Assembly (NCBI GenBank): GCA_022925895.1
Contig: JAKSYS010000117.1
Location: forward strand, 1 to 64,000
From: Fragilaria crotonensis
Lineage: Eukaryota; Bacillariophyta; Fragilariophyceae; Fragilariales; Fragilariaceae
Direction: 5' to 3'
DNA: 64,000 bases
Shown: positions 1-64,000 of the stretch, piece after piece
Layout: every line of letters starts with the position of its first letter
Numbering within the stretch: position 1 is the first letter of the stretch
Program-made: the position numbers and the translations under genes
Notes under the pieces: model-generated
What the model was told of the DNA's origin: nothing
What the model saw: only the letters and a program-made list of their open reading frames with translations
Database searches by the model: none

Positions 1-990
1 ACCGTTGGATCGATCAGGTGGAGCTCGGTATGAAGCGCGCCATGAAGATCGCCTCCAGAGGCGACGGCGATGACGGAACATCTGGCATTGCTCCTTGCTA
101 CTTCTCCTATGATGTTACGGCATGGAAGCTCAATGGTGGCAGCAACGCCGTCGGTCTTCCTTTGGTTAACGCCTTGTCCATGCGTGTTGGAACGTTTCCT
201 CTCTTCCTTGAGGACCTGTCCGATACCTGAAGACGGTCCAGGATGATCAGCATGCCGTGAAGGATATGTATGCTCGGGTGTTGCAATCTGGCCTTCGCGA
301 CGAGAAGCTGAAGATGTACTTCCTCTCTGCCAGTTTGAAGGGACAGAGCTATGACATGGGAAGAATGATGGCCTTCTCTCCAGGATGGCTCGAGAATCAG
401 TCTATCTGGACGCACATGTCTTTCAAGTATTACCTCCAACTCCTGAGAGGCAAGCTGTATGAGGAGTTCTTCGCTGAGATCAAGGGCGGAGGAATGATGA
501 CATTTATGGATCCTGACGTTTACGGTCGTTCCTTGATGGAGTGCTCCTCCTTCATGGCGTCGTCTGCATTCCCTGATCCTTCGATGCATGGACGAGGTTT
601 CCTTGCTCGTCTCAGTGGAAGTACTGCAGAGTTCATGTCGATGTGGAAGCTCATGTTCTTGGGACCTGAATTGTTCTTTTTGAATGATGTCGGTGAGGTT
701 GAGATGAAGTTTGTCGTTGCCATTCCTTCGTGGTTGTTTGAGGATGACGAAAACCCGGGAACTCGCGACGAAAATGGTGATTTGACCATCAACTTCAAGC
801 TCTTCGGGACGATTCCAGTGACCTACCACAACTCGGAGGAGGCGACCTGTTTGGAGTGAACGCCAAGGGATATTTGATCAAGATGAAGGATGGAAGTGCT
901 TTCCATGTCGACGGTCCATCCGTACCATCGGCAACAGCGCTTGCCATTCGCCGCGTCAAGGGCGTCCAGTCTATTGATGCGTACTTTTAA
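1..990 (+). pseudogene. 3' end of glucan-phosphorylase-like gene A (left copy, partial)
   Basis: The gene enters from beyond the window start in the frame LDRWIDQVELGMKRAM and would end at TAA 988-990. It holds the last third of the GH94/149/161-like catalytic domain, including the FLARLSGSTAEFMSMWK stretch. Two one-base losses break it. One near 211 (a G lost from a GGG run) is absent from the right copy of A. One near 840 is shared with the right copy and swaps the last 50 or so residues for a short tail ending at 859. The first is probably a sequence error; the second is either real or a systematic error. Confidence 0.85.
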
Positions 991-2811
991 ATAATATGAC
1001 ATGAATGAGATAAGGCATTGCAAGGGTGTGAAGCATGATTACATTTTCATTTTTAACATAATGTTTCATCTTACGTCTTACTATTTTGTAGCCTTCTATC
1101 TCGCGACACTCATGGCGTTGTAGTCCAGGTTTGTATTTTGCTCCAACTCCCGGAATGTTTGTGCAGTCCTTTCCGCCCGGTGGTATTTTTAAGTTTGTAA
1201 CTACGATGGAGCGATAATTCTAGGGCACAATTTCACTCATGGTATATTGTGAGTGGCCTATTTCACCAGCAATTGTGAGTAGCACCATCACAAGGCTCTT
1301 GTGGCTGGCCATCTGGACTTTTTTGAACACACAGAATCCACAAATGATACATGTCTCGATTCCTTCGGTCTCCTGTTTGTCAAGAAAGCTTTGTATGGAA
1401 GTAACTTGTAGCATTGAAATGCTGTTCAACCATCAATCTCTCCCAAGCTTGCAGTGTGTCTCACCTGGATTTAACAAATGTTGAGTCAACTCATGTGCTG
1501 GCGGGTTTGACAAAGCCAGTGCCAAGACGAGGCTGGTCATCCGTACTTTCCACAACTCAGGTTTCCCATGGGATATCCTGGTGTCGCAGTCTGCTTGGTG
1601 ATGTTCTTCCACCAATGACTTGTTTTAAATAATGCCACAAATTGACCAACAATTTCATCATGCTGCTGGCCACAATGTACCTAGGTCTCATCATTGTCAG
1701 CTATTTTCCAACAGCACCCAAGGCTTGACAACACTCCCTTCTCCAGAAGTACTCATTTCTTCAATTCGTGTCGTGGTAAGCATCTCAGCCTTCATGAAAA
1801 ACTTGTGTGATTTCACTCCTTCTTTGTGGTGTCAATCCTCGAGAAGCGGATCAGCCAGCCATCTTCTTGTAATCAATTCAAGATTGTTCCAGCCTTTTTG
1901 GTTCAGTGTCATCCTGAATTTGTTGTTGCTCCTTGGGCCTTACCTCCAGCAACAAGGTCCAGATCTCCATTGCTTCATCAGTACTTATGGTGTGGACGGT
2001 GCCCAATACCAGAAGCCCACTAGCCAGTAGTCGGACGACTCACCCATCTAGTAATCCCTTGTTAGATTCACCCCATTTCATGTGATAGTTCAGATTACTT
2101 TTCCCAATCCTTGTTGCTTGACAGGTCTTCACCTCAACCCTTCCTTCCTCATTGATCACCTATGCACAACTGTGGATTCCATTTGTTGTATTTGTTTGAT
2201 GTAATCTGGACTTCGTCCTAGTATGCCTATTCTTAATTTGAATCCTCAGTGAAGCTAGACATACTGAAGTACTCTCTTGGGTGTGCACGTCCCTAGTCCA
2301 TATCGGTACTACCGGACAGTCATCTCAGTACCGCTTGTGGTGCTACTGACATTGGGGCATACTAATCTCTTCATTACATGTTTGCAACCGATCTATTTCT
2401 AGGTCGATTCGTTCCATGTTGCTGGCCACGAGGGCGGACGAATTGGTTACGGGCAGATAGGGTCAAAGCGATAGCGGTACAAGTTAGCGATGCATCACGG
2501 ACGGGGACTAACTTTACTGACATTGAGGTTCAGTAATACTGTATTACTGTAATACTGTAATGCGCTGAGTTCGAAAACAAAACGGTACAAGTACTCAAAT
2601 ATTGCGAAATCTGTTGATTAAAATGATATAGGCGGGTAATAAGAGTGAAAAATATGTTTTAGATCAAACTCAACTACTACAGTACTACAGTAGCTGTTCG
2701 AATGGCCTATTCAGAAATTGATATTTTAGCCTAACGGAGATATCACCGGTTGGAGACGATAGAGAATCCACCAGACTTCAATCGATCGTCGAATGATGAT
2801 AGTGTGCCTAC
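991..2811. other. Spacer between A and B, no gene recognised
   Basis: No credible gene is seen on either strand. Short open frames at 1220-2030 show no recognisable family, although the patchy minus-strand coding look of 1430-2030 could be an old repeat remnant. From about 2280 the sequence is rich in GTAC and ACTGTA palindromic steps, for example near 2530-2560 and 2680-2695. Confidence 0.5.
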
Positions 2812-3203
2812 TCGACCCTGAAGACTCTGGCTCCGCCAAGAGGATCACATGATGACGCGGTCGTAACGATGATGTCCTCTTTCTTAGAATAGAAAGATAT
2901 TCGGAGAAGCTAATCGTTAGCAGCCCGTGTTACGGTTGCTATCGTGAATCCTTAGGATTTCGTCGCTATCTCTGCTCGCTTAACAGTTTTCATGCTGTGC
3001 TCATTTACTTCCACAACGCTGGACGCCAGTCAACTGCGGACATTGTTAACAATTCATCCACAAGGCATTGCTTGCTTGTCACCGACCGTGGTACAGATTC
3101 CCAGTCTCCTTACCAGACTACCTACGTGGAGGTCTCCATCGTCGCTGTTAGATTCACAGTGGGATCCCCTGTGCAGTGCATACAAAGCATCGTCTGTGCA
3201 GGA
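2812..3203 (+). pseudogene. Decayed copy of ribosomal protein uS2/RPSA (left copy)
   Basis: Read on the plus strand this stretch lines up end to end with the interior of the intact RPSA gene at 7973-8806 (minus strand). It covers the region from the [19 protein letters not shown] segment through [19 protein letters not shown] to the [12 protein letters not shown] loop. Recognisable conserved remnants are TDRGTDSQSPYQTTYVEV and, in DNA, the GTCGTAACGATG block. The frame is broken many times and neither the start nor the C-terminal third was found. Divergence from the parent is much greater than between the two 7.6 kb copies, so it predates the duplication. The parent gene is intronless here, so a retrocopy and a DNA duplicate cannot be told apart. 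Confidence 0.8.
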
Positions 3204-3699
3204 TCTAGGCCAAGATGAAAAGTGGATGCGAATTCAGTCTGACGTGATGGTTGGGAGTTACAATTGCTTGCTTTTTCTCTCAAGTCTGAAAGAGGCAATG
3301 TGCGAGGTGACTGGCTCGATTCAGGCATTCACATGAGCGGTCGCTGTTCGTTTAGCTGGTGAAATACCAGTCAAGATTCAAAAGCACTGAACTTTATGTA
3401 GAAGAGTTTGATTCATGTCCCAATTATATTTGTGAACGAACCTTGATAACATGACTCACGACTCACATCTAAAATGTCCACCTTATGGATGCAAACGAGA
3501 TTCGCCATTTTTTCAGTGCACAAGAGCCTGGCGTCCTTTTGCCTTGTCAAAGAATCGACGAGTACAATAATCGACACGTCGGAGAAAATGTTGGACTGCC
3601 ATTCCGAGTGTTCGGGTTGTTGTGAGTTTTCGGATGTTGTGAAACCCACATGAATTCAGAAAAACTGTTCCATAATGCGCATCATAATTTGCAACCATC

Positions 3700-6600
3700 A
3701 TGAACGTAAAGGACAGCAGTTACCAAAAGAATGGGGGGTACAACTCTGTTCCAAATGGCGAAGGTATGATATCTGCAATCGGCGGTTGCGTTTGTATCAA
3801 TACCTGTTACTGGTTATATCGTGTGATGCTGTCATGATTGCCACATACCTCACCTTAAGACATTTCTGGCATTGCAGGTGTTGAAATCTCAAACTCCAAG
3901 CCTCCTAGCAAATGGTTCATTGCGACTGTCATCACAGCGCTGATCTTTGCTGCCGGGTACGTTGGATTAACATTTATGCGAAAGGCCAAAAGCGGTAAAG
4001 GCATGGCCGTAAAATCCGGTGATGTCGACGTTTCGGATGACGGAGCGATAAAGCTCTTTGACAAGTTCAATCGATACGTTCTGGAGGATTTTGATGCCAA
4101 ACCAGCCTTTTCAAATTTCCTTCCTGGTGTCGCTGGATACTTTGGAAAACCAGTCTGGTCCTTCTACGTCAATCGCGGTCAGGGCATGGCGTCCTTCGGA
4201 ACAGAAAGCAAGGAGTATCCCATTTTGGAATTTAATGCTGCCAACAAAGCATATCAAGTCACACCGTACGTTGGATTTCGTTCGTTTGTGCGAGGAACTC
4301 GCAGCATGAGTTCCTTCGAGACGGAACCCTTCAGTCCTGCGAACACTCGCAACCTTGCCCTCGATGACAAGGATGCCTCCAAACCGAAGCGCATCATGTA
4401 TGTTGGTGCGAACGAATTTGAAGTGGAAGAATTCGACCAGGTGAACAATCTCGCAGTATCGGCGACGTACTTTGTCTTGCCCGAAGAAGATTTTGGTACG
4501 CTGGTTCGTCGAGCTACCTACACGAATACAGGAGACTCGGATCTCACGTTGAGTGTCTTGGATGGTCTCGCCAAAATGGAGCCATCGGGTGGTGCATTGG
4601 ACTGGTCACTCAAGCAGATGGGCCGAACTTTGGAGGGATGGATGGGTGTCTACCACGCGGACGATACTCTCACCATGCCATATTTCAAGATGTCCACCGA
4701 GCCTGGTGACTCGGACAGCGTCACGATCGAAGAGGCCGGCCACTATTGCTTGGCCTTTGTGGAGACAACAGACGATACTGCCGAGCTCCTGCCTATTGTG
4801 TTCGATACGACAAAGGTCTTTGGTCAATCCACGTCTCTTCAATCTCCTGCTGGACTTGCCGCCGCTTCGGTCGGGGAAATTCTTGCCAATCCTCAACATG
4901 GCGATGCCACTACCTCATCAGCCTTTGCGGCCATTGACAGGGTGACTCTTAAGCCAGGAGAAAACATCACTATCGCTACCTTCTATGGAAAGGCTGGGCA
5001 TATTACGGACGTGCCCAAGATTGGTTACATCATTACCGCCCCTGGTTATGTCCAGGCCAAGTTTGAGCGCGCTCGCCAACTCATTGATGAATTGACTGCC
5101 GGTGTCGAAACAAATACCGCCAATCCAATGTTCAATGGTGCTGTCCAACAGATATTCTTGGACAATGCCCTTCGAGGAGGTATGCCAACCGTAGTGGGAA
5201 AGGTCGAAGGTGATGCAACCTACGACGAGGACGAGGGTGTCAAGATCTTCCATGCCTTTTCTCGCATTCATGGTGATTTGGAGCGTGACTACAACGCATT
5301 TTCTATCAAACCATCATTCTTCTCTCAAGGTCCTGGAAACTACCGTGATGTTGCGCAGAATCGTCGTGATGATGTCACCTTCTTGCCGCGTATGGGTTCG
5401 TACGATGTCAAAATGTTCCTCTCGTACATACAAGCAGATGGGTATGAGCCTTTGATGGTTGAAGCTGTTGCTTACATGTTTGAGGATAGGGATGTTACCG
5501 AAGCATTAGCTGCGAAGCTGACAGCAGATCGTGGCAGTGCCAAAGGTGAGACAAATATACGTGATGTTTTGTTGTTGAGCAACCTGGTCCTTTCTCGCTT
5601 TGTTCTATATTTGCTCACACTTGCCCTCGCTCGCCGTAATAGCCCTTTCCAACGTCCTCATAGGAGGTCCGTTCCGCCCTGGACAGCTCTTCCAGCTCGT
5701 TGATGACTTGAACATCAATGTGACCGTTTCCAACGAAGTTTTCATCAATACCATTCTCGCCAAGTCCATCGATCGTCCCATGGCTGTTTACAGCTCTGGA
5801 TACTGGGCTGACCATTGGGACTACTACCTTGATCTAATTGAAGCGTACACTGCCATCTATCCTGATGGTGTCGAATCACTCATGTACGACACCAAGCTTC
5901 GGTACTTCTTCTCCACCGCGACGGTCAAGCCTCGAAGTGAGAAGTATGTGTTGACGTATGCTTTCGATGGCCTTTCCAAGCACGTTCTGCAGCTCGATTC
6001 GACAACGTTTGATCTGGAGAAGGTTGCCGAACAGAAGGCATTTGTTGACCAATCAACTGGCCTGCTTGGGATCGATGCGAATTGGCAACGTGTTGTTGGT
6101 GGCCAGGCATTTGAGTCGCCGCCTATCGTGAAGCTGTTCCTGCTTGGTGCAATCAAGTTCGCCATGCGTGATGCGTACGGTATGGGCGTTGAGTATGAAG
6201 GCGGCCGTCCTGGTTGGAACGATGCCATGAACGGTCTCCCAGGTATGGTCGGCTCTGGCATGCCCGAAACCTATGAGATGTACCTGATGTTGAAGTATGT
6301 TCGCAAGGTTGTCAAGACTTACAAGCGGGGTCTGATCGTACCGGACGAGCTACACGTCATGGTTTCCACTATCAACACGGCACTTGACGAGTTTAGTCGC
6401 ACTGGGTTTACGGACCCCGAAGAGCTCCCCTTGACGTCCCAGATGAACTTTTCCACTACTGGGATATCGTCTCTGCTGCCCGTGAATCGTACCGCAATGA
6501 TGTGCAGTACTACTTTTCCGGAAACACCACGGAGATTCCTGGCCACAGGTCGTTGCCATGCTAGACCGTTGGATCGATCAGGTGGAGCTCGGTATGAAGC

Positions 6601-7554
6601 GCGCCATGCAGATCGCTTCCAGAGGCGACGGCGACGACGGAACATCTGGCATTGCTCCTTGCTACTTCTCTTTTGATATTACGGCATGGAAGCTTAATAA
6701 GGGACACAACGCCGTGGGTCTTCCCTTGGTAAATGCCTTGTCCATGCGTGTTGGAACGTTTCCCTCTTCCTTGAGGGACCTGTCCGATACCTGAAGACAA
6801 TTCAGGATGATCAGCACGCCGTGAAGGATATGTATGCTCGGGTGTTGAAATCTGGCCTTCGCGACGAGAAGCTGAAGATGTACTTCCTCTCTGCCAGTTT
6901 GAAGGGACAGAGCTATGACATGGGAAGAATGATGGCCTTCTCTCCAGGATGGCTCGAGAATCAGTCTATCTGGACGCACATGTCTTTCAAGTATTACCTC
7001 CAACTCCTGAGAGGCAAGCTGTATGAGGAGTTCTTCGCTGAGATCAAGGGCGGAGGAATGATGACTTTATGGATCCTGATGTGTACGGTCGTTCGTTGAT
7101 GGAGTGTTCCTCCTTCATGGCGTCGTCTGCATTCCCTGATCCTTCGATGCATGGACGAGGTTTCCTTGCTCGTCTCAGTGGAAGTACCGCAGAGTTCATG
7201 TCGATGTGGAAGCTCATGTTCTTGGGACCTGAATTGTTCTTTTTGAATGATGTCGGTGAGGTTGAGATGAAGTTTGTTGTTGCCATTCCTTCGTGGTTGT
7301 TTGAGGATGACGAAAACCCGGGAACTCGCGACGACAACGGCGACTTGACCATCAACTTCAAGCTGTTCGGGACGATTCCAGTGACCTACCACAACTCGGA
7401 GGGAGGCGACCTGTTTGGAGTGAACGCCAAGGGATATTTGATCAAGATGAAGGATGGAAGTGCTGCCCAAGTCGACGGCCCATCTGTGCCATCGGCAACA
7501 GCGCTTGCCATTCGCCGCGTCAAGGGCATCCATTCTATTGATGCGTACTTTTAA
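3700..7554 (+). CDS. Membrane-anchored GH94/149/161-like glucan phosphorylase B (left copy, broken)
   Basis: Three exons: 3700-3763, 3878-5545 and 5643-7554, with GT-AG introns of 114 and 97 bases. The product matches the right copy at 60093-63955, where family and domains are described. Exon 3 of this copy carries four one-base losses near 6433, 6546, 6765 and 7066. Each is a missing C or T in a run or a short repeat, and each is intact in the right copy. They are spaced like consensus errors rather than selected decay, because the rest of the coding sequence is nearly identical. Taken literally the gene would stop soon after 6430, losing the C-terminal part of the catalytic domain. Confidence 0.85.
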
Positions 7555-7599
7555 GCAATTGAACTGGATGAGATAGATCATTAACAAATGTGAAGTATG

Positions 7600-7972
7600 A
7601 ATACAGTTTTGTGATTATATGAGACATTATACAATCGCTCTGTTGTACTCCCGTAGGCGCTGCGATTTGGGTGTACTTGCAAAGATACTTGGTTCAGTGA
7701 AAACTTAATGTGGGTACCAAGCAAATTATCCGCGATGAATCTGGTTACTTCATGTAGTCTATGCAGTGGCGTCCCCAATCGGCGATGTCAGTGCTTAATC
7801 TAATGAAACGTATCAGGTCGATGTCATGACTTCAGACTATCGAAATATGTGCCATCATCGGAGTCCAAATGTCATCGCCAAGAAAAAGACTAGATTATTC
7901 TGTACTACGTACATTGAGTCACCAAATTAGCTATTCGTCACTTAAGAGTTAACCCAAAATCAGCAGTACTAA
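7600..7972. other. Intergenic stretch between gene B and RPSA
   Basis: B and RPSA converge here and this stretch holds both 3' flanks. No gene or structured RNA was recognised. Confidence 0.5.
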
Positions 7973-8806
7973 TTACCAGTTGTCGGCTCCAGCAGCAGCG
8001 TCACCGCCTTCCCAAGACGCACCATAGGCATCAGGGGTGGCAGCGGCAGTGAATCCACCAGGAACCATTTCAGGAATATCGGTATCAGGTGGCAACTCAT
8101 CAAAGACGGGAGCAACCGCAGCGACAGGCTCATCGAGCTTGGCAGCTTGTTCTTCTTCATTCTTCTTGAGCTCCTCAACATCACGATGGAAGAAGAGATC
8201 AACCGGCACGTCCCAGTCCGTGGCACGGCTGACGGATCCACGGAGGCGAAGGACTTCACGGGCCAAGAGCCAGTAGATGAGACCGATACTGTACTTACCC
8301 TTGTTGTTGGCAGGGATAGCAATATCAACGAATTGAAGTGGAGAGTCGGAATCACAGAGAGCAATAACAGGGACATTCACGTAAGATGCCTCGCGAACAG
8401 CCTGGGAATCCGTACGAGGATCGGTGACAATCAAGAGACGTGGTTCTTTGAACTGCTTTGTGATTTGATTGGTAAAAGTACCTGGAGTGAAACGGCCGGC
8501 AATTGACTGGCATCCAGTGTAATGGGAGTACTTGAGGACAGCACGCATACCGTATGGACGAGCAGAGATAGCAATGACATCCTCGGGATTCTCAATAGCG
8601 ACAATGACACGGGCAGCGAGGATAAGCTTCTCCCAAGTCTTTCCAATGTTAAGAATGTGGACTCCATCGTTACGACGACGCCAGATGTATTCCTCCATGG
8701 AGGAGTCAGAGTTACGGGTTCCAGTGTGAACACCCGCTGACAACAACATTTGGATGTCCTCCTCCTTGGGTTGGAGGATGGCAGGGAGGGAAGCAAAGGC
8801 GGCCAT
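7973..8806 (-). CDS. RPSA: 40S ribosomal protein SA (uS2)
   Basis: Intronless gene for a cytosolic small-subunit protein of about 277 residues, the usual length. The uS2 signature runs throughout: a [19 protein letters not shown] start, the [25 protein letters not shown] helix region, [34 protein letters not shown] and [29 protein letters not shown]. The acidic, Ala/Pro-rich C-terminal tail is typical of eukaryotic SA proteins. The start is the ATG at 8806 (MAAFASLP); an in-frame GTG lies just upstream and is not needed. uS2 helps form the 40S head-body junction near the mRNA exit. A decayed copy lies at 2812-3203, and again at 59208-59601. Confidence 0.97.
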
Positions 8807-9865
8807 GGTCACTTAGTTATCAAATGTAGACTGTTCGGTCAATGAGATGAGGTGGGACGCGTAGAGTTCCGGTTTGCCACACAATCCTAACATTTGTTCA
8901 CACCCGAGTAAGCGGTAAAAAGGGAGTTGGTGAGGCGTACAGACGATTTGTGTTTGATTTGGGCGTTGAGTTGTCCGTCCTCCGTCCAGCTTTCCAGTGT
9001 TCGTGTATTCTCAGTATTGGCAGCATGGCCTAAATATGCATAAGAAACAAGTGCATGGCGCATACAAGTAGACTACCTGGTCCTACATACTACTTGTCTA
9101 CTCTACGGTAGTAGTGTTCACATCTGTATTGTGCTTTTCTTTACTGGTACTACAGTATCTGGCGTATCGCATGCAAGTCCTCTCCACACGATGACAAACG
9201 AGCACACGTTCCAGGCGTACACCATACTGACGCGTGTACCAGTACATTGTACATGTACCACCGTACATATTATTTGTGCTCTCCATGCTACTTTGAGATT
9301 TTCACTCCGCACACGGAAACATCCTCGGACACACAGAAATATCCTGTGTCACAATACATATCATACATGACACCGAATCCAAGAATCACAGCTCAAGTAG
9401 GATTGCATCGCAAACACAACTTTGTTGCAATCGATCATGAAGCCGTACAAGTACCACATAACATAGATGGCATACACGAATTCATCACCAAAACCAGGCT
9501 CACGACTCGTGTTGCTATATACTACCGGTAGTGATACTATACCGGTCAACACACATATGCAGCAATCGATGATGAAGCAGTGCCACATGATAAATTGATA
9601 GCACACACAAATTCGTCACCAACCCATCCTCTTGATATTTCAGTACTGGTAGTACCAGGTCAACTGCTAAGATATCGGTATGTCATAGAGTCGATTTTTG
9701 TAGAAAAGCTCGATCGGCTCGATTTGGGGACTTACACGGCCTCCCAGTTCCACTTAATCGGAGTTTATACCAATTCGCACATATGTATGATATGTATATG
9801 CATATATATGTATAACACCCTCGCAGCAATAAATGCTCCGCACAGACATGGAACATGGAGCTGAA
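8807..9865. other. Intergenic, RPSA promoter side
   Basis: About 1 kb without a gene. It contains the RPSA upstream region and a stretch (9060-9680) rich in GTAC steps and ACACAC/ATACAT-type simple sequence. No TATA box or named element could be assigned. Confidence 0.4.
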
Positions 9866-9869
9866 GCCA

Positions 9870-11151
9870 CTGATGGCTGGTGGCTGCCTGGGACATCCAG
9901 AAAACCTGGCTGTGGCGTAGAACCGACAGTAGCACCAAGGGCAGTGTATGCCGCTTCCTTAAGGAGCAATTTGTAATCCTTCGTGTAGGAAATGTGACCA
10001 GGTCTGTCACCGTCATGGCGAGATCCTCCGGTAGGAGAGATCCGGCTGATGACATGATTCGCCGAGCTGCGCATGCTTTGCCATGCCGAATCTCAGCAGA
10101 GTCGTCATCCTTGGATAAAACAACGGCGGTGATAGTTTCTGCATTAGTCTCCGGTCCCAGCAATGCTCATGCCGATCCCATCACTTTCGCAGCGGCCTCG
10201 CGAACGCCGTCATCTTCGTGCTTAAGCAATTCTGTGCTGGCGTCCAGAGCTGAAGGAATGCTGTCCGGAAGTTTCGCCTTAGACCCACCTTCCCTAAGAA
10301 CAGTTGACAAAGCTTCCAGAGTCGCAGTTTGGACGGCAGCAATTCCGCCCTCGTCGCCTGCCTTTCCGAGGGAACCCGAGGAGAGCTCTTTGAGCAGTGG
10401 GTCAACCCTTGTCGAAAGGGGCATCAACAGTGCAAGAGCTTTGATTGCTTCCACTCTGACTTGACGCGATTGATCTGACAATGCCTTAACGAAGGTTGTT
10501 TGGAATTGTGGAATTGTGGAACAGAGGCACGCAAGGCAGGGCCGCCCTCAACAAGAACCATCCCGAGAGTGCGCAGAATGGCAACCTTAACTTCCGCTGG
10601 ATTGCGATCTCCAACAATGCGAAGCAACGGGCCTGTGATCTTAATGATTAATTGACCGGCCAGGAACTTGCTCGACGTATATGAGATGAGCTCACCCAAT
10701 CCTGCGGCGGATCCGTAGAGGATACCACGCTGGTAGATTGGCAAAAGAGGCTCAAGACCTGAAATAAACTCAATTGTTAGCTATATATCGAGACCATCCA
10801 TTAAAAGCACATGGCGCACACGAGAAGAATCAGAAAGACTAAGCAGAATCCCCCAGGTATCGCGTCGGGATATGTTTACAAAAGAAATCATCATGTTCAA
10901 CGCATCGAAGCAATGCAACGTTGAAGACTCCGCTTACCTTTTGGTATGTTGAACCCGGGCATTAGGAATTCTCCATCACCAACGCCACCTTTCCTGCGCC
11001 GCGCGTCACTCACCATGCTACTAATGAGGTTTCGGATGAATTCCACATGCTTGACAAGCTCTTCTGCAGGGACGTGTGTCGAAAGTCTCTCTAGCGAGAG
11101 AGAGTAGTAGAGAGACAACATTACGTTAGGATGTATCGGTATTTTTACCAT
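9870..11151 (-). pseudogene. GCN1 C-terminal-half fragment, broken
   Basis: HEAT-repeat protein of the eIF2-alpha kinase activator GCN1 family. Exon 1 (10938-11151) encodes a segment ending DARRRKGGVGDGEFLMPGFN. A clean GT-AG intron (10759-10937) leads to LEPLLPIYQRGILYGSAAG, then ITGPLLRIVGDRNPAEVKVA and VRVEAIKALALLMPLSTRVD, all hallmarks of the GCN1 HEAT array. Full GCN1 is about 2,600 residues; only about 400 are represented, and the kinase-binding N-terminal two thirds are absent. An 8-base tandem duplication near 10507-10523 shifts the frame, a TGA lies in frame at 10167-10169, and another frame change near 10000 precedes KEAAYTALGATVG. This is therefore a decayed partial copy; a functional GCN1 is expected elsewhere in the genome. 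Confidence 0.75.
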
Positions 11152-11313
11152 GGTATGTGTATTTATATAGAATTCAAATCATTAGTTATGGACTGACATT
11201 AACAAGGTTGTATTGTAAGATTCACCCCTCGAGGTTTTATAGACATCATGTCATCAGTTTGTTGCATATAGATATACGAGCAATACTTAGTTTTAGAGCA
11301 AGGCGACCTTTAT

Positions 11314-11970
11314 TCATCTCCCTTGCAGATAAATCCGGACTATCATAATAGTCTCAAAAGGAATCTCTGGTAGGATCCAAAGTAATCGTTCAGGATGACC
11401 AATTGCAGCAATCAACACAATCAACAAGGAGATAACTTGATAACCCAATGACACAATTACGACTGCTGCTCTGGTACGTTGGACATACGCATCCCCAAAA
11501 CTTTCACCCTCGTTGATTACGGCACAATAGCGAATGAAAACGACGCTTGCCCCAACAGACAATATGATGGCCGCTAGGATTAGTTGCCAACCCGAAAGCG
11601 TCGCCACAATTGCCGCCATTTCTAGCAATTCGGCCACCCATGCGATGTTGGTACCCTTGTCGACAAAAAGAGTATCAACCCATTCTTTTGTATCCGTCCA
11701 TCGCATGAGAGAAGCTGCAATACTGTGCAAGGCAGAGCCAACGGCATGTGTCCGATTGATGGTTGTACCCACCTGCCAATTGGCCGCTCCGGACGTGATA
11801 TCGAAAAAGATGTCGATGCCTGCAAGGAACATCAAGGGCTTCTTATGTATGATTCCTCCAATTAAACAAAGAAGGTATGCTTGAACGGCGAACATCGATA
11901 CTGTGATAAGGTAACTTTCGGAGTATCCTTCCTTGAAAAAATCAACAAAGGTCAAGATAGTGGTCGACAT
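11314..11970 (-). CDS. Unknown multi-pass membrane protein
   Basis: Single-exon frame of 218 residues with ATG at 11970. Hydrophobic stretches suggest about five membrane helices: the VSMFAVQAYLLCLIGGI region, the LMFLAGIDIFF region, VAELLEMAAIVATLSGWQLI, LAAIILSVGASVVFIRYC and VVIVSLGYQVISLLIVLIAA. A loop between the second and third helices holds a WQVGTTINRTHAVGSALHS segment. I do not recognise the family and give no function. The frame is long for noncoding DNA and its hydrophobic pattern is regular, so it is probably real. The C-terminus at 11314 could be extended by splicing. Confidence 0.55.
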   Translation of the reverse strand: MSTTILTFVDFFKEGYSESYLITVSMFAVQAYLLCLIGGIIHKKPLMFLAGIDIFFDITSGAANWQVGTTINRTHAVGSALHSIAASLMRWTDTKEWVDTLFVDKGTNIAWVAELLEMAAIVATLSGWQLILAAIILSVGASVVFIRYCAVINEGESFGDAYVQRTRAAVVIVSLGYQVISLLIVLIAAIGHPERLLWILPEIPFETIMIVRIYLQGR

Positions 11971-12042
11971 ATGAACTGTCTACGATAACAATGTAATGCA
12001 CGTCAGTGGAGGAAGTAAGTATCGGTACCTTGTTCCCTGGTC

Positions 12043-12621
12043 CTAGCTCGCGCTAGAGCTACTTGTATTAGTTATGAATGTATTGAACTTGGAACGGCGA
12101 ATCGAGTGGGAACAGAATACATGTTTCACATTTTCCCACGTTTCACGTTTCAGGAATTTAGCCCTGTACTCGTAGTCAATTCCCGTACAGTACAAGTCCA
12201 ACGTGCGAGACGCGTCATCGGTGTGAAGTGTGAACGAGATTTCGGACCTTTCTTTACCTGGAACTGGTACTCCGAGTACTACTACTATGTCATATGGTAA
12301 TTGCATCTTCGATCGTCTGGTGATGGATCGTCGGGGGTCGGGGGTGGTGGTGGTTCCGGTAACAATATTTTGGTCAACATCTGCATATATATCATCTATC
12401 ATCAGTATTGTTTCATCATTACTACAACGACCATTGCTGTATCCAGCGATGGCTGTTGGATTATTTTGAATGTGAACATGATCGCTAGATGTAATGGAGT
12501 GCAGAAAATGCGTCGTAGTTGCCTTTTTACGCCATGGCGTTGTCGTCGTTGAATCTATATAAAAGCTCGCGCAGGATGATCCGAATTTGGTCATAGAAAT
12601 CGGCCTCGTCTTTCGCTGCAT
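12043..12621 (-). CDS. Hypothetical protein, weak
   Basis: Open frame of 192 codons starting at ATG 12621. It is rich in Ser, Thr and Asn with a TTTTPDPRRS stretch, and shows no signal peptide, membrane helix or family motif that I recognise. Part of it overlaps trinucleotide-biased DNA, which can keep a frame open by chance. It may be a lineage-specific gene or a chance frame. Confidence 0.25.
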   Translation of the reverse strand: MQRKTRPISMTKFGSSCASFYIDSTTTTPWRKKATTTHFLHSITSSDHVHIQNNPTAIAGYSNGRCSNDETILMIDDIYADVDQNIVTGTTTTPDPRRSITRRSKMQLPYDIVVVLGVPVPGKERSEISFTLHTDDASRTLDLYCTGIDYEYRAKFLKRETWENVKHVFCSHSIRRSKFNTFITNTSSSSAS

Positions 12622-12666
12622 CGCGATGGGTGAGTCAACAGCGAAGATCTATGAACGAACAGATGC

Positions 12667-13345
12667 ATGGCAGAAGTCGTCGGCTTGTCAGAAACAACGC
12701 TCGGAGGCACTGTCCCGTCTAGCGATACACTAAAATGTATTCTGCCGAGCGCTTGTCCTCATTCACGTAGGCAACAAGAAGTACCAGGAGCACTTCCTTT
12801 CTTCGATAACAACTTGGAACATCGCCGTCGTCTTGTCTACATTGCATCGGATGAGTAGGACCAAACTTTCTTTCAGCCATTCAGAGAGATCTTTGATGTT
12901 GTCATGTTGGATGATTTCAAACATTTACTGGTGGGGGTCAACACCAACCATTACGGCATGATTGATTCGTTGATTGCCTCGCGATCAAAAACCTTTTTTG
13001 GATGCTGGTTTTCGACTTTTCTGGATACATTAATCGACTACGCGGTTTCTGATTGATTCGTTGATTGCCTCGCGATCAAAAATCTTTTTTGGATGCTGGT
13101 TTTCGACTTTTCTGGATACATTAATCGACTACACGGTTTCCGAAATGGGATATCATTCGTCCTACAACTACGCCCTCGATGACCGCAAGTATCACATTCA
13201 GGAATTCTATCCCGTCAAGAAATCATTCTACGCTCGTGAATTCCCCACGGCTTGGAGACTGATTGATGAGGGTATTCAAGAACTCGCCGAGGCAGACGCA
13301 GCAATCAATGCAGAGGGTGCTGGAGCAAGCAAAGCAGCACTGTAG
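12667..13345 (+). pseudogene. Fucosyltransferase-like C-terminal remnant
   Basis: The frame reads LVYIASDE, an in-frame TAG at 12856-12858, then PFREIFDVVMLDDFKHLL, GMIDSLIASRSKTFFGCWFS and, after a frame change, GYINRLRG. This order (IASDE, LDDF, ASRS-FFG-WFSTF-GYINR-RGY) is that of the C-terminal nucleotide-sugar-binding half of O-fucosyltransferase-like proteins common in diatoms. A 91-base tandem duplication interrupts it. The tail YHSSYNYALDDRKYHIQEF to AGASKAAL then follows in an open frame to 13345. The N-terminal half is missing. It is a broken copy of a host gene; the exact family assignment is tentative. Confidence 0.55.
12959..13140 (+). repeat. 91-base tandem duplication
   Basis: Units 12959-13049 and 13050-13140 abut directly and differ at two bases (C/T in the A-rich run and G/A near the end of each unit). 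Ninety-one is not a multiple of three, so the duplication by itself shifts the frame of the fucosyltransferase-like remnant. The near identity of the units points to a recent event. Confidence 0.9.
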
Positions 13346-13589
13346 TGGAGCGCTCAGGCGCTACGGTCGCTATCTTTATTTATAGTTAATGAAATCATGT
13401 GTATGTTACTGCAGTACGATGGGTGTACTTTGCAATCATATCGACTACTTCAGGTCAGCAGGTGTCTGGATGATTCCGGATTTCCGGCTGTCCGAGTGTT
13501 CGAGATTTGAAGAAGGATTCCCTGCACCGCGTTGTTTATGACAGAGTTCCTCACTCACTTTGCCAAGAAAGTCACACACCGTAAGTCCC

Positions 13590-13997
13590 TCAGTCGTTGA
13601 TACTGTCAAACTCTTGATGGCATTTGAGTACCACTGTTAGATAATCGAAAAATCCAGATACTGCAACTCTTAGCATTTTCGCTTCTGTTGCCTGGAATGA
13701 TCTGTTTTGTCAAGTTTATTAGCAGTTGGTGGGTAGTGAGCACCAGCAAGCCTCCGCGGTTTGTTGTTGGAATTTGTTGCAAGGCGTCCACTGTCTATGC
13801 ATTCACTCATTCACTCACATTCGCAAGGTCCTCGGATCTGTTGACAATACGTCCATGGTCTTGACAACACGATTTCCCAGTTCCTGATCAACGATTAGCA
13901 CATTCTTGGTTCTGCTGGCACTGGCTGCGGTTGGAAAGGACACATTAATCTCACAAGCATATGGATAGCCCTTATTGTGTGCGGCGGCGGCAGTCAT
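13590..13997 (-). CDS. PCC1/LAGE3-like subunit of the KEOPS (EKC) complex
   Basis: Two exons: 13997-13819 and 13701-13590, split by a GT-AG intron (13702-13818). The phase closes exactly, with 179 and 112 bases giving 96 residues. Exon 1 encodes the N-terminal beta-strands (YPYACEINVSFPTAASA, VDQELG, RVVKTMDVLSTDPRTLR). Exon 2 encodes ATEAKMLRVAVSGFFDYL, TVVLKCHQEFD and the stop. Length, fold order and the RVAV-FFDYL helix match Pcc1, the small dimerisation subunit of the complex that makes the t6A base of ANN-decoding tRNAs. The start at 13997 is chosen because upstream in-frame sequence lacks conservation. The gene is easy to miss because neither exon is long. Confidence 0.8.
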
Positions 13998-14199
13998 GAT
14001 GGAATAATAATGATGTGTGGGAGTGTCACTGATGATGTAGTCTAAAGTACAGCACCAACGCCGAGCACAGATTATCTTGTGTTGATGTGCGCCATCATGT
14101 CGACATCTAAAAAAGGTCATGCTTGAAACTTCATCGTAGTACGACAGTACAAGGTACTGTAGTAACACTACACAGTACCAATGACAGCTGCACTACAGT

Positions 14200-14435
14200 A
14201 CCAGGGTAGAGGTGCAATATGCCGTATGCCATACGGCGGGTCCGATTAGGTTTCACCAATTTGACGTCTGAGCCCACGTCACAGTACTGATGTCTTCACG
14301 TTCAACGTCCTGACATACAGTACTACAGTAAGACAGTAACATACTGAGAGCATCCTGATTGGTACAGTACGCGCTGACGTCAAATTGGTGAAACCTAGCA
14401 ATCGGATCTGTCATATGTCATATGCCATGTGTACT
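14200..14435. repeat. MITE-like inverted-repeat element
   Basis: A perfect 22-base inverted repeat occupies 14247-14268 and 14377-14398, on the outer side of each of which similarity continues imperfectly for about 20 more bases (ATCCGATT, CATATG-type blocks). The 108-base loop is rich in CAGTAC and ACTGTA steps. There is no coding capacity. Size and structure fit a small non-autonomous inverted-repeat element. No target-site duplication could be fixed by eye. Confidence 0.65.
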
Positions 14436-14695
14436 GTAGTATGAAAAAGTAGTGTTGTACTGTAGAAGTCATTTTTTAACAGGACTGGTACTAGTACTAG
14501 TACTGTAAACTGTAATTTGTGGTAGCTATTTTTCTCGAAACAATGGAGATGCACGTCTGCTCGTGTAATTGGTGTCGACCATCAGCGCTTGTTTCGTGTC
14601 ATTTGTTTTATTTGTGTTGCTTGTGATTGTGTTATCAACAAGTACTATTACCCCTTGACGTTGTTGACAACTCTGGCTATCTGAACTAAACTGCA

Positions 14696-15358
14696 ATGTC
14701 ACTCTCCTGTGGTCCTGTCCCGAACGCGCTGAACTGCTACCGGAATTTCGGCGACGACGACGCCGACCTGAACGATGATGTTCCTACCAGTGCCAGTACA
14801 GGCAATGAATACGAACTAGTGGCACAAATGGATCTCATGTTCCAACCGGACCACCCGCCAGTCGAAATTGAAGGTATCATGACATTTCCTCTCAATCCCA
14901 ACGTCCCTCCGGCACCTATTGCAGGCTCTGTCGAACCATCCGAATGGTCCACCTTTGCAACTTGTGTCATGGAACAATCGAATCAGTTTCTACATCATCG
15001 ATCAATAGAACTAGCATTCCTCTACTTTGGTGTTTTGGTTCTTTTCTTGATCATCCTAACTGCCATCAAATACTACATGGACACATCTCTCGCGGAAGCC
15101 ATTGGGATTGGAACATGTCTCGTGGCAATCTTGGCCTTTGTCGTGGCCTTCAATCGACTACCCGTCTGGCACGACGCATCACTCGATGATGCCATTCTCA
15201 CTCTCACATCACGACAACCCCTCCGACACTATTACTTGACGTACATGAGATACAATCCCTCGGAGGGATTCATGGGAGTGACACGACGGATTCGAATTTA
15301 TCGAAAGAATGTGACGTACCAACAACCGAATCTTCTTGGAGTTCCTTCGACAAAGTAG
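14696..15358 (+). CDS. Unknown two-helix membrane protein
   Basis: Single-exon frame of 220 residues with ATG at 14696. The N-terminal half is acidic and soluble (GDDDADLNDD, then Pro-rich PLNPNVPPAPIAG). Two adjacent hydrophobic helices follow, at roughly residues 105-122 (LAFLYFGVLVLFLIILTA) and 133-152 (AIGIGTCLVAILAFVVAF). A basic C-terminal domain with RRIRIYRKNVTYQQP closes it. The family is not recognised. The hairpin layout suggests both ends face the same side of a membrane. The distinct soluble and membrane halves make a real gene likely. Confidence 0.6.
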   Translation: MSLSCGPVPNALNCYRNFGDDDADLNDDVPTSASTGNEYELVAQMDLMFQPDHPPVEIEGIMTFPLNPNVPPAPIAGSVEPSEWSTFATCVMEQSNQFLHHRSIELAFLYFGVLVLFLIILTAIKYYMDTSLAEAIGIGTCLVAILAFVVAFNRLPVWHDASLDDAILTLTSRQPLRHYYLTYMRYNPSEGFMGVTRRIRIYRKNVTYQQPNLLGVPSTK

Positions 15359-16112
15359 TTTTCTAGGAGAGCATTTGGGACGACTCGATGAAACCCTGTG
15401 TGTGCATGTGTGTACCTCTTTGTTGAGTGAGTGTTTGTGTGTCGTTGGATAACGTAGTTACTCTGGAGTACGTAGGAGTATACGTGTTTCACGCTTCACA
15501 TCGAGACGAACGCATGATTCCATTTGTCATGACCCGACTGGTGACGAGGTAGTACTAGTACTTAAAGCAATGATGGGATGGAGCATGTCATCGATGTCTA
15601 CAAACTGTTCGGCAAAAGGGACAAAGGTTTGGCGACACATCTAGAGTAGAGGCGCGTTCCACATTTATCACTTTCTAAATCCACATAACACAAATTGACG
15701 TTCCATGCTCCTTTATACTTGAATTAGTTTTCATTCGAGTCCGTGTTGACGATTGTGGTAAAGGGCAGTTTAGTCTTGCTCATGCGCTTGATGTAGGTGA
15801 GATTTCTGGGATGTGGAGATTGTACTTTCCCCTTCAATATCTCAAGGACGCCGCAAATGCCTACTAGTGCCTCTAGAGCCTAGAGTGCAGTTTCAACCAG
15901 GACCTCATGGCAATCTCGATGGAGTATGGAATGAACTTCCCCCTACTCCGTGAAATGTGCACGCGGACACGAGGTTTGCGTAACTGCCCATGGCATTTTT
16001 AATCATTATTATTGCGCTCCTATCGTACTACCCTCTTTTTTCTCCTCATGGCCAAGATTGCATGTGTGCGTGTGTGTAGGTGTGTGGACCACTTCCCATG
16101 TACAAACACATT
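15359..16112. other. Intergenic, no gene seen
   Basis: The stretch lies between two convergent genes. It holds their 3' flanks and a short TG/GT-rich simple-sequence run near 15400-15440 and 16060-16085. No gene recognised. Confidence 0.5.
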
Positions 16113-17419
16113 TTAAACTGGAAATCCAGGTGCTGATGCGTTTCTGGCCGCCGCTTCTCGGACTGGGGCAAAGTATGGATGTGTCGATGCTTCCTTGGCA
16201 GACAGTCTTTCTTGATGATCATACCTGAAGACAAAAGGGCAAGGGTAAGAGTGAGTACATGTACATACATGCGTGCGCGCATGAGTGGGTTTCAACAAGA
16301 CAAACATAAAAACAATGCAAATCATTGAACACACCTCAAGAGTTTGGACACATAGTCAAGGGCATCATCCGAAACGAGATGTTGATTCTCCGGAGTAATG
16401 AACTTTTGCCATGGTTTCTTGGAGTGGCGTCCCAAAATCCCATCAAAATGAGGGTCCAGCTCCAAATCGTACGTGTCAAGATAATGAAAGAGTTCTTCCG
16501 TTCCCAAAACCTTTGCAATTTTGACCAATTGATCATAATTGTCGTGTCCGTGGAAGAAAGGTTCCTTCCTGAAGATCATGCCGGCAAACATGCATCCCAA
16601 CGACCACATGTCGAGGGAGTAATCGTACTCTTGAAGGTCCACCAACAACTCTGGACCCTTGAAGTACCGACTTGCGACTCGGACATTGTATTCGCGTCCT
16701 GGGTGGTAGAATTCCGCAAGGCCCCAATCAATGAGCCGAAGCTGTCGTTTCTCGTGATCAATCATGACGTTGTGGGGCTTGACGTCACGATGCATCACGC
16801 CGTTGGAATGACAATAATCCAAGGCCTTGAGGAGCTCAAAGATGTAGTAACGAATGTCATAATCACTCAAGGTGGGATAGAGAATTTTGAAGTCTGTATT
16901 GTTGACGTGCTCGAAGATGAGAGAAGGAGTCTTGGACTGAGGGTCTCTGACAACATCCAAAAGTTGAATAATGTTTGTCCCACCGCACATATTTTGGAGA
17001 ATTTTGATTTCCCTCTTGATTTTCTTCTTCTTGACCGGTTTCAGAATCTTGATAACACACTTGGTGTTGTTGGCCACGTTGACTCCTTCAAACACCTATT
17101 CATGGATTGACATGGCATAAAGTCGATTAGCAAAAGACAGCACCGTAGACATCAATGGCAAAACGTCACATCTTCATCCAACCTCCAACAAACATACCTC
17201 ACTGTATTTACCACGACCAATCTTCCGAATCACCTCGTAGTCTTCTTGATCACCCCAATTGACAGTCAATGCTTCATAATCCCAGTAATCACGAGGACGA
17301 TGTACATTGACATCAGGGTAAACTCTGTTGACCGCGACAAGTGACAGTATGTTAGTATCCAGTACAGGTGGCAGGCTACACTGCTCCAGTGGTCTTCTCG
17401 TCATCTCCACGAGGAACAT
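16113..17419 (-). CDS. CK2A: Casein kinase 2 catalytic subunit alpha
   Basis: Three exons: 17419-17198, 17095-16335 and 16224-16113, with GT-AG introns between them and matching phases; the model is 364 residues. The kinase domain is nearly textbook CK2 alpha: [20 protein letters not shown], the glycine loop [11 protein letters not shown], Lys about residue 90 in CVIKILKP, the basic [12 protein letters not shown] cluster, [15 protein letters not shown] (catalytic Asp about 178), the DWG variant in [13 protein letters not shown] and [21 protein letters not shown]2 alpha is a constitutively active Ser/Thr kinase of the CK2 holoenzyme. The start is uncertain: the frame is open to ATG 17419, but an acceptor-like site precedes VYPDV and an upstream coding-like, Leu-rich exon near 17610-17700 is possible. 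Confidence 0.95.
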
Positions 17420-18256
17420 GTTTCCATCAAGAACGTGTATTCATCTTCGACTGACTGTGCATCCCCCTACCTTGCTCTGCTCATGGTACCAATATGGTAC
17501 TTGTGTGTTGGATGTCGTTGACGCCAATGAATGTAAATCCAGAGACAAAATGTGGTTGGGGATGTATACAGCAAAAACCTTACTCGATACGCACTCCTCC
17601 ACACGGACAGCACAAGAAACCTGACGACGAGGGAAGCAGAGACGCCAAGACCAAGAGCGCCGCCAATGGTGCACCGATTTTGCTGCCAGCTAAATCACTA
17701 ACAAGAAAAACGAACTGGTGACCAAAATAGGGTTAATATCCATTTGCAGTGTGCAGTTGCTACAGTACAGCTAGTAGAGTCTACTACTACTGTCCTACCG
17801 GTAGCAGGGCAATGAGTTGGTTCAAAGTTCAAAGTTCACGCTGCACGTTCGAGCTACCTGGTACCTGGTACTACAGTACTAGGGGACGATTTCACCTGCG
17901 CAATGGTACAGTAAAATCCTTTTGTCAGTCAGTCGTCGGTAGCTTTGGTGGAGTACAGGTACAGTAGGAGAGTGTCGAATGTCGAGTATCGGTACAACTC
18001 GGTAGTACACCAGTACACTCGTGGCGCGAGATTGCGACAAGATTCATGTAACGAAGCGCAACACAACCAACCTGCGCCTCACGCATCATCCCGACTGACC
18101 TGCTAGCTAACAGCAACAGCAACAGTAACACTGCACCTGAGCCACCTTCACAAACAATCTGCTTGCATTATCAGGAAGACGCTAGAGTACTCGCTATACA
18201 ATTTGGAGTACTACATCAGATTCCAATTCTTAATTTGTTGGAGACTCGAGATTTAG
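17420..18256. other. Divergent promoter region between CK2 alpha and the phosducin-like gene
   Basis: Holds the 5' flanks of both genes. An open Leu-rich stretch on the minus strand (about 17610-17700) ends in a donor-like GTAAGG and could be an alternative first exon of CK2 alpha, but it has no ATG. The 17840-18010 part is dense in GGTAC/GTACC palindromes. Confidence 0.4.
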
Positions 18257-19060
18257 ATGAGCATGGAAGGTCAAGGCGTTATCAATTACAACGTGAGCCG
18301 TCCATCGTTTGCCATTTCGACCGAAACGACCGAATTTGACGATGAATTGATACGACGAGGCATTATTTCCTTTGAGGAGTCCATGATGCGCAAGGGTGCA
18401 TCACAGCAGGAAGCCGTGCGACTCAAGGAAATGAAGGAAGGGAGGACTACAAGTCTGAATTGTCCTGACACGGAAGAGACACAAACGGAGGATGAGTTTT
18501 TGGAGCGGTATCGTCAGAAACGATTACAAGAATTGAAAGAAGATGCTAGTGGTGGAGGCAGCAATCCATACGGAAAATTCGGCCAGGTCATGCTTATTTC
18601 ACGGCAGGACTGGGCACGAGAAGTGAACGAGGCCAGTCAAAGTGCATGGGTTGTGATCTCTTTGACATCATCAGATGTGGAACGGACTGGATGTATGGAA
18701 AAAGCTGTGTCTGCACTGTCGAGTAAATTTGTGGATGTCAAGTTTGTTGCCATTCCCCATCAACAAGCCATGGCCAATTGGCCGGAAGACCACCTTCCAA
18801 CGGTGTTTCTGTATCGACATGGAAAGTTACAACATCAACTTGTTTCCCTTCCCACCTTTATATCTGAGGAGCAATTGGAATGGAAACTTGCGCAGTTGGG
18901 CGTTTTGGAAACGGACTTGGAGGAAGAGCCGAGTGATCAAAATCGTAACAACAGGTTTAAAACTGGCTCGTATCGAGGGACTGTCTTTGGGGGGACGGCG
19001 TCCGAGTTGAAGACGAGGGAGTCGGTTGATGCAACGAATGCGTACGATGATGTGGATTGA
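18257..19060 (+). CDS. Phosducin-like protein (PLP2/PDCL3 type)
   Basis: Single-exon gene of 267 residues with ATG at 18257. The N-terminal third is a charged helical region (FDDELIRRGIISFEE, DEFLERYRQKRLQELKE). A thioredoxin-fold domain follows, starting at GKFGQVMLISRQDWAREVNE, with WVVISLTS in the strand, a non-CxxC active-site equivalent (TGCMEKA), DVKFVAIPHQQ and the cis-Pro-like LPTVFLYRHGK. The C-terminus is acidic. This order matches the PLP2/PDCL3 class of phosducin-like proteins, cochaperones of the CCT chaperonin for actin and tubulin folding. A redox role is unlikely because the CxxC is missing. Confidence 0.9.
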   Translation: MSMEGQGVINYNVSRPSFAISTETTEFDDELIRRGIISFEESMMRKGASQQEAVRLKEMKEGRTTSLNCPDTEETQTEDEFLERYRQKRLQELKEDASGGGSNPYGKFGQVMLISRQDWAREVNEASQSAWVVISLTSSDVERTGCMEKAVSALSSKFVDVKFVAIPHQQAMANWPEDHLPTVFLYRHGKLQHQLVSLPTFISEEQLEWKLAQLGVLETDLEEEPSDQNRNNRFKTGSYRGTVFGGTASELKTRESVDATNAYDDVD

Positions 19061-19490
19061 TATCGACTGCATATCCCATACTCCCGGATGTGCACCATTG
19101 CTTCGCGCGCTTCACGCAAGAACGAGCACGAAATAATTCTCGAGCGATCCAACTGTTGTAGTTCCAATCTTGGGAACACAGCGACCGTCCATCGTTCATA
19201 CACTTTGAAAATGCACCTTGTGCGAACCAATATAAACCTAGACACGAGTGCTTGGAGCACAAGTAAAAATGAGCATCCTTCAGTACGCCTATAGAAAAGA
19301 TTAATAGCACCTAGATTCGAGCTTACAGATCAGAAAAGTCATCAAGAGAGTTACTTGCAAACACCGTGTATTACACAACAATCCAACTACTTCCAACAAA
19401 CCATGCTTCCAGAGCTTGAATCCGGATCACACACACATGACGCATAATGTGTGATGCACCGTAGGATGAGGAACCCTTACTCCAGCATGC
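19061..19490. other. Intergenic, no gene seen
   Basis: 3' flanks of two convergent genes; nothing recognisable. Confidence 0.4.
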
Positions 19491-19910
19491 TCATGCCACA
19501 ACTTGATCGCCCTTGCCTGCACATGCCTTCATTTTCTCCGAGACAACTGTGCATCCCTGTACAATCCCATCGCGACTCTTTTGTAGCACTTGATGTTTCG
19601 ATTCGTATTCTTGAATTTGTTGCTTCGTCTGAACAATGGATGAACCAGCCTGGCGTGTGACTTTTCCAGGTGGAGTATCGGTCATGGCAACACACGCCGC
19701 ACCGACGGCAACACCAAGGCCCACCAATGGACCCAACAAGAGACTACCAACAAGACCTGTCAGGACCGCCACGGAACCCAATTCGGCAAGGGAGGGGCCA
19801 TCCTCGTCACTGTTGGTATTGGTGGCAGTGGTGTTCTTGTCATTGTTGTTGTTGTTATCATCCCCTACTGCTCCATTACGATTCGTTACGCGGATTTTGT
19901 AAAGCTTCAT
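19491..19910 (-). CDS. Small glycine-zipper membrane protein, paralog 1
   Basis: A 139-residue frame with ATG at 19910. Layout: a short basic N-terminus (MKLYKIRVTNRNG), an Asn/Asp-rich linker, a long small-residue hydrophobic segment (GSVAVLTGLVGSLLLGPLVG, then LGVAVGAACVAMT), a GKVTRQAGSSIVQTK stretch, and an amphipathic tail with KHQVLQKSRDGIVQGC. The same order recurs in the gene at 21639-22148, with shared GPLVGLGVAVG/GPVIAIAAGIGVAVA and GKV-ASG-KHQV-GC features. The Gly/Ala/Val pattern suggests a membrane-inserting hairpin. I do not know the function. Confidence 0.65.
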   Translation of the reverse strand: MKLYKIRVTNRNGAVGDDNNNNNDKNTTATNTNSDEDGPSLAELGSVAVLTGLVGSLLLGPLVGLGVAVGAACVAMTDTPPGKVTRQAGSSIVQTKQQIQEYESKHQVLQKSRDGIVQGCTVVSEKMKACAGKGDQVVA

Positions 19911-20827
19911 GGTTGGTGTTTACATCAAACACACACTGGGCCCAAAGTTTCGTCAATGAATGGATGATGAATGGAGGGTGTGTATGGTTGTACAAAAGCA
20001 AAACCGCGACGACTCGATTGTAGTTTTGTGGGGAACCACATGTCCATCAGACGACTCAACGGCTTGACATTGGTTGCCGCCATTTGATTTTTGGCATGTC
20101 CAGCAACACCGTCTACACGACTTAATAATGTGACCACGGCACCCTTGCAGCCAGAGCAAGGGAATCTCGACTGGATCTGGAGCGTGCGGGGCCACACCTC
20201 CCGTCATTCGCATGTACCGTACCTAGCGTACTGGCACACGTCTAAACTCGAATATTTCAGTGGATTCGTATCATTTTTCGATTCCGGGAGTGGCCTGCCG
20301 CCAGCAATGTATATGATATATACATCATAATGATATGCTACATGCACATGTATGAAGATGTACAGTGATGGATGCCTACCAGAATTTTATTCTCTGGCAG
20401 TACATACCCGGACTAAAAAAAAAACCCCATATCTATTTTACGTGTTGCTGCGATGCTCATGATTATCAGCATTCAACTCACACGGTACGACACTCTCCTT
20501 TAGTGGATAGCGTCACACAGGTAGGCACCTGGATGCCTTACTTACATGCCGGTCCAGGACGAATTCTGTGCTGGTAGTTTAACCTGCGCCGAAATATGTA
20601 CGGATAGATCGCACGCCTCGTGTCGAATTTCGTTTTGCGCGCCGAATACTGGCTTGAAATATCGGACCCGGACTAAGTTTACGATACTGTACTACCTGGT
20701 ACCTGGTACTGGAGTAGGATCACAGCACTCGTTGTCACACGTCACTTCCCTTCATCAAACATGACAACACGACAGTTCGATCTTGTCATGAAGATCTTAA
20801 AGGATATTGCCGATAGTGCGTTTGACC
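19911..20827. other. Intergenic, no gene seen
   Basis: Upstream region of the minus-strand glycine-zipper gene and of the plus-strand cupin gene. Contains an A-run (20416-20425), an ATGTATATGATATATACAT-type palindrome near 20307-20328 and GGTACCTGGTACTGG near 20698-20712. No gene recognised. Confidence 0.4.
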
Positions 20828-21386
20828 ATGTTCCACTTGCAACGATTTGTTTGGACCGTTCTTCCTGCTGTACTACTGCTGATCTCCGCAACAGTAGTCC
20901 ATGGATTTTCTTCTCCAAAACAGCAACAGCGTCACGCGCTTTCGTTTGGAAGATCTCCATTCTTGACATCATCGACAGCGCTCTTGGACAAACCCAACAT
21001 TGAAGTAATTTCGCAGCCAGATGAGGATTTTCTAGAAAAGGAGGGGTGAGTTTCCATATAATGTTGGAGTTGCTGGTTTTGGAATGCATTCGAAATGCGC
21101 CAACTAATTTTGGATTCTTCTGGTTTTATGTTGCCACCATGATTGTCCTTTTGGCGAAATAAGTGTCTTTAAATGGGGAACTTGGGGTTGCCTTCCCGGA
21201 AAGTTTCCCTGGAGCTATGGTGAAAATGAATCTTGCTATCTCCTCAGTGGAAAAGTAACAGTCACTCCCGTGGATGGTCGTCCCGCTGCCACGTTTGGAA
21301 AGGGCGATTTCGTCACGTTCCCGGCAGGGTTGAGCTGCGAGTGGGATGTCACCGAAGCGGTTCAGAAGCACTACAAGTTCTTTTGA
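20828..21386 (+). CDS. Plastid-targeted small cupin (DUF861/cupin_3 type)
   Basis: Two exons, 20828-21045 and 21164-21386, with a GT-AG intron of 118 bases; the phase closes and gives 146 residues. The N-terminus is a signal peptide (FVWTVLPAVLLLISATVVHG) followed directly by Phe and a Ser/Gln/Arg-rich transit-like stretch (FSSPKQQQRHALSFG). This is the arrangement used for plastid import in diatoms. Exon 2 is a compact cupin of the DUF861 type: WGTWGCLPGKFPWSYGENES, CYLLSGKVTVTP, GKGDFVTFPAGLSCEWDV, KHYKFF. Related proteins are common in plants and algae. Substrate and reaction are unknown; this short class is often annotated only by fold. The upstream frame from 20761 is not used, because the signal peptide begins at the inner ATG. 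Confidence 0.8.
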
Positions 21387-21638
21387 AATGTATGGTCTTG
21401 AAAGTATACTCCACACTTAATGAAAGGCGGGCGAAACGTTTGTCGCAAATCATGAATATGCACATCCTCGCTGACTACACGCTCATTCACATACTCCCAA
21501 ATAAAGCTATACATTAGTGTTTTATAGTGCATGCCCATTGGTATAATCGGCACCCCACCCATTCCAAATAATGTCGAACTCACTCGAAGCTCAAGCCTCG
21601 GTACTAGTACCTGGTATACTCCAGAACTGGTACAACGA
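21387..21638. other. Short intergenic stretch
   Basis: Convergent 3' flanks of the cupin and glycine-zipper genes; nothing recognisable. Confidence 0.4.
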
Positions 21639-22148
21639 TTACGCCTTGGCACCACCTGTCTGAGTGCTGCTCGTAGGAGCATCCTTTGGTTTCATTGTCT
21701 TCGAAACAGTCTTACACCCCTTGACAATCACCTTGGAGGTTGTCTCCGAAACTTGATGTTTCTTATCCAACTGCTTCAATCGTTCTCCCGCCGAGGCCAC
21801 GACATCTCCCGATGCCCGAGCAACATCGCCAACCTTACCCTTGGTCGTTGCCGCGACTGCAACTCCAATCCCAGCTGCAATGGCAATCACAGGCCCAGCC
21901 ACAATCAATCCGACAATCCCCCCAACTGCCGCAGCACCACCCACTTGACGCTTTGTAAATGTCTTGGTTGCCGTGGCAGTGGTCGGCTTTTTTCCATCAT
22001 CGTGTTCCATCTTGTCGTCGTCGTCAATGTCATTGTCCTTCTTGTTCTTGTTGTCCACATGATCTCCGTTGGTGTCATGAGGCATGCCGTCGACACAGAC
22101 ATGTCCATGGAAGGAATTGCTGGTTTCCGTGGCGTTGTTCTTGGTCAT
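21639..22148 (-). CDS. Small glycine-zipper membrane protein, paralog 2
   Basis: A 169-residue frame with ATG at 22148 (MTKNNATETSNSF); the open frame reaches further upstream but without another ATG. An acidic Asp/Lys/Asn linker (NKNKKDNDIDDDDKME) precedes FTKRQVGGAAAVGGIVGLIV and AGPVIAIAAGIGVAVAATT, then GKVGDVARASGDVVASAG and KKHQVSETTSKVIVKGC. It is a paralog of the gene at 19491-19910, in the same orientation and 1.7 kb away, separated only by the oppositely oriented cupin gene. The shared design is a small-residue hairpin with an amphipathic tail. Function unknown; a role at a membrane is inference. Confidence 0.65.
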   Translation of the reverse strand: MTKNNATETSNSFHGHVCVDGMPHDTNGDHVDNKNKKDNDIDDDDKMEHDDGKKPTTATATKTFTKRQVGGAAAVGGIVGLIVAGPVIAIAAGIGVAVAATTKGKVGDVARASGDVVASAGERLKQLDKKHQVSETTSKVIVKGCKTVSKTMKPKDAPTSSTQTGGAKA

Positions 22149-22643
22149 GGTGGAATTTGCTGTTTTGAAAAACGTTGGCGCTGTCCTTTTATAATCTTTG
22201 TGAGACGGCCTCTTTCGAGGCTTTTTTTTCAAAACTGAGTATTCTTAAATCGTGGAGAGTTGGAACGTGAAGGAACGATGGATACATTGGCACGTTGGGA
22301 TGTAACAGGGATACAACAAGAAAAGTGAGAAACCAGTTTCGTGCCAATCACTGTGTCAATCCCGGACCTGAATCCCACAAGCACAATCTGTGACGGAACT
22401 AACCGGTACAGTACAGTTGTAAGATGTGACAATATATAAACGTACGTACGAGACTGTACACAGTACACAGTGTATTGGTATTTGGTATTGTATTGTATGA
22501 AGATGAACTGTACTCCAGTACCGTTCATCCAGTAACGAGTACGAGTACTATCTCGTGACACCATGACAGATCGCTGTTACTCAAAATGACGATGATGATC
22601 ATTTAACTTCACACATTCTACTCACTCATGCCATTGTATCATC
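22149..22643. other. Divergent promoter region
   Basis: Separates the minus-strand glycine-zipper gene from the plus-strand aldehyde dehydrogenase. It is rich in TACAGTAC-like steps near 22405-22530. No gene recognised. Confidence 0.4.
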
Positions 22644-24392
22644 ATGAAGGTGCTACAGTCCCGTGCAATAGTTCGTCTCTCCTATCCAACTGCGCTGACT
22701 GCCGTTTTGTCGTTGTCGCCAACCTCCTTGTTGCGACGTGTACAAGTGAGTGCGTTTTCCTCTCAAACCAAGTCAACAACGACTAGTCTCAAGACAATTC
22801 GCCATCTTGACGATCTTTCTTGGTTTCAAACTCCCGATACGAATGCAGCACACTTTCCTGTTTACAACCCTGCCGAACCGGCGCACATTATAGCCCACGC
22901 TCCGATTCATACCAGAGCCGATGTTACTTTAGCCATTGAGAGGTCACACGCTGCTTTGGAACGATGGAGAGATGGAACAACTCCTGCCTATCGAGCTTCC
23001 TTGCTCATCAAGTGGTCACAACTCATCCAGCAACATAAGCACGATATTGCTACCATTATGACACTCGAATCTGGAAAGCCATTGGCCGAGAGTATAGGAG
23101 AAGTCACATACGGAACCTCATTTTTGGATTACTACGCCGCAGAGGCTGTGCGATTCGCTGGGACTCTCCTACCGTCTGCCTTTTCATATCCTGATGGTTC
23201 TCCTCGAGGTCAATCCATGGCGATGCACAGAGCTGTCGGAGTCACGGCATTGATCACACCCTGGAACTTTCCAATTGCCATGATTACACGCAAAGTAGCT
23301 CCAGCATTAGCCACGGGATGTACGGCATTGGTAAAGCCGTCCGAACTCACACCACTCACGGCTCTGCTGCTTCAAGAGTTGGCTCATCAAGCAGGTATGC
23401 CCGAGAATGTACTGCAAACCATGTAAGTGTGTAACTTTGTGCGTATGTCAAACTGTCATGTCAACACATTGTGCGTGTAAGCTCTTTGAATTCAACATCA
23501 AACTTAACCAACCACCGCAAACGACCCCAACAACAACAACAGAACGACGGATCGAGAACACACTCCTCAAGTCGGTAACGAACTATGTACCAATCCTCTG
23601 GTACAGAAGATATCCTTCACCGGATCCACAGCAGTCGGAAAACTATTGATGGAGCAATCGGCAAGCACCGTCAAACGCCTTTCCCTGGAGCTCGGGGGGA
23701 ATGCTCCATTCCTCGTCTTTGAGGATGCCGATCTGGACCAAGCTGTGACAGCTGCCGTGGCTTCTAAATTTCGTAATGCAGGTCAGACATGTGTCTGTTC
23801 CGATCGCTTTCTGGTCCAATCGACGGTTTATGACGAATTCATCGACAAATTCGCAGCAGCCATCAACAACAGCGAAAGTGGATTAGTCGTTGGGAATGGA
23901 GTGCACGCCGGAGTTACCATGGGACCCCTCATATCAAAACAGGCATGTGACAATGTACATCAAAAAGTACAAGATGCCATTGCTGCAGGTGCCAAATGTG
24001 TGACGGGAGGACATCTATTGGAATCTTTGGGGAGTCCCAACTTTTATGCTCCCACAATACTAAAAGATGTTCCTTTACACACTGAGATTTGGAAATCCGA
24101 AACCTTTGGACCGGTGGCAGCTGTCGTTCCATTTGATTCGGAACAGGAAGCAGTGGCACTGGCAAATGATTCGTCGACTGGACTCGCATCCTATTTCATG
24201 ACGCGCGATCTGTCCCGCACCTTTCGTGTTGCCAAGGCACTGGAAGCGGGAATCGTGGGTGTCAATGATGGAATTATTTCCACCTGCACGGCTCCATTCG
24301 GCGGGATCAAGGAGAGTGGATTGGGACGAGAAGGTGGGGCTGCAGGATTGCAAGAATATCTCGAGAGCAAGTATGTTTTCATCAACTACTAA
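22644..24392 (+). CDS. Succinate-semialdehyde-dehydrogenase-type aldehyde dehydrogenase
   Basis: Two exons, 22644-23422 and 23543-24392, with a GT-AG intron of 120 bases; the phase closes and gives 542 residues. An Arg/Ser-rich leader of about 45 residues (MKVLQSRAIVRLSYP to VQVSAFSSQ) suggests organelle import, mitochondrial or perhaps plastid. The ALDH core is complete: VYNPAEP, ALITPWNFPIAMITRKVAPA (cofactor-binding), LVKPSELTP, SFTGSTAVGKLL, the general base Glu about residue 309 in LELGGNAPF, the catalytic Cys about 342 in NAGQTCVCSDR, ETFGPVAAVV and PFGGIKESGLGREGG. The GQTCVC and SGLGREGG context is that of the GabD-like class, which oxidises succinate semialdehyde to succinate in the GABA shunt. 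Substrate is inferred from family only. Confidence 0.9.
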
Positions 24393-24608
24393 AATTATTT
24401 CGTAGTTTGACACTGCATCTGAGTCGACTGTCGGCGGTAGTTTTCGTTTGCCCAGCAACAACGTCAGAAGCGTCCTTCAACAAGAGACGTCATGGACATC
24501 CCACTGCAGCTTTTCCGCAGATAGTATCAGGAAGGCGCAGACATCGGAGTCGAACACAATCTGTAAACAATAGTTACCAATTAAATGTATATAAATACTG
24601 GACTCATA

Positions 24609-26702
24609 TCATACCCTAAAAGATACATGATGTGGGGACTCGGGTGCATCTTGAAGGCTTGCGGCGGCAGCAGCCGCCGCGGCAGCTGCTGATGCATTCA
24701 TTCCATTGATGCTTCGTCGCATGCTTAACCTGCCTCGCCCACCAATATTTATCCCCGGCGGAATGTCTGAACCATTGTTGATGTGCGCCGAATGATCGAC
24801 ATTCACATCAAAGTCCTCCATGTTCTCCCAGTCAATTGACAGCGCAGAAAGTCCAGACATGGCACGCCCATAGGTAGCCTCCGAAGTCATAGACATGTGT
24901 CGCATGTTGCCCCCAAATGAAATTATTGAGAGATTTCTGGTTACATTTTCCTTTGGATTGTCTGGTGCAGGCTGAATGTACGCCCCAAAATCACTCATGG
25001 TCGATGCATCAGTGGGAAAAATGGCTGATGAGTTGCAGCAGTTTTCCAATGCGTCGGCCTTCGATGATCTACAGTGTTCTGAGCAATTCGCGCAGCGACA
25101 ATTAGGGCCGCACGTACACGGCATACCATATTGCTGTCCACATCCAGCCATGTATTCGCTCACTTGCTTTTCTCTGGTAATGAAGGCGTCGAATATGCGA
25201 GTATTCATTTGCGAGTGCCTGCGAAAGTGGAAAAGTGTGAGATGAGAGGGAACGCAATACGAGTGGAGAGGAAAGGGTCGAAGATGAACGTACCGGGAGC
25301 AGTCATGTCGCATTATACCACTATCCGGACAAGTACAAGGAATACTCCAATCGAACATATCAAGCGGATCTGTACTGGCGACAACCTCAAAGGCAGTACT
25401 GAGGGCACCCAGGTCAACCGTCGCTTTTCTATCCCCGCCCTCATTAACGATGCTCATTTCATGAGCCTTTGCAGTGTATCCCACCATTGCCAGGTTTCGT
25501 GCCGCTTCAAATGCGACTCTCTTCGCATTACTGCTAAGATCAATCCTAATCAGGACCTTGCACAACACTTGATCGGCCGCTGCGTCAAGAAGACCATCGA
25601 TCGGAGACTTGTTTCCATTGCATCCCTTGAGGACAGTCTCAACAATCTTGACGCAATGAGCACACGTTATACCCTCCACTGACATTGCAATTTGTATGTC
25701 ACCATTGTTACTGACGAAAACAACAGGCGTCAAGTTGGGGTCACCGTACTCACGATTGCTCGGCACGATGGAAGGCGTATTATATCCTCCATTGATTCCA
25801 CGATGGGCGAGCTGCGAGGCGTTGTGATTGACAGCGTTGACAACAGCTGGGAGATCAATCTTCCCCGGAATGCACTTGCCGCGAAGGGGAATCATCTGGT
25901 TGTTCATGTTTAGACCCATCCCCGAGAAGAAAGCTGAGTGAATGCCTCCGGTCTCCAGCAGTTGACGACGCTGCGCTGCGTGCAATCGTTCAAGCGGAGT
26001 CATGTCCGAATCATGGGAAAGGTCTGCATTGATAGAGGCAGCAGCAATAGAGGCGGGATTCATGGGATTGATTCCGTGGGCGATGCCCGCATTCATTGCC
26101 AAGGTCGCAAGTTTACCAGCTTGTTCCTCTCTCGCTCGTTTTTTATTGAGTTTGCTTCGAAGCTTCTCAAGCTCCTTCATTTTGACAAACAGCGAACGAG
26201 GTGGCTGTTCCTTGTCGCTGACAACAAGGCAATGTGCTAAGTTGAAGAAATGCCTCGTATACCCTTCGACAACTCCTCGCATCTTCTCCGTCCCAAGAGC
26301 GGCAATCGCAGACCCGCTCTCTCCTTTGCGTCGATGCTGCCACCAAGTACGCAGGGTAGTTAACCCCAATTGAATGGCATCATTATCAGCATCTGGTCCC
26401 AACCACGGACTGAGAACTGCCTGTACATATGGATGCGCCAATCCAGACCGGGGGAGGGGTTCGTATGGGAAAATGCGACGTCGAGTACCGTCAGCGTTCA
26501 TGGTCTCACTTGCATTTTTGGATTCCTTCGTTTCGTTTGCATCTCTGGGGTCGTTCTGTATCGGATGGGATAACGGATCCAGGTCCGCTGCTGGCCTAGT
26601 CTCTAGAAGTTCCGGATCCAATCCTCCGAGATGAGACCAGGCACGAAAGGCTCCTTCGAAGATGGAAGTTCGATGTTCGAATTCACCCCGACGTCGAGAC
26701 AT
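24609..26702 (-). CDS. HMA-like and Cys-rich domain protein of unknown role
   Basis: Two exons, 26702-25294 and 25218-24609. The 75-base GT-AG intron happens to be in frame without a stop, so the unspliced frame is also open; splicing joins MRHDCSR to HSQMNTRIFDAF and gives 672 residues. The start is ATG 26702 (MSRRRGEFEHR), because the frame further upstream has no ATG. An N-terminal charged part with EKLRSKLNKKRAREEQAG precedes a heavy-metal-associated-like domain at about residues 335-410 (VEGITCAHCVKIVETVLKGC, then LSSNAKRVAFEAARN), whose CxxC could bind a metal ion. A Cys cluster near residue 500 (CGQQYGMPCTCGPNCRCANC) looks metallothionein-like. A poly-Ala run lies near the C-terminus. 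The pair of metal-type motifs suggests metal handling or sensing; this is inference. Confidence 0.75.
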   Translation of the reverse strand: MSRRRGEFEHRTSIFEGAFRAWSHLGGLDPELLETRPAADLDPLSHPIQNDPRDANETKESKNASETMNADGTRRRIFPYEPLPRSGLAHPYVQAVLSPWLGPDADNDAIQLGLTTLRTWWQHRRKGESGSAIAALGTEKMRGVVEGYTRHFFNLAHCLVVSDKEQPPRSLFVKMKELEKLRSKLNKKRAREEQAGKLATLAMNAGIAHGINPMNPASIAAASINADLSHDSDMTPLERLHAAQRRQLLETGGIHSAFFSGMGLNMNNQMIPLRGKCIPGKIDLPAVVNAVNHNASQLAHRGINGGYNTPSIVPSNREYGDPNLTPVVFVSNNGDIQIAMSVEGITCAHCVKIVETVLKGCNGNKSPIDGLLDAAADQVLCKVLIRIDLSSNAKRVAFEAARNLAMVGYTAKAHEMSIVNEGGDRKATVDLGALSTAFEVVASTDPLDMFDWSIPCTCPDSGIMRHDCSRYVHLRPFPLHSYCVPSHLTLFHFRRHSQMNTRIFDAFITREKQVSEYMAGCGQQYGMPCTCGPNCRCANCSEHCRSSKADALENCCNSSAIFPTDASTMSDFGAYIQPAPDNPKENVTRNLSIISFGGNMRHMSMTSEATYGRAMSGLSALSIDWENMEDFDVNVDHSAHINNGSDIPPGINIGGRGRLSMRRSINGMNASAAAAAAAAAASLQDAPESPHHVSFRV

Positions 26703-26863
26703 GATGCTTCGTGTTCTTGCGAATGTGTATGCTGTGTGGTGTAGATGAGGTTGTGTGGAACTAAGTCGAAGCTTTGTCCACAGTAACGACCCTGTACGGT
26801 ACAACTGGGGCTGTACGACCACTTAGTACTGAACTAGCGTAGGCAACCCACAGGTATCAGATC

Positions 26864-27030
26864 TTACGATTCAATCGATGATCTCCTGTCTTTGATTACC
26901 TCTTCTTCGACAACCTTGGTTAATTGCAATTGTAATACAGGCAGTTGTGCTGCGATGCTGTTGCGAATTTCAGAACGATCAAGGTCCCACGTTCCTTGGG
27001 GTACAGTAAGTGTAAGCGATGGTGCTGCGC
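26864..27030 (-). other. Possible orphan coding exon
   Basis: Read on the minus strand, an acceptor-like CAG is followed by a protein-like frame (VPQGTWDLDRSEIRNSIAAQ, LPVLQLQLTKVVEEEVIKD) ending at TAA 26864-26866. A second coding-like frame (LFDSQPPVSALRFEVTGIKI) lies just upstream at about 27040-27120. No start or family was found. This may be a small unrecognised gene or a gene remnant. Confidence 0.25.
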
Positions 27031-27130
27031 TGTCTCAATCTTAATTCCTGTCACCTCAAACCGCAGCGCCGAGACGGGCGGTTGCGAGTCAAACAACCAG
27101 CGAACTACGACAGTGTATATAGGACATCCT

Positions 27131-28017
27131 GCAACGCACATCTACAGTATATGGTACATCGCACACACTCCGTAGATGCTTCGTATGACAGATAACGAGT
27201 CCCCGAATTTCCTTGTGACCGCGTACACCAAGTTCAAGTGTCCTGGCAATTGAGAAATTTAGCTTTTCCGCTCATCGTTTTAACCGCAATTTGCCGGACC
27301 TTTCCAGGAGTCATGCTCCGAACTCCGAGCTCCGAGTTCCGAGTATGTTCCCGTCGTGCAACTGTACTCCAGTAACTTGATCGCAATGCGTTCTCGGCAC
27401 CAGTACTCGGGGTACGTTGCAAACAAGACCATCGTACTGGGTAATCGGAGTACTACCTGGTACCGTAGTAGGAATTCGTAAAACGCATTATACTGGTATA
27501 CGCATATACAGTGCATTATCGTAGACTATCTCAAAAACAAGTGTTACCGCATTGTACTGGTGAAATTTGATACTACAGTACTCCAGACTCCACACTGCAC
27601 AGTACCCTACCAGAATACTAAGTACTCGGAGTCCGTGTGAGATTCCATAGAGCCTTCATAACCCTTATGCTCTCTGCACCTATACAGAATAATTAAGGAA
27701 GCTGCACGTCAAGGGCGCTCTATTCTACGGTAAGACAATTGTAGCGTAGTATGCATAGAGACAAGAGACTTTCTAGTAGCTAATAGTAGCAATAACATCA
27801 CAAAGGCGAAATCCTGTTGGACAATAGCTCAAGTCTGTAGAAGCACCGTTACTGTGCGCCTTCGCTCACTACTGCGTGATCTGGGGGACTGGATAGCTAC
27901 GAAGTCAGTGATGCTGAATACAGACGCGATCATGACCAACTTCAAGCCTTCGCTCGTGCTGCAATGATTTGAGACCATGCTAGCTGAAAGTCGAATTCTT
28001 CACGCATAGTCGGCAGC
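27131..28017. other. Intergenic, no gene seen
   Basis: Rich in GTAC/ACTCGG-type steps (27350-27640). No gene recognised. Confidence 0.4.
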
Positions 28018-30270
28018 TTATGCGGCCGACGCTGCATTGGGGTGAACCACGTCAAATCGATACAGTTTACACCCGTAGATCACCAAATGGCTGTCATCCA
28101 TGCCTGCATTCCGATAGATCCGCAATGCTTCAGTAAAGCAATCCATCATGACTGCGAGGTTACCCCTTTGAAGTTCAATGTTGCCGATCTCATTCAGTGT
28201 TCTCGCACACGTAGGGTTGTCTTCGCCTAGGCATTCTCGTTCAATCTGCAACGCCCTCGAAAAACTTTCCAGAGCAAGCTCCATGTCACCACGCTGGTAG
28301 TGAATCTGCCCAATGTTATAAAAAGTGATTCCCAAATCTCGGTGTGCAGGGCCCAGGATTGACATTTCCACACGTGCAGTCTCGCGGTAAAAGATGAGTG
28401 CATGCTCGTAGGAACCGCGGTGGTGATAAATCATGGCAATGTTGTAGAGTGTAAAGGCAATTTCCCGCGTTTCTTGCGACTGAAGGGACCTACGGATGCG
28501 GTAGGATTCCATAAGTACCTCGAGAGCAATCTCATGTCCGTTCATTTTTAATAGCACAAGTGCAATGTGCGTCAAGGTGATGGCAACGTCTTCGTCCATA
28601 TCGCCCTTGATACTTCGTCGAATGCGAAGGCACTCTTGATCGCTCTCTAGAGCTCCAGGGTAATCTCCCATCTGATGCTGAACGAACGCGATGCAGCTTA
28701 AAGTGTTGGCGATCTCTTGTAGACTAGCTGGGATGTGCTTTCTCTGCAGTGCGAGCAACTTGTGGTAGTACTGCAAGGCGTTGTCGAATTCAGCGCGTTG
28801 TTTGTGAATTTCCGCAATGTTGGTGAGGGTAACTAGGATATTTGCATTGCCAGCATCCAATACTGTCTCTTCGACCGTCAAACCCTGTCGGTAAACTTGA
28901 AGGGCCGCATCCAAATTCCCTAATTCGTAGTACAGATTACCGACCTTGTTCAACGTAATGGCAATCTCAGGATGGAGCGGTCCCAGGGCCGTGCGACCGA
29001 CCCGCAGTGCTTCCTGAAACGATTCCATTGCACCCTGAAAGTTTCTGTCTTCATGATGGACTTGACCAATACACGTCATGACGATGGCAATATCTCGATG
29101 ACATCCTCCAAAATGAGCCTTGGCCAGTGTCAAGAATTCGTGGTAAAGGCGCATGGCCTGTACTCGATCTCCGAGTTGATGATGGGATTGTCCCATGTTG
29201 AAGATGGTTGCGGCCACATCAATCGACTCCCCCAGGACGGCTCTTCGAATCCGTAACGCATTCTCGTACGCTTCCATGGCTAGGACGTAATCACCACGTT
29301 GGAAATGAACTCGACCGATATTGTTGTACGTCGTGCCAGTTTCCAAATGTGTCTCCCCGAGAAGACATTGTCGGTAGTTGAGTGATGTAAGTAGTGCTTC
29401 AAGGGCTTGATCAGAATCACCCAGGGGCATAATGTACTTGACGACCCCGATGCAATTCCAGCAGGCAGCCACTTCTACTGATTTGGTACCGAAGCAATCT
29501 GTGGCCAGAGAAAGTGCAACATCGTAGGTCTTTAGGGAGTCGTTGTGTTCGTTGCGATGGTACTGTATCTGTGCCACAGCAAAGAGAATTGCCAACATGA
29601 CTGTCGCATCACAAACTTGCCATTGTTCCAAGGAAATTAAGGCCCTCCTGTAGAGCTCCATGGCTCGTGCGTACTTGGATCGCAACTGATAGGTCCGAGC
29701 AAGGTTGTAGAGAACCATGGCATCCACGTTTCGTGATGTAGCAAAGAGTCTGAGTCCGTCGCCGAAGAAATCCATACCTTCATCGTACTCCGATCGGGGT
29801 CGGTACAGTTTCTTCTCCTCAGCAGTTCCTCGCGAGAGGTTCCAGGAGATCATGGACGAGATGGGACCAGTGGCACCAGTTGCAGCAACGGGAGCTGAGG
29901 ATGCAACGGATGCCGTAACTGGCATAACTGGTCCCATCTCCCATGCTATTTGGCGATGGTGTTCCTCCACGAAGCGCAGCACGATTCTGAGCGCTTTTTT
30001 TGCAGCTGAATACTGCTTGTGTTGAATCAAAAGGACAGCCTCGTTGTTCAGAAAAGCTGCGATACCAGGTGCATCTTCCTTCGCTGCGACAGTAACAGTA
30101 GCGTCCGGGCCTGGCTGCCAGTGCAACATTCCGTGACAGCGTTCAACTTTACCACACTCTGGCGCGTTGAACGAAGGCGTTGTCGATGACAATGTCGAGG
30201 GACGTCTGATATCGTCTCCTTCGGTTCTGTCGCCCTTCCGTTTTGTCGACGAAGGGAGGGACATACTCAT
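28018..30270 (-). CDS. TPR protein of kinesin-light-chain type
   Basis: Single-exon gene of 750 residues with ATG at 30270 (MSMSLPSSTKRKGD). After a low-complexity N-terminal 120 residues come about twelve tetratricopeptide repeats of the 42-residue kinesin-light-chain spacing. Examples are TGTTYNNIGRVHFQRGDYVL, IAITLNKVGNLYYELGNLDA, LGITFYNIGQIHYQRGDMEL and CARTLNEIGNIELQRGNLAV. A conserved Gly-Asp-Tyr turn and LRIRR helix ends recur. There is no kinesin motor or coiled coil, so the name describes repeat type only. Diatoms carry many such proteins; the repeat superhelix is a protein-binding scaffold. A Val/Ala/Pro/Thr repeat region (about residues 112-140) is unstable in composition. The specific partner is unknown. 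Confidence 0.9.
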   Translation of the reverse strand: MSMSLPSSTKRKGDRTEGDDIRRPSTLSSTTPSFNAPECGKVERCHGMLHWQPGPDATVTVAAKEDAPGIAAFLNNEAVLLIQHKQYSAAKKALRIVLRFVEEHHRQIAWEMGPVMPVTASVASSAPVAATGATGPISSMISWNLSRGTAEEKKLYRPRSEYDEGMDFFGDGLRLFATSRNVDAMVLYNLARTYQLRSKYARAMELYRRALISLEQWQVCDATVMLAILFAVAQIQYHRNEHNDSLKTYDVALSLATDCFGTKSVEVAACWNCIGVVKYIMPLGDSDQALEALLTSLNYRQCLLGETHLETGTTYNNIGRVHFQRGDYVLAMEAYENALRIRRAVLGESIDVAATIFNMGQSHHQLGDRVQAMRLYHEFLTLAKAHFGGCHRDIAIVMTCIGQVHHEDRNFQGAMESFQEALRVGRTALGPLHPEIAITLNKVGNLYYELGNLDAALQVYRQGLTVEETVLDAGNANILVTLTNIAEIHKQRAEFDNALQYYHKLLALQRKHIPASLQEIANTLSCIAFVQHQMGDYPGALESDQECLRIRRSIKGDMDEDVAITLTHIALVLLKMNGHEIALEVLMESYRIRRSLQSQETREIAFTLYNIAMIYHHRGSYEHALIFYRETARVEMSILGPAHRDLGITFYNIGQIHYQRGDMELALESFSRALQIERECLGEDNPTCARTLNEIGNIELQRGNLAVMMDCFTEALRIYRNAGMDDSHLVIYGCKLYRFDVVHPNAASAA

Positions 30271-33135
30271 GATATAGTATCTTTGTGTCAGTGATTCAGT
30301 TCTATGACTTACGACCAGATGAATACAAATGCAGAACCAAAATGAGAGACCTCAGACTCGATTCGATTTTCAAGAGTCAAAGAGGTAAGAGTCTAGCGTC
30401 TTAGGTCGAAGGAATCGCCACAGCAAACTAAAGTACACACAAACAGAACCAAATACAAATGTTGTGGTGAGAGAGTGCCTGATCGTTGGTCGTAGAAGTA
30501 TTCTGAACCAAAAACTACTACTGGTAGTAGCACCCGATGGTTCAATTTTCAATTCGAAGAAGCAAGAAACAGAGTGTACGTGTTGTAGACTATCATTACG
30601 TATGTACCATGTCTATTTGGCAAGTGACTATCTGTCGTACACGAACATTTAAGTCACCGGTGATCCTACTTGGCGTAGCATGACATAATAATTGGAAGGG
30701 CATCAATGGCGCCCTGAGATCTGTCAACTGTCGCGGAGCAAAGAATACTCCTTCGAACCGATCTGGCATAAATGACAACATTTAACTGAAATTTCGATGG
30801 GCATATCCGGCTTTCCCTATCAATCTTCTACTCCGTCATTTGTTGCTTCTGATGGTCTTTGTCATGGATGACTCCACAAATATCACTTACAAGTTACAAA
30901 CACGAGCAACGCAGGCATATAACGAACTCCCAATTGAATTTGGTCGAAAGGGTGTTTACACATACCTGATGCTCGAAGTATCAACCAGTCAATCTCTTTT
31001 GTTCACGAATACGAATGGTCCATTCTGCACATCAATTACTCAACCCGTAAGAAAATGACGAATTAGCCATGGGCGTATCCGACGAGAGACGCAGCGAATG
31101 TATTCCTCCGAAGTATACTTACTGGTATTTGGAGTACTGATGTCCAAGGAGCGTATAAAGTCCTTCGAAACACCTAGAAGACCTTGAAGGTCCGCTAAAT
31201 GAGAAATTGGGTTCGCTCCAGTTTGAGCCGCTGTTTGCCCTTCTCGGAACACAATCGAACAAACAAGAAGACATTTCGTTCAATGGAAAAAGAGATTCAA
31301 GGAAAGGATAAATCTTTGGGAGCATATCTGACTTGTCGAAAATACATATGAATATTTGGTATTTGTTCGTTAATCCTACGAGGTAGTCTACTATGTACTC
31401 AGAGCACGAGAATTGAACAATTGGCAAGTTGTCAGTCGTAATGGCGTCATGGAGGGAACATCCAATTAACTTCAACATCTACTCAACTATTCGACTGTGT
31501 ATTGCGACATTCCGACTACTCGGAGTATACACTTGAACCAGACGGTGACGCCCACGAGGTCATGCAACCCCGTTGCCACACTGCAATGCCATTGTGAGGG
31601 AATCGCGTCACATGGAATCGGATATCGGATACACGAATGATGTATGATCCGAATTGAGACTTGAAGTGCGTCATAACTTTACTATTCACGGATTAGAAAT
31701 ATGCGCATAATGACTAATACGATTCGTATGACATACATAATAAACTACGATTACCTGCTACTAGTAGAGAGTAGAGAGTACTCGAATTGCTGATTTTTGC
31801 GGAAGTCTGGTCGGATGCCATCATCGAGCTGGCGCAGCTCATGAAAGCAATGTACTAGCTATAGATGATGATATGTCAAGTACTGTAGTACCTCATCATT
31901 GCAGGCAATAGAACTGACTATGGCAGGGCCATGGTGCATTGTCCATTTCACAAATGATTCCATTCATCATTTTCTTAACCACCACGGGCATCACCACAAG
32001 AAAGGATTATAAGCATACTGCAACCAAGGGCAGCACTCACCATGGGATGACACAGCGATCAATTGATTGCACACACTTTGAAGGGAAAGAAGCATTCTCC
32101 ATCATAAATGGGATGTTTTTTCGTATCTCTCCTCTCTCAAAAACTGGGTTGGATCAAACAACCAGTGAGGGATCCTTGCTAAATCAGGCGGTGGCAAATG
32201 GTACTTGATCACAGCTTTTGTATTGAGGGATTTGATGGTATTGATCAGCCAATCATGCAATTATGAGCTTTGCAAAGAAGAAGGAACTGATGAATCAATT
32301 GCCTTGTTAAGAATAGCTATGGTATGAAATGACTTCCTCCCATTTTACGTCATTACTAATAAACATCACAGAGTTTCCAACAGTCATTTGGTGCAAAGCC
32401 GATTACAAGTGGTGTATTTGGGGGTCCAGCATAGGTGTCAAGCTACTCTGCTTTACCGCTGATGCGATGTTGAGTACTTCTGTTCTATCTGATTGTCATC
32501 ACACGCAACAGTACCAGTATCATAGCTGGTTGTTCTGTTGATCATGAATTGCAGCATGGTAATGGTGTTGATTGGACTACAGTCCTAACCAAGCTCAAAT
32601 AAGGTCAACAATGGAAAAGAAGATTAAAGATTCTTTTGTTGAAGCAAGTGTCCTCAACCAGCCAGTGGGATTGAATGGTTGTTCCTGGAAATGGTGGGCT
32701 TAAGTATGTGTTGGATGGGATTAAATTGTTACCAGACTCACAAGGATTGCATGATTGAAGGCTACAAGTGAGAACTTACCTTTGAATTGATATTTATGGA
32801 GCAATGAATCAGTAAGCTCACAATGATGAAAACAACAAATGTTTAGTACTGTACCAAACACTACTGAACATTGGTTGTACGGTATTTGAATCCTTGCAGA
32901 TAAGACTCTAGGCAATGTACCGGCAGTACTAGGGACACAAACCCTACTGGACTGCTACCTACAGTCTAGTCGCTACGTAGTGGAAAAGGACGGCCCAAGG
33001 ACAGGTCGGCAGGATCTCAACCGAACAAATCCTACCGACAGTAAAGGATAGACTCTGGATGGAAGTATTGCTCACTTGTTTCGCAATTGATCGATTCGGT
33101 GACCATGGTGATGTTATATCTGCCTGGTCATTTTT
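30271..33135. other. Long gene-poor stretch, possible repeat remnants
   Basis: About 2.9 kb without a gene I can support. Short open frames (30840-31058, 31119-31478, 31939-32208) have no recognisable motif. The part from 31900 to 33060 is richer in A and T than the flanks and may be remnants of a transposable element, but no diagnostic motif was found. Confidence 0.4.
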
Positions 33136-34405
33136 CGCGCTCTTTGCCTACTAGCACCCACACCAATTACACCACACCACCACCACCGCACCAATCCACC
33201 CACCCCTCGCATCGACCGCGCCACGCGTATGGCATCGCTCGATTGCACCATCAACCGCACCATGGGTTGCCAACCCGCCACCACCCCCAAACAAAAACGC
33301 CACCACCGGCATGACCCGCACCCCTTCCCCTGGACTACCCACCACTAACCTCTCCCGCGGGAGGACGCATCCGCCCTTTCCCGCCCCTGGCCCTGCACGA
33401 GGCACTTTGTAGCCACGCATGCTGTCCCAGGATACCGGCACAGGCCTACAACCCACTGAGCACCTCCCCTTCTACAACAAATCCGGACCATGCTCCCCTC
33501 CTATACCCGAAACTCTTCTGCAGCTTCCCCAGCGGCGACAACCGCCTGAACCCAGCCATAGTACCCTGCTGCTATCACCTACTAACATTAGCACCCCACT
33601 CTAGCACCATCCATATACCACCCCGTTCCATACCGTCACGTTTTGCTACATGATGTGTGGCTATAGTCCTGATAAGCGCTAGTCGTCACCCATGCTAAAT
33701 ACCCGGCGTGCCACGATGGCACCTGCCTAGCTAGCCCAAACACCATTAGACGCCCTCGACCACCCATTCCACTCCACTCCCTGCCCCGTGGCCAACCTGT
33801 GACGTTGCACGCCTCTCTCTCTTTTGGTCCCCGCCACTGCGTTTGACCCCTAGTAGCCCCCCAAAATTTAACCAGCAAACCCACTAAATCACCTCCGACT
33901 CCGCCTCCACCTATCCCCTACTCCCAAATTTCCACGCACGAGCAACTCCTTTCTTTAAAATTCCGCTCTAACTAACCCACCACCACCACACCCAACATCC
34001 CTAACCACCTATACCCTGACTCCCTAGCCCCGCCCAAAACAAGCCACCTCCTCCTCTCGAACAATGAAGATCCCCACTAACTTTTCCATCATGTGTACAC
34101 CGACCGCACCCACACCACCCCGGTGGTGCCCCACACTCCCGCTGTTCCCAAGGGTGCGTATCCCCACGGTGCTCACAATTCAACCCTCCCACATCACGAA
34201 TACCGGCTGTCCCTAAGAATCCTCGACCATGTCAACCGACGCCACAACCGCACCACAACCCTCACCCTCCGTGACCTGGCCTTCCAGGCCGCTACGCACG
34301 CCAACTTGAACAGTTTTTCCACGGCTTACCCCTGATCCCGACCAAGCTACACGTCTCTCGGATACTCTCAACAAAGCATGCCCAGCCATCACCCGTCTCA
34401 TTAAC

Positions 34406-36633
34406 ATGTGCGACTCGGGCCTTGTTAAGCAGATTGGATTCTTCAAAACCACCAGCAACGAGCTCGCCGTACTCTCTTGCCCGCACCCAGCAACCCACCC
34501 TACCACCAAGGAAAATCTCCTTGCCGGCAGCCTTGGCGACGCACTCGACATCATCTGCCCAGTCACCATCGGAATGCAAGACATCAAGGGCCACGTAATT
34601 AGTGTCGCAACCTCTAAGGCCGTGGCCATCGAAACCTTCCATCTACCAGCCTCTGCGTCTGACCCATTAAGCGAAGAAGGCCCCCCGCCAGCTGACGGAA
34701 CCGAGGCCGAACAAGCCGGCCCCGACCGTATCTTCATCGAAGTTAACGATCCCAGTGTCGCGCCGTGCTTCGCCTTGTTTCCAAAAGTCTTCCCCTTCCC
34801 AGGAGGTTATTCCATCCCTCCCCGCGCCAGTACTACCGCCCCCACGTCCACCGGCACCACTGTCACAACTTCCCCTGCATTCGAAATGTGGAAAACTGCC
34901 ATGCTCTACGGCATCGACCACCTCCAGAACCACTCTATCCACGGCCACGATACTCTTTTCGACTACGACAACATCGAGAAAGCCGACTTCGACGCCACCG
35001 ACCGCGACCTTTCCTCCCACTTCACAACCAGCATCACCTACCTCACGCCAGACGACCCCCTCTACCAGACCGTAATCAGGTACTCTCTTCTGGAAAAGGA
35101 GCGTGCTATCATCTCCTACGGCAGCGCCTCCACCCCTTGCACTCCTCCTCGCCACCCACCACCAGCCGCCACCGTAGCCACCGAAACAACCACCCACTCC
35201 CCGACGTCCGTGTCTGACATGACTGCCATTATTGACGGCCTCTCAAAGGCCATCACCAATTCCAAGAGTCTCACCAGTACCGAACGTGAACGCCAAACCG
35301 AAGCCGAAGAGGTCGTCCACTTCTACCAACTCCTCCTCGCGTCCGTCCACGAAGTCCTCCAGTCCGACGGCACCACCAAAACTACACTGGTCAAAGCCGA
35401 GCTCAACCCCCTTTTCGTCAAAGGCGTCCTGCAGGCTAACAAGAACTCCAAAGCTACCAAAGCCATGCAGGATCTCATCGAAGAAACCTCGGCCACGCTC
35501 AGTACCCAAGATACTCGATTCGCCGCCGCCTGCAACCTAATCCCCCGCATGTTTGACCAGCCCCTCGTCGCCGCCCTCCGCTCTGGCACATGGGCACACC
35601 AACCCACCGTCCTCCACCCGGATGGCATCAAAACCCACTTCCGAATCCACCATCTCGCCTCACCCCGCACCTGGAGCATCCTTTACAAATCCCGAATGGA
35701 GGGCGAGTTGATGTTAGTTCGCCAGGAGCAAGTCGAAGAGGACAAATCCAAACTCCAGGCAAAAACCACCGACCTATACCACATGGGGAAAATGGGTTCC
35801 CTCGCTGACGTCCACGAACTTATTGGCAACTTCTTTGGCCTCATCAATGCTATCGCAACGTTCGACGCCAACGCCCCCCCTGCTATCTGGCTCGAAATCC
35901 TTGCATTTGAAAAAATTTTCCGCACATCCAATCTACACTGGCCGGCTTCGCGGCCGAGGCAAGGAAACCAGGCTACCGCTCGGCCCTCTCGACCGGCATC
36001 ATCATCTCCCATAAAATCTTTCACCTCGCCATGCAACAAGGCATCGAACTGCGTCGCACGTTACAGAGTACTGTCCTGACTATGGCCGCGGGTCACTACA
36101 ACCTCGTCCCCCTAACATATAAGTTTTTCCACCCTGAGCAACTCACAAGAGACTCGCCCAAAAAAAGAGAAGCAAACAACCCCGCTGGTGACAACCCCAA
36201 CCCGTCTTCCCGCCAGCGTATTTCTCCTCCCACCGGCGGCTCCCATGTTCCTTCGTCCAACCGCCCAAGTCATGACAGCCACAACCGAAACCCCTCTCCA
36301 CTGCAGCCCACGGCCACCGGTCCACAGGCCCTTGCAGGGAAAACGATCTTAAAGATCGTCGGGGAACAGAACATCAAGCTACCTCATCCGGGCGCCATCT
36401 TCCCTCACCCAACCAAGCCTAACCAATTCACCCTCATGTGCTGCCGCAGCGCATACGAGGGAAAGCAATGCCTGCTGAACCCTTGCAACTTCTACCACTT
36501 CCCACCCAACCTCTCCACGGTCCCCCCGCCAACCAAAGCAAAGCTCCAAACATGGGTCGCCGCGCAAGCCAACATTGAATGGTCTTCCGCCGGCGCTACT
36601 TGGGGAGCCAGCAGCGCCAGTGCAGGTAATTAA
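34406..36633 (+). CDS. Gag-like region of the YR retroelement
   Basis: This upstream coding region of the element holds two overlapping open frames (34406-36079 and 36031-36633). The first is a Ser/Thr/Pro-rich protein with an N-terminal globular part and a helical centre (SLTSTERERQTEAEEVVHFY region). The second contains a Cys/His cluster (CCRSAYEGKQCLLNPCNFYH), which resembles the zinc-binding motifs of nucleocapsid-like proteins. Assignment to Gag rests on position and this cluster, not on overall similarity. Confidence 0.55.
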
Positions 36634-36927
36634 TCTTAGTCCCAAACAAGAATTTAACCCCAAAGCATACGCCTCACAGCTGCACTCACCCCTTGCCCGA
36701 CAACTGCTCCCCTCCACCTGGCAGAAGCCTCCCAGGAGGGCCCCCTTTTCCTCCCCACTATCCGTCTCCAGCACCCCTCAACCTCTAGTACGCTGTTCGA
36801 CCAGCCCGTACCACGTTCGTGCACATCGCACCAACTCCCAGAGGAGCCATCAGCATACCACAATAAACCACTGGACCCCACTACTCCGCGACCTCGCCTC
36901 TCCCACCATCACGTCTGCTCCCCGCCC

Positions 36928-39621
36928 TTGCCACCTATTCTAGAGGACGAGCTTCCACCTCGCGACTCTGAGTACCTCCGATCCGTCCTCCCACCTCAAG
37001 CACCACCGCCCCCCTCCCCCCTGGGACCGCCCGCTTCCAGTACCTTTCCCTCAATACCGTATTGCCCTCCCACCACCAGCAGCTCCTCTCACCACCAACT
37101 CGACACTTTCGCCCGTACCCTCCTTCCCACTAGCGTCCAAGTCCAACTCGACCAAACTTTTGGTAAGGATTCCTTGTCAACTTCGTTCTTCGCAGAAAAA
37201 TGCTTCCGCCACATCCTCCTCCCCGTTTTCAAAAGCGGCTTCCTCTCACGCCGCAACCTCAAAAACCTCGAGCGTGCTTCATTTCGCGCTCGCCAACTGC
37301 AACAACTTTTAAAAAAATATGCGGGCGTCGACTTCCGCCCCCTCCGAGGATTCCAACCTGATTGGGAAAGTGTCACCACGATCCGCGAAGATTGGAAAAC
37401 CATGACCTCTGCCTGCCTCCTCCACTTCGACGGTGATGTTGCTACAGTTGTCCGCTGGATCGGCGGCCACCACACGAATGCACACCTCAACCCGCCCGAG
37501 ATCTTAGCTAAGCTCCGCCCCATCATCGACACTGACATCTGGTCCGATCTCCAACGTATTCTCACCACCGGCGCCCCGGCCTTCTGCAACGCCACCGCAT
37601 CAGAATCAAACTTCCAGGCCTACCTGCAGTATGGGAACCACACATCGGTTACCGATAACCAGGCCGTGTTCGCCGATACCATCGTCAAACAAAGCAAACG
37701 TGGCCTCACCATTATAATGGATCCCGCGCTTGTCCACTTTGCCCTGAACGTCCATCTCTCACCGCAAGGCCTCGTCGATGTGCTCCACCACCGCCGCAAA
37801 CCACGCCCACTCTCCGACAGTAGTTTCCGCCCGTGGCCCGGCGCATACGCCATCAACGATTGGACAAACAAGTGCCACGAGCCTTCTCTCCACTTCGCCG
37901 ACTCTTTCCACCACTTCTGCAAATGGCATTGGAATCTCGCCATATCATACCCTACCCATGACCGCCACACCGGCGACGATGATGTCCAGTGTGCATTTCC
38001 CCGAATCAAGTATAACCCCAACTTAGTTGGAATGCACAGTGCGATCTCCAACAATACCCTAATCATGAACACAGGCCTCACATTTGGCGATAATACCAGT
38101 CCCTCCAACTGGGAACCCGTCGCCCGAGCCCGTCAACAACTTGCTCAGCACTTGTGGCACCACGACGACATCATTGACAGAGCACGTATTTACCTACCCC
38201 CCGTCCGCTTTGAAGCCCCAGCCACACTCGAGGAGCGATCCACCTTTGCTATCGCCATCGCAGACTCTATCAACACCGGTGTTTTCGACGCCACCGGTCA
38301 GCGTATCTCCCCTCGGTATAACCACCATGTTGATGACAACATGTATGGTGACATTTCGGAGTTCATGGAGCGTGCCGCCTCTGCCAGCATCATCAGCCTC
38401 TACGAAATTGTCGGATACCCTGACGGCCGCATTCCTGACCCTGTCTCCTGGGACAAGTTCCACTCCACCTACGGCCACCTACGGCGGGTTGTTGGATGGT
38501 TGTTCAATACCCGAACCCTTACTTTCCGACTTCCCGATGACAAACGCACCGCCCTCGCCGACCTTCTGGCAACCTGGATCACAAAAAAGGATTACAGCAT
38601 TCTTGAAGCTGCCGAACTCCATGGCAAGCTTGCTGACGCGTCCCGTGCCAACCGCAAAGGTCGCGCGATGTTCTTTGCCTTTCAAAACGCCCTGCGCCGC
38701 TCCCTCCACGCTCGTTTCAACCAGATACGAGGTTATTACAAGCGCGTGTCCAAAACACATCACTTCCGAGCGCAACTCCCAAAGCACCTCCACTGCCGCG
38801 TTGACTCACTGATCGCTCGAGATATGGCAACGCTCCTCTGGTCGTCCAAGTCTCGTACGCCGATTTCAGTGCCGGTACGATACGAGTTACGCCAACTCCA
38901 CACTCACATGGCAAATTTTGCCATTCCCTGGGAAATGTGTATTGCCCATACGGTCCCCCGCGACGCCCAGTTCACCAGTATCGGTGACGCGTGTCTCCAC
39001 GGTGGAGGAGCGTACTGCGACGTCTTAGAGTTCTGGTTCGATATCATCTGGTCCGACACCACCCGTTCGGCACTCCACTCCAAGAGCTTGCACATCAATG
39101 TCATGGAATTCATTGTCGTTATCCTCCAACTCGCCGCCGTCATCACCCTCGCCGAAGAGCCAAACACCCACGAACCCCTCCGCAAGCTATTCCCCACTGG
39201 TATCCCAGCCTTGGCAAGCCTCCTTATCCGCACCGACAACTCGCCATCACAGAATTGGGCGCATAAAGTCTCTGCCAAGTCGGAAAAAGGCCAACTCTTT
39301 GTCAGCGTCTATGCTGACCTCCTGGAGCGCACCTCCCTCGCGGTCCACTGCAACCACATTGCCGGCAACCTTAATGATCTTGCTGACTTTATCTCACGCC
39401 CCCCTCTCCCCCTCCCTCTCCCTTCGCACCGTCACCAACAGATATTCACGAAGGCACCGAGACTCGCATTCTTTCGATATTTCCACCCGAGTCCCGAACT
39501 CTTATCGCTCCTTGCCTCGCGGCTGTTCATCGAACAATGGCAGGAAAGCCCGCCTCTGCCAAAGTCCTTAGGACACTTCGCAGCCGCAGACTCCACTACT
39601 TCATGTTTTGTTATGATCTGA
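36928..39621 (+). CDS. Reverse transcriptase-RNase H of the YR retroelement
   Basis: Open frame of 897 residues. A Pro-rich N-terminus leads into a polymerase domain with the catalytic VDD core in YNHHVDDNMYGD, followed by the thumb-like segment LRRVVGWLFNTRTLTF. An RNase H domain of the DIRS type follows: SIGDACLHGGGAYCD, INVMEFIVVILQLAAVI, LLIRTDNSPSQNWAHK and HIAGNLNDLADFISR carry the usual acidic residues. The frame overlaps the recombinase frame downstream, an arrangement known in this order. Confidence 0.8.
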   Translation: MPPILEDELPPRDSEYLRSVLPPQAPPPPSPLGPPASSTFPSIPYCPPTTSSSSHHQLDTFARTLLPTSVQVQLDQTFGKDSLSTSFFAEKCFRHILLPVFKSGFLSRRNLKNLERASFRARQLQQLLKKYAGVDFRPLRGFQPDWESVTTIREDWKTMTSACLLHFDGDVATVVRWIGGHHTNAHLNPPEILAKLRPIIDTDIWSDLQRILTTGAPAFCNATASESNFQAYLQYGNHTSVTDNQAVFADTIVKQSKRGLTIIMDPALVHFALNVHLSPQGLVDVLHHRRKPRPLSDSSFRPWPGAYAINDWTNKCHEPSLHFADSFHHFCKWHWNLAISYPTHDRHTGDDDVQCAFPRIKYNPNLVGMHSAISNNTLIMNTGLTFGDNTSPSNWEPVARARQQLAQHLWHHDDIIDRARIYLPPVRFEAPATLEERSTFAIAIADSINTGVFDATGQRISPRYNHHVDDNMYGDISEFMERAASASIISLYEIVGYPDGRIPDPVSWDKFHSTYGHLRRVVGWLFNTRTLTFRLPDDKRTALADLLATWITKKDYSILEAAELHGKLADASRANRKGRAMFFAFQNALRRSLHARFNQIRGYYKRVSKTHHFRAQLPKHLHCRVDSLIARDMATLLWSSKSRTPISVPVRYELRQLHTHMANFAIPWEMCIAHTVPRDAQFTSIGDACLHGGGAYCDVLEFWFDIIWSDTTRSALHSKSLHINVMEFIVVILQLAAVITLAEEPNTHEPLRKLFPTGIPALASLLIRTDNSPSQNWAHKVSAKSEKGQLFVSVYADLLERTSLAVHCNHIAGNLNDLADFISRPPLPLPLPSHRHQQIFTKAPRLAFFRYFHPSPELLSLLASRLFIEQWQESPPLPKSLGHFAAADSTTSCFVMI

Positions 39622-40689
39622 ACCTCACCGACGACTGGACGCTTGCCTCCAAATCCCAGGAGCGAGCCAATTACCAACTGGCTCTCTACGCCACCCACCT
39701 TGCCACGGGCTCCACGCTCTACAATCGGTCCATCAAAGCGGCAACCATTAATATGTACCTCACCGGAATCGCCAAATTCCTGGGTCGGTTTCGTGAGATC
39801 GACCCTCGTTTTGTCTCCTCAGCGGATACCCAACTTGCTCCTGTTATTGCGAAAGTACTTGCCGAGCAACGCCGCTGGGAAAGTGTCCCTAACCGGCGCG
39901 AACCGTTCACCTTGCCTATGTACCAAGCGCTTGCTGTTGAGGCAGCAAACTCCACGGACCCATGCGGCCTTACGGCTGCTATGGCAAACTGGGCGCTGTG
40001 TAACCTATACGCAGGCTGCCGAGGCGTCGAATGGGCCCAACCGAGCACAGCGTGTGCCCCCATGTCGTCTTACTATCGCAATCGCTTCCACCATGCCTAC
40101 GCCTTCACGCTCGCCGACGTCAAATGTTCAACCGACACCGGCGCCGCTGTCACCGTCGCCAGCGCTGTCGCTACCCCCTTCGCAGTGGGAAAAATCCACT
40201 TACGTTTCGAAGAGCAAAAAAATGGTGATAACGGCGAATGGAAACTATTCGTTCGCAACCATTCTAATCCGCCTCTCTGCTTTGTCAAAGCCTTCCTCCA
40301 AATCCTAACTCGTTACTCCCGCCTCGTGGGCCTCTCCCGCACCGACCTTCCATTGAGCATCTACCGCCGAGACCACTCCCCTGATAGCTAGTCTTATCTT
40401 CAACATCACCACCGCCGATGTCGAACGCAGTCTCCGAGCAGTTGCTTCCACCCTATTTGCCCTTGATCCTGTTCGCCACAAAAAAGAACTTCAACTTTGG
40501 TCCGCCCATTCCTTTCGTGTGGGCGCCTGCGCCACACTGTACTCCAACGGCTTCAATGAAATGGAAATCAAATTCCTCCTCCGCTGGAAAAGTAACGCCT
40601 TCATGACCTATCTCCGTAATCTGGCCGTCACCTCCAGGCGTCATAACACCGCCCTCAACGACATTAGCGTGATGCCAAACTTCCACTAA
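39537..40689 (+). CDS. Tyrosine recombinase region of the YR retroelement
   Basis: Phage-integrase-fold recombinase. The N-terminal SAM-like part (NYQLALYATHLATGSTLYNR, INMYLTGIAKFLGRF) precedes the catalytic domain, with the first Arg in LYAGCRGVEWAQ and the HSFRVGACATLY and LRWKSNAFMTYLRN boxes that carry the His, second Arg and Tyr. These features define a YR enzyme, which in this order inserts a circular DNA copy of the element. The region does not read as a single uninterrupted frame. Confidence 0.75.
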
Positions 40690-40720
40690 TCGTTTGCCCC
40701 TCGACACCCGGCCCAACTAT

Positions 40721-41732
40721 TTCTTTTTCCTTTTTGATTTGATTTTTGCCAGCTGTCTGCCTCCGAATGATATGGCTCCCAACTCTGCTAGTGCCACCCG
40801 ACCCAAACACTAGCAACGTCGTCAGACGACTTGGGCTGCCTGTGCAAAGCGATCCATCCGGGAGTTTTCCGACTCCTAGGATACATAACGTCTTAACTAC
40901 TGCGTTTCAGCCCACCACGCCACTGCTAGAGACCTTACACTCTACAGTGGCATTCTACTGGTCTACTTGCACTATAGTACGTTACTACTCGCTCGCCCAC
41001 AACATACATTCGGCTGGTACAGTACAGCTGAGGCGACTTCTGGGAATCCAGTGGATTCGATAATTTAGATCGGACTTCGGACCCCGGAATTCGTAACACG
41101 CAGGTTGGATTATCCAGCCTCTTGGATTCCCCGAGTACTCCAGTACACATGAAGTCGGAGTCCACGGGGTAAATCATGCAACCTGCAACCGGTACCAGTA
41201 CCGGTAGTCATAGGTGACATACACTATACAATGACCTCACAAGCGTCGCCGGTATCATGGCGTATCATATGGCCGACGTGAATAATTGATGGTTTCACGA
41301 GGTGATTGCGTCGTGGTGTGGTACGCACCATGCTGTCAGCATTGAGCTTAAAGATTATTTGTTAAGGCATCAAAGGAATGTCAATTAACGATGGATGCTG
41401 GCGTTCTTAAGTACTTTCTGGAGTTCAAGCATGTGGAATGGTGTGGTGTTAGGCGTCTCTATGAGGAAGCATCGGATTGTTGTCGTACGTCGCTCGAAAG
41501 ATTAAATCAGATAACTGAAAGATAGTGGGTCTTGGATTACTACTGAACAGAATTAAACTGGAGAAAACGGTAACCCAAACCCACAGAATGCCAGCACTAG
41601 GCACTAAGTGCCAACAAAGACGCCCTCCTTGTACTGCAAGGACATATTACGATGAACAGCCTCTGATACAGATATCTCGGAACTACATAGTCCCAAATAT
41701 TTGTACAACGGTAGTATTTGTTTGCAGTTCAA
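40721..41732. other. Intergenic, no gene seen
   Basis: Right flank of the YR element and downstream side of H2A.Z. Rich in GTAC and CCGGTA steps (40960-41220). No gene recognised. Confidence 0.4.
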
Positions 41733-42291
41733 CTAGAACTTGCCCCCTTTCTTCCCTTTTGTTTGCTTATTGATGAGCGACTTGTGAATATGTGGAATCA
41801 CACCCCCACCAGCAATCGTGGCCTTGATTAAAGCATCCAACTCCTCATCACCTCGAATAGCCAACTGCAAGTGACGTGGTGTAATGCGCTTGACCTTGAG
41901 ATCCTTACAGGCGTTCCCCGCAAGTTCGAGTACTTCTGCGGTCAGGTATTCCAAAATGGCCGATGTGTAGACGGCCGCAGTCGCTCCGACGCGTTGGGAA
42001 TGTTGAACCGATTGCTTCAAGAAACGGTGAACACGACCCACAGGGAATTGCAGACCGGCTTTGCTCGATCGGGACTGCGGAGCCTTTTTGGAGGTAGGTG
42101 CCTTTCCACCCTTTCCTCCCTTGCCGCCTTTACCTCCTTTGCCAGACTGGGATGTTTGTGAGTGAGAGATTGGATTTTAGAGTTTGTACGAATTGGTAAC
42201 AAAGGAGCGAGAAAAACTTGGCGCGCACAGCGAAAACCTGATAACTATTTTTTTCAATGGCAACCAGCAGCCAACCAAAGGGGTTCACCAT
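41733..42291 (-). CDS. Histone H2A.Z variant
   Basis: The main exon, 42146-41733, encodes a Gly/Lys-rich tail ([20 protein letters not shown]), the core start [55 protein letters not shown] and [17 protein letters not shown]. The [23 protein letters not shown] stretch is diagnostic of H2A.Z rather than canonical H2A. The main exon starts at an acceptor (CAG before TCT) with no ATG. A candidate first exon ends in ATG at 42289-42291 directly before GTGAAC, which would place the first intron right after the start codon and give 138 residues. Another ATG-GTAGGC at about 42430 is an alternative. H2A.Z replaces H2A in promoter nucleosomes. Confidence 0.9.
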
Positions 42292-43242
42292 GACGGTGCG
42301 TATTCCATCAAATTTCGCTTGCCTCGGCTTGAAATCGCTGGAGCGTATCAAGCACAACGATACAGTTCGAACCATGTAACTATTATTACAAATGATGCAC
42401 GGGCTGACGAGAAAACGGAGTTTGCCTACCATTGTCAAGGTCAGGAGTATTGATCCGAACTAATTCTGGAAAATGTTGACGCTCCCGAAGGGAATCGGTT
42501 CGAAAACCCTCCAGTACATTTCTACGAGAAGTTACAGCCATGTGTCATTTTGAATATCACGCCACTGTCCAACGGAAGGCGACAGATTTGAATCAAGTCA
42601 AGGAAGTCGACTGCGGCGTCTCGACCGACGTCCAGCATTCGTGCGTTGCCATACAGTACGGATTATGCAGTTCTCCGAGTACGAGTACATCTACTCGGGA
42701 CTCGGGAGGATGCACACCAATGACGTCACAGAACTAGAACGTACTTGTACTGTGTACTATACCTCGAAAAACATGTTGCCATCATGCCCGACGGTGAACA
42801 TGCACAATCCACCCATTGTGATACAGTTCAAATGGTGCCGCTCACAAATTTTCGTAATTCATGTCCATTACTTTGGTTTGATCGTCGATTCCTTCCCGCT
42901 GACGAGTCTACCAAGCAGGTCGTGTTGCAACGCAGGGCCGGCGCTTCCATAATCGTTCAAGGTCTGTCGAGCTTTGTGGTTGGTGCTGGTCTTTTGGCGC
43001 AGTACTCAATATTACATTTTTGAAGAACTTATACAAGGCAACCAAATCATGCTGACGAAACAAAATGACAATGAGAGTTACCGTCACGACCACGAGACCT
43101 AAACGCAGTAGGCAGTGCGGACTCATACATTTCCAGTTCCTCATCCCTCAGCGCCTGCAGAAGCCATCGACTTTGAGTGCGTTCGTTCCAACTTCGCACG
43201 CGTTCACCAAGATCCACCCCACCGGAGGGCAGTATGACTCAC
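42292..43242. other. Intergenic, no gene supported
   Basis: Holds the H2A.Z promoter side. A 78-residue minus-strand frame at 42908-43144 with one hydrophobic helix (LLRLGLVVVTVTLIVILF) is possible but unsupported. Confidence 0.35.
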
Positions 43243-44563
43243 CTAAATGGCATCTTCACGATTGTCTCCCGCACAAACGGCAATGTTTGGCTGAAGATCA
43301 GCAAGACTATCGGATGCAACCATGGCTGGTTCATGACATCCCAGAAATTGCGACTCTCTGCTACGAGCCCTTCTCGCTTCAGATGGCGGAATCTTATTTG
43401 TCAGGCACTGCTTTAGTGCCCACAACCTTGATCTCATGGGTAATAGTCGCCGCCATTGCATATACCTGGGGCGAAGATAGATAAGGACGTTCAGGAATCC
43501 CTGCAAAGGGAAAATGAAGCCGATCAAGACTGTGAGCCAATAAAAATCAGATTCTTGCTCGCGCTGGATTCCAGCGCTCTGCTGAATCGCAATAGCCACC
43601 AGCACCATCAAACTTGTAAGACACGCCAATACGTATAGAGTTGCTTGTATTGCCACAGCTCTGGCTTGTTCATGCTCTCGACTCGCACACCGCAGAGCAG
43701 TATCAGATGCACTGCTGGTGTTGTTTCGAAAAGTTAGTAGCGTCCTGAGGAATTCCCTGGATCGTCGAGCATAACCGGATGAGTTCCCACTTTCTGCATC
43801 ACTTGGTTGCACGCCGCCATGGCTAGTGGGGCTGCTGATGCTGCTTCTGTTGGTGACACCTGTGCGTTCTGCCGAATCGTTAACAATAGTTTCAAACTTG
43901 GTACGTCGGTATTGCTCTGATCTTCGTCCCGTGGATCGAACCTTCCAATAGATCATTCCGTTAGAAACGAGGAGAAATATAATTGATGCCCCAAGGGGTA
44001 TGCCCCCGAAGATCAAAGCGAAAATAGGATCCAAACATGGTACCGAGGGATCCTCGCCACATCCCTCTGGATAGTGTCCAATCCAACAAACCAGACCCAA
44101 TTCTTTCTCAGAGTAGAGGGAAATACCAGCTCCAACAGATGCCGTTATAAGAGGAAAGAGAATGGACATGGCATGCAGGTACGGCTCGAAATTCTTTTGG
44201 AATTTGAGCTCGCTGACTCTGTATACGACTGTGGCAAGGAAGAAGGCGTTCAATGATATATTGTAGAGTGGGACAGAAGTGCCGAGTTGCGTGAAGAATC
44301 CCATCATCGTGCAAGTCTGATCGTTCCCATGTGCTGATATTCGCCCCCCCTTCCGCCGGCAAAAGGAACGGATGAATAAACATAAAAATGGCACTGATCA
44401 TGTCAAACACAGACATGCCAAGCATCATTCGATTGTAGACCGACGACTTTTTTGTCATTAAAACCAAGCAAACAATGGTGCTGGACCCCGCAAGGGATAA
44501 CAAAGATGAGACGCTGTTTACAACGACCAAAGCGATAACTTGCCCATCTGTCAAGGGCGCCAT
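43243..44563 (-). CDS. Seven-helix (GPCR-like) receptor, frame shift in a G run
   Basis: From ATG 44563 the frame gives helix 1 (VIALVVVNSVSSLLSLAGSS) and helix 2 (MMLGMSVFDMISAIFMFIH). The reading then passes, after a seven-G run at about 44344-44350, into the frame GNDQTCTMMGFFTQLGTSVP (helix 3), which continues through YLHAMSILFPLITASVGAGI, FALIFGGIPLGASIIFLLVS, IQATLYVLACLTSLMVLVAI and WLTVLIGFIFPLQGFLNVLI to the stop at 43243. The layout and the helix 3 Cys are like the Dictyostelium cAMP-receptor and CRL receptors, a class with many diatom members. Ligand unknown. The frame change in a homopolymer is either a sequence error or a recent inactivation. The C-terminal tail of about 70 residues is charged. 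Confidence 0.75.
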
Positions 44564-45383
44564 TGTGGTAAGTCATGAATGCTCACGGAGAAATACATAT
44601 ATGGGAAAGTAAATCTTGAATAAGCCTAGCGCGCGAACGGACCTTCAGCTGTCATCGAATACCGCATTGAGCATCAGGTGCTTACGAAAAGGCAGGAGTC
44701 AGGAGTCAGGATGTCAGGATCCTCTCAAAGGCTGTTGCTTAAAAGAGTGACAGCATCTCGACACATTCAAGATAAATTCTCCCCCAAAAGACTTATTAAA
44801 TAAATTTTAATGCGTCCTTAGCAAGACACAAATTAGACACAAACCGAGAAATAATCGAGTGTGTCAAGCGCTCGACACACTCGTTTGGCACTTCGACACG
44901 CGACATGGGCGATCTCGCGTATTGAACTTGCAAATGAGTGCAACCTCGCGACACATTAAGATTTATTCAACCAATTAGATTTATGCCTGAGTGCCAGCTT
45001 TTAAAGCTTTCATCAAAGAATACGTCGCATGACCGTGTCGACGTTGGCAAAACCGATCTGAATAGACGCTGCTGTAAGTGGTACCGTAATTCTCGGTGTC
45101 GTGTCTTCCTCGGAGTCCTCTCTCCACGCTGAAAAATCTATGTACCACAGTGCATTTTATCTTCTCTTTAGCATCTCTACAGGTTTTGTTGTACTGCTGA
45201 ATAATTGTGTTCACGACATCAAGACGAACAAAGTGAAATAGCACAGCATGTTAGGGGATGTCTCTCCGTCCACGAACAAAAAAATTGGTCTAATGTACAT
45301 TTTATTCGATTGAAATCAATCGAACGAAGGCATTCATTCCGTGTCCGCAACACCACGAAACAGACGCTAACAGTGTGGTCTTC
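44564..45383. other. Intergenic, no gene seen
   Basis: Upstream side of the receptor gene and left flank of the piggyBac element. Contains short direct repeats such as CAGGAGTCAGGAGTCAGGATG (44692-44712, described by position). No gene recognised. Confidence 0.4.
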
Positions 45384-48368
45384 TTAACTATGTGGCCTTG
45401 AACAAGGGTGGCAAAAACCCGATTTCGTCAAAAGGGATATGGAAGGGTTTTGGTTTAAACCAGTTAAACCCGATTTCATGCGAAATCAGGTTTTTGCTTC
45501 ACACGCAAAATGTTGGTACAAATAATTGATAAATCCACACAAATGAGGAGGAGCCAATGGTGCAAAGATCATCAATGATCAATGAATCGAAATCAATGTG
45601 AGATAGTGAGATCGATATGGGATGTGACAGATTCCATTTACTATCGGTTTAGAAATCACCCAAAACGCTTAATTCAGTCGATCACATTTTCAATTCTATC
45701 TTCATCAAAAAACATCGTTGCACGAATCGGAAAGAGCTGTGAATCAATCATGCAATCCTCTACAATAATGCAACTGGAAGCAGTTTAGAGGCTCTGATAG
45801 ATAGAAAGTTATTAAATGTAGAACTGTCGCAAAAAAATTCAATTTTTTGATTTCCTTAATTACGTCGGTCGCTCACGAGGCTTCAGCTATTTGTGCAATG
45901 TGCATACCAATACAAGCAGGACACATCCAGAAACCTATCATGCACTTGCAATAGGTTCTTATGCGTTTTTTTTGCAGCCGACTGTCTTGCAAATGTGCTG
46001 CGGGTATTTGGTTGAGAGGAACTGCCATTGCGTTCCAGTCCAATTTCCAGCGTAGACAGGAGCCGTTTCCACGCCGCAAACAGATGCCACGGGCTCCATA
46101 CTCCGCCTCGTCCTCTTTCTTGTGCCTGTATTAACAACAAACGAGAATTCCATCAACTCCTTAGCAAGTAATCGCCTGAACTCCAGTTGGCTAAGCGTAT
46201 CAGATTGAGAAAAGTATGAGTGTGCGAGTCGTGCATTCACCTCGACCACAGCAAGGATAAAGGTGAATACTCGTATCTTCCAATCCTTGGTGTTGATACT
46301 CTCCTCCAATGATATTGGAGAGTGTCTGGCATTGTTATGGTCATCAACTTGGTGCCTGAACTTGAAATGGTTAAAAAAAGGGCTCGGTGTAAACAAAACT
46401 CACATTTTCCCGAATGCCGCTTCGACGAGTCACGCTTCGTTGCGTCAATCCTCCATCCATCGGTCGCAGCGCTCCATACGTTGCCATCAATTTCATGACG
46501 TAGTCTTCCTCCTTCATACAGAAGACTTTAAAGTTGATGCCGTCCAAAGTGCCTGGGAGGCTGTCGGTGGTGCCGATCTCCTTCAAATCAAAATGTGAGT
46601 CGATCGCCGCGCCGTCAATATACTTCGGCCAGTAACGACGCTTTTTAATTACTGCCGATGCGTAGACACCGACAGAAGCCAACTGCACCAGTCCTTTCAG
46701 CACACAGAAACCGCTGTCCATGATCACCACTCTTCCTGAGTGGTGAATGGACTCGGTCAATCTCATAAGCAGACCAGTCGTCTTACCGTGTTCCGAATAT
46801 TTTTCGTTCGGAATTTGCGACGGTCGGTCCTTACCTTGCACGAGCTCAATTGCAAACATTATTCCACTCAAGCCACAACAAATTGAATGATATTCATTCC
46901 CCTTTGGATGGGGTTTTCTTGGAACAAAGACCCAGCCAGGGCACGTCCACATGTTCGTCCAGACCGACATGGACTCATCCAAACAAGAGACCCAGCTCGG
47001 ACTGAAGCAAGCCTGCGTGTGTTTGTTGAAAGCATCAATAATATCATTGACAGGATGGAATGGATGTTTGAATGCAGGTGGAGGCGTTGTTGTGAGCTTT
47101 AGATGCTTCAGGATCGCCTCAAAACGTCTCCTGGACATGTAAGCATGCAGACGAAACGGGGCACCACAAAATATGTCTGGCATGTCGTTTGCCCAAAACA
47201 TACGTCTTTGTACTCCCTGAGTCGTTCCCAAGAGAAACAGAATCGCCATGAACCGCAGAAACTCATCCCATGTAAGAGGGTCCAAAAGTGTTTCGTTTGT
47301 GGCTTGGAGAATGGTTGTTTTGAAGAACTCCTGCGGCAAAAAGTGAAGGAAGAAACCCAACGCGGTGTGCATTGATGGATCAGCACTTACCAAGGAAGGC
47401 TGGACATCCCTGACGCCAGCCACCCTTCTAGCATCTAAGGGTTCACTTCCCCAGGGTCGGTATATATCACCAGTGTCAGTGTCGTTTGAAGTTGGAACGT
47501 TTTCGGGAGCAGGCTCATTATCGTCGTCAACTGCAAATCCCTGTGCGCGAAAACTCGAGACGTCTTCATTCAAGACTGACGGGATTTCACGCTCGTCGTT
47601 CTCGTTGCCCCCAACAGCCACACTCCTGTCGTTTTCCACATCGTTCGTTGGTATAACATCGAATAAGGATTCAATGGGTCCTTCTTGAGTGACCTTGCAA
47701 AATCGAGCGACCGCATGCAGGATTTGACCATCGTCAAAATCGTCGTGTCGCATCGTCAAACAGACCTGCAAACGCCTGGAAACCATTCTCTCCTCCTGTC
47801 CAATGACAAGGAGGTTGTCCAGCACATCATTCTTTGATGCATTTGGATACCTTTTTGAAATGACAGCCCTTGGGTGAAGGAACTTCTTGTAGACGGTGAT
47901 CTTGGCTCCGACGCCATGGCGTAACCGTTTAGTTTTCGGCATGATTTTTTTTAACGATAAAAAAATTCGGTACAGAGACCAACTTCTATTAATCATATCT
48001 CGACTTCTACCGCTTCAAACAAGTGCATCTTGATAACCTGTATTGCACACAACTAGTACTTTCATATCGTACTGAGCCATAGAACTCGAGAACATGAAGC
48101 CCAAATGATCACTTATTTTAAAAAATGACACTGAATTAAGTCGAAAAAACTGAATTCAGTGAGGGTGGTCCAATATCCGCTATGTGATGAACAGTGGTGA
48201 CCTGTGAACCGGAATTGTTCAGTTCACAGTGCAGTGCACAGTATACAGTGCAATTAAAACCAAAAACCCGATTTAGTTGCGATTTTGCGAAATCGGGTTT
48301 TTGAGTTAAACCCGCCGATTTGAAAAACCCGATTTGGGAATGCTTGCCACCCTTTTGAACACTGCTAA
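45384..48368. mobile_element. piggyBac-type DNA transposon
   Basis: The ends are imperfect inverted repeats: TTAA-CTATG then TTGAACAAGGGTGGCAA at the left (45384-45413), and the complement of TTAG-CAGTG then TTCAAAAGGGTGGCAA at the right (48343-48368). The left TTAA is the canonical piggyBac target; the right one reads TTAG on the complement, one base off. Subterminal AAACCCGATTT motifs occur several times inside both ends, including a hairpin at 48263-48303 formed by AAAAACCCGATTT and its complement. The transposase gene lies on the minus strand within. The size, near 3 kb, fits an autonomous element. Confidence 0.75.
45873..47942 (-). CDS. piggyBac transposase (DDE_Tnp_1_7), two homopolymer frame shifts
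   Basis: The likely start is ATG 47942 (MPKTKRLRHGVGAK). The N-terminal part has an acidic linker. The DDE domain follows with TWDEFLRFMAILFLLGTTQG, catalytic Asp in SWVSCLDESMSVWTNMW, second Asp in GRVVIMDSGFCVLKGL and third in FRHQVDDHNNARHSP. The tail has a Cys-rich zinc domain (CKTVGCKK, then YCKCMIGFWMCPACIGMH) typical of piggyBac. The frame breaks at a seven-A run (46373-46379, plus strand) and at an eight-T run (45966-45973); protein similarity continues across both. These look like one-base length changes, real or technical, in a recently active copy. Confidence 0.85.
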
Positions 48369-48770
48369 TTGTCAATATGCTTTAGAAAGATAAAATACAG
48401 AGCAAGAAGTGTCGGTGATTAACCAAACACCGTTTTGTCATTCTTTATTCAATGTCAGAGCTGCATTGAATTCACAATGAGTTCTCTTGGTATGACATAC
48501 TGCAGTCTGCAGTGCACTACTTGGAGTACACATCCAATGCACAAGCAATGACAGTCCTCATGCATCCTACTGACTTTTTGAGCTTTTTCAAACATGAGGA
48601 ATGTCTCACGGGTTGGCAAGAAGCAACATGGTGAGAACGCTGTCTAAAACAAGATGGATTTTTGCTGCACAACAAGGATGAATACAAAAAAGAGCAATGC
48701 ATACTGAATTATGGTGCTGACAGGACACCCTGAAATATGGGAGAAATCCATCATTGGGAGGCTGCATGAC
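48369..48770. other. Intergenic, no gene seen
   Basis: Right flank of the piggyBac element. No recognisable coding or structural feature. Confidence 0.4.
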
Positions 48771-48779
48771 ATTAGTGGT

Positions 48780-49200
48780 TATGATAGAACAAAATTATAA
48801 GCTAAGTCCAGAAATAGTCCAGAGAAATACAATATGGTCTGGCCGTAGCCCAACAATATGATGCAGACACAGTAGAATTTGTTCAGTCCCTGCAAGCAAA
48901 GTAGTACTGATCCATTGGTAATTGGCTCATCCCCAGATTCATGCTCCTCAAAAAATAACTGATCCCACATAACACCAGAGGCCATCTGGATATCCATTTC
49001 CAGCCCATCCACACCTATCACACTCGTAGGCCAAGGCCAGCCTCCTGCTTTGCAGGCCCAATGCCATCCCATTTCTACCATAGGATGCGATGTGATAAAT
49101 CTTTAAGCTTTGGTCCACTTAAGGGCTTAGTAAAGATATCCACCGGATTAGTCTCACCATCTGGTACTTCATCAACAATTGTTTAGGTCCGAGTTCAGTT
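48780..49200 (-). mobile_element. Ty1/copia retrotransposon remnant
   Basis: A fossil fragment on the minus strand. The translated piece DEVPDGETNPVDIFTKPLSG is the very end of a copia-type Pol (the D-I-F-T-K-P-L box after RNase H). The sequence after it, toward 48780, would be the 3' untranslated or LTR-side region. The rest of the element is absent, so it is an old, heavily truncated copy. Confidence 0.55.
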
Positions 49201-49559
49201 ATGCAAGGACATTCGTTGATATCACGTACTAGAGTACCGTTGTACAGTGCTCCACCAATTCCAACCAAAAGATCATGCAGCGCACGGAATACCTGGTACT
49301 GTAGTGCTACAGTAGCAAGTAGCCAGTAAATGAGTACGGTACCGTGGACCTGGTACTGTAAAAGACAGTTGGTATGGCTGGTTTTTTTGTCGACCGTCCT
49401 ACCGTACCCGTTAGTACATGTTCTACTACTCTATACAAAACCCCAGAGTAAATCTCAACGAGTTCAGAAGATATGATATCCTATATTCCGATTGACGCCA
49501 AGACATCACAATGGCTCAAGCGAGCCTTCTTCATCCCTTTCACCTTTCAGGCTGTAGTC
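49201..49559. other. Intergenic, no gene seen
   Basis: GTAC-rich (49240-49420); no gene recognised. Confidence 0.4.
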
Positions 49560-52500
49560 TTATGCTCCACGAAGCTTATTAGTCGTTGACGTGCGTTTCA
49601 GTTCCGAATTAACAAACCCGCGGTCAAAATCAAGAGCACACCGATGCACTTTGAAGTCTTTCATCAGCCTCTCAATTTGAGCAAACAGGAGTTCCTGCTT
49701 CTGAGCAACGAGAGCGCCGTCACTAGTTGATGCTGCTTCCTGCTGTTCTAAATGATAGTAAGTGCAGATGTAGGCCCTTGCCCTTGCTGCAAACTTCTGA
49801 ACTCTCACTTTTGTTAAAATGTCGACAGAACTTGTGCAGTCTTTCACCAGAAGCTTGAAATTTTCACGTCCTCTTTTTGAAGATACTGGCATACGACGGT
49901 AATGAGACTTGGCATGGGCCCAGCAGTACTCGACACCCTCACCTGCAAGTTCTGCATGAAACTTCGGAGTTAAAAGAACTGTCACACCAAGTTGGGCTCC
50001 AAGGTGCTGAAGTGCTGTCTCCTCGTATTTGAAATCGGTACAATTGGCAAGTAGGTGTCGGAGCGAGGAGCTTGTGTCGATACACCCTGTTATTGGATCT
50101 TTTCGACCGTCAACAGTATAAGAAGCGAGTACCTCGTTTGAATCAACAATCAACCCTCGTTCCCAAAGGACCTGAAGAAGGCCTTTTGGTTGCCCCTCCC
50201 ATCCTTGGATTATCTCTTGCTTATCATAGAAGAAATCCACGCCATTGACTCGTGCAAAATCCTGAAGCTCCTTTTTCGTGTGGTTTCGCTGCTGCTGAAG
50301 TGTCACTCCGGCCAATTCAAGGGCATCAACAAGGAGTTTCTTCGTGCGCTCTACTCGCTTGCTGCGACCTGTTGGTCGATTATGTCTCCGACTCTCCCTT
50401 TCTTCATCACTTTGAAGGTACCACGGTCCCTTATCATTTGAAGTGAATACCATCGATTGACTCTCACCAACTTGAAGACGAGGTATGTGCGAACCGAGAA
50501 ATCCTTCTGATGCCATAATTGTTGTCTCTCGCATTATTGGCTGGGAACCTCCAAAATACTTTGACATTTGCTTGGCATCAAGGGCGCCACTCCTTTTTCT
50601 CGCATGGCCTTGGCTATGGTCGAAGAGAAAGACAAACTCAAATTGAGGGTACAAAACCTTCAAACAGTCAACAACGTCTTCGAATTGGAGAGCCATATGG
50701 AAGCTATTCCAGTATCCTTCATTGTTAGCTCCAATGAAGAGATACTTGACAAAAGGTGAGTGCGACAACTGAGGCTTGTCGGATGTCTTTAGAACCTCAT
50801 TTGCAGCTTGAACATCAAGATATTGTTTTCCAATTCTCGTCGCATTTATTCTCACGAGCTCCTCATCCGTCAGAGGTCTTCCAAAACCAAATTCTCGAGA
50901 CACAAATGCTGACAACATGTATCCATCGCCTTCAGATTTTGGCAGGAGTGGTCGTTGTCCTTTTGGTCCGACCCATGTTTTAGATCCGAGAAGGTATTGG
51001 GCAAACACACTTTCATCCTGACCTACAATCATGACTGGTCTAACATCTTGTGATGCTCGGACACTCATTCGAGCTAACGTGCGGTGGAGATCATGTGAGT
51101 GTTCGTCACTCGATGTCTTTGCATCCCAATAATCGATGTGAAATTCAATCCACGGTTCACCGTCTTTCGAAGCATTAGCATAACAGAAGCCAAATTCAAT
51201 ATCAATATCCTTCATTGTCTGAGCTGACTCTAGTGATAGCTGAACCCATCGATGACATCGTGGCTCGTATTCTGTCAAGTACTGTCTGCAGAAAATAGTT
51301 CGATACGCCACCACATCATCACGCTCGTGACCATCCACGTAAAAGCTCTTTCTCCTCGCATCATAACTGAAGCCAAGCAGACGAATCCATCTCCAGACTG
51401 TTGTTATACTCAAGGTTTTGAGCCCATGTTGCTTGAGAAACGAGTCCAACACTTTGTTACCAATATCAACATCTACATGATTTGTTTCGTCTTCTATACC
51501 AGCAGTTGGTATCGTCGTCGGCTCCTCTCTTGCCTTGTCTTGATTCCATTCAACCACGAGTTTCGGTATAAGCACTGAAACAATGAATTCGTGCACTTCT
51601 TCTATTGTTAAGGTGGCTAACTTTCTCACGGCAAATGCCACTATGTCATCTTTAGCACATGGAAAAGCTTCGAGGAGTCTAGGCATTGGACGCTTCCCGC
51701 ATTGAACATACGGGTTAGGATGAGGAAACGTTTCAAGGGAACGGAAGTGGATATTCCAGTTGGCAACGGTCTTGTAACTTGTTGCTTGCACAATGCCAAT
51801 ATTGTTGAGATGCAAACATGCTTGTTTGCAGCACTCGTGCCAGGTCCACTTGTTCATGTGCTGGAGTGCGAGTTGGTATGCACGCACTGCACAAGAAAAG
51901 GGCTCGCTGCCGAACCTCAAAGATTTCTGTCTTTGAACAGAAGTTATTGGGGTCTCGGCCCGCAATAATGTTCCGCCAGGCATCTTCACTACTATTAGCA
52001 GTCTTTAGTAGCTGAATGCGACGCTCGACTGCTTCCTGGGGGTTCTCGCTGCAATTGGACGCATCAGATCCTTGAACAAATCCTCGCGGCTTAAACAACT
52101 GATATGCTTCAGGGCTATCAGGCCAGTATGATTTTGCTTCATCATTCTGACATGGCAGCAGCTGAGCCTCCCCAATCCGTTGACGCTTCGAAGATTGATC
52201 CTCTTGTGGTGTTGGTTGATTTTCTTTCGAAGTTGGGCCTACGGGACAAGTATTGGCTGTATCCGATTCATTCGCTCGTCCAGGAGATGGCCTCGCCCTC
52301 GTAACAGGGATGAGGAGAATAGCTTCCGCTGTACTGACGACTCTTTCTTTCCAAGCAGCATTCAACGGTACTGGATACGGAACTTGTTTGTTCCTTTCTG
52401 TGAAAAAATAATAAAACTTTCTTTGGTAGATGACGCGAAATACTCCCGTGTTGTTTGACCCGTCAAAATGTGTCATCAACTCAGACCACTCACAATGCCA

Positions 52501-52698
52501 ACTTGACATTGCAGTGTTGAACTTTCGAACATCCACCCTCAGAAGAGAATTATCAATAACGCCAGACAAAGTCAAAGCGTCCACCCATGTCGACGCTGGT
52601 AGCCATCGATTGCACAGTCGTGAGCCTAGTCTTGGATCTTCTCGCAGTACTGACACTGCCCTTGACAAAATTGCTGAAATGGCTGGTGTGGTTTCCAT
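49560..52698 (-). CDS. DDE-superfamily transposase-like protein
   Basis: Two overlapping minus-strand frames, 52698-51733 and 51989-49560. The second, about 800 residues, carries a helix-turn-helix-like part (DSFLKQHGLKTLSITTVWRW), the motif FYVDGHERDDVVAYR, then VMIVGQDESVFAQYLLGSKT and VFLFDHSQGHARKRSGALDA, and a late HAELAGEGVEYCWAHAKSHY segment. The YVDGHER-VVAYR, DES and FDHS-H order is that of a large family of fungal and protist DDE endonucleases. I do not name the superfamily with certainty. The upstream frame (METTPAISAILSRAV, SSKRQRIGE) probably belongs to the same protein; the join near 51900-51980 needs either a small intron or a frame shift. Terminal inverted repeats were not found, so it may be an immobile or domesticated copy. 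Confidence 0.7.
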
Positions 52699-52739
52699 TA
52701 CCACCGGACTCACTTATGGAACCTTACACCTGAGACAAT

Positions 52740-53499
52740 AATGGAGATAACTGTTTGGGCTAGTCACTTGCCAAGGAGTGCAAGTGTTGTGAACGGTGCT
52801 GCTCAATTCCATTGTGAATTGCTTGCTTCCTTCGCGGCAAAACTTTCAAGTCGTGACGTCACCTGAAGAATATAATTCTATCTATGTACCTATCATACCG
52901 GAGTGAACGCCAAGGATATTGCTGGCGAAACCAGCCATATTTGGTAGCACCAGTAGTACGGTACTGAGATTCCAAGTCGACAGGTTCGCCGACGTAATGG
53001 TGACGACAGGATCCGAACTCGAATCTGCAACACAGTCGGAGTTCAAAGTTCAAAGGTTCGAAGGAGTGTTTCGAGGATTCCAGCATTTTCATTGGAGCTC
53101 ACCCCTGCTTCGTCCGGCTGGTTTTGAAGTGTGACCGACACAATATATCTACGTATACGAAGTATTGGATATGTTTAGTGGATACGATGCGACCGGCAAA
53201 GACACCCACTGGTTTCCAGCTTAGGAGAGCAATCGGAGTACACAGTGTACGGTGTTTTGGTACATAGTGAAAGTACATTTCTACGGTACCTGTACTGAAC
53301 CAGGCATCTGTAGATTCAATCTTTCCTTTCTTGCCCTTTCTCAGCGACCCGACTTCTTCTGCAGCTGGCCACTGGCCACACAAATCTTTACAAAGGCAAT
53401 TGCAATCGAGTGCAAGTCGTTTGCAAGATACTGGTAACATACAAGTTCTGTAATTGCTAGACAATTGCAAACCTAGAGACCCTTCTCTCACATCAAAAC
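52740..53499. other. Upstream region of gene A
   Basis: Promoter-side flank between the transposase-like gene and gene A. A 130-codon minus-strand frame at 53099-53491 has no motif and is not called. No TATA box could be assigned. Confidence 0.4.
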
Positions 53500-56400
53500 A
53501 TGAGTGGGAACGGTAGTTACCAAAAGAACGGAGGATACGGCATTGTTCCGAATGGCGAAGGTACGATATCTTTTCAAATCAGTCATCCGACACGCCACTA
53601 TATGCGTTTGGTTCGAGTGATGGCTTGTCGATTGGCTCGTTTATCAAATCGAATAGAAATGATGTTATCTAACAATCCAATGTTTTCCCGCCTCTGCTTA
53701 TTTCAGATGACGATATCCCCAACTCCAAGCCTCCTAGCAAGTGGTTCATTGTCGTCGTCGTTGCGGCTGTAATTGCGGCTGCCGGGTACGGTGGATACGC
53801 CTTGATCGGAAAGGATACCAGCGGCGAAAACATGGCGGTGCAATCTGGTACTGTTGCCGTCACCGCAGATGGAAAGATCAAGCTCTTTGACAAGTTCAAT
53901 CGATACGTTTTGGAGGATTTTGATGCCAAACCAACCTTTTCAGATTTCCTTCCCGGTGTTGCTGGATACTTTGGAAAACCAGTCTGGTCCTTCTACGTCA
54001 ATCGCGGTCAGGGCATGGCGTCCTTCGGAACAGAAAGCAAGGAGTTTCCAATTTTGGAATTCAATGCCGCCAACAAGGCATATCAAGTCACACCGTACGT
54101 TGGATTCCGTTCGTTTGTGCGAGGAACTCGTAGCATGAGTTCCTTCGAAACGGAACCCTTCAGTCCAGCAAACACTCGCAATCTTGCCCTCGATGACAAG
54201 GATGCCTCCAAACCGAAGCGCATCATGTATGTTGGTGCCAACGAATTTGAAGTGCAAGAATTCGATCAAGTGAACAATCTCGCAGTATCGGCCACGTACT
54301 TTGTCTTGCCTGAAGAAGACTTTGGTACACTGGTTCGCCGTGCAACCTACACCAATACAGGAGATTCCGATCTCACGTTGAGTGTGTTGGATGGTCTCGC
54401 CAAGATGGAGCCATCGGGTGGTATGTTGGACTGGTCTCTCAAGCAGATGGGCCGAACTTTGGAGGGATGGATGGGTGTCTACCACGTGGACGATACTCTC
54501 ACCATGCCATTTTACAAGATGTCCACCGAGCCTGGTGACTCTGCCAGTGTCAAGATCGAAGAGGCCGGTCATTATTGCTTGGCCTTTGTGGAGACAATGA
54601 ACAGTACTGCCGAGCTCTTGCCAATTGTCTACGATACGACCAAGGTCTTTGGTCAATCCACGTCTCTCCAGTCTGCTGCTGGACTTGCCGCCTCGTCGGT
54701 CGGGGAGATCCTGGCCAATCCTCAATACGGTGATGCCACTACCTCATCAGCCTTTGCGGCCATTGACAGGGTGACACTTAAGCCAGGGGAAAACATCACC
54801 ATCGCTACCTTCTATGGAAAGGCTGGGCATATTACTGATGTCCCCAAGATTGTTGACATTATTACCGCTCCTGGTTACGTCCAGGCCAAGTTTGAGCGTG
54901 CTCGCCAACTCATTGATGAATTGACTGCCGGTGTCGAAACAAATACCGCCAATCCATTGTTCAATGGTGCTGTCCAACAGATGTTCTTGGACAATGCCCT
55001 TCGTGGAGGTATGCCAACTGTCATGGGAAAGGTCGAGGGTGATGCAACCTACGACGAGGACGAGGGTGTCAAGATCTTCCATGCCTTTTCTCGCATTCAT
55101 GGTGATTTGGAGCGTGACTATAATGCATTTGATATTCAGCCAGCATACTACTCTCAAGGTCCTGGAAACTACCGTGATGTTGCTCAGAATCGTCGTGATG
55201 ATGTCACCTTCTTGCCGCGTATGGGTTCGTACGATGTCAAAATGTTCCTCTCGTACATTCAAGCAGATGGATATGAGCCTTTGACAGTTGAAGCTGTTGC
55301 TTACATGTTTGAGGATAGGGGTGTTACCGATGCCTTAGCTGCAGAGCTGACTGCGGAGTCTGGCAGTGCCAAGAGTGAGTCGCATGTTGTCTTTAGAACT
55401 GTATGTGTTTTCTCGCGAATTCCTGTGTGCTCATGCTTGCCTTCTTTCCATCTTCATAGCCCTTTCCAATGTCCTCATGGGAGGTCCGTTCCGCCCTGGA
55501 CAGCTCTTCCAGCTTGTTGATGACTTGCACATCAATGTGACTGTTTCCAACGAAGTTTTCATCAATACCATTCTCGCCAAGTCCATCGATCGTCCCATGG
55601 CTGTCTACGGCTCCGGATACTGGGCTGACCATTGGGACTACTACCTTGACCTTATTGAAGCGTACACTTCCATCTATCCTGATGGTGTCGAATCACTCAT
55701 GTACGACACCAAGCTCCGCTACTTCTTCTCCACCGCGACAGTGAAGCCTCGCAGTGAGAAGTATGTGTTGACGTACACTTTTGACGGCCTTTCCAAGCAC
55801 GTTCTTCAGCTTGATTCAACAGTCTTTGACCTTGAGAAGGTTGCCGAGCAGAAGGCATTCGTTGACCAATCAACTGGTCTGCTTGGGATCGATGCGAACT
55901 GGCAACGTGTTGTTGGTGGCCAGGCATTTGAGTCGCCGACTATCGCAAAGCTGTTCCTGCTTGGTGCGATCAAGTTCGCCATGCGTGATGCGTACGGTAT
56001 GGGCGTTGAGTATGAAGGCGGCCGTCAGGTTGGAACGATGCCATGAACGGTCTCCCAGGTATGGTCGGCTCTGGCATGCCCGAAACCTATGAGATGTACC
56101 TGATGTTGAAGTACGTTCGTAAGGTTGTCAAGACATACAAGCGAGGCGTCATCGTGCCAGATGAACTTCACGTCATGGTTTCCACTATCAACAATGCGCT
56201 GGATGAGTTGGAAGCCACCGGATTTACGGACCCCGAAGAGCTTCCCCTTGATGTCCCCGATGAACTTTTCCACTACTGGGATATCGTTGCTGCTGCCCGC
56301 GAGTCGTACCGCAATGATGTGCAGTACTACTTTTCCGGAAACACCACAGAGATCCCTGCCCACAAGGTCGTTACCATGTTGGACCGTTGGATCGATCAGG

Positions 56401-57373
56401 TGGAGCTCGGTATGAAGCGCGCCATGAAGATCGCCTCCAGAGGCGACGGCGATGACGGAACATCTGGCATTGCTCCTTGCTACTTCTCCTATGATGTTAC
56501 GGCATGGAAGCTCAATGGTGGCAGCAACGCCGTCGGTCTTCCTTTGGTTAACGCCTTGTCCATGCGTGTTGGAACGTTTCCTCTCTTCCTTGAGGGACCT
56601 GTCCGATACCTGAAGACGGTCCAGGATGATCAGCATGCCGTGAAGGATATGTATGCTCGGGTGTTGCAATCTGGCCTTCGCGACGAGAAGCTGAAGATGT
56701 ACTTCCTCTCTGCCAGTTTGAAGGGACAGAGCTATGACATGGGAAGAATGATGGCCTTCTCTCCAGGATGGCTCGAGAATCAGTCTATCTGGACGCACAT
56801 GTCTTTCAAGTATTACCTCCAACTCCTGAGAGGCAAGCTGTATGAGGAGTTCTTCGCTGAGATCAAGGGCGGAGGAATGATGACATTTATGGATCCTGAC
56901 GTTTACGGTCGTTCCTTGATGGAGTGCTCCTCCTTCATGGCGTCGTCTGCATTCCCTGATCCTTCGATGCATGGACGAGGTTTCCTTGCTCGTCTCAGTG
57001 GAAGTACTGCAGAGTTCATGTCGATGTGGAAGCTCATGTTCTTGGGACCTGAATTGTTCTTTTTGAATGATGTCGGTGAGGTTGAGATGAAGTTTGTCGT
57101 TGCCATTCCTTCGTGGTTGTTTGAGGATGACGAAAACCCGGGAACTCGCGACGAAAATGGTGATTTGACCATCAACTTCAAGCTCTTCGGGACGATTCCA
57201 GTGACCTACCACAACTCGGAGGAGGCGACCTGTTTGGAGTGAACGCCAAGGGATATTTGATCAAGATGAAGGATGGAAGTGCTTTCCATGTCGACGGTCC
57301 ATCCGTACCATCGGCAACAGCGCTTGCCATTCGCCGCGTCAAGGGCGTCCAGTCTATTGATGCGTACTTTTAA
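53500..57373 (+). CDS. Membrane-anchored GH94/149/161-like glucan phosphorylase A (right copy)
   Basis: Exons 53500-53560, 53707-55374 and 55460-57373, with introns of 146 and 85 bases at the same sites as in gene B. The N-terminus MSGNGSYQKNGGYGIVPNGE and one helix (KWFIVVVVAAVIAAAGYGGY) make a type II anchor. The enzyme domain closely matches B: FDKFNRYVLEDFDAKPTFSD, GPGNYRDVAQNRRDDVTFLP, FRPGQLFQLVDD, YWADHWDYYLDLIEAY. One base is missing near 56030, just before the catalytic-type WNDAMNGLPG box, and another near 57222 that is shared with the left copy of A. Read literally, the product would end at 56046, about 130 residues into exon 3. Whether A is a young pseudogene or misread is open. 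A is followed 2.7 kb downstream by B. Confidence 0.85.
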
Positions 57374-59207
57374 ATAATATGACATGAATGAGATAAGGCA
57401 TTGCAAGGGTGTGAAGCATGATTACATTTTCATTTTTAACATAATGTTTCATCTTACGTCTTACTATTTTGTAGCCTTCTATCTCGCGACACTCATGGCG
57501 TTGTAGTCCAGGTTTGTATTTTGCTCCAACTCCCCGGAATGTTTGTGCAGTCCCTTTCCGCCCGGTGGTATTTTTAAGTTTGTAACTACGATGGAGCGAT
57601 GAATTCTAGGGCACAATTTCACTCATGGTATATTGTGAGTGGCCTATTTCACCAGCAATTGTGAGTAGCACCATCACAAGGCTCTTGTGGCTGGCCATCT
57701 GGACTTTTTTGAACACACAGAATCCACAAATGATACATGTCTCGATTCCTTCGGTCTCCTGTTTGTCAAGAAAGCTTTGTATGGAAGTAACTTGTAGCAT
57801 TGAAATGCTGTTCAACCATCAATCTCTCCCAAGCTTGCAGTGTGTCTCACCTGGATTTAACAAATGTTGAGTCAACTCATGTGCTGGCGGGTTTGACAAA
57901 GCCAGTGCCAAGACGAGGCTGGTCATCCGTACTTTCCACAACTCAGGTTTCCCATGGATATCCTGGTGTCGCAGTCTGCTTGGTGATGTTCTTCCACCAA
58001 TGACTTGTTTTAAATAATGCCACAAATTGACCAACAATTTCATCATGCTGCTGGCCACAATGTACCTAGGTCTCATCATTGTCAGCTATTTTCCAACAGC
58101 ACCCAAGGCTTGACAACACTCCTTCTCCAGAAGTACTCATTTCTTCAATTCGTGTCGTGGTAAGCATCTCAGCCTTCATGAAAACTTGTGTGATTTCACT
58201 CCTTCTTTGTGGTGTCAATCCTCGAGAAGCGGATCAGCCAGCCATCTTCTTAGTAATCAATTCAAGATTGTTCCAGCCTTTTTGGTTCAGTGTCATCCTG
58301 AATTTGTTGTTGCTCCTTGGGCCTTACCTCCAGCAACAAGGTCCAGATCTCCATTGCTTCATCAGTACTTATGGTGTGGACGGTGCCCAATACCAGAAGC
58401 CCACTAGCCAGTAGTCGGACGACTCACCCATCTAGTAATCCTTGTTAGATTCACCCCATTTCATGTGATAGTTCAGATTACTTTTCCCAATCCTTGTTGC
58501 TTGACAGGTCTTCACCTCAACCCTTCCTTCCTCATTGATCACCTATGCACAACTGTGGATTCCATTTGTTGTATTTGTTTGATGTAATCTGGACTTCGTC
58601 CTAGTATGCCTATTCTTAATTTGAATCCTCAGTGAAGCTAGACATACTGAAGTACTCTCTTGGGTGTGCACGTCCCTAGTCCATATCGGTACTACCGGAC
58701 AGTCATCTCAGTACCGCTTGTGGTGCTACTGACATTGGGGCATACTAATCTCTTCATTACATGTTTGCAACCGATCTATTTCTAGGTCGATTCGTTCCAT
58801 GTTGCTGGCCACGAGGGCGGACGAATTGGTTACGGGCAGATAGGGTCAAAGAAGCGATAGCGGTACAAGTTAGCGATGCATCACGGACGGGGGACTAACT
58901 TTACTGACATTGAGGTTCAGTAATACTGTATTACTGTAATACTGTAATGCGCTGAGTTCGAAAAAACAAAACGGTACAAGTACTCAAAATATTGCGAAAT
59001 CTGTTGATTAAAAATGATATAGGCGGGGTCTAATAAGAGTGAAAAAATATGTTTTAGATCAAACTCAACTACTACAGTACTACAGTAGCTGTTCGAATGG
59101 CCTATTCAGAAATTGATATTTTAGCCTAACGGAGATATCACCGGTTGGAGACGATAGAGAATCCACCAGACTTCAATCGATCGTCGAATGATGATAGTGT
59201 GCCTACT
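57374..59207. other. Spacer between A and B (right copy)
   Basis: Same sequence as 991-2811 with scattered one- to three-base indels. No gene recognised. Confidence 0.5.
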
Positions 59208-59601
59208 CGACCCCTGAAGACTCTGGCTCCGCCAAGGAGGATCACATGATGACGCGGTCGTAACGATGATGTCCTCTTTCTTAGAATAGAAAGATATTCG
59301 GAGAAGCTAATCGTTAGCAGCCCGTGTTACGGTTGCTATCGTGAATCCTTAGGATTTCGTCGCTATCTCTGCTCGCTTAACAGTTTTCATGCTGTGCTCA
59401 TTTACTTCCACAACGCTGGACGCCAGTCAACTGCGGACATTGTTAACAATTCATCCACAAGGCATTGCTTGCTTGTCACCGACCGTGGTACAGATTCCCA
59501 GTCTCCTTACCAGACTACCTACGTGGAGGTCTCCATCGTCGCTGTTAGATTCACAGTGGGATCCCCTGTGCAGTGCATACAAAGCATCGTCTAGTGCAGG
59601 A
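59208..59601 (+). pseudogene. Decayed copy of ribosomal protein uS2/RPSA (right copy)
   Basis: The counterpart of 2812-3203, with the same blocks of similarity to the intact RPSA gene and the same decay. Its presence in both 7.6 kb copies shows it was there before they arose. Confidence 0.8.
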
Positions 59602-60092
59602 TCTAGGCCAAGATGAAAAGTGGATGCGAATTCAGTCTGACGTGATGGTTGGGAGTTACAATTGCTTGCTTTTTTCTCTCAAGTCTGAAAGAGGCAATGT
59701 GCGAGGGTGACTGGCTCGATTCAGGCATTCACATGAGAGCGGTCGCTGTTCGTTTAGCTGGTGAAATACCAGTCAAGATTCAAAAGCACTGAACTTTATG
59801 TAGAAGAGTTTGATTCATGTCCCAATTATATTTGTGAACGAACCTTGATAACATGACTCACGACTCACATCTAAAATGTCCACCTTATGGATGCAAACGA
59901 GATTCGCCATTTTTTCAGTGCACAAGAGCCTGGCGTCCTTTTGCCTTGTCAAAGAATCGACGAGTACAATAATCGACACGTCGGAGAAAATGTTGGACTG
60001 CCATTCCGAGTGTTCGGGTTGTTGTGAGTTTTCGGATGTTGTGAAACCCACATGAATTCAGAAAAACTGTTGCATCATAATTTGCAACCATC

Positions 60093-63000
60093 ATGAACGT
60101 AAAGGACAGCAGTTACCAAAAGAATGGGGGGTACAACTCTGTTCCAAATGGCGAAGGTATGATATCTGCAATCGGCGGTTGCGTTTGTATCAATACCTGT
60201 TACTGGTTATATCGTGTGATGCTGTCATGATTGCCACACCCATACCTCACCTTAAGACATTTCTGGCATTGCAGGTGTTGAAATCTCAAACTCCAAGCCT
60301 CCTAGCAAATGGTTCATTGCGACTGTCATCACAGCGCTGATCTTTGCTGCCGGGTACGTTGGATTAACATTTATGCGAAAGGCCAAAAGCGGTAAAGGCA
60401 TGGCCGTAAAATCCGGTGATGTCGACGTTTCGGATGACGGAGCGATAAAGCTCTTTGACAAGTTCAATCGATACGTTCTGGAGGATTTTGATGCCAAACC
60501 AGCCTTTTCAAATTTCCTTCCTGGTGTCGCTGGATACTTTGGAAAACCAGTCTGGTCCTTCTACGTCAATCGCGGTCAGGGCATGGCGTCCTTCGGAACA
60601 GAAAGCAAGGAGTATCCCATTTTGGAATTTAATGCTGCCAACAAAGCATATCAAGTCACACCGTACGTTGGATTTCGTTCGTTTGTGCGAGGAACTCGCA
60701 GCATGAGTTCCTTCGAGACGGAACCCTTCAGTCCTGCGAACACTCGCAACCTTGCCCTCGATGACAAGGATGCCTCCAAACCGAAGCGCATCATGTATGT
60801 TGGTGCGAACGAATTTGAAGTGGAAGAATTCGACCAGGTGAACAATCTCGCAGTATCGGCGACATACTTTGTCTTGCCCGAAGAAGATTTTGGTACGCTG
60901 GTTCGTCGAGCTACCTACACGAATACAGGAGACTCGGATCTCACGTTGAGTGTCTTGGATGGTCTCGCCAAAATGGAGCCATCGGGTGGTGCATTGGACT
61001 GGTCACTCAAGCAGATGGGCCGAACTTTGGAGGGATGGATGGGTGTCTACCACGCGGACGATACTCTCACCATGCCATATTTCAAGATGTCCACCGAGCC
61101 TGGTGACTCGGACAGCGTCACGATCGAAGAGGCCGGCCACTATTGCTTGGCCTTTGTGGAGACAACAGACGATACTGCCGAGCTCCTGCCTATTGTGTTC
61201 GATACGACAAAGGTCTTTGGTCAATCCACGTCTCTTCAATCTCCTGCTGGACTTGCCGCCGCTTCGGTCGGGGAAATTCTTGCCAATCCTCAACATGGCG
61301 ATGCCACTACCTCATCAGCCTTTGCGGCCATTGACAGGGTGACTCTTAAGCCAGGAGAAAACATCACTATCGCTACCTTCTATGGAAAGGCTGGGCATAT
61401 TACGGACGTGCCCAAGATTGGTTACATCATTACCGCCCCTGGTTATGTCCAGGCCAAGTTTGAGCGCGCTCGCCAACTCATTGATGAATTGACTGCCGGT
61501 GTCGAAACAAATACCGCCAATCCAATGTTCAATGGTGCTGTCCAACAGATATTCTTGGACAATGCCCTTCGAGGAGGTATGCCAACCGTAGTGGGAAAGG
61601 TCGAAGGTGATGCAACCTACGACGAGGACGAGGGTGTCAAGATCTTCCATGCCTTTTCTCGCATTCATGGTGATTTGGAGCGTGACTACAACGCATTTTC
61701 TATCAAACCATCATTCTTCTCTCAAGGTCCTGGAAACTACCGTGATGTTGCGCAGAATCGTCGTGATGATGTCACCTTCTTGCCGCGTATGGGTTCGTAC
61801 GATGTCAAAATGTTCCTCTCGTACATACAAGCAGATGGGTATGAGCCTTTGATGGTTGAAGCTGTTGCTTACATGTTTGAGGATAGGGATGTTACCGAAG
61901 CATTAGCTGCGAAGCTGACAGCAGATCGTGGCAGTGCCAAAGGTGAGACAAATATACGTGATGTTTTGTTGTTGAGCAACCTGGTCCTTTCTCGCTTTGT
62001 TCTATATTTGCTCACACTTGCCCTCGCTCGCCGTAATAGCCCTTTCCAACGTCCTCATAGGAGGTCCGTTCCGCCCTGGACAGCTCTTCCAGCTCGTTGA
62101 TGACTTGAACATCAATGTGACCGTTTCCAACGAAGTTTTCATCAATACCATTCTCGCCAAGTCCATCGATCGTCCCATGGCTGTTTACAGCTCTGGATAC
62201 TGGGCTGACCATTGGGACTACTACCTTGATCTAATTGAAGCGTACACTGCCATCTATCCTGATGGTGTCGAATCACTCATGTACGACACCAAGCTTCGGT
62301 ACTTCTTCTCCACCGCGACGGTCAAGCCTCGAAGTGAGAAGTATGTGTTGACGTATGCTTTCGATGGCCTTTCCAAGCACGTTCTGCAGCTCGATTCGAC
62401 AACGTTTGATCTGGAGAAGGTTGCCGAACAGAAGGCATTTGTTGACCAATCAACTGGCCTGCTTGGGATCGATGCGAATTGGCAACGTGTTGTTGGTGGC
62501 CAGGCATTTGAGTCGCCGCCTATCGTGAAGCTGTTCCTGCTTGGTGCAATCAAGTTCGCCATGCGTGATGCGTACGGTATGGGCGTTGAGTATGAAGGCG
62601 GCCGTCCTGGTTGGAACGATGCCATGAACGGTCTCCCAGGTATGGTCGGCTCTGGCATGCCCGAAACCTATGAGATGTACCTGATGTTGAAGTATGTTCG
62701 CAAGGTTGTCAAGACTTACAAGCGGGGTCTGATCGTACCGGACGAGCTACACGTCATGGTTTCCACTATCAACACGGCACTTGACGAGTTTAGTCGCACT
62801 GGGTTTACGGACCCCGAAGAGCTCCCCCTTGACGTCCCAGATGAACTTTTCCACTACTGGGATATCGTCTCTGCTGCCCGTGAATCGTACCGCAATGATG
62901 TGCAGTACTACTTTTCCGGAAACACCACGGAGATTCCTGGCCACCAGGTCGTTGCCATGCTAGACCGTTGGATCGATCAGGTGGAGCTCGGTATGAAGCG

Positions 63001-63955
63001 CGCCATGCAGATCGCTTCCAGAGGCGACGGCGACGACGGAACATCTGGCATTGCTCCTTGCTACTTCTCTTTTGATATTACGGCATGGAAGCTTAATAAG
63101 GGACACAACGCCGTGGGTCTTCCCTTGGTAAATGCCTTGTCCATGCGTGTTGGAACGTTTCCCCTCTTCCTTGAGGGACCTGTCCGATACCTGAAGACAA
63201 TTCAGGATGATCAGCACGCCGTGAAGGATATGTATGCTCGGGTGTTGAAATCTGGCCTTCGCGACGAGAAGCTGAAGATGTACTTCCTCTCTGCCAGTTT
63301 GAAGGGACAGAGCTATGACATGGGAAGAATGATGGCCTTCTCTCCAGGATGGCTCGAGAATCAGTCTATCTGGACGCACATGTCTTTCAAGTATTACCTC
63401 CAACTCCTGAGAGGCAAGCTGTATGAGGAGTTCTTCGCTGAGATCAAGGGCGGAGGAATGATGACTTTTATGGATCCTGATGTGTACGGTCGTTCGTTGA
63501 TGGAGTGTTCCTCCTTCATGGCGTCGTCTGCATTCCCTGATCCTTCGATGCATGGACGAGGTTTCCTTGCTCGTCTCAGTGGAAGTACCGCAGAGTTCAT
63601 GTCGATGTGGAAGCTCATGTTCTTGGGACCTGAATTGTTCTTTTTGAATGATGTCGGTGAGGTTGAGATGAAGTTTGTTGTTGCCATTCCTTCGTGGTTG
63701 TTTGAGGATGACGAAAACCCGGGAACTCGCGACGACAACGGCGACTTGACCATCAACTTCAAGCTGTTCGGGACGATTCCAGTGACCTACCACAACTCGG
63801 AGGGAGGCGACCTGTTTGGAGTGAACGCCAAGGGATATTTGATCAAGATGAAGGATGGAAGTGCTGCCCAAGTCGACGGCCCATCTGTGCCATCGGCAAC
63901 AGCGCTTGCCATTCGCCGCGTCAAGGGCATCCATTCTATTGATGCGTACTTTTAA
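60093..63955 (+). CDS. Membrane-anchored GH94/149/161-like glucan phosphorylase B (intact)
   Basis: Exons 60093-60156, 60275-61942 and 62040-63955; all phases close and give 1,215 residues. A short tail (MNVKDSSYQKNGGYNSVPNG) precedes one membrane helix at about residues 34-52 (WFIATVITALIFAAGYVG), so a type II protein. Then come an N-terminal beta-sandwich-like domain (KLFDKFNRYVLEDFDAKPAF, FGKPVWSFYVNRGQGMASFG), the linker and the helical-barrel catalytic domain: GPGNYRDVAQNRRDDVTF, GGPFRPGQLFQL, YWADHWDYYLDL and RPGWNDAMNGLPG, whose Asp matches the general acid of this clan, then FLARLSGSTAEFMSMWK. Families GH149 and GH161 include beta-1,3-glucan phosphorylases with stramenopile members. 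Reversible phosphorolysis of chrysolaminarin-type beta-1,3-glucan is therefore the likely role; substrate is inferred. Facing the lumen of a vacuole or the secretory path would suit the anchor. Confidence 0.85.
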
Positions 63956-64000
63956 GCAATTGAACTGGATGAGATAGATCATTAACAAATGTGAAGTATG

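Follow-up and report, generated by a model that had tools for sequence, protein, structure and literature searches.

Why does a stretch of diatom DNA begin and end with the same 7.6 kb? The window (the whole stretch analyzed here, 64,000 nucleotides from Fragilaria crotonensis) puts this question to anyone who wishes to annotate it: read at face value, the repeat would supply the algal genome with one more GH161 gene, a further partial one, and seeming pseudogenes. We take an assembly artefact to be its most likely cause and, failing that, a very recent, ordinary duplication; the repeat is of low biological interest.

How Much Is Repeated, and How Do the Copies Differ?

The window falls into three parts:

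1..7599, + strand: start copy of the repeat, error-rich, cut by the window start
7600..56382, no strand: sequence between the copies, with nuclear genes and no N
56383..64000, + strand: end copy of the repeat, cleaner, cut by the window end

In a BLAST self-comparison, positions 1-7599 and 56383-64000 (+) align over 7631 columns with 99.4% identity, 1 mismatch, and 29 gap openings, and a match of 7.6 kb can be taken to rule out a chance origin. The duplicated content comprises the tail of a gene that we call A, the spacer between it and gene B, gene B with its introns, and a decayed ribosomal-protein fragment. An earlier note on this DNA had reported an identical 7.6 kb at both window ends, on the same strand and with introns, spacer, and pseudogene included, which the self-comparison confirms. 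The note had also described the differences as almost all indels of 1-9 bases, with one clear substitution; a global alignment of the copies returned just that, its 29 differences being 28 indels and 1 substitution (G at 4467, A at 60864). The repeat is, as the note said, cut by both window ends, and no repeat boundary is visible within the window, which has 0 N characters along its whole length.

The indels are small: 22 of the 28 involve one base and the other six 2-9 bases, and in the 23 single-letter indels the run in the longer allele is 1-6 bases long. By the same alignment the start copy carries 23 deletions and 5 insertions, and it measures 7599 bases against 7618 for the end copy. Because the start copy is shorter, the offset between the copies climbs from 56,382 to 56,401.

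Which Genes Does the Repeat Carry?

The genes that lie in or across the repeat, together with the relative of the ribosomal-protein fragment, are:

1..990, + strand: tail of gene A (GH161-like), part of the last exon, truncated by the window start
2802..3044, + strand: decayed ribosomal-protein fragment, start copy, related to the S2-family gene at 7976-8812 (-)
3700..7554, + strand: gene B (GH161-like), start copy, with a donor at 5546 and exon 3 from 5643
7976-8812, - strand: S2-family ribosomal protein gene, by Pfam
53673..57373, + strand: gene A in full, colinear with B on either side of 56383
59197..59441, + strand: decayed ribosomal-protein fragment, end copy, related to the same S2-family gene
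60373..63955, + strand: gene B, end copy, exons 2 and 3, frame open, first exon upstream

The ribosomal fragment has ~75% identity to the S2-family gene and lies in the opposite orientation. The intron of end-copy B at 61943-62039 is 97 bases long. Upstream of 60373 in that copy, gene B appears, by eye, to have a short first exon and a first intron; exon 1 of start-copy B, from 3700, was likewise placed by eye.

Each half of B resembles solved GH161 phosphorylases, with E values of 8.8e-76 for the first and 1.1e-96 for the second. Against 9qqk, the first open reading frame aligned at query 30-505 and the second at 24-573, and alignment to the solved phosphorylases thus spans most of the protein; neither half has a Pfam match at 0.01. 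We read A and B as putative tandem genes for GH161-like beta-1,3-glucan phosphorylases, with the activity predicted, and they may form a chrysolaminarin-breakdown gene pair. GH161 genes are reported from bacteria and heterokont algae, and all the heterokont ones examined in those reports have introns (PMC6484121, PMC7965971). Judged by these genes and their introns, the likely source of the DNA would be a photosynthetic heterokont, perhaps a diatom. The genes described here resemble the heterokont ones in their homology to solved phosphorylases and in their introns; they differ in forming a tandem pair (dS 0.25) and in that one or both of them are broken in places by one-base losses, which are probable sequence errors.

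Inside the repeat lies an older one. The self-comparison aligns 53700-57430 with both 60268-63976 and 3871-7610 at ~91% identity, and this repeat is best read as the tandem paralogues A (53673-57373) and B (end copy, 60256-63955), which are spaced ~6.57 kb apart. Over 1159 codons the pair gives dS 0.248, dN 0.035, and dN/dS 0.14, a history that suggests purifying selection. Read in B's frame, gene A has zero stops, with one-base gaps relative to B near 56025 and 57220. The latter gap is common to both repeat copies: the tail of A at the window start lacks the corresponding base near 841. The two gaps are either residual errors or very young real frameshifts, as in a young pseudogene; because the one near 56025 lies outside the repeat, errors or real frameshifts extend beyond the start copy. 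Two neighboring 100-base windows at 56700-56899 show 99-100% identity between A and B, compared with 85-98% in most other exon windows, and recent gene conversion is a possible cause of this near-identity.

Which Copy Carries the Probable Errors?

The polarity of the indels points to the start copy. Losses there make up 23 of the 28 indels (p=0.0009), and the non-coding indels alone retain the bias, with 18 losses against 5 gains (p=0.011). Coding sequence contains five indels, each of which removes one base from the start copy: one, at 212, shifts the frame of gene A's tail, and four lie in gene B, at 6427, 6546, 6762, and 7066. They break frames that stay open in the end copy, and none breaks the end copy alone. 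When spliced, start-copy B has 11 stops, the first in codon 868 out of 1162 when the count starts at 3976. A codon-usage scan assigns one frame per exon to end-copy B and four frame changes, in the last exon, to start-copy B; end-copy B was itself among the training genes, and its open frame is better shown by the open reading frames and the intron.

The scarcity of substitutions bears on the same question. For the diatom Phaeodactylum, published rates per site per generation are 4.77e-10 for substitutions and 1.58e-11 for indels, or ~30 substitutions per indel (PMC6604790), and Dictyostelium, with two indels per substitution, is called unusually indel-rich (PMC7466956). If the Dictyostelium ratio is assumed, the probability of at most 1 substitution beside 28 indels is 1.2e-5; the 28:1 ratio of indels to substitutions fits neither mutation spectrum.

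These figures weigh on two explanations that would treat the differences as true variation. The first is an old, real duplication whose 28 indels are genuine mutations from a slippage-dominated process, such as faulty mismatch repair. Most of the indels do alter the length of a run or of a short tandem unit, but the runs concerned are short (1-6 in the longer allele), the measured spectra as reported are far from 28:1 (PMC6604790, PMC7466956), and frame-breaking losses in B are out of keeping with the purifying selection seen between A and B (dN/dS 0.14). We regard this origin as scarcely credible. The second is a heterotype false duplication, in which each end represents one allele of a diploid. 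In three vertebrates, false duplications are reported to have arisen more often in this way (PMC9516828), and one clean substitution does polarize to the end copy. Alleles that had gathered 28 indels should nevertheless show many substitutions and not 1, and the indels are largely confined to one side, which makes this origin very improbable.

Residual errors of long-read sequencing, by comparison, are reported to be mostly homopolymer indels, and to escape short-read polishing in one copy of a repeat because the reads align preferentially to the error-free copy (PMC8812927). Given the polarity of the losses, the broken frames, and the missing substitutions, the differences between the copies are very likely sequencing or consensus errors, mainly in the start copy. 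The earlier note had inferred consensus error on one copy, and this finds support in the 23:5 losses, the five of five coding indels that break frames, and the mutation spectra. It had offered three origins for the repeat (a false duplication, a circle, or a very recent duplication), a list that we retain, each member with its own weight as discussed below.

Some differences point the other way. The substitution at 4467/60864 does not stem from an error in the start copy, which at 4467 has the same base as paralogue A; it is the end copy that has the changed one. The ribosomal fragment contains two indels, of which that at 2840 suggests an error in the start copy and that at 2816 one in the end copy; in net alignment score the end copy is favored, 212 versus 206.

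Are the Indels Spread Evenly?

They are not. Coding sequence has 5 indels in 4569 bp and the remainder 23 in 3030 bp (Fisher p=6e-6), a density ~7 times higher outside coding sequence, and one stretch of 2583 bases, 3844-6427, is free of indels (p=0.0003 under uniformity). Runs of at least 4 bases are ~2 times as dense in the non-coding part and runs of at least 5 bases ~7 times. Run-length composition accounts for only part of the contrast, because many of the affected runs are shorter than 4-5 bases. Counted per kilobase from position 1, the indels number 1, 7, 10, 6, 0, 0, 3, and 1. The count does not rise steadily toward position 1, and so does not fit neatly with error at a contig start.

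Could the Window Come From a Circle or a Tandem Array?

Position 56383 falls within gene A's last exon, and A aligns with B unbroken on both sides of it. Because A stays in register with B, 56383 is no breakpoint, just the place where the window starts in the other copy. Nor is a join visible at 7599, because the 3' flank of B is similar to that of A up to 7610, and the right edge of the end copy is the window end. As written, the window amounts to 1.13 turns of a sequence with a period of 56.4 kb. Should a linear chromosome contain the stretch just once, there must be a wrong join to the right of 7599, since the sequence at 56382/56383 runs through an exon of A; if both joins are correct, the unit is tandem or circular.

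Consider first a circular molecule of ~56.4 kb, whether an extrachromosomal circle or some other circular replicon, with the contig read past its start. The ends match in order and orientation, no internal junction contradicts such a circle, and untrimmed overlapping ends are described as usual for circular contigs, for example, that of the Cafeteria mitochondrion (PMC6972860). Our window shares with that example the same sequence at both ends in the same orientation; it differs in carrying nuclear genes and in that the window ends may not be contig ends.

The gene content argues against a circle. The window is apparently eukaryotic nuclear DNA: Pfam scans, which covered 30 of the 66 listed open reading frames, matched an S2-family ribosomal protein, a phosducin-like protein, aldehyde dehydrogenase (both parts), TPR, histone H2A, and a piggyBac-type transposase. 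The window yielded no tRNA genes, no Rfam matches at gathering thresholds, and no telomere-like repeats of at least 2 units of four motifs. It is the ribosomal protein, histone, and aldehyde dehydrogenase, together with the intron-bearing genes, that speak against a circular replicon; in addition, no replication or plasmid function was recognized among the same 30 of 66 open reading frames, and positions 1-20000 had no near match among plasmids. Nuclear genes and absent plasmid functions are still compatible with an excised chromosomal circle. In a literature search on circular DNA in diatoms, the best 8 of 41 matches included no diatom circles. On balance we consider a circle unlikely. We are equally doubtful of the claim that a 56.4 kb chromosomal segment bearing the GH161 pair and the ribosomal-protein and histone genes is circular or tandemly amplified and present in extra copies. 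Were it true, the unit would stand as a rare and well-sized case of amplified nuclear genes in an alga of this kind.

A real and very recent tandem or segmental duplication deserves more weight. It would involve at least 7.6 kb, or else the whole 56.4 kb unit, with the start copy simply having the worse consensus. A 64 kb piece taken anywhere from an array of 56.4 kb units would have exactly the appearance of this window, in which no boundary is visible; an older tandem duplication that is real, A and B, is already present at the locus; and the substitution at 4467/60864 may be genuine, with the end copy having the changed base. Polishing artefacts, moreover, are reported to strike real repeats too (PMC8812927), and the persistence of errors in one copy is equally expected if the duplication is real, which counts against a false one. 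Two equally real copies, on the other hand, should be about equally error-prone, and the losses stand at 23:5. We would not bet on a real duplication, yet it is a serious contender.

What Is the Most Probable Origin?

The best single reading is a false duplication at the contig start, to which we give a probability of roughly 0.52. One chromosomal stretch of the nuclear genome, running from the end of gene A through the spacer and gene B, would appear twice in the assembly, with a start copy that is a poorly corrected long-read consensus of the sequence in the end copy, probably left at the start of a contig. Once two copies had been assembled, short reads would go to the cleaner one and errors would persist in the other. 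On this reading, position 1 would be at or close to the start of a contig, and the A tail, spacer, and B would be present once in the genome.

How does the repeat compare with known false duplications? Those of the homotype class are described as built from read errors and 1-50 kb long; their hallmark is very low depth on the false copy, heterozygous k-mers should be absent, and a gap between the pair is typical but not required (PMC9516828). The one substitution between our copies could be a heterozygous site. The repeat resembles them in being under-collapsed, in a length within 1-50 kb, and in apparent read errors without allelic divergence (PMC9516828); here the differences are of the error kind and not allelic, with the error origin inferred from the sequence. 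It differs in having no N gap between the copies (PMC9516828), and in that the copies lie 56 kb apart and not next to each other. By sequence alone, the repeat looks like a homotype false duplication. To be counted against a false duplication are the denser non-coding indels, the substitution at 4467/60864, the indel at 2816, the gap near 56025, and the lack of an N gap.

What does this mean in practice? If the start copy is treated as the probable product of consensus error, storage-glucan metabolism will not be wrongly said to have gained or lost genes. We recommend that annotators count no extra GH161 genes or pseudogenes here without consulting the reads.

What Else Lies Between the Copies?

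The open reading frame at 46374-48014 (-) encodes a piggyBac-type transposase (DDE_Tnp_1_7, E 3.9e-51). A simple search within 45401-49000 for terminal inverted repeats beside TTAA, with at least 10 of 13 positions matching, found none, and because of this there is no sign that the piggyBac-type element made the repeat.

At 34310-40686 (+) there is a G+C-rich block (55-57%) with overlapping long open reading frames in changing frames, none of which has a Pfam match; by eye only, it looks like a decayed mobile element. Its frame changes were considered as a measure of the error background in the unique part of the window and then dropped: because no family was matched, they are indistinguishable from introns or decay. 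Finally, a 91-base unit occurs twice in tandem at 12959-13140, the two units being 98% identical.
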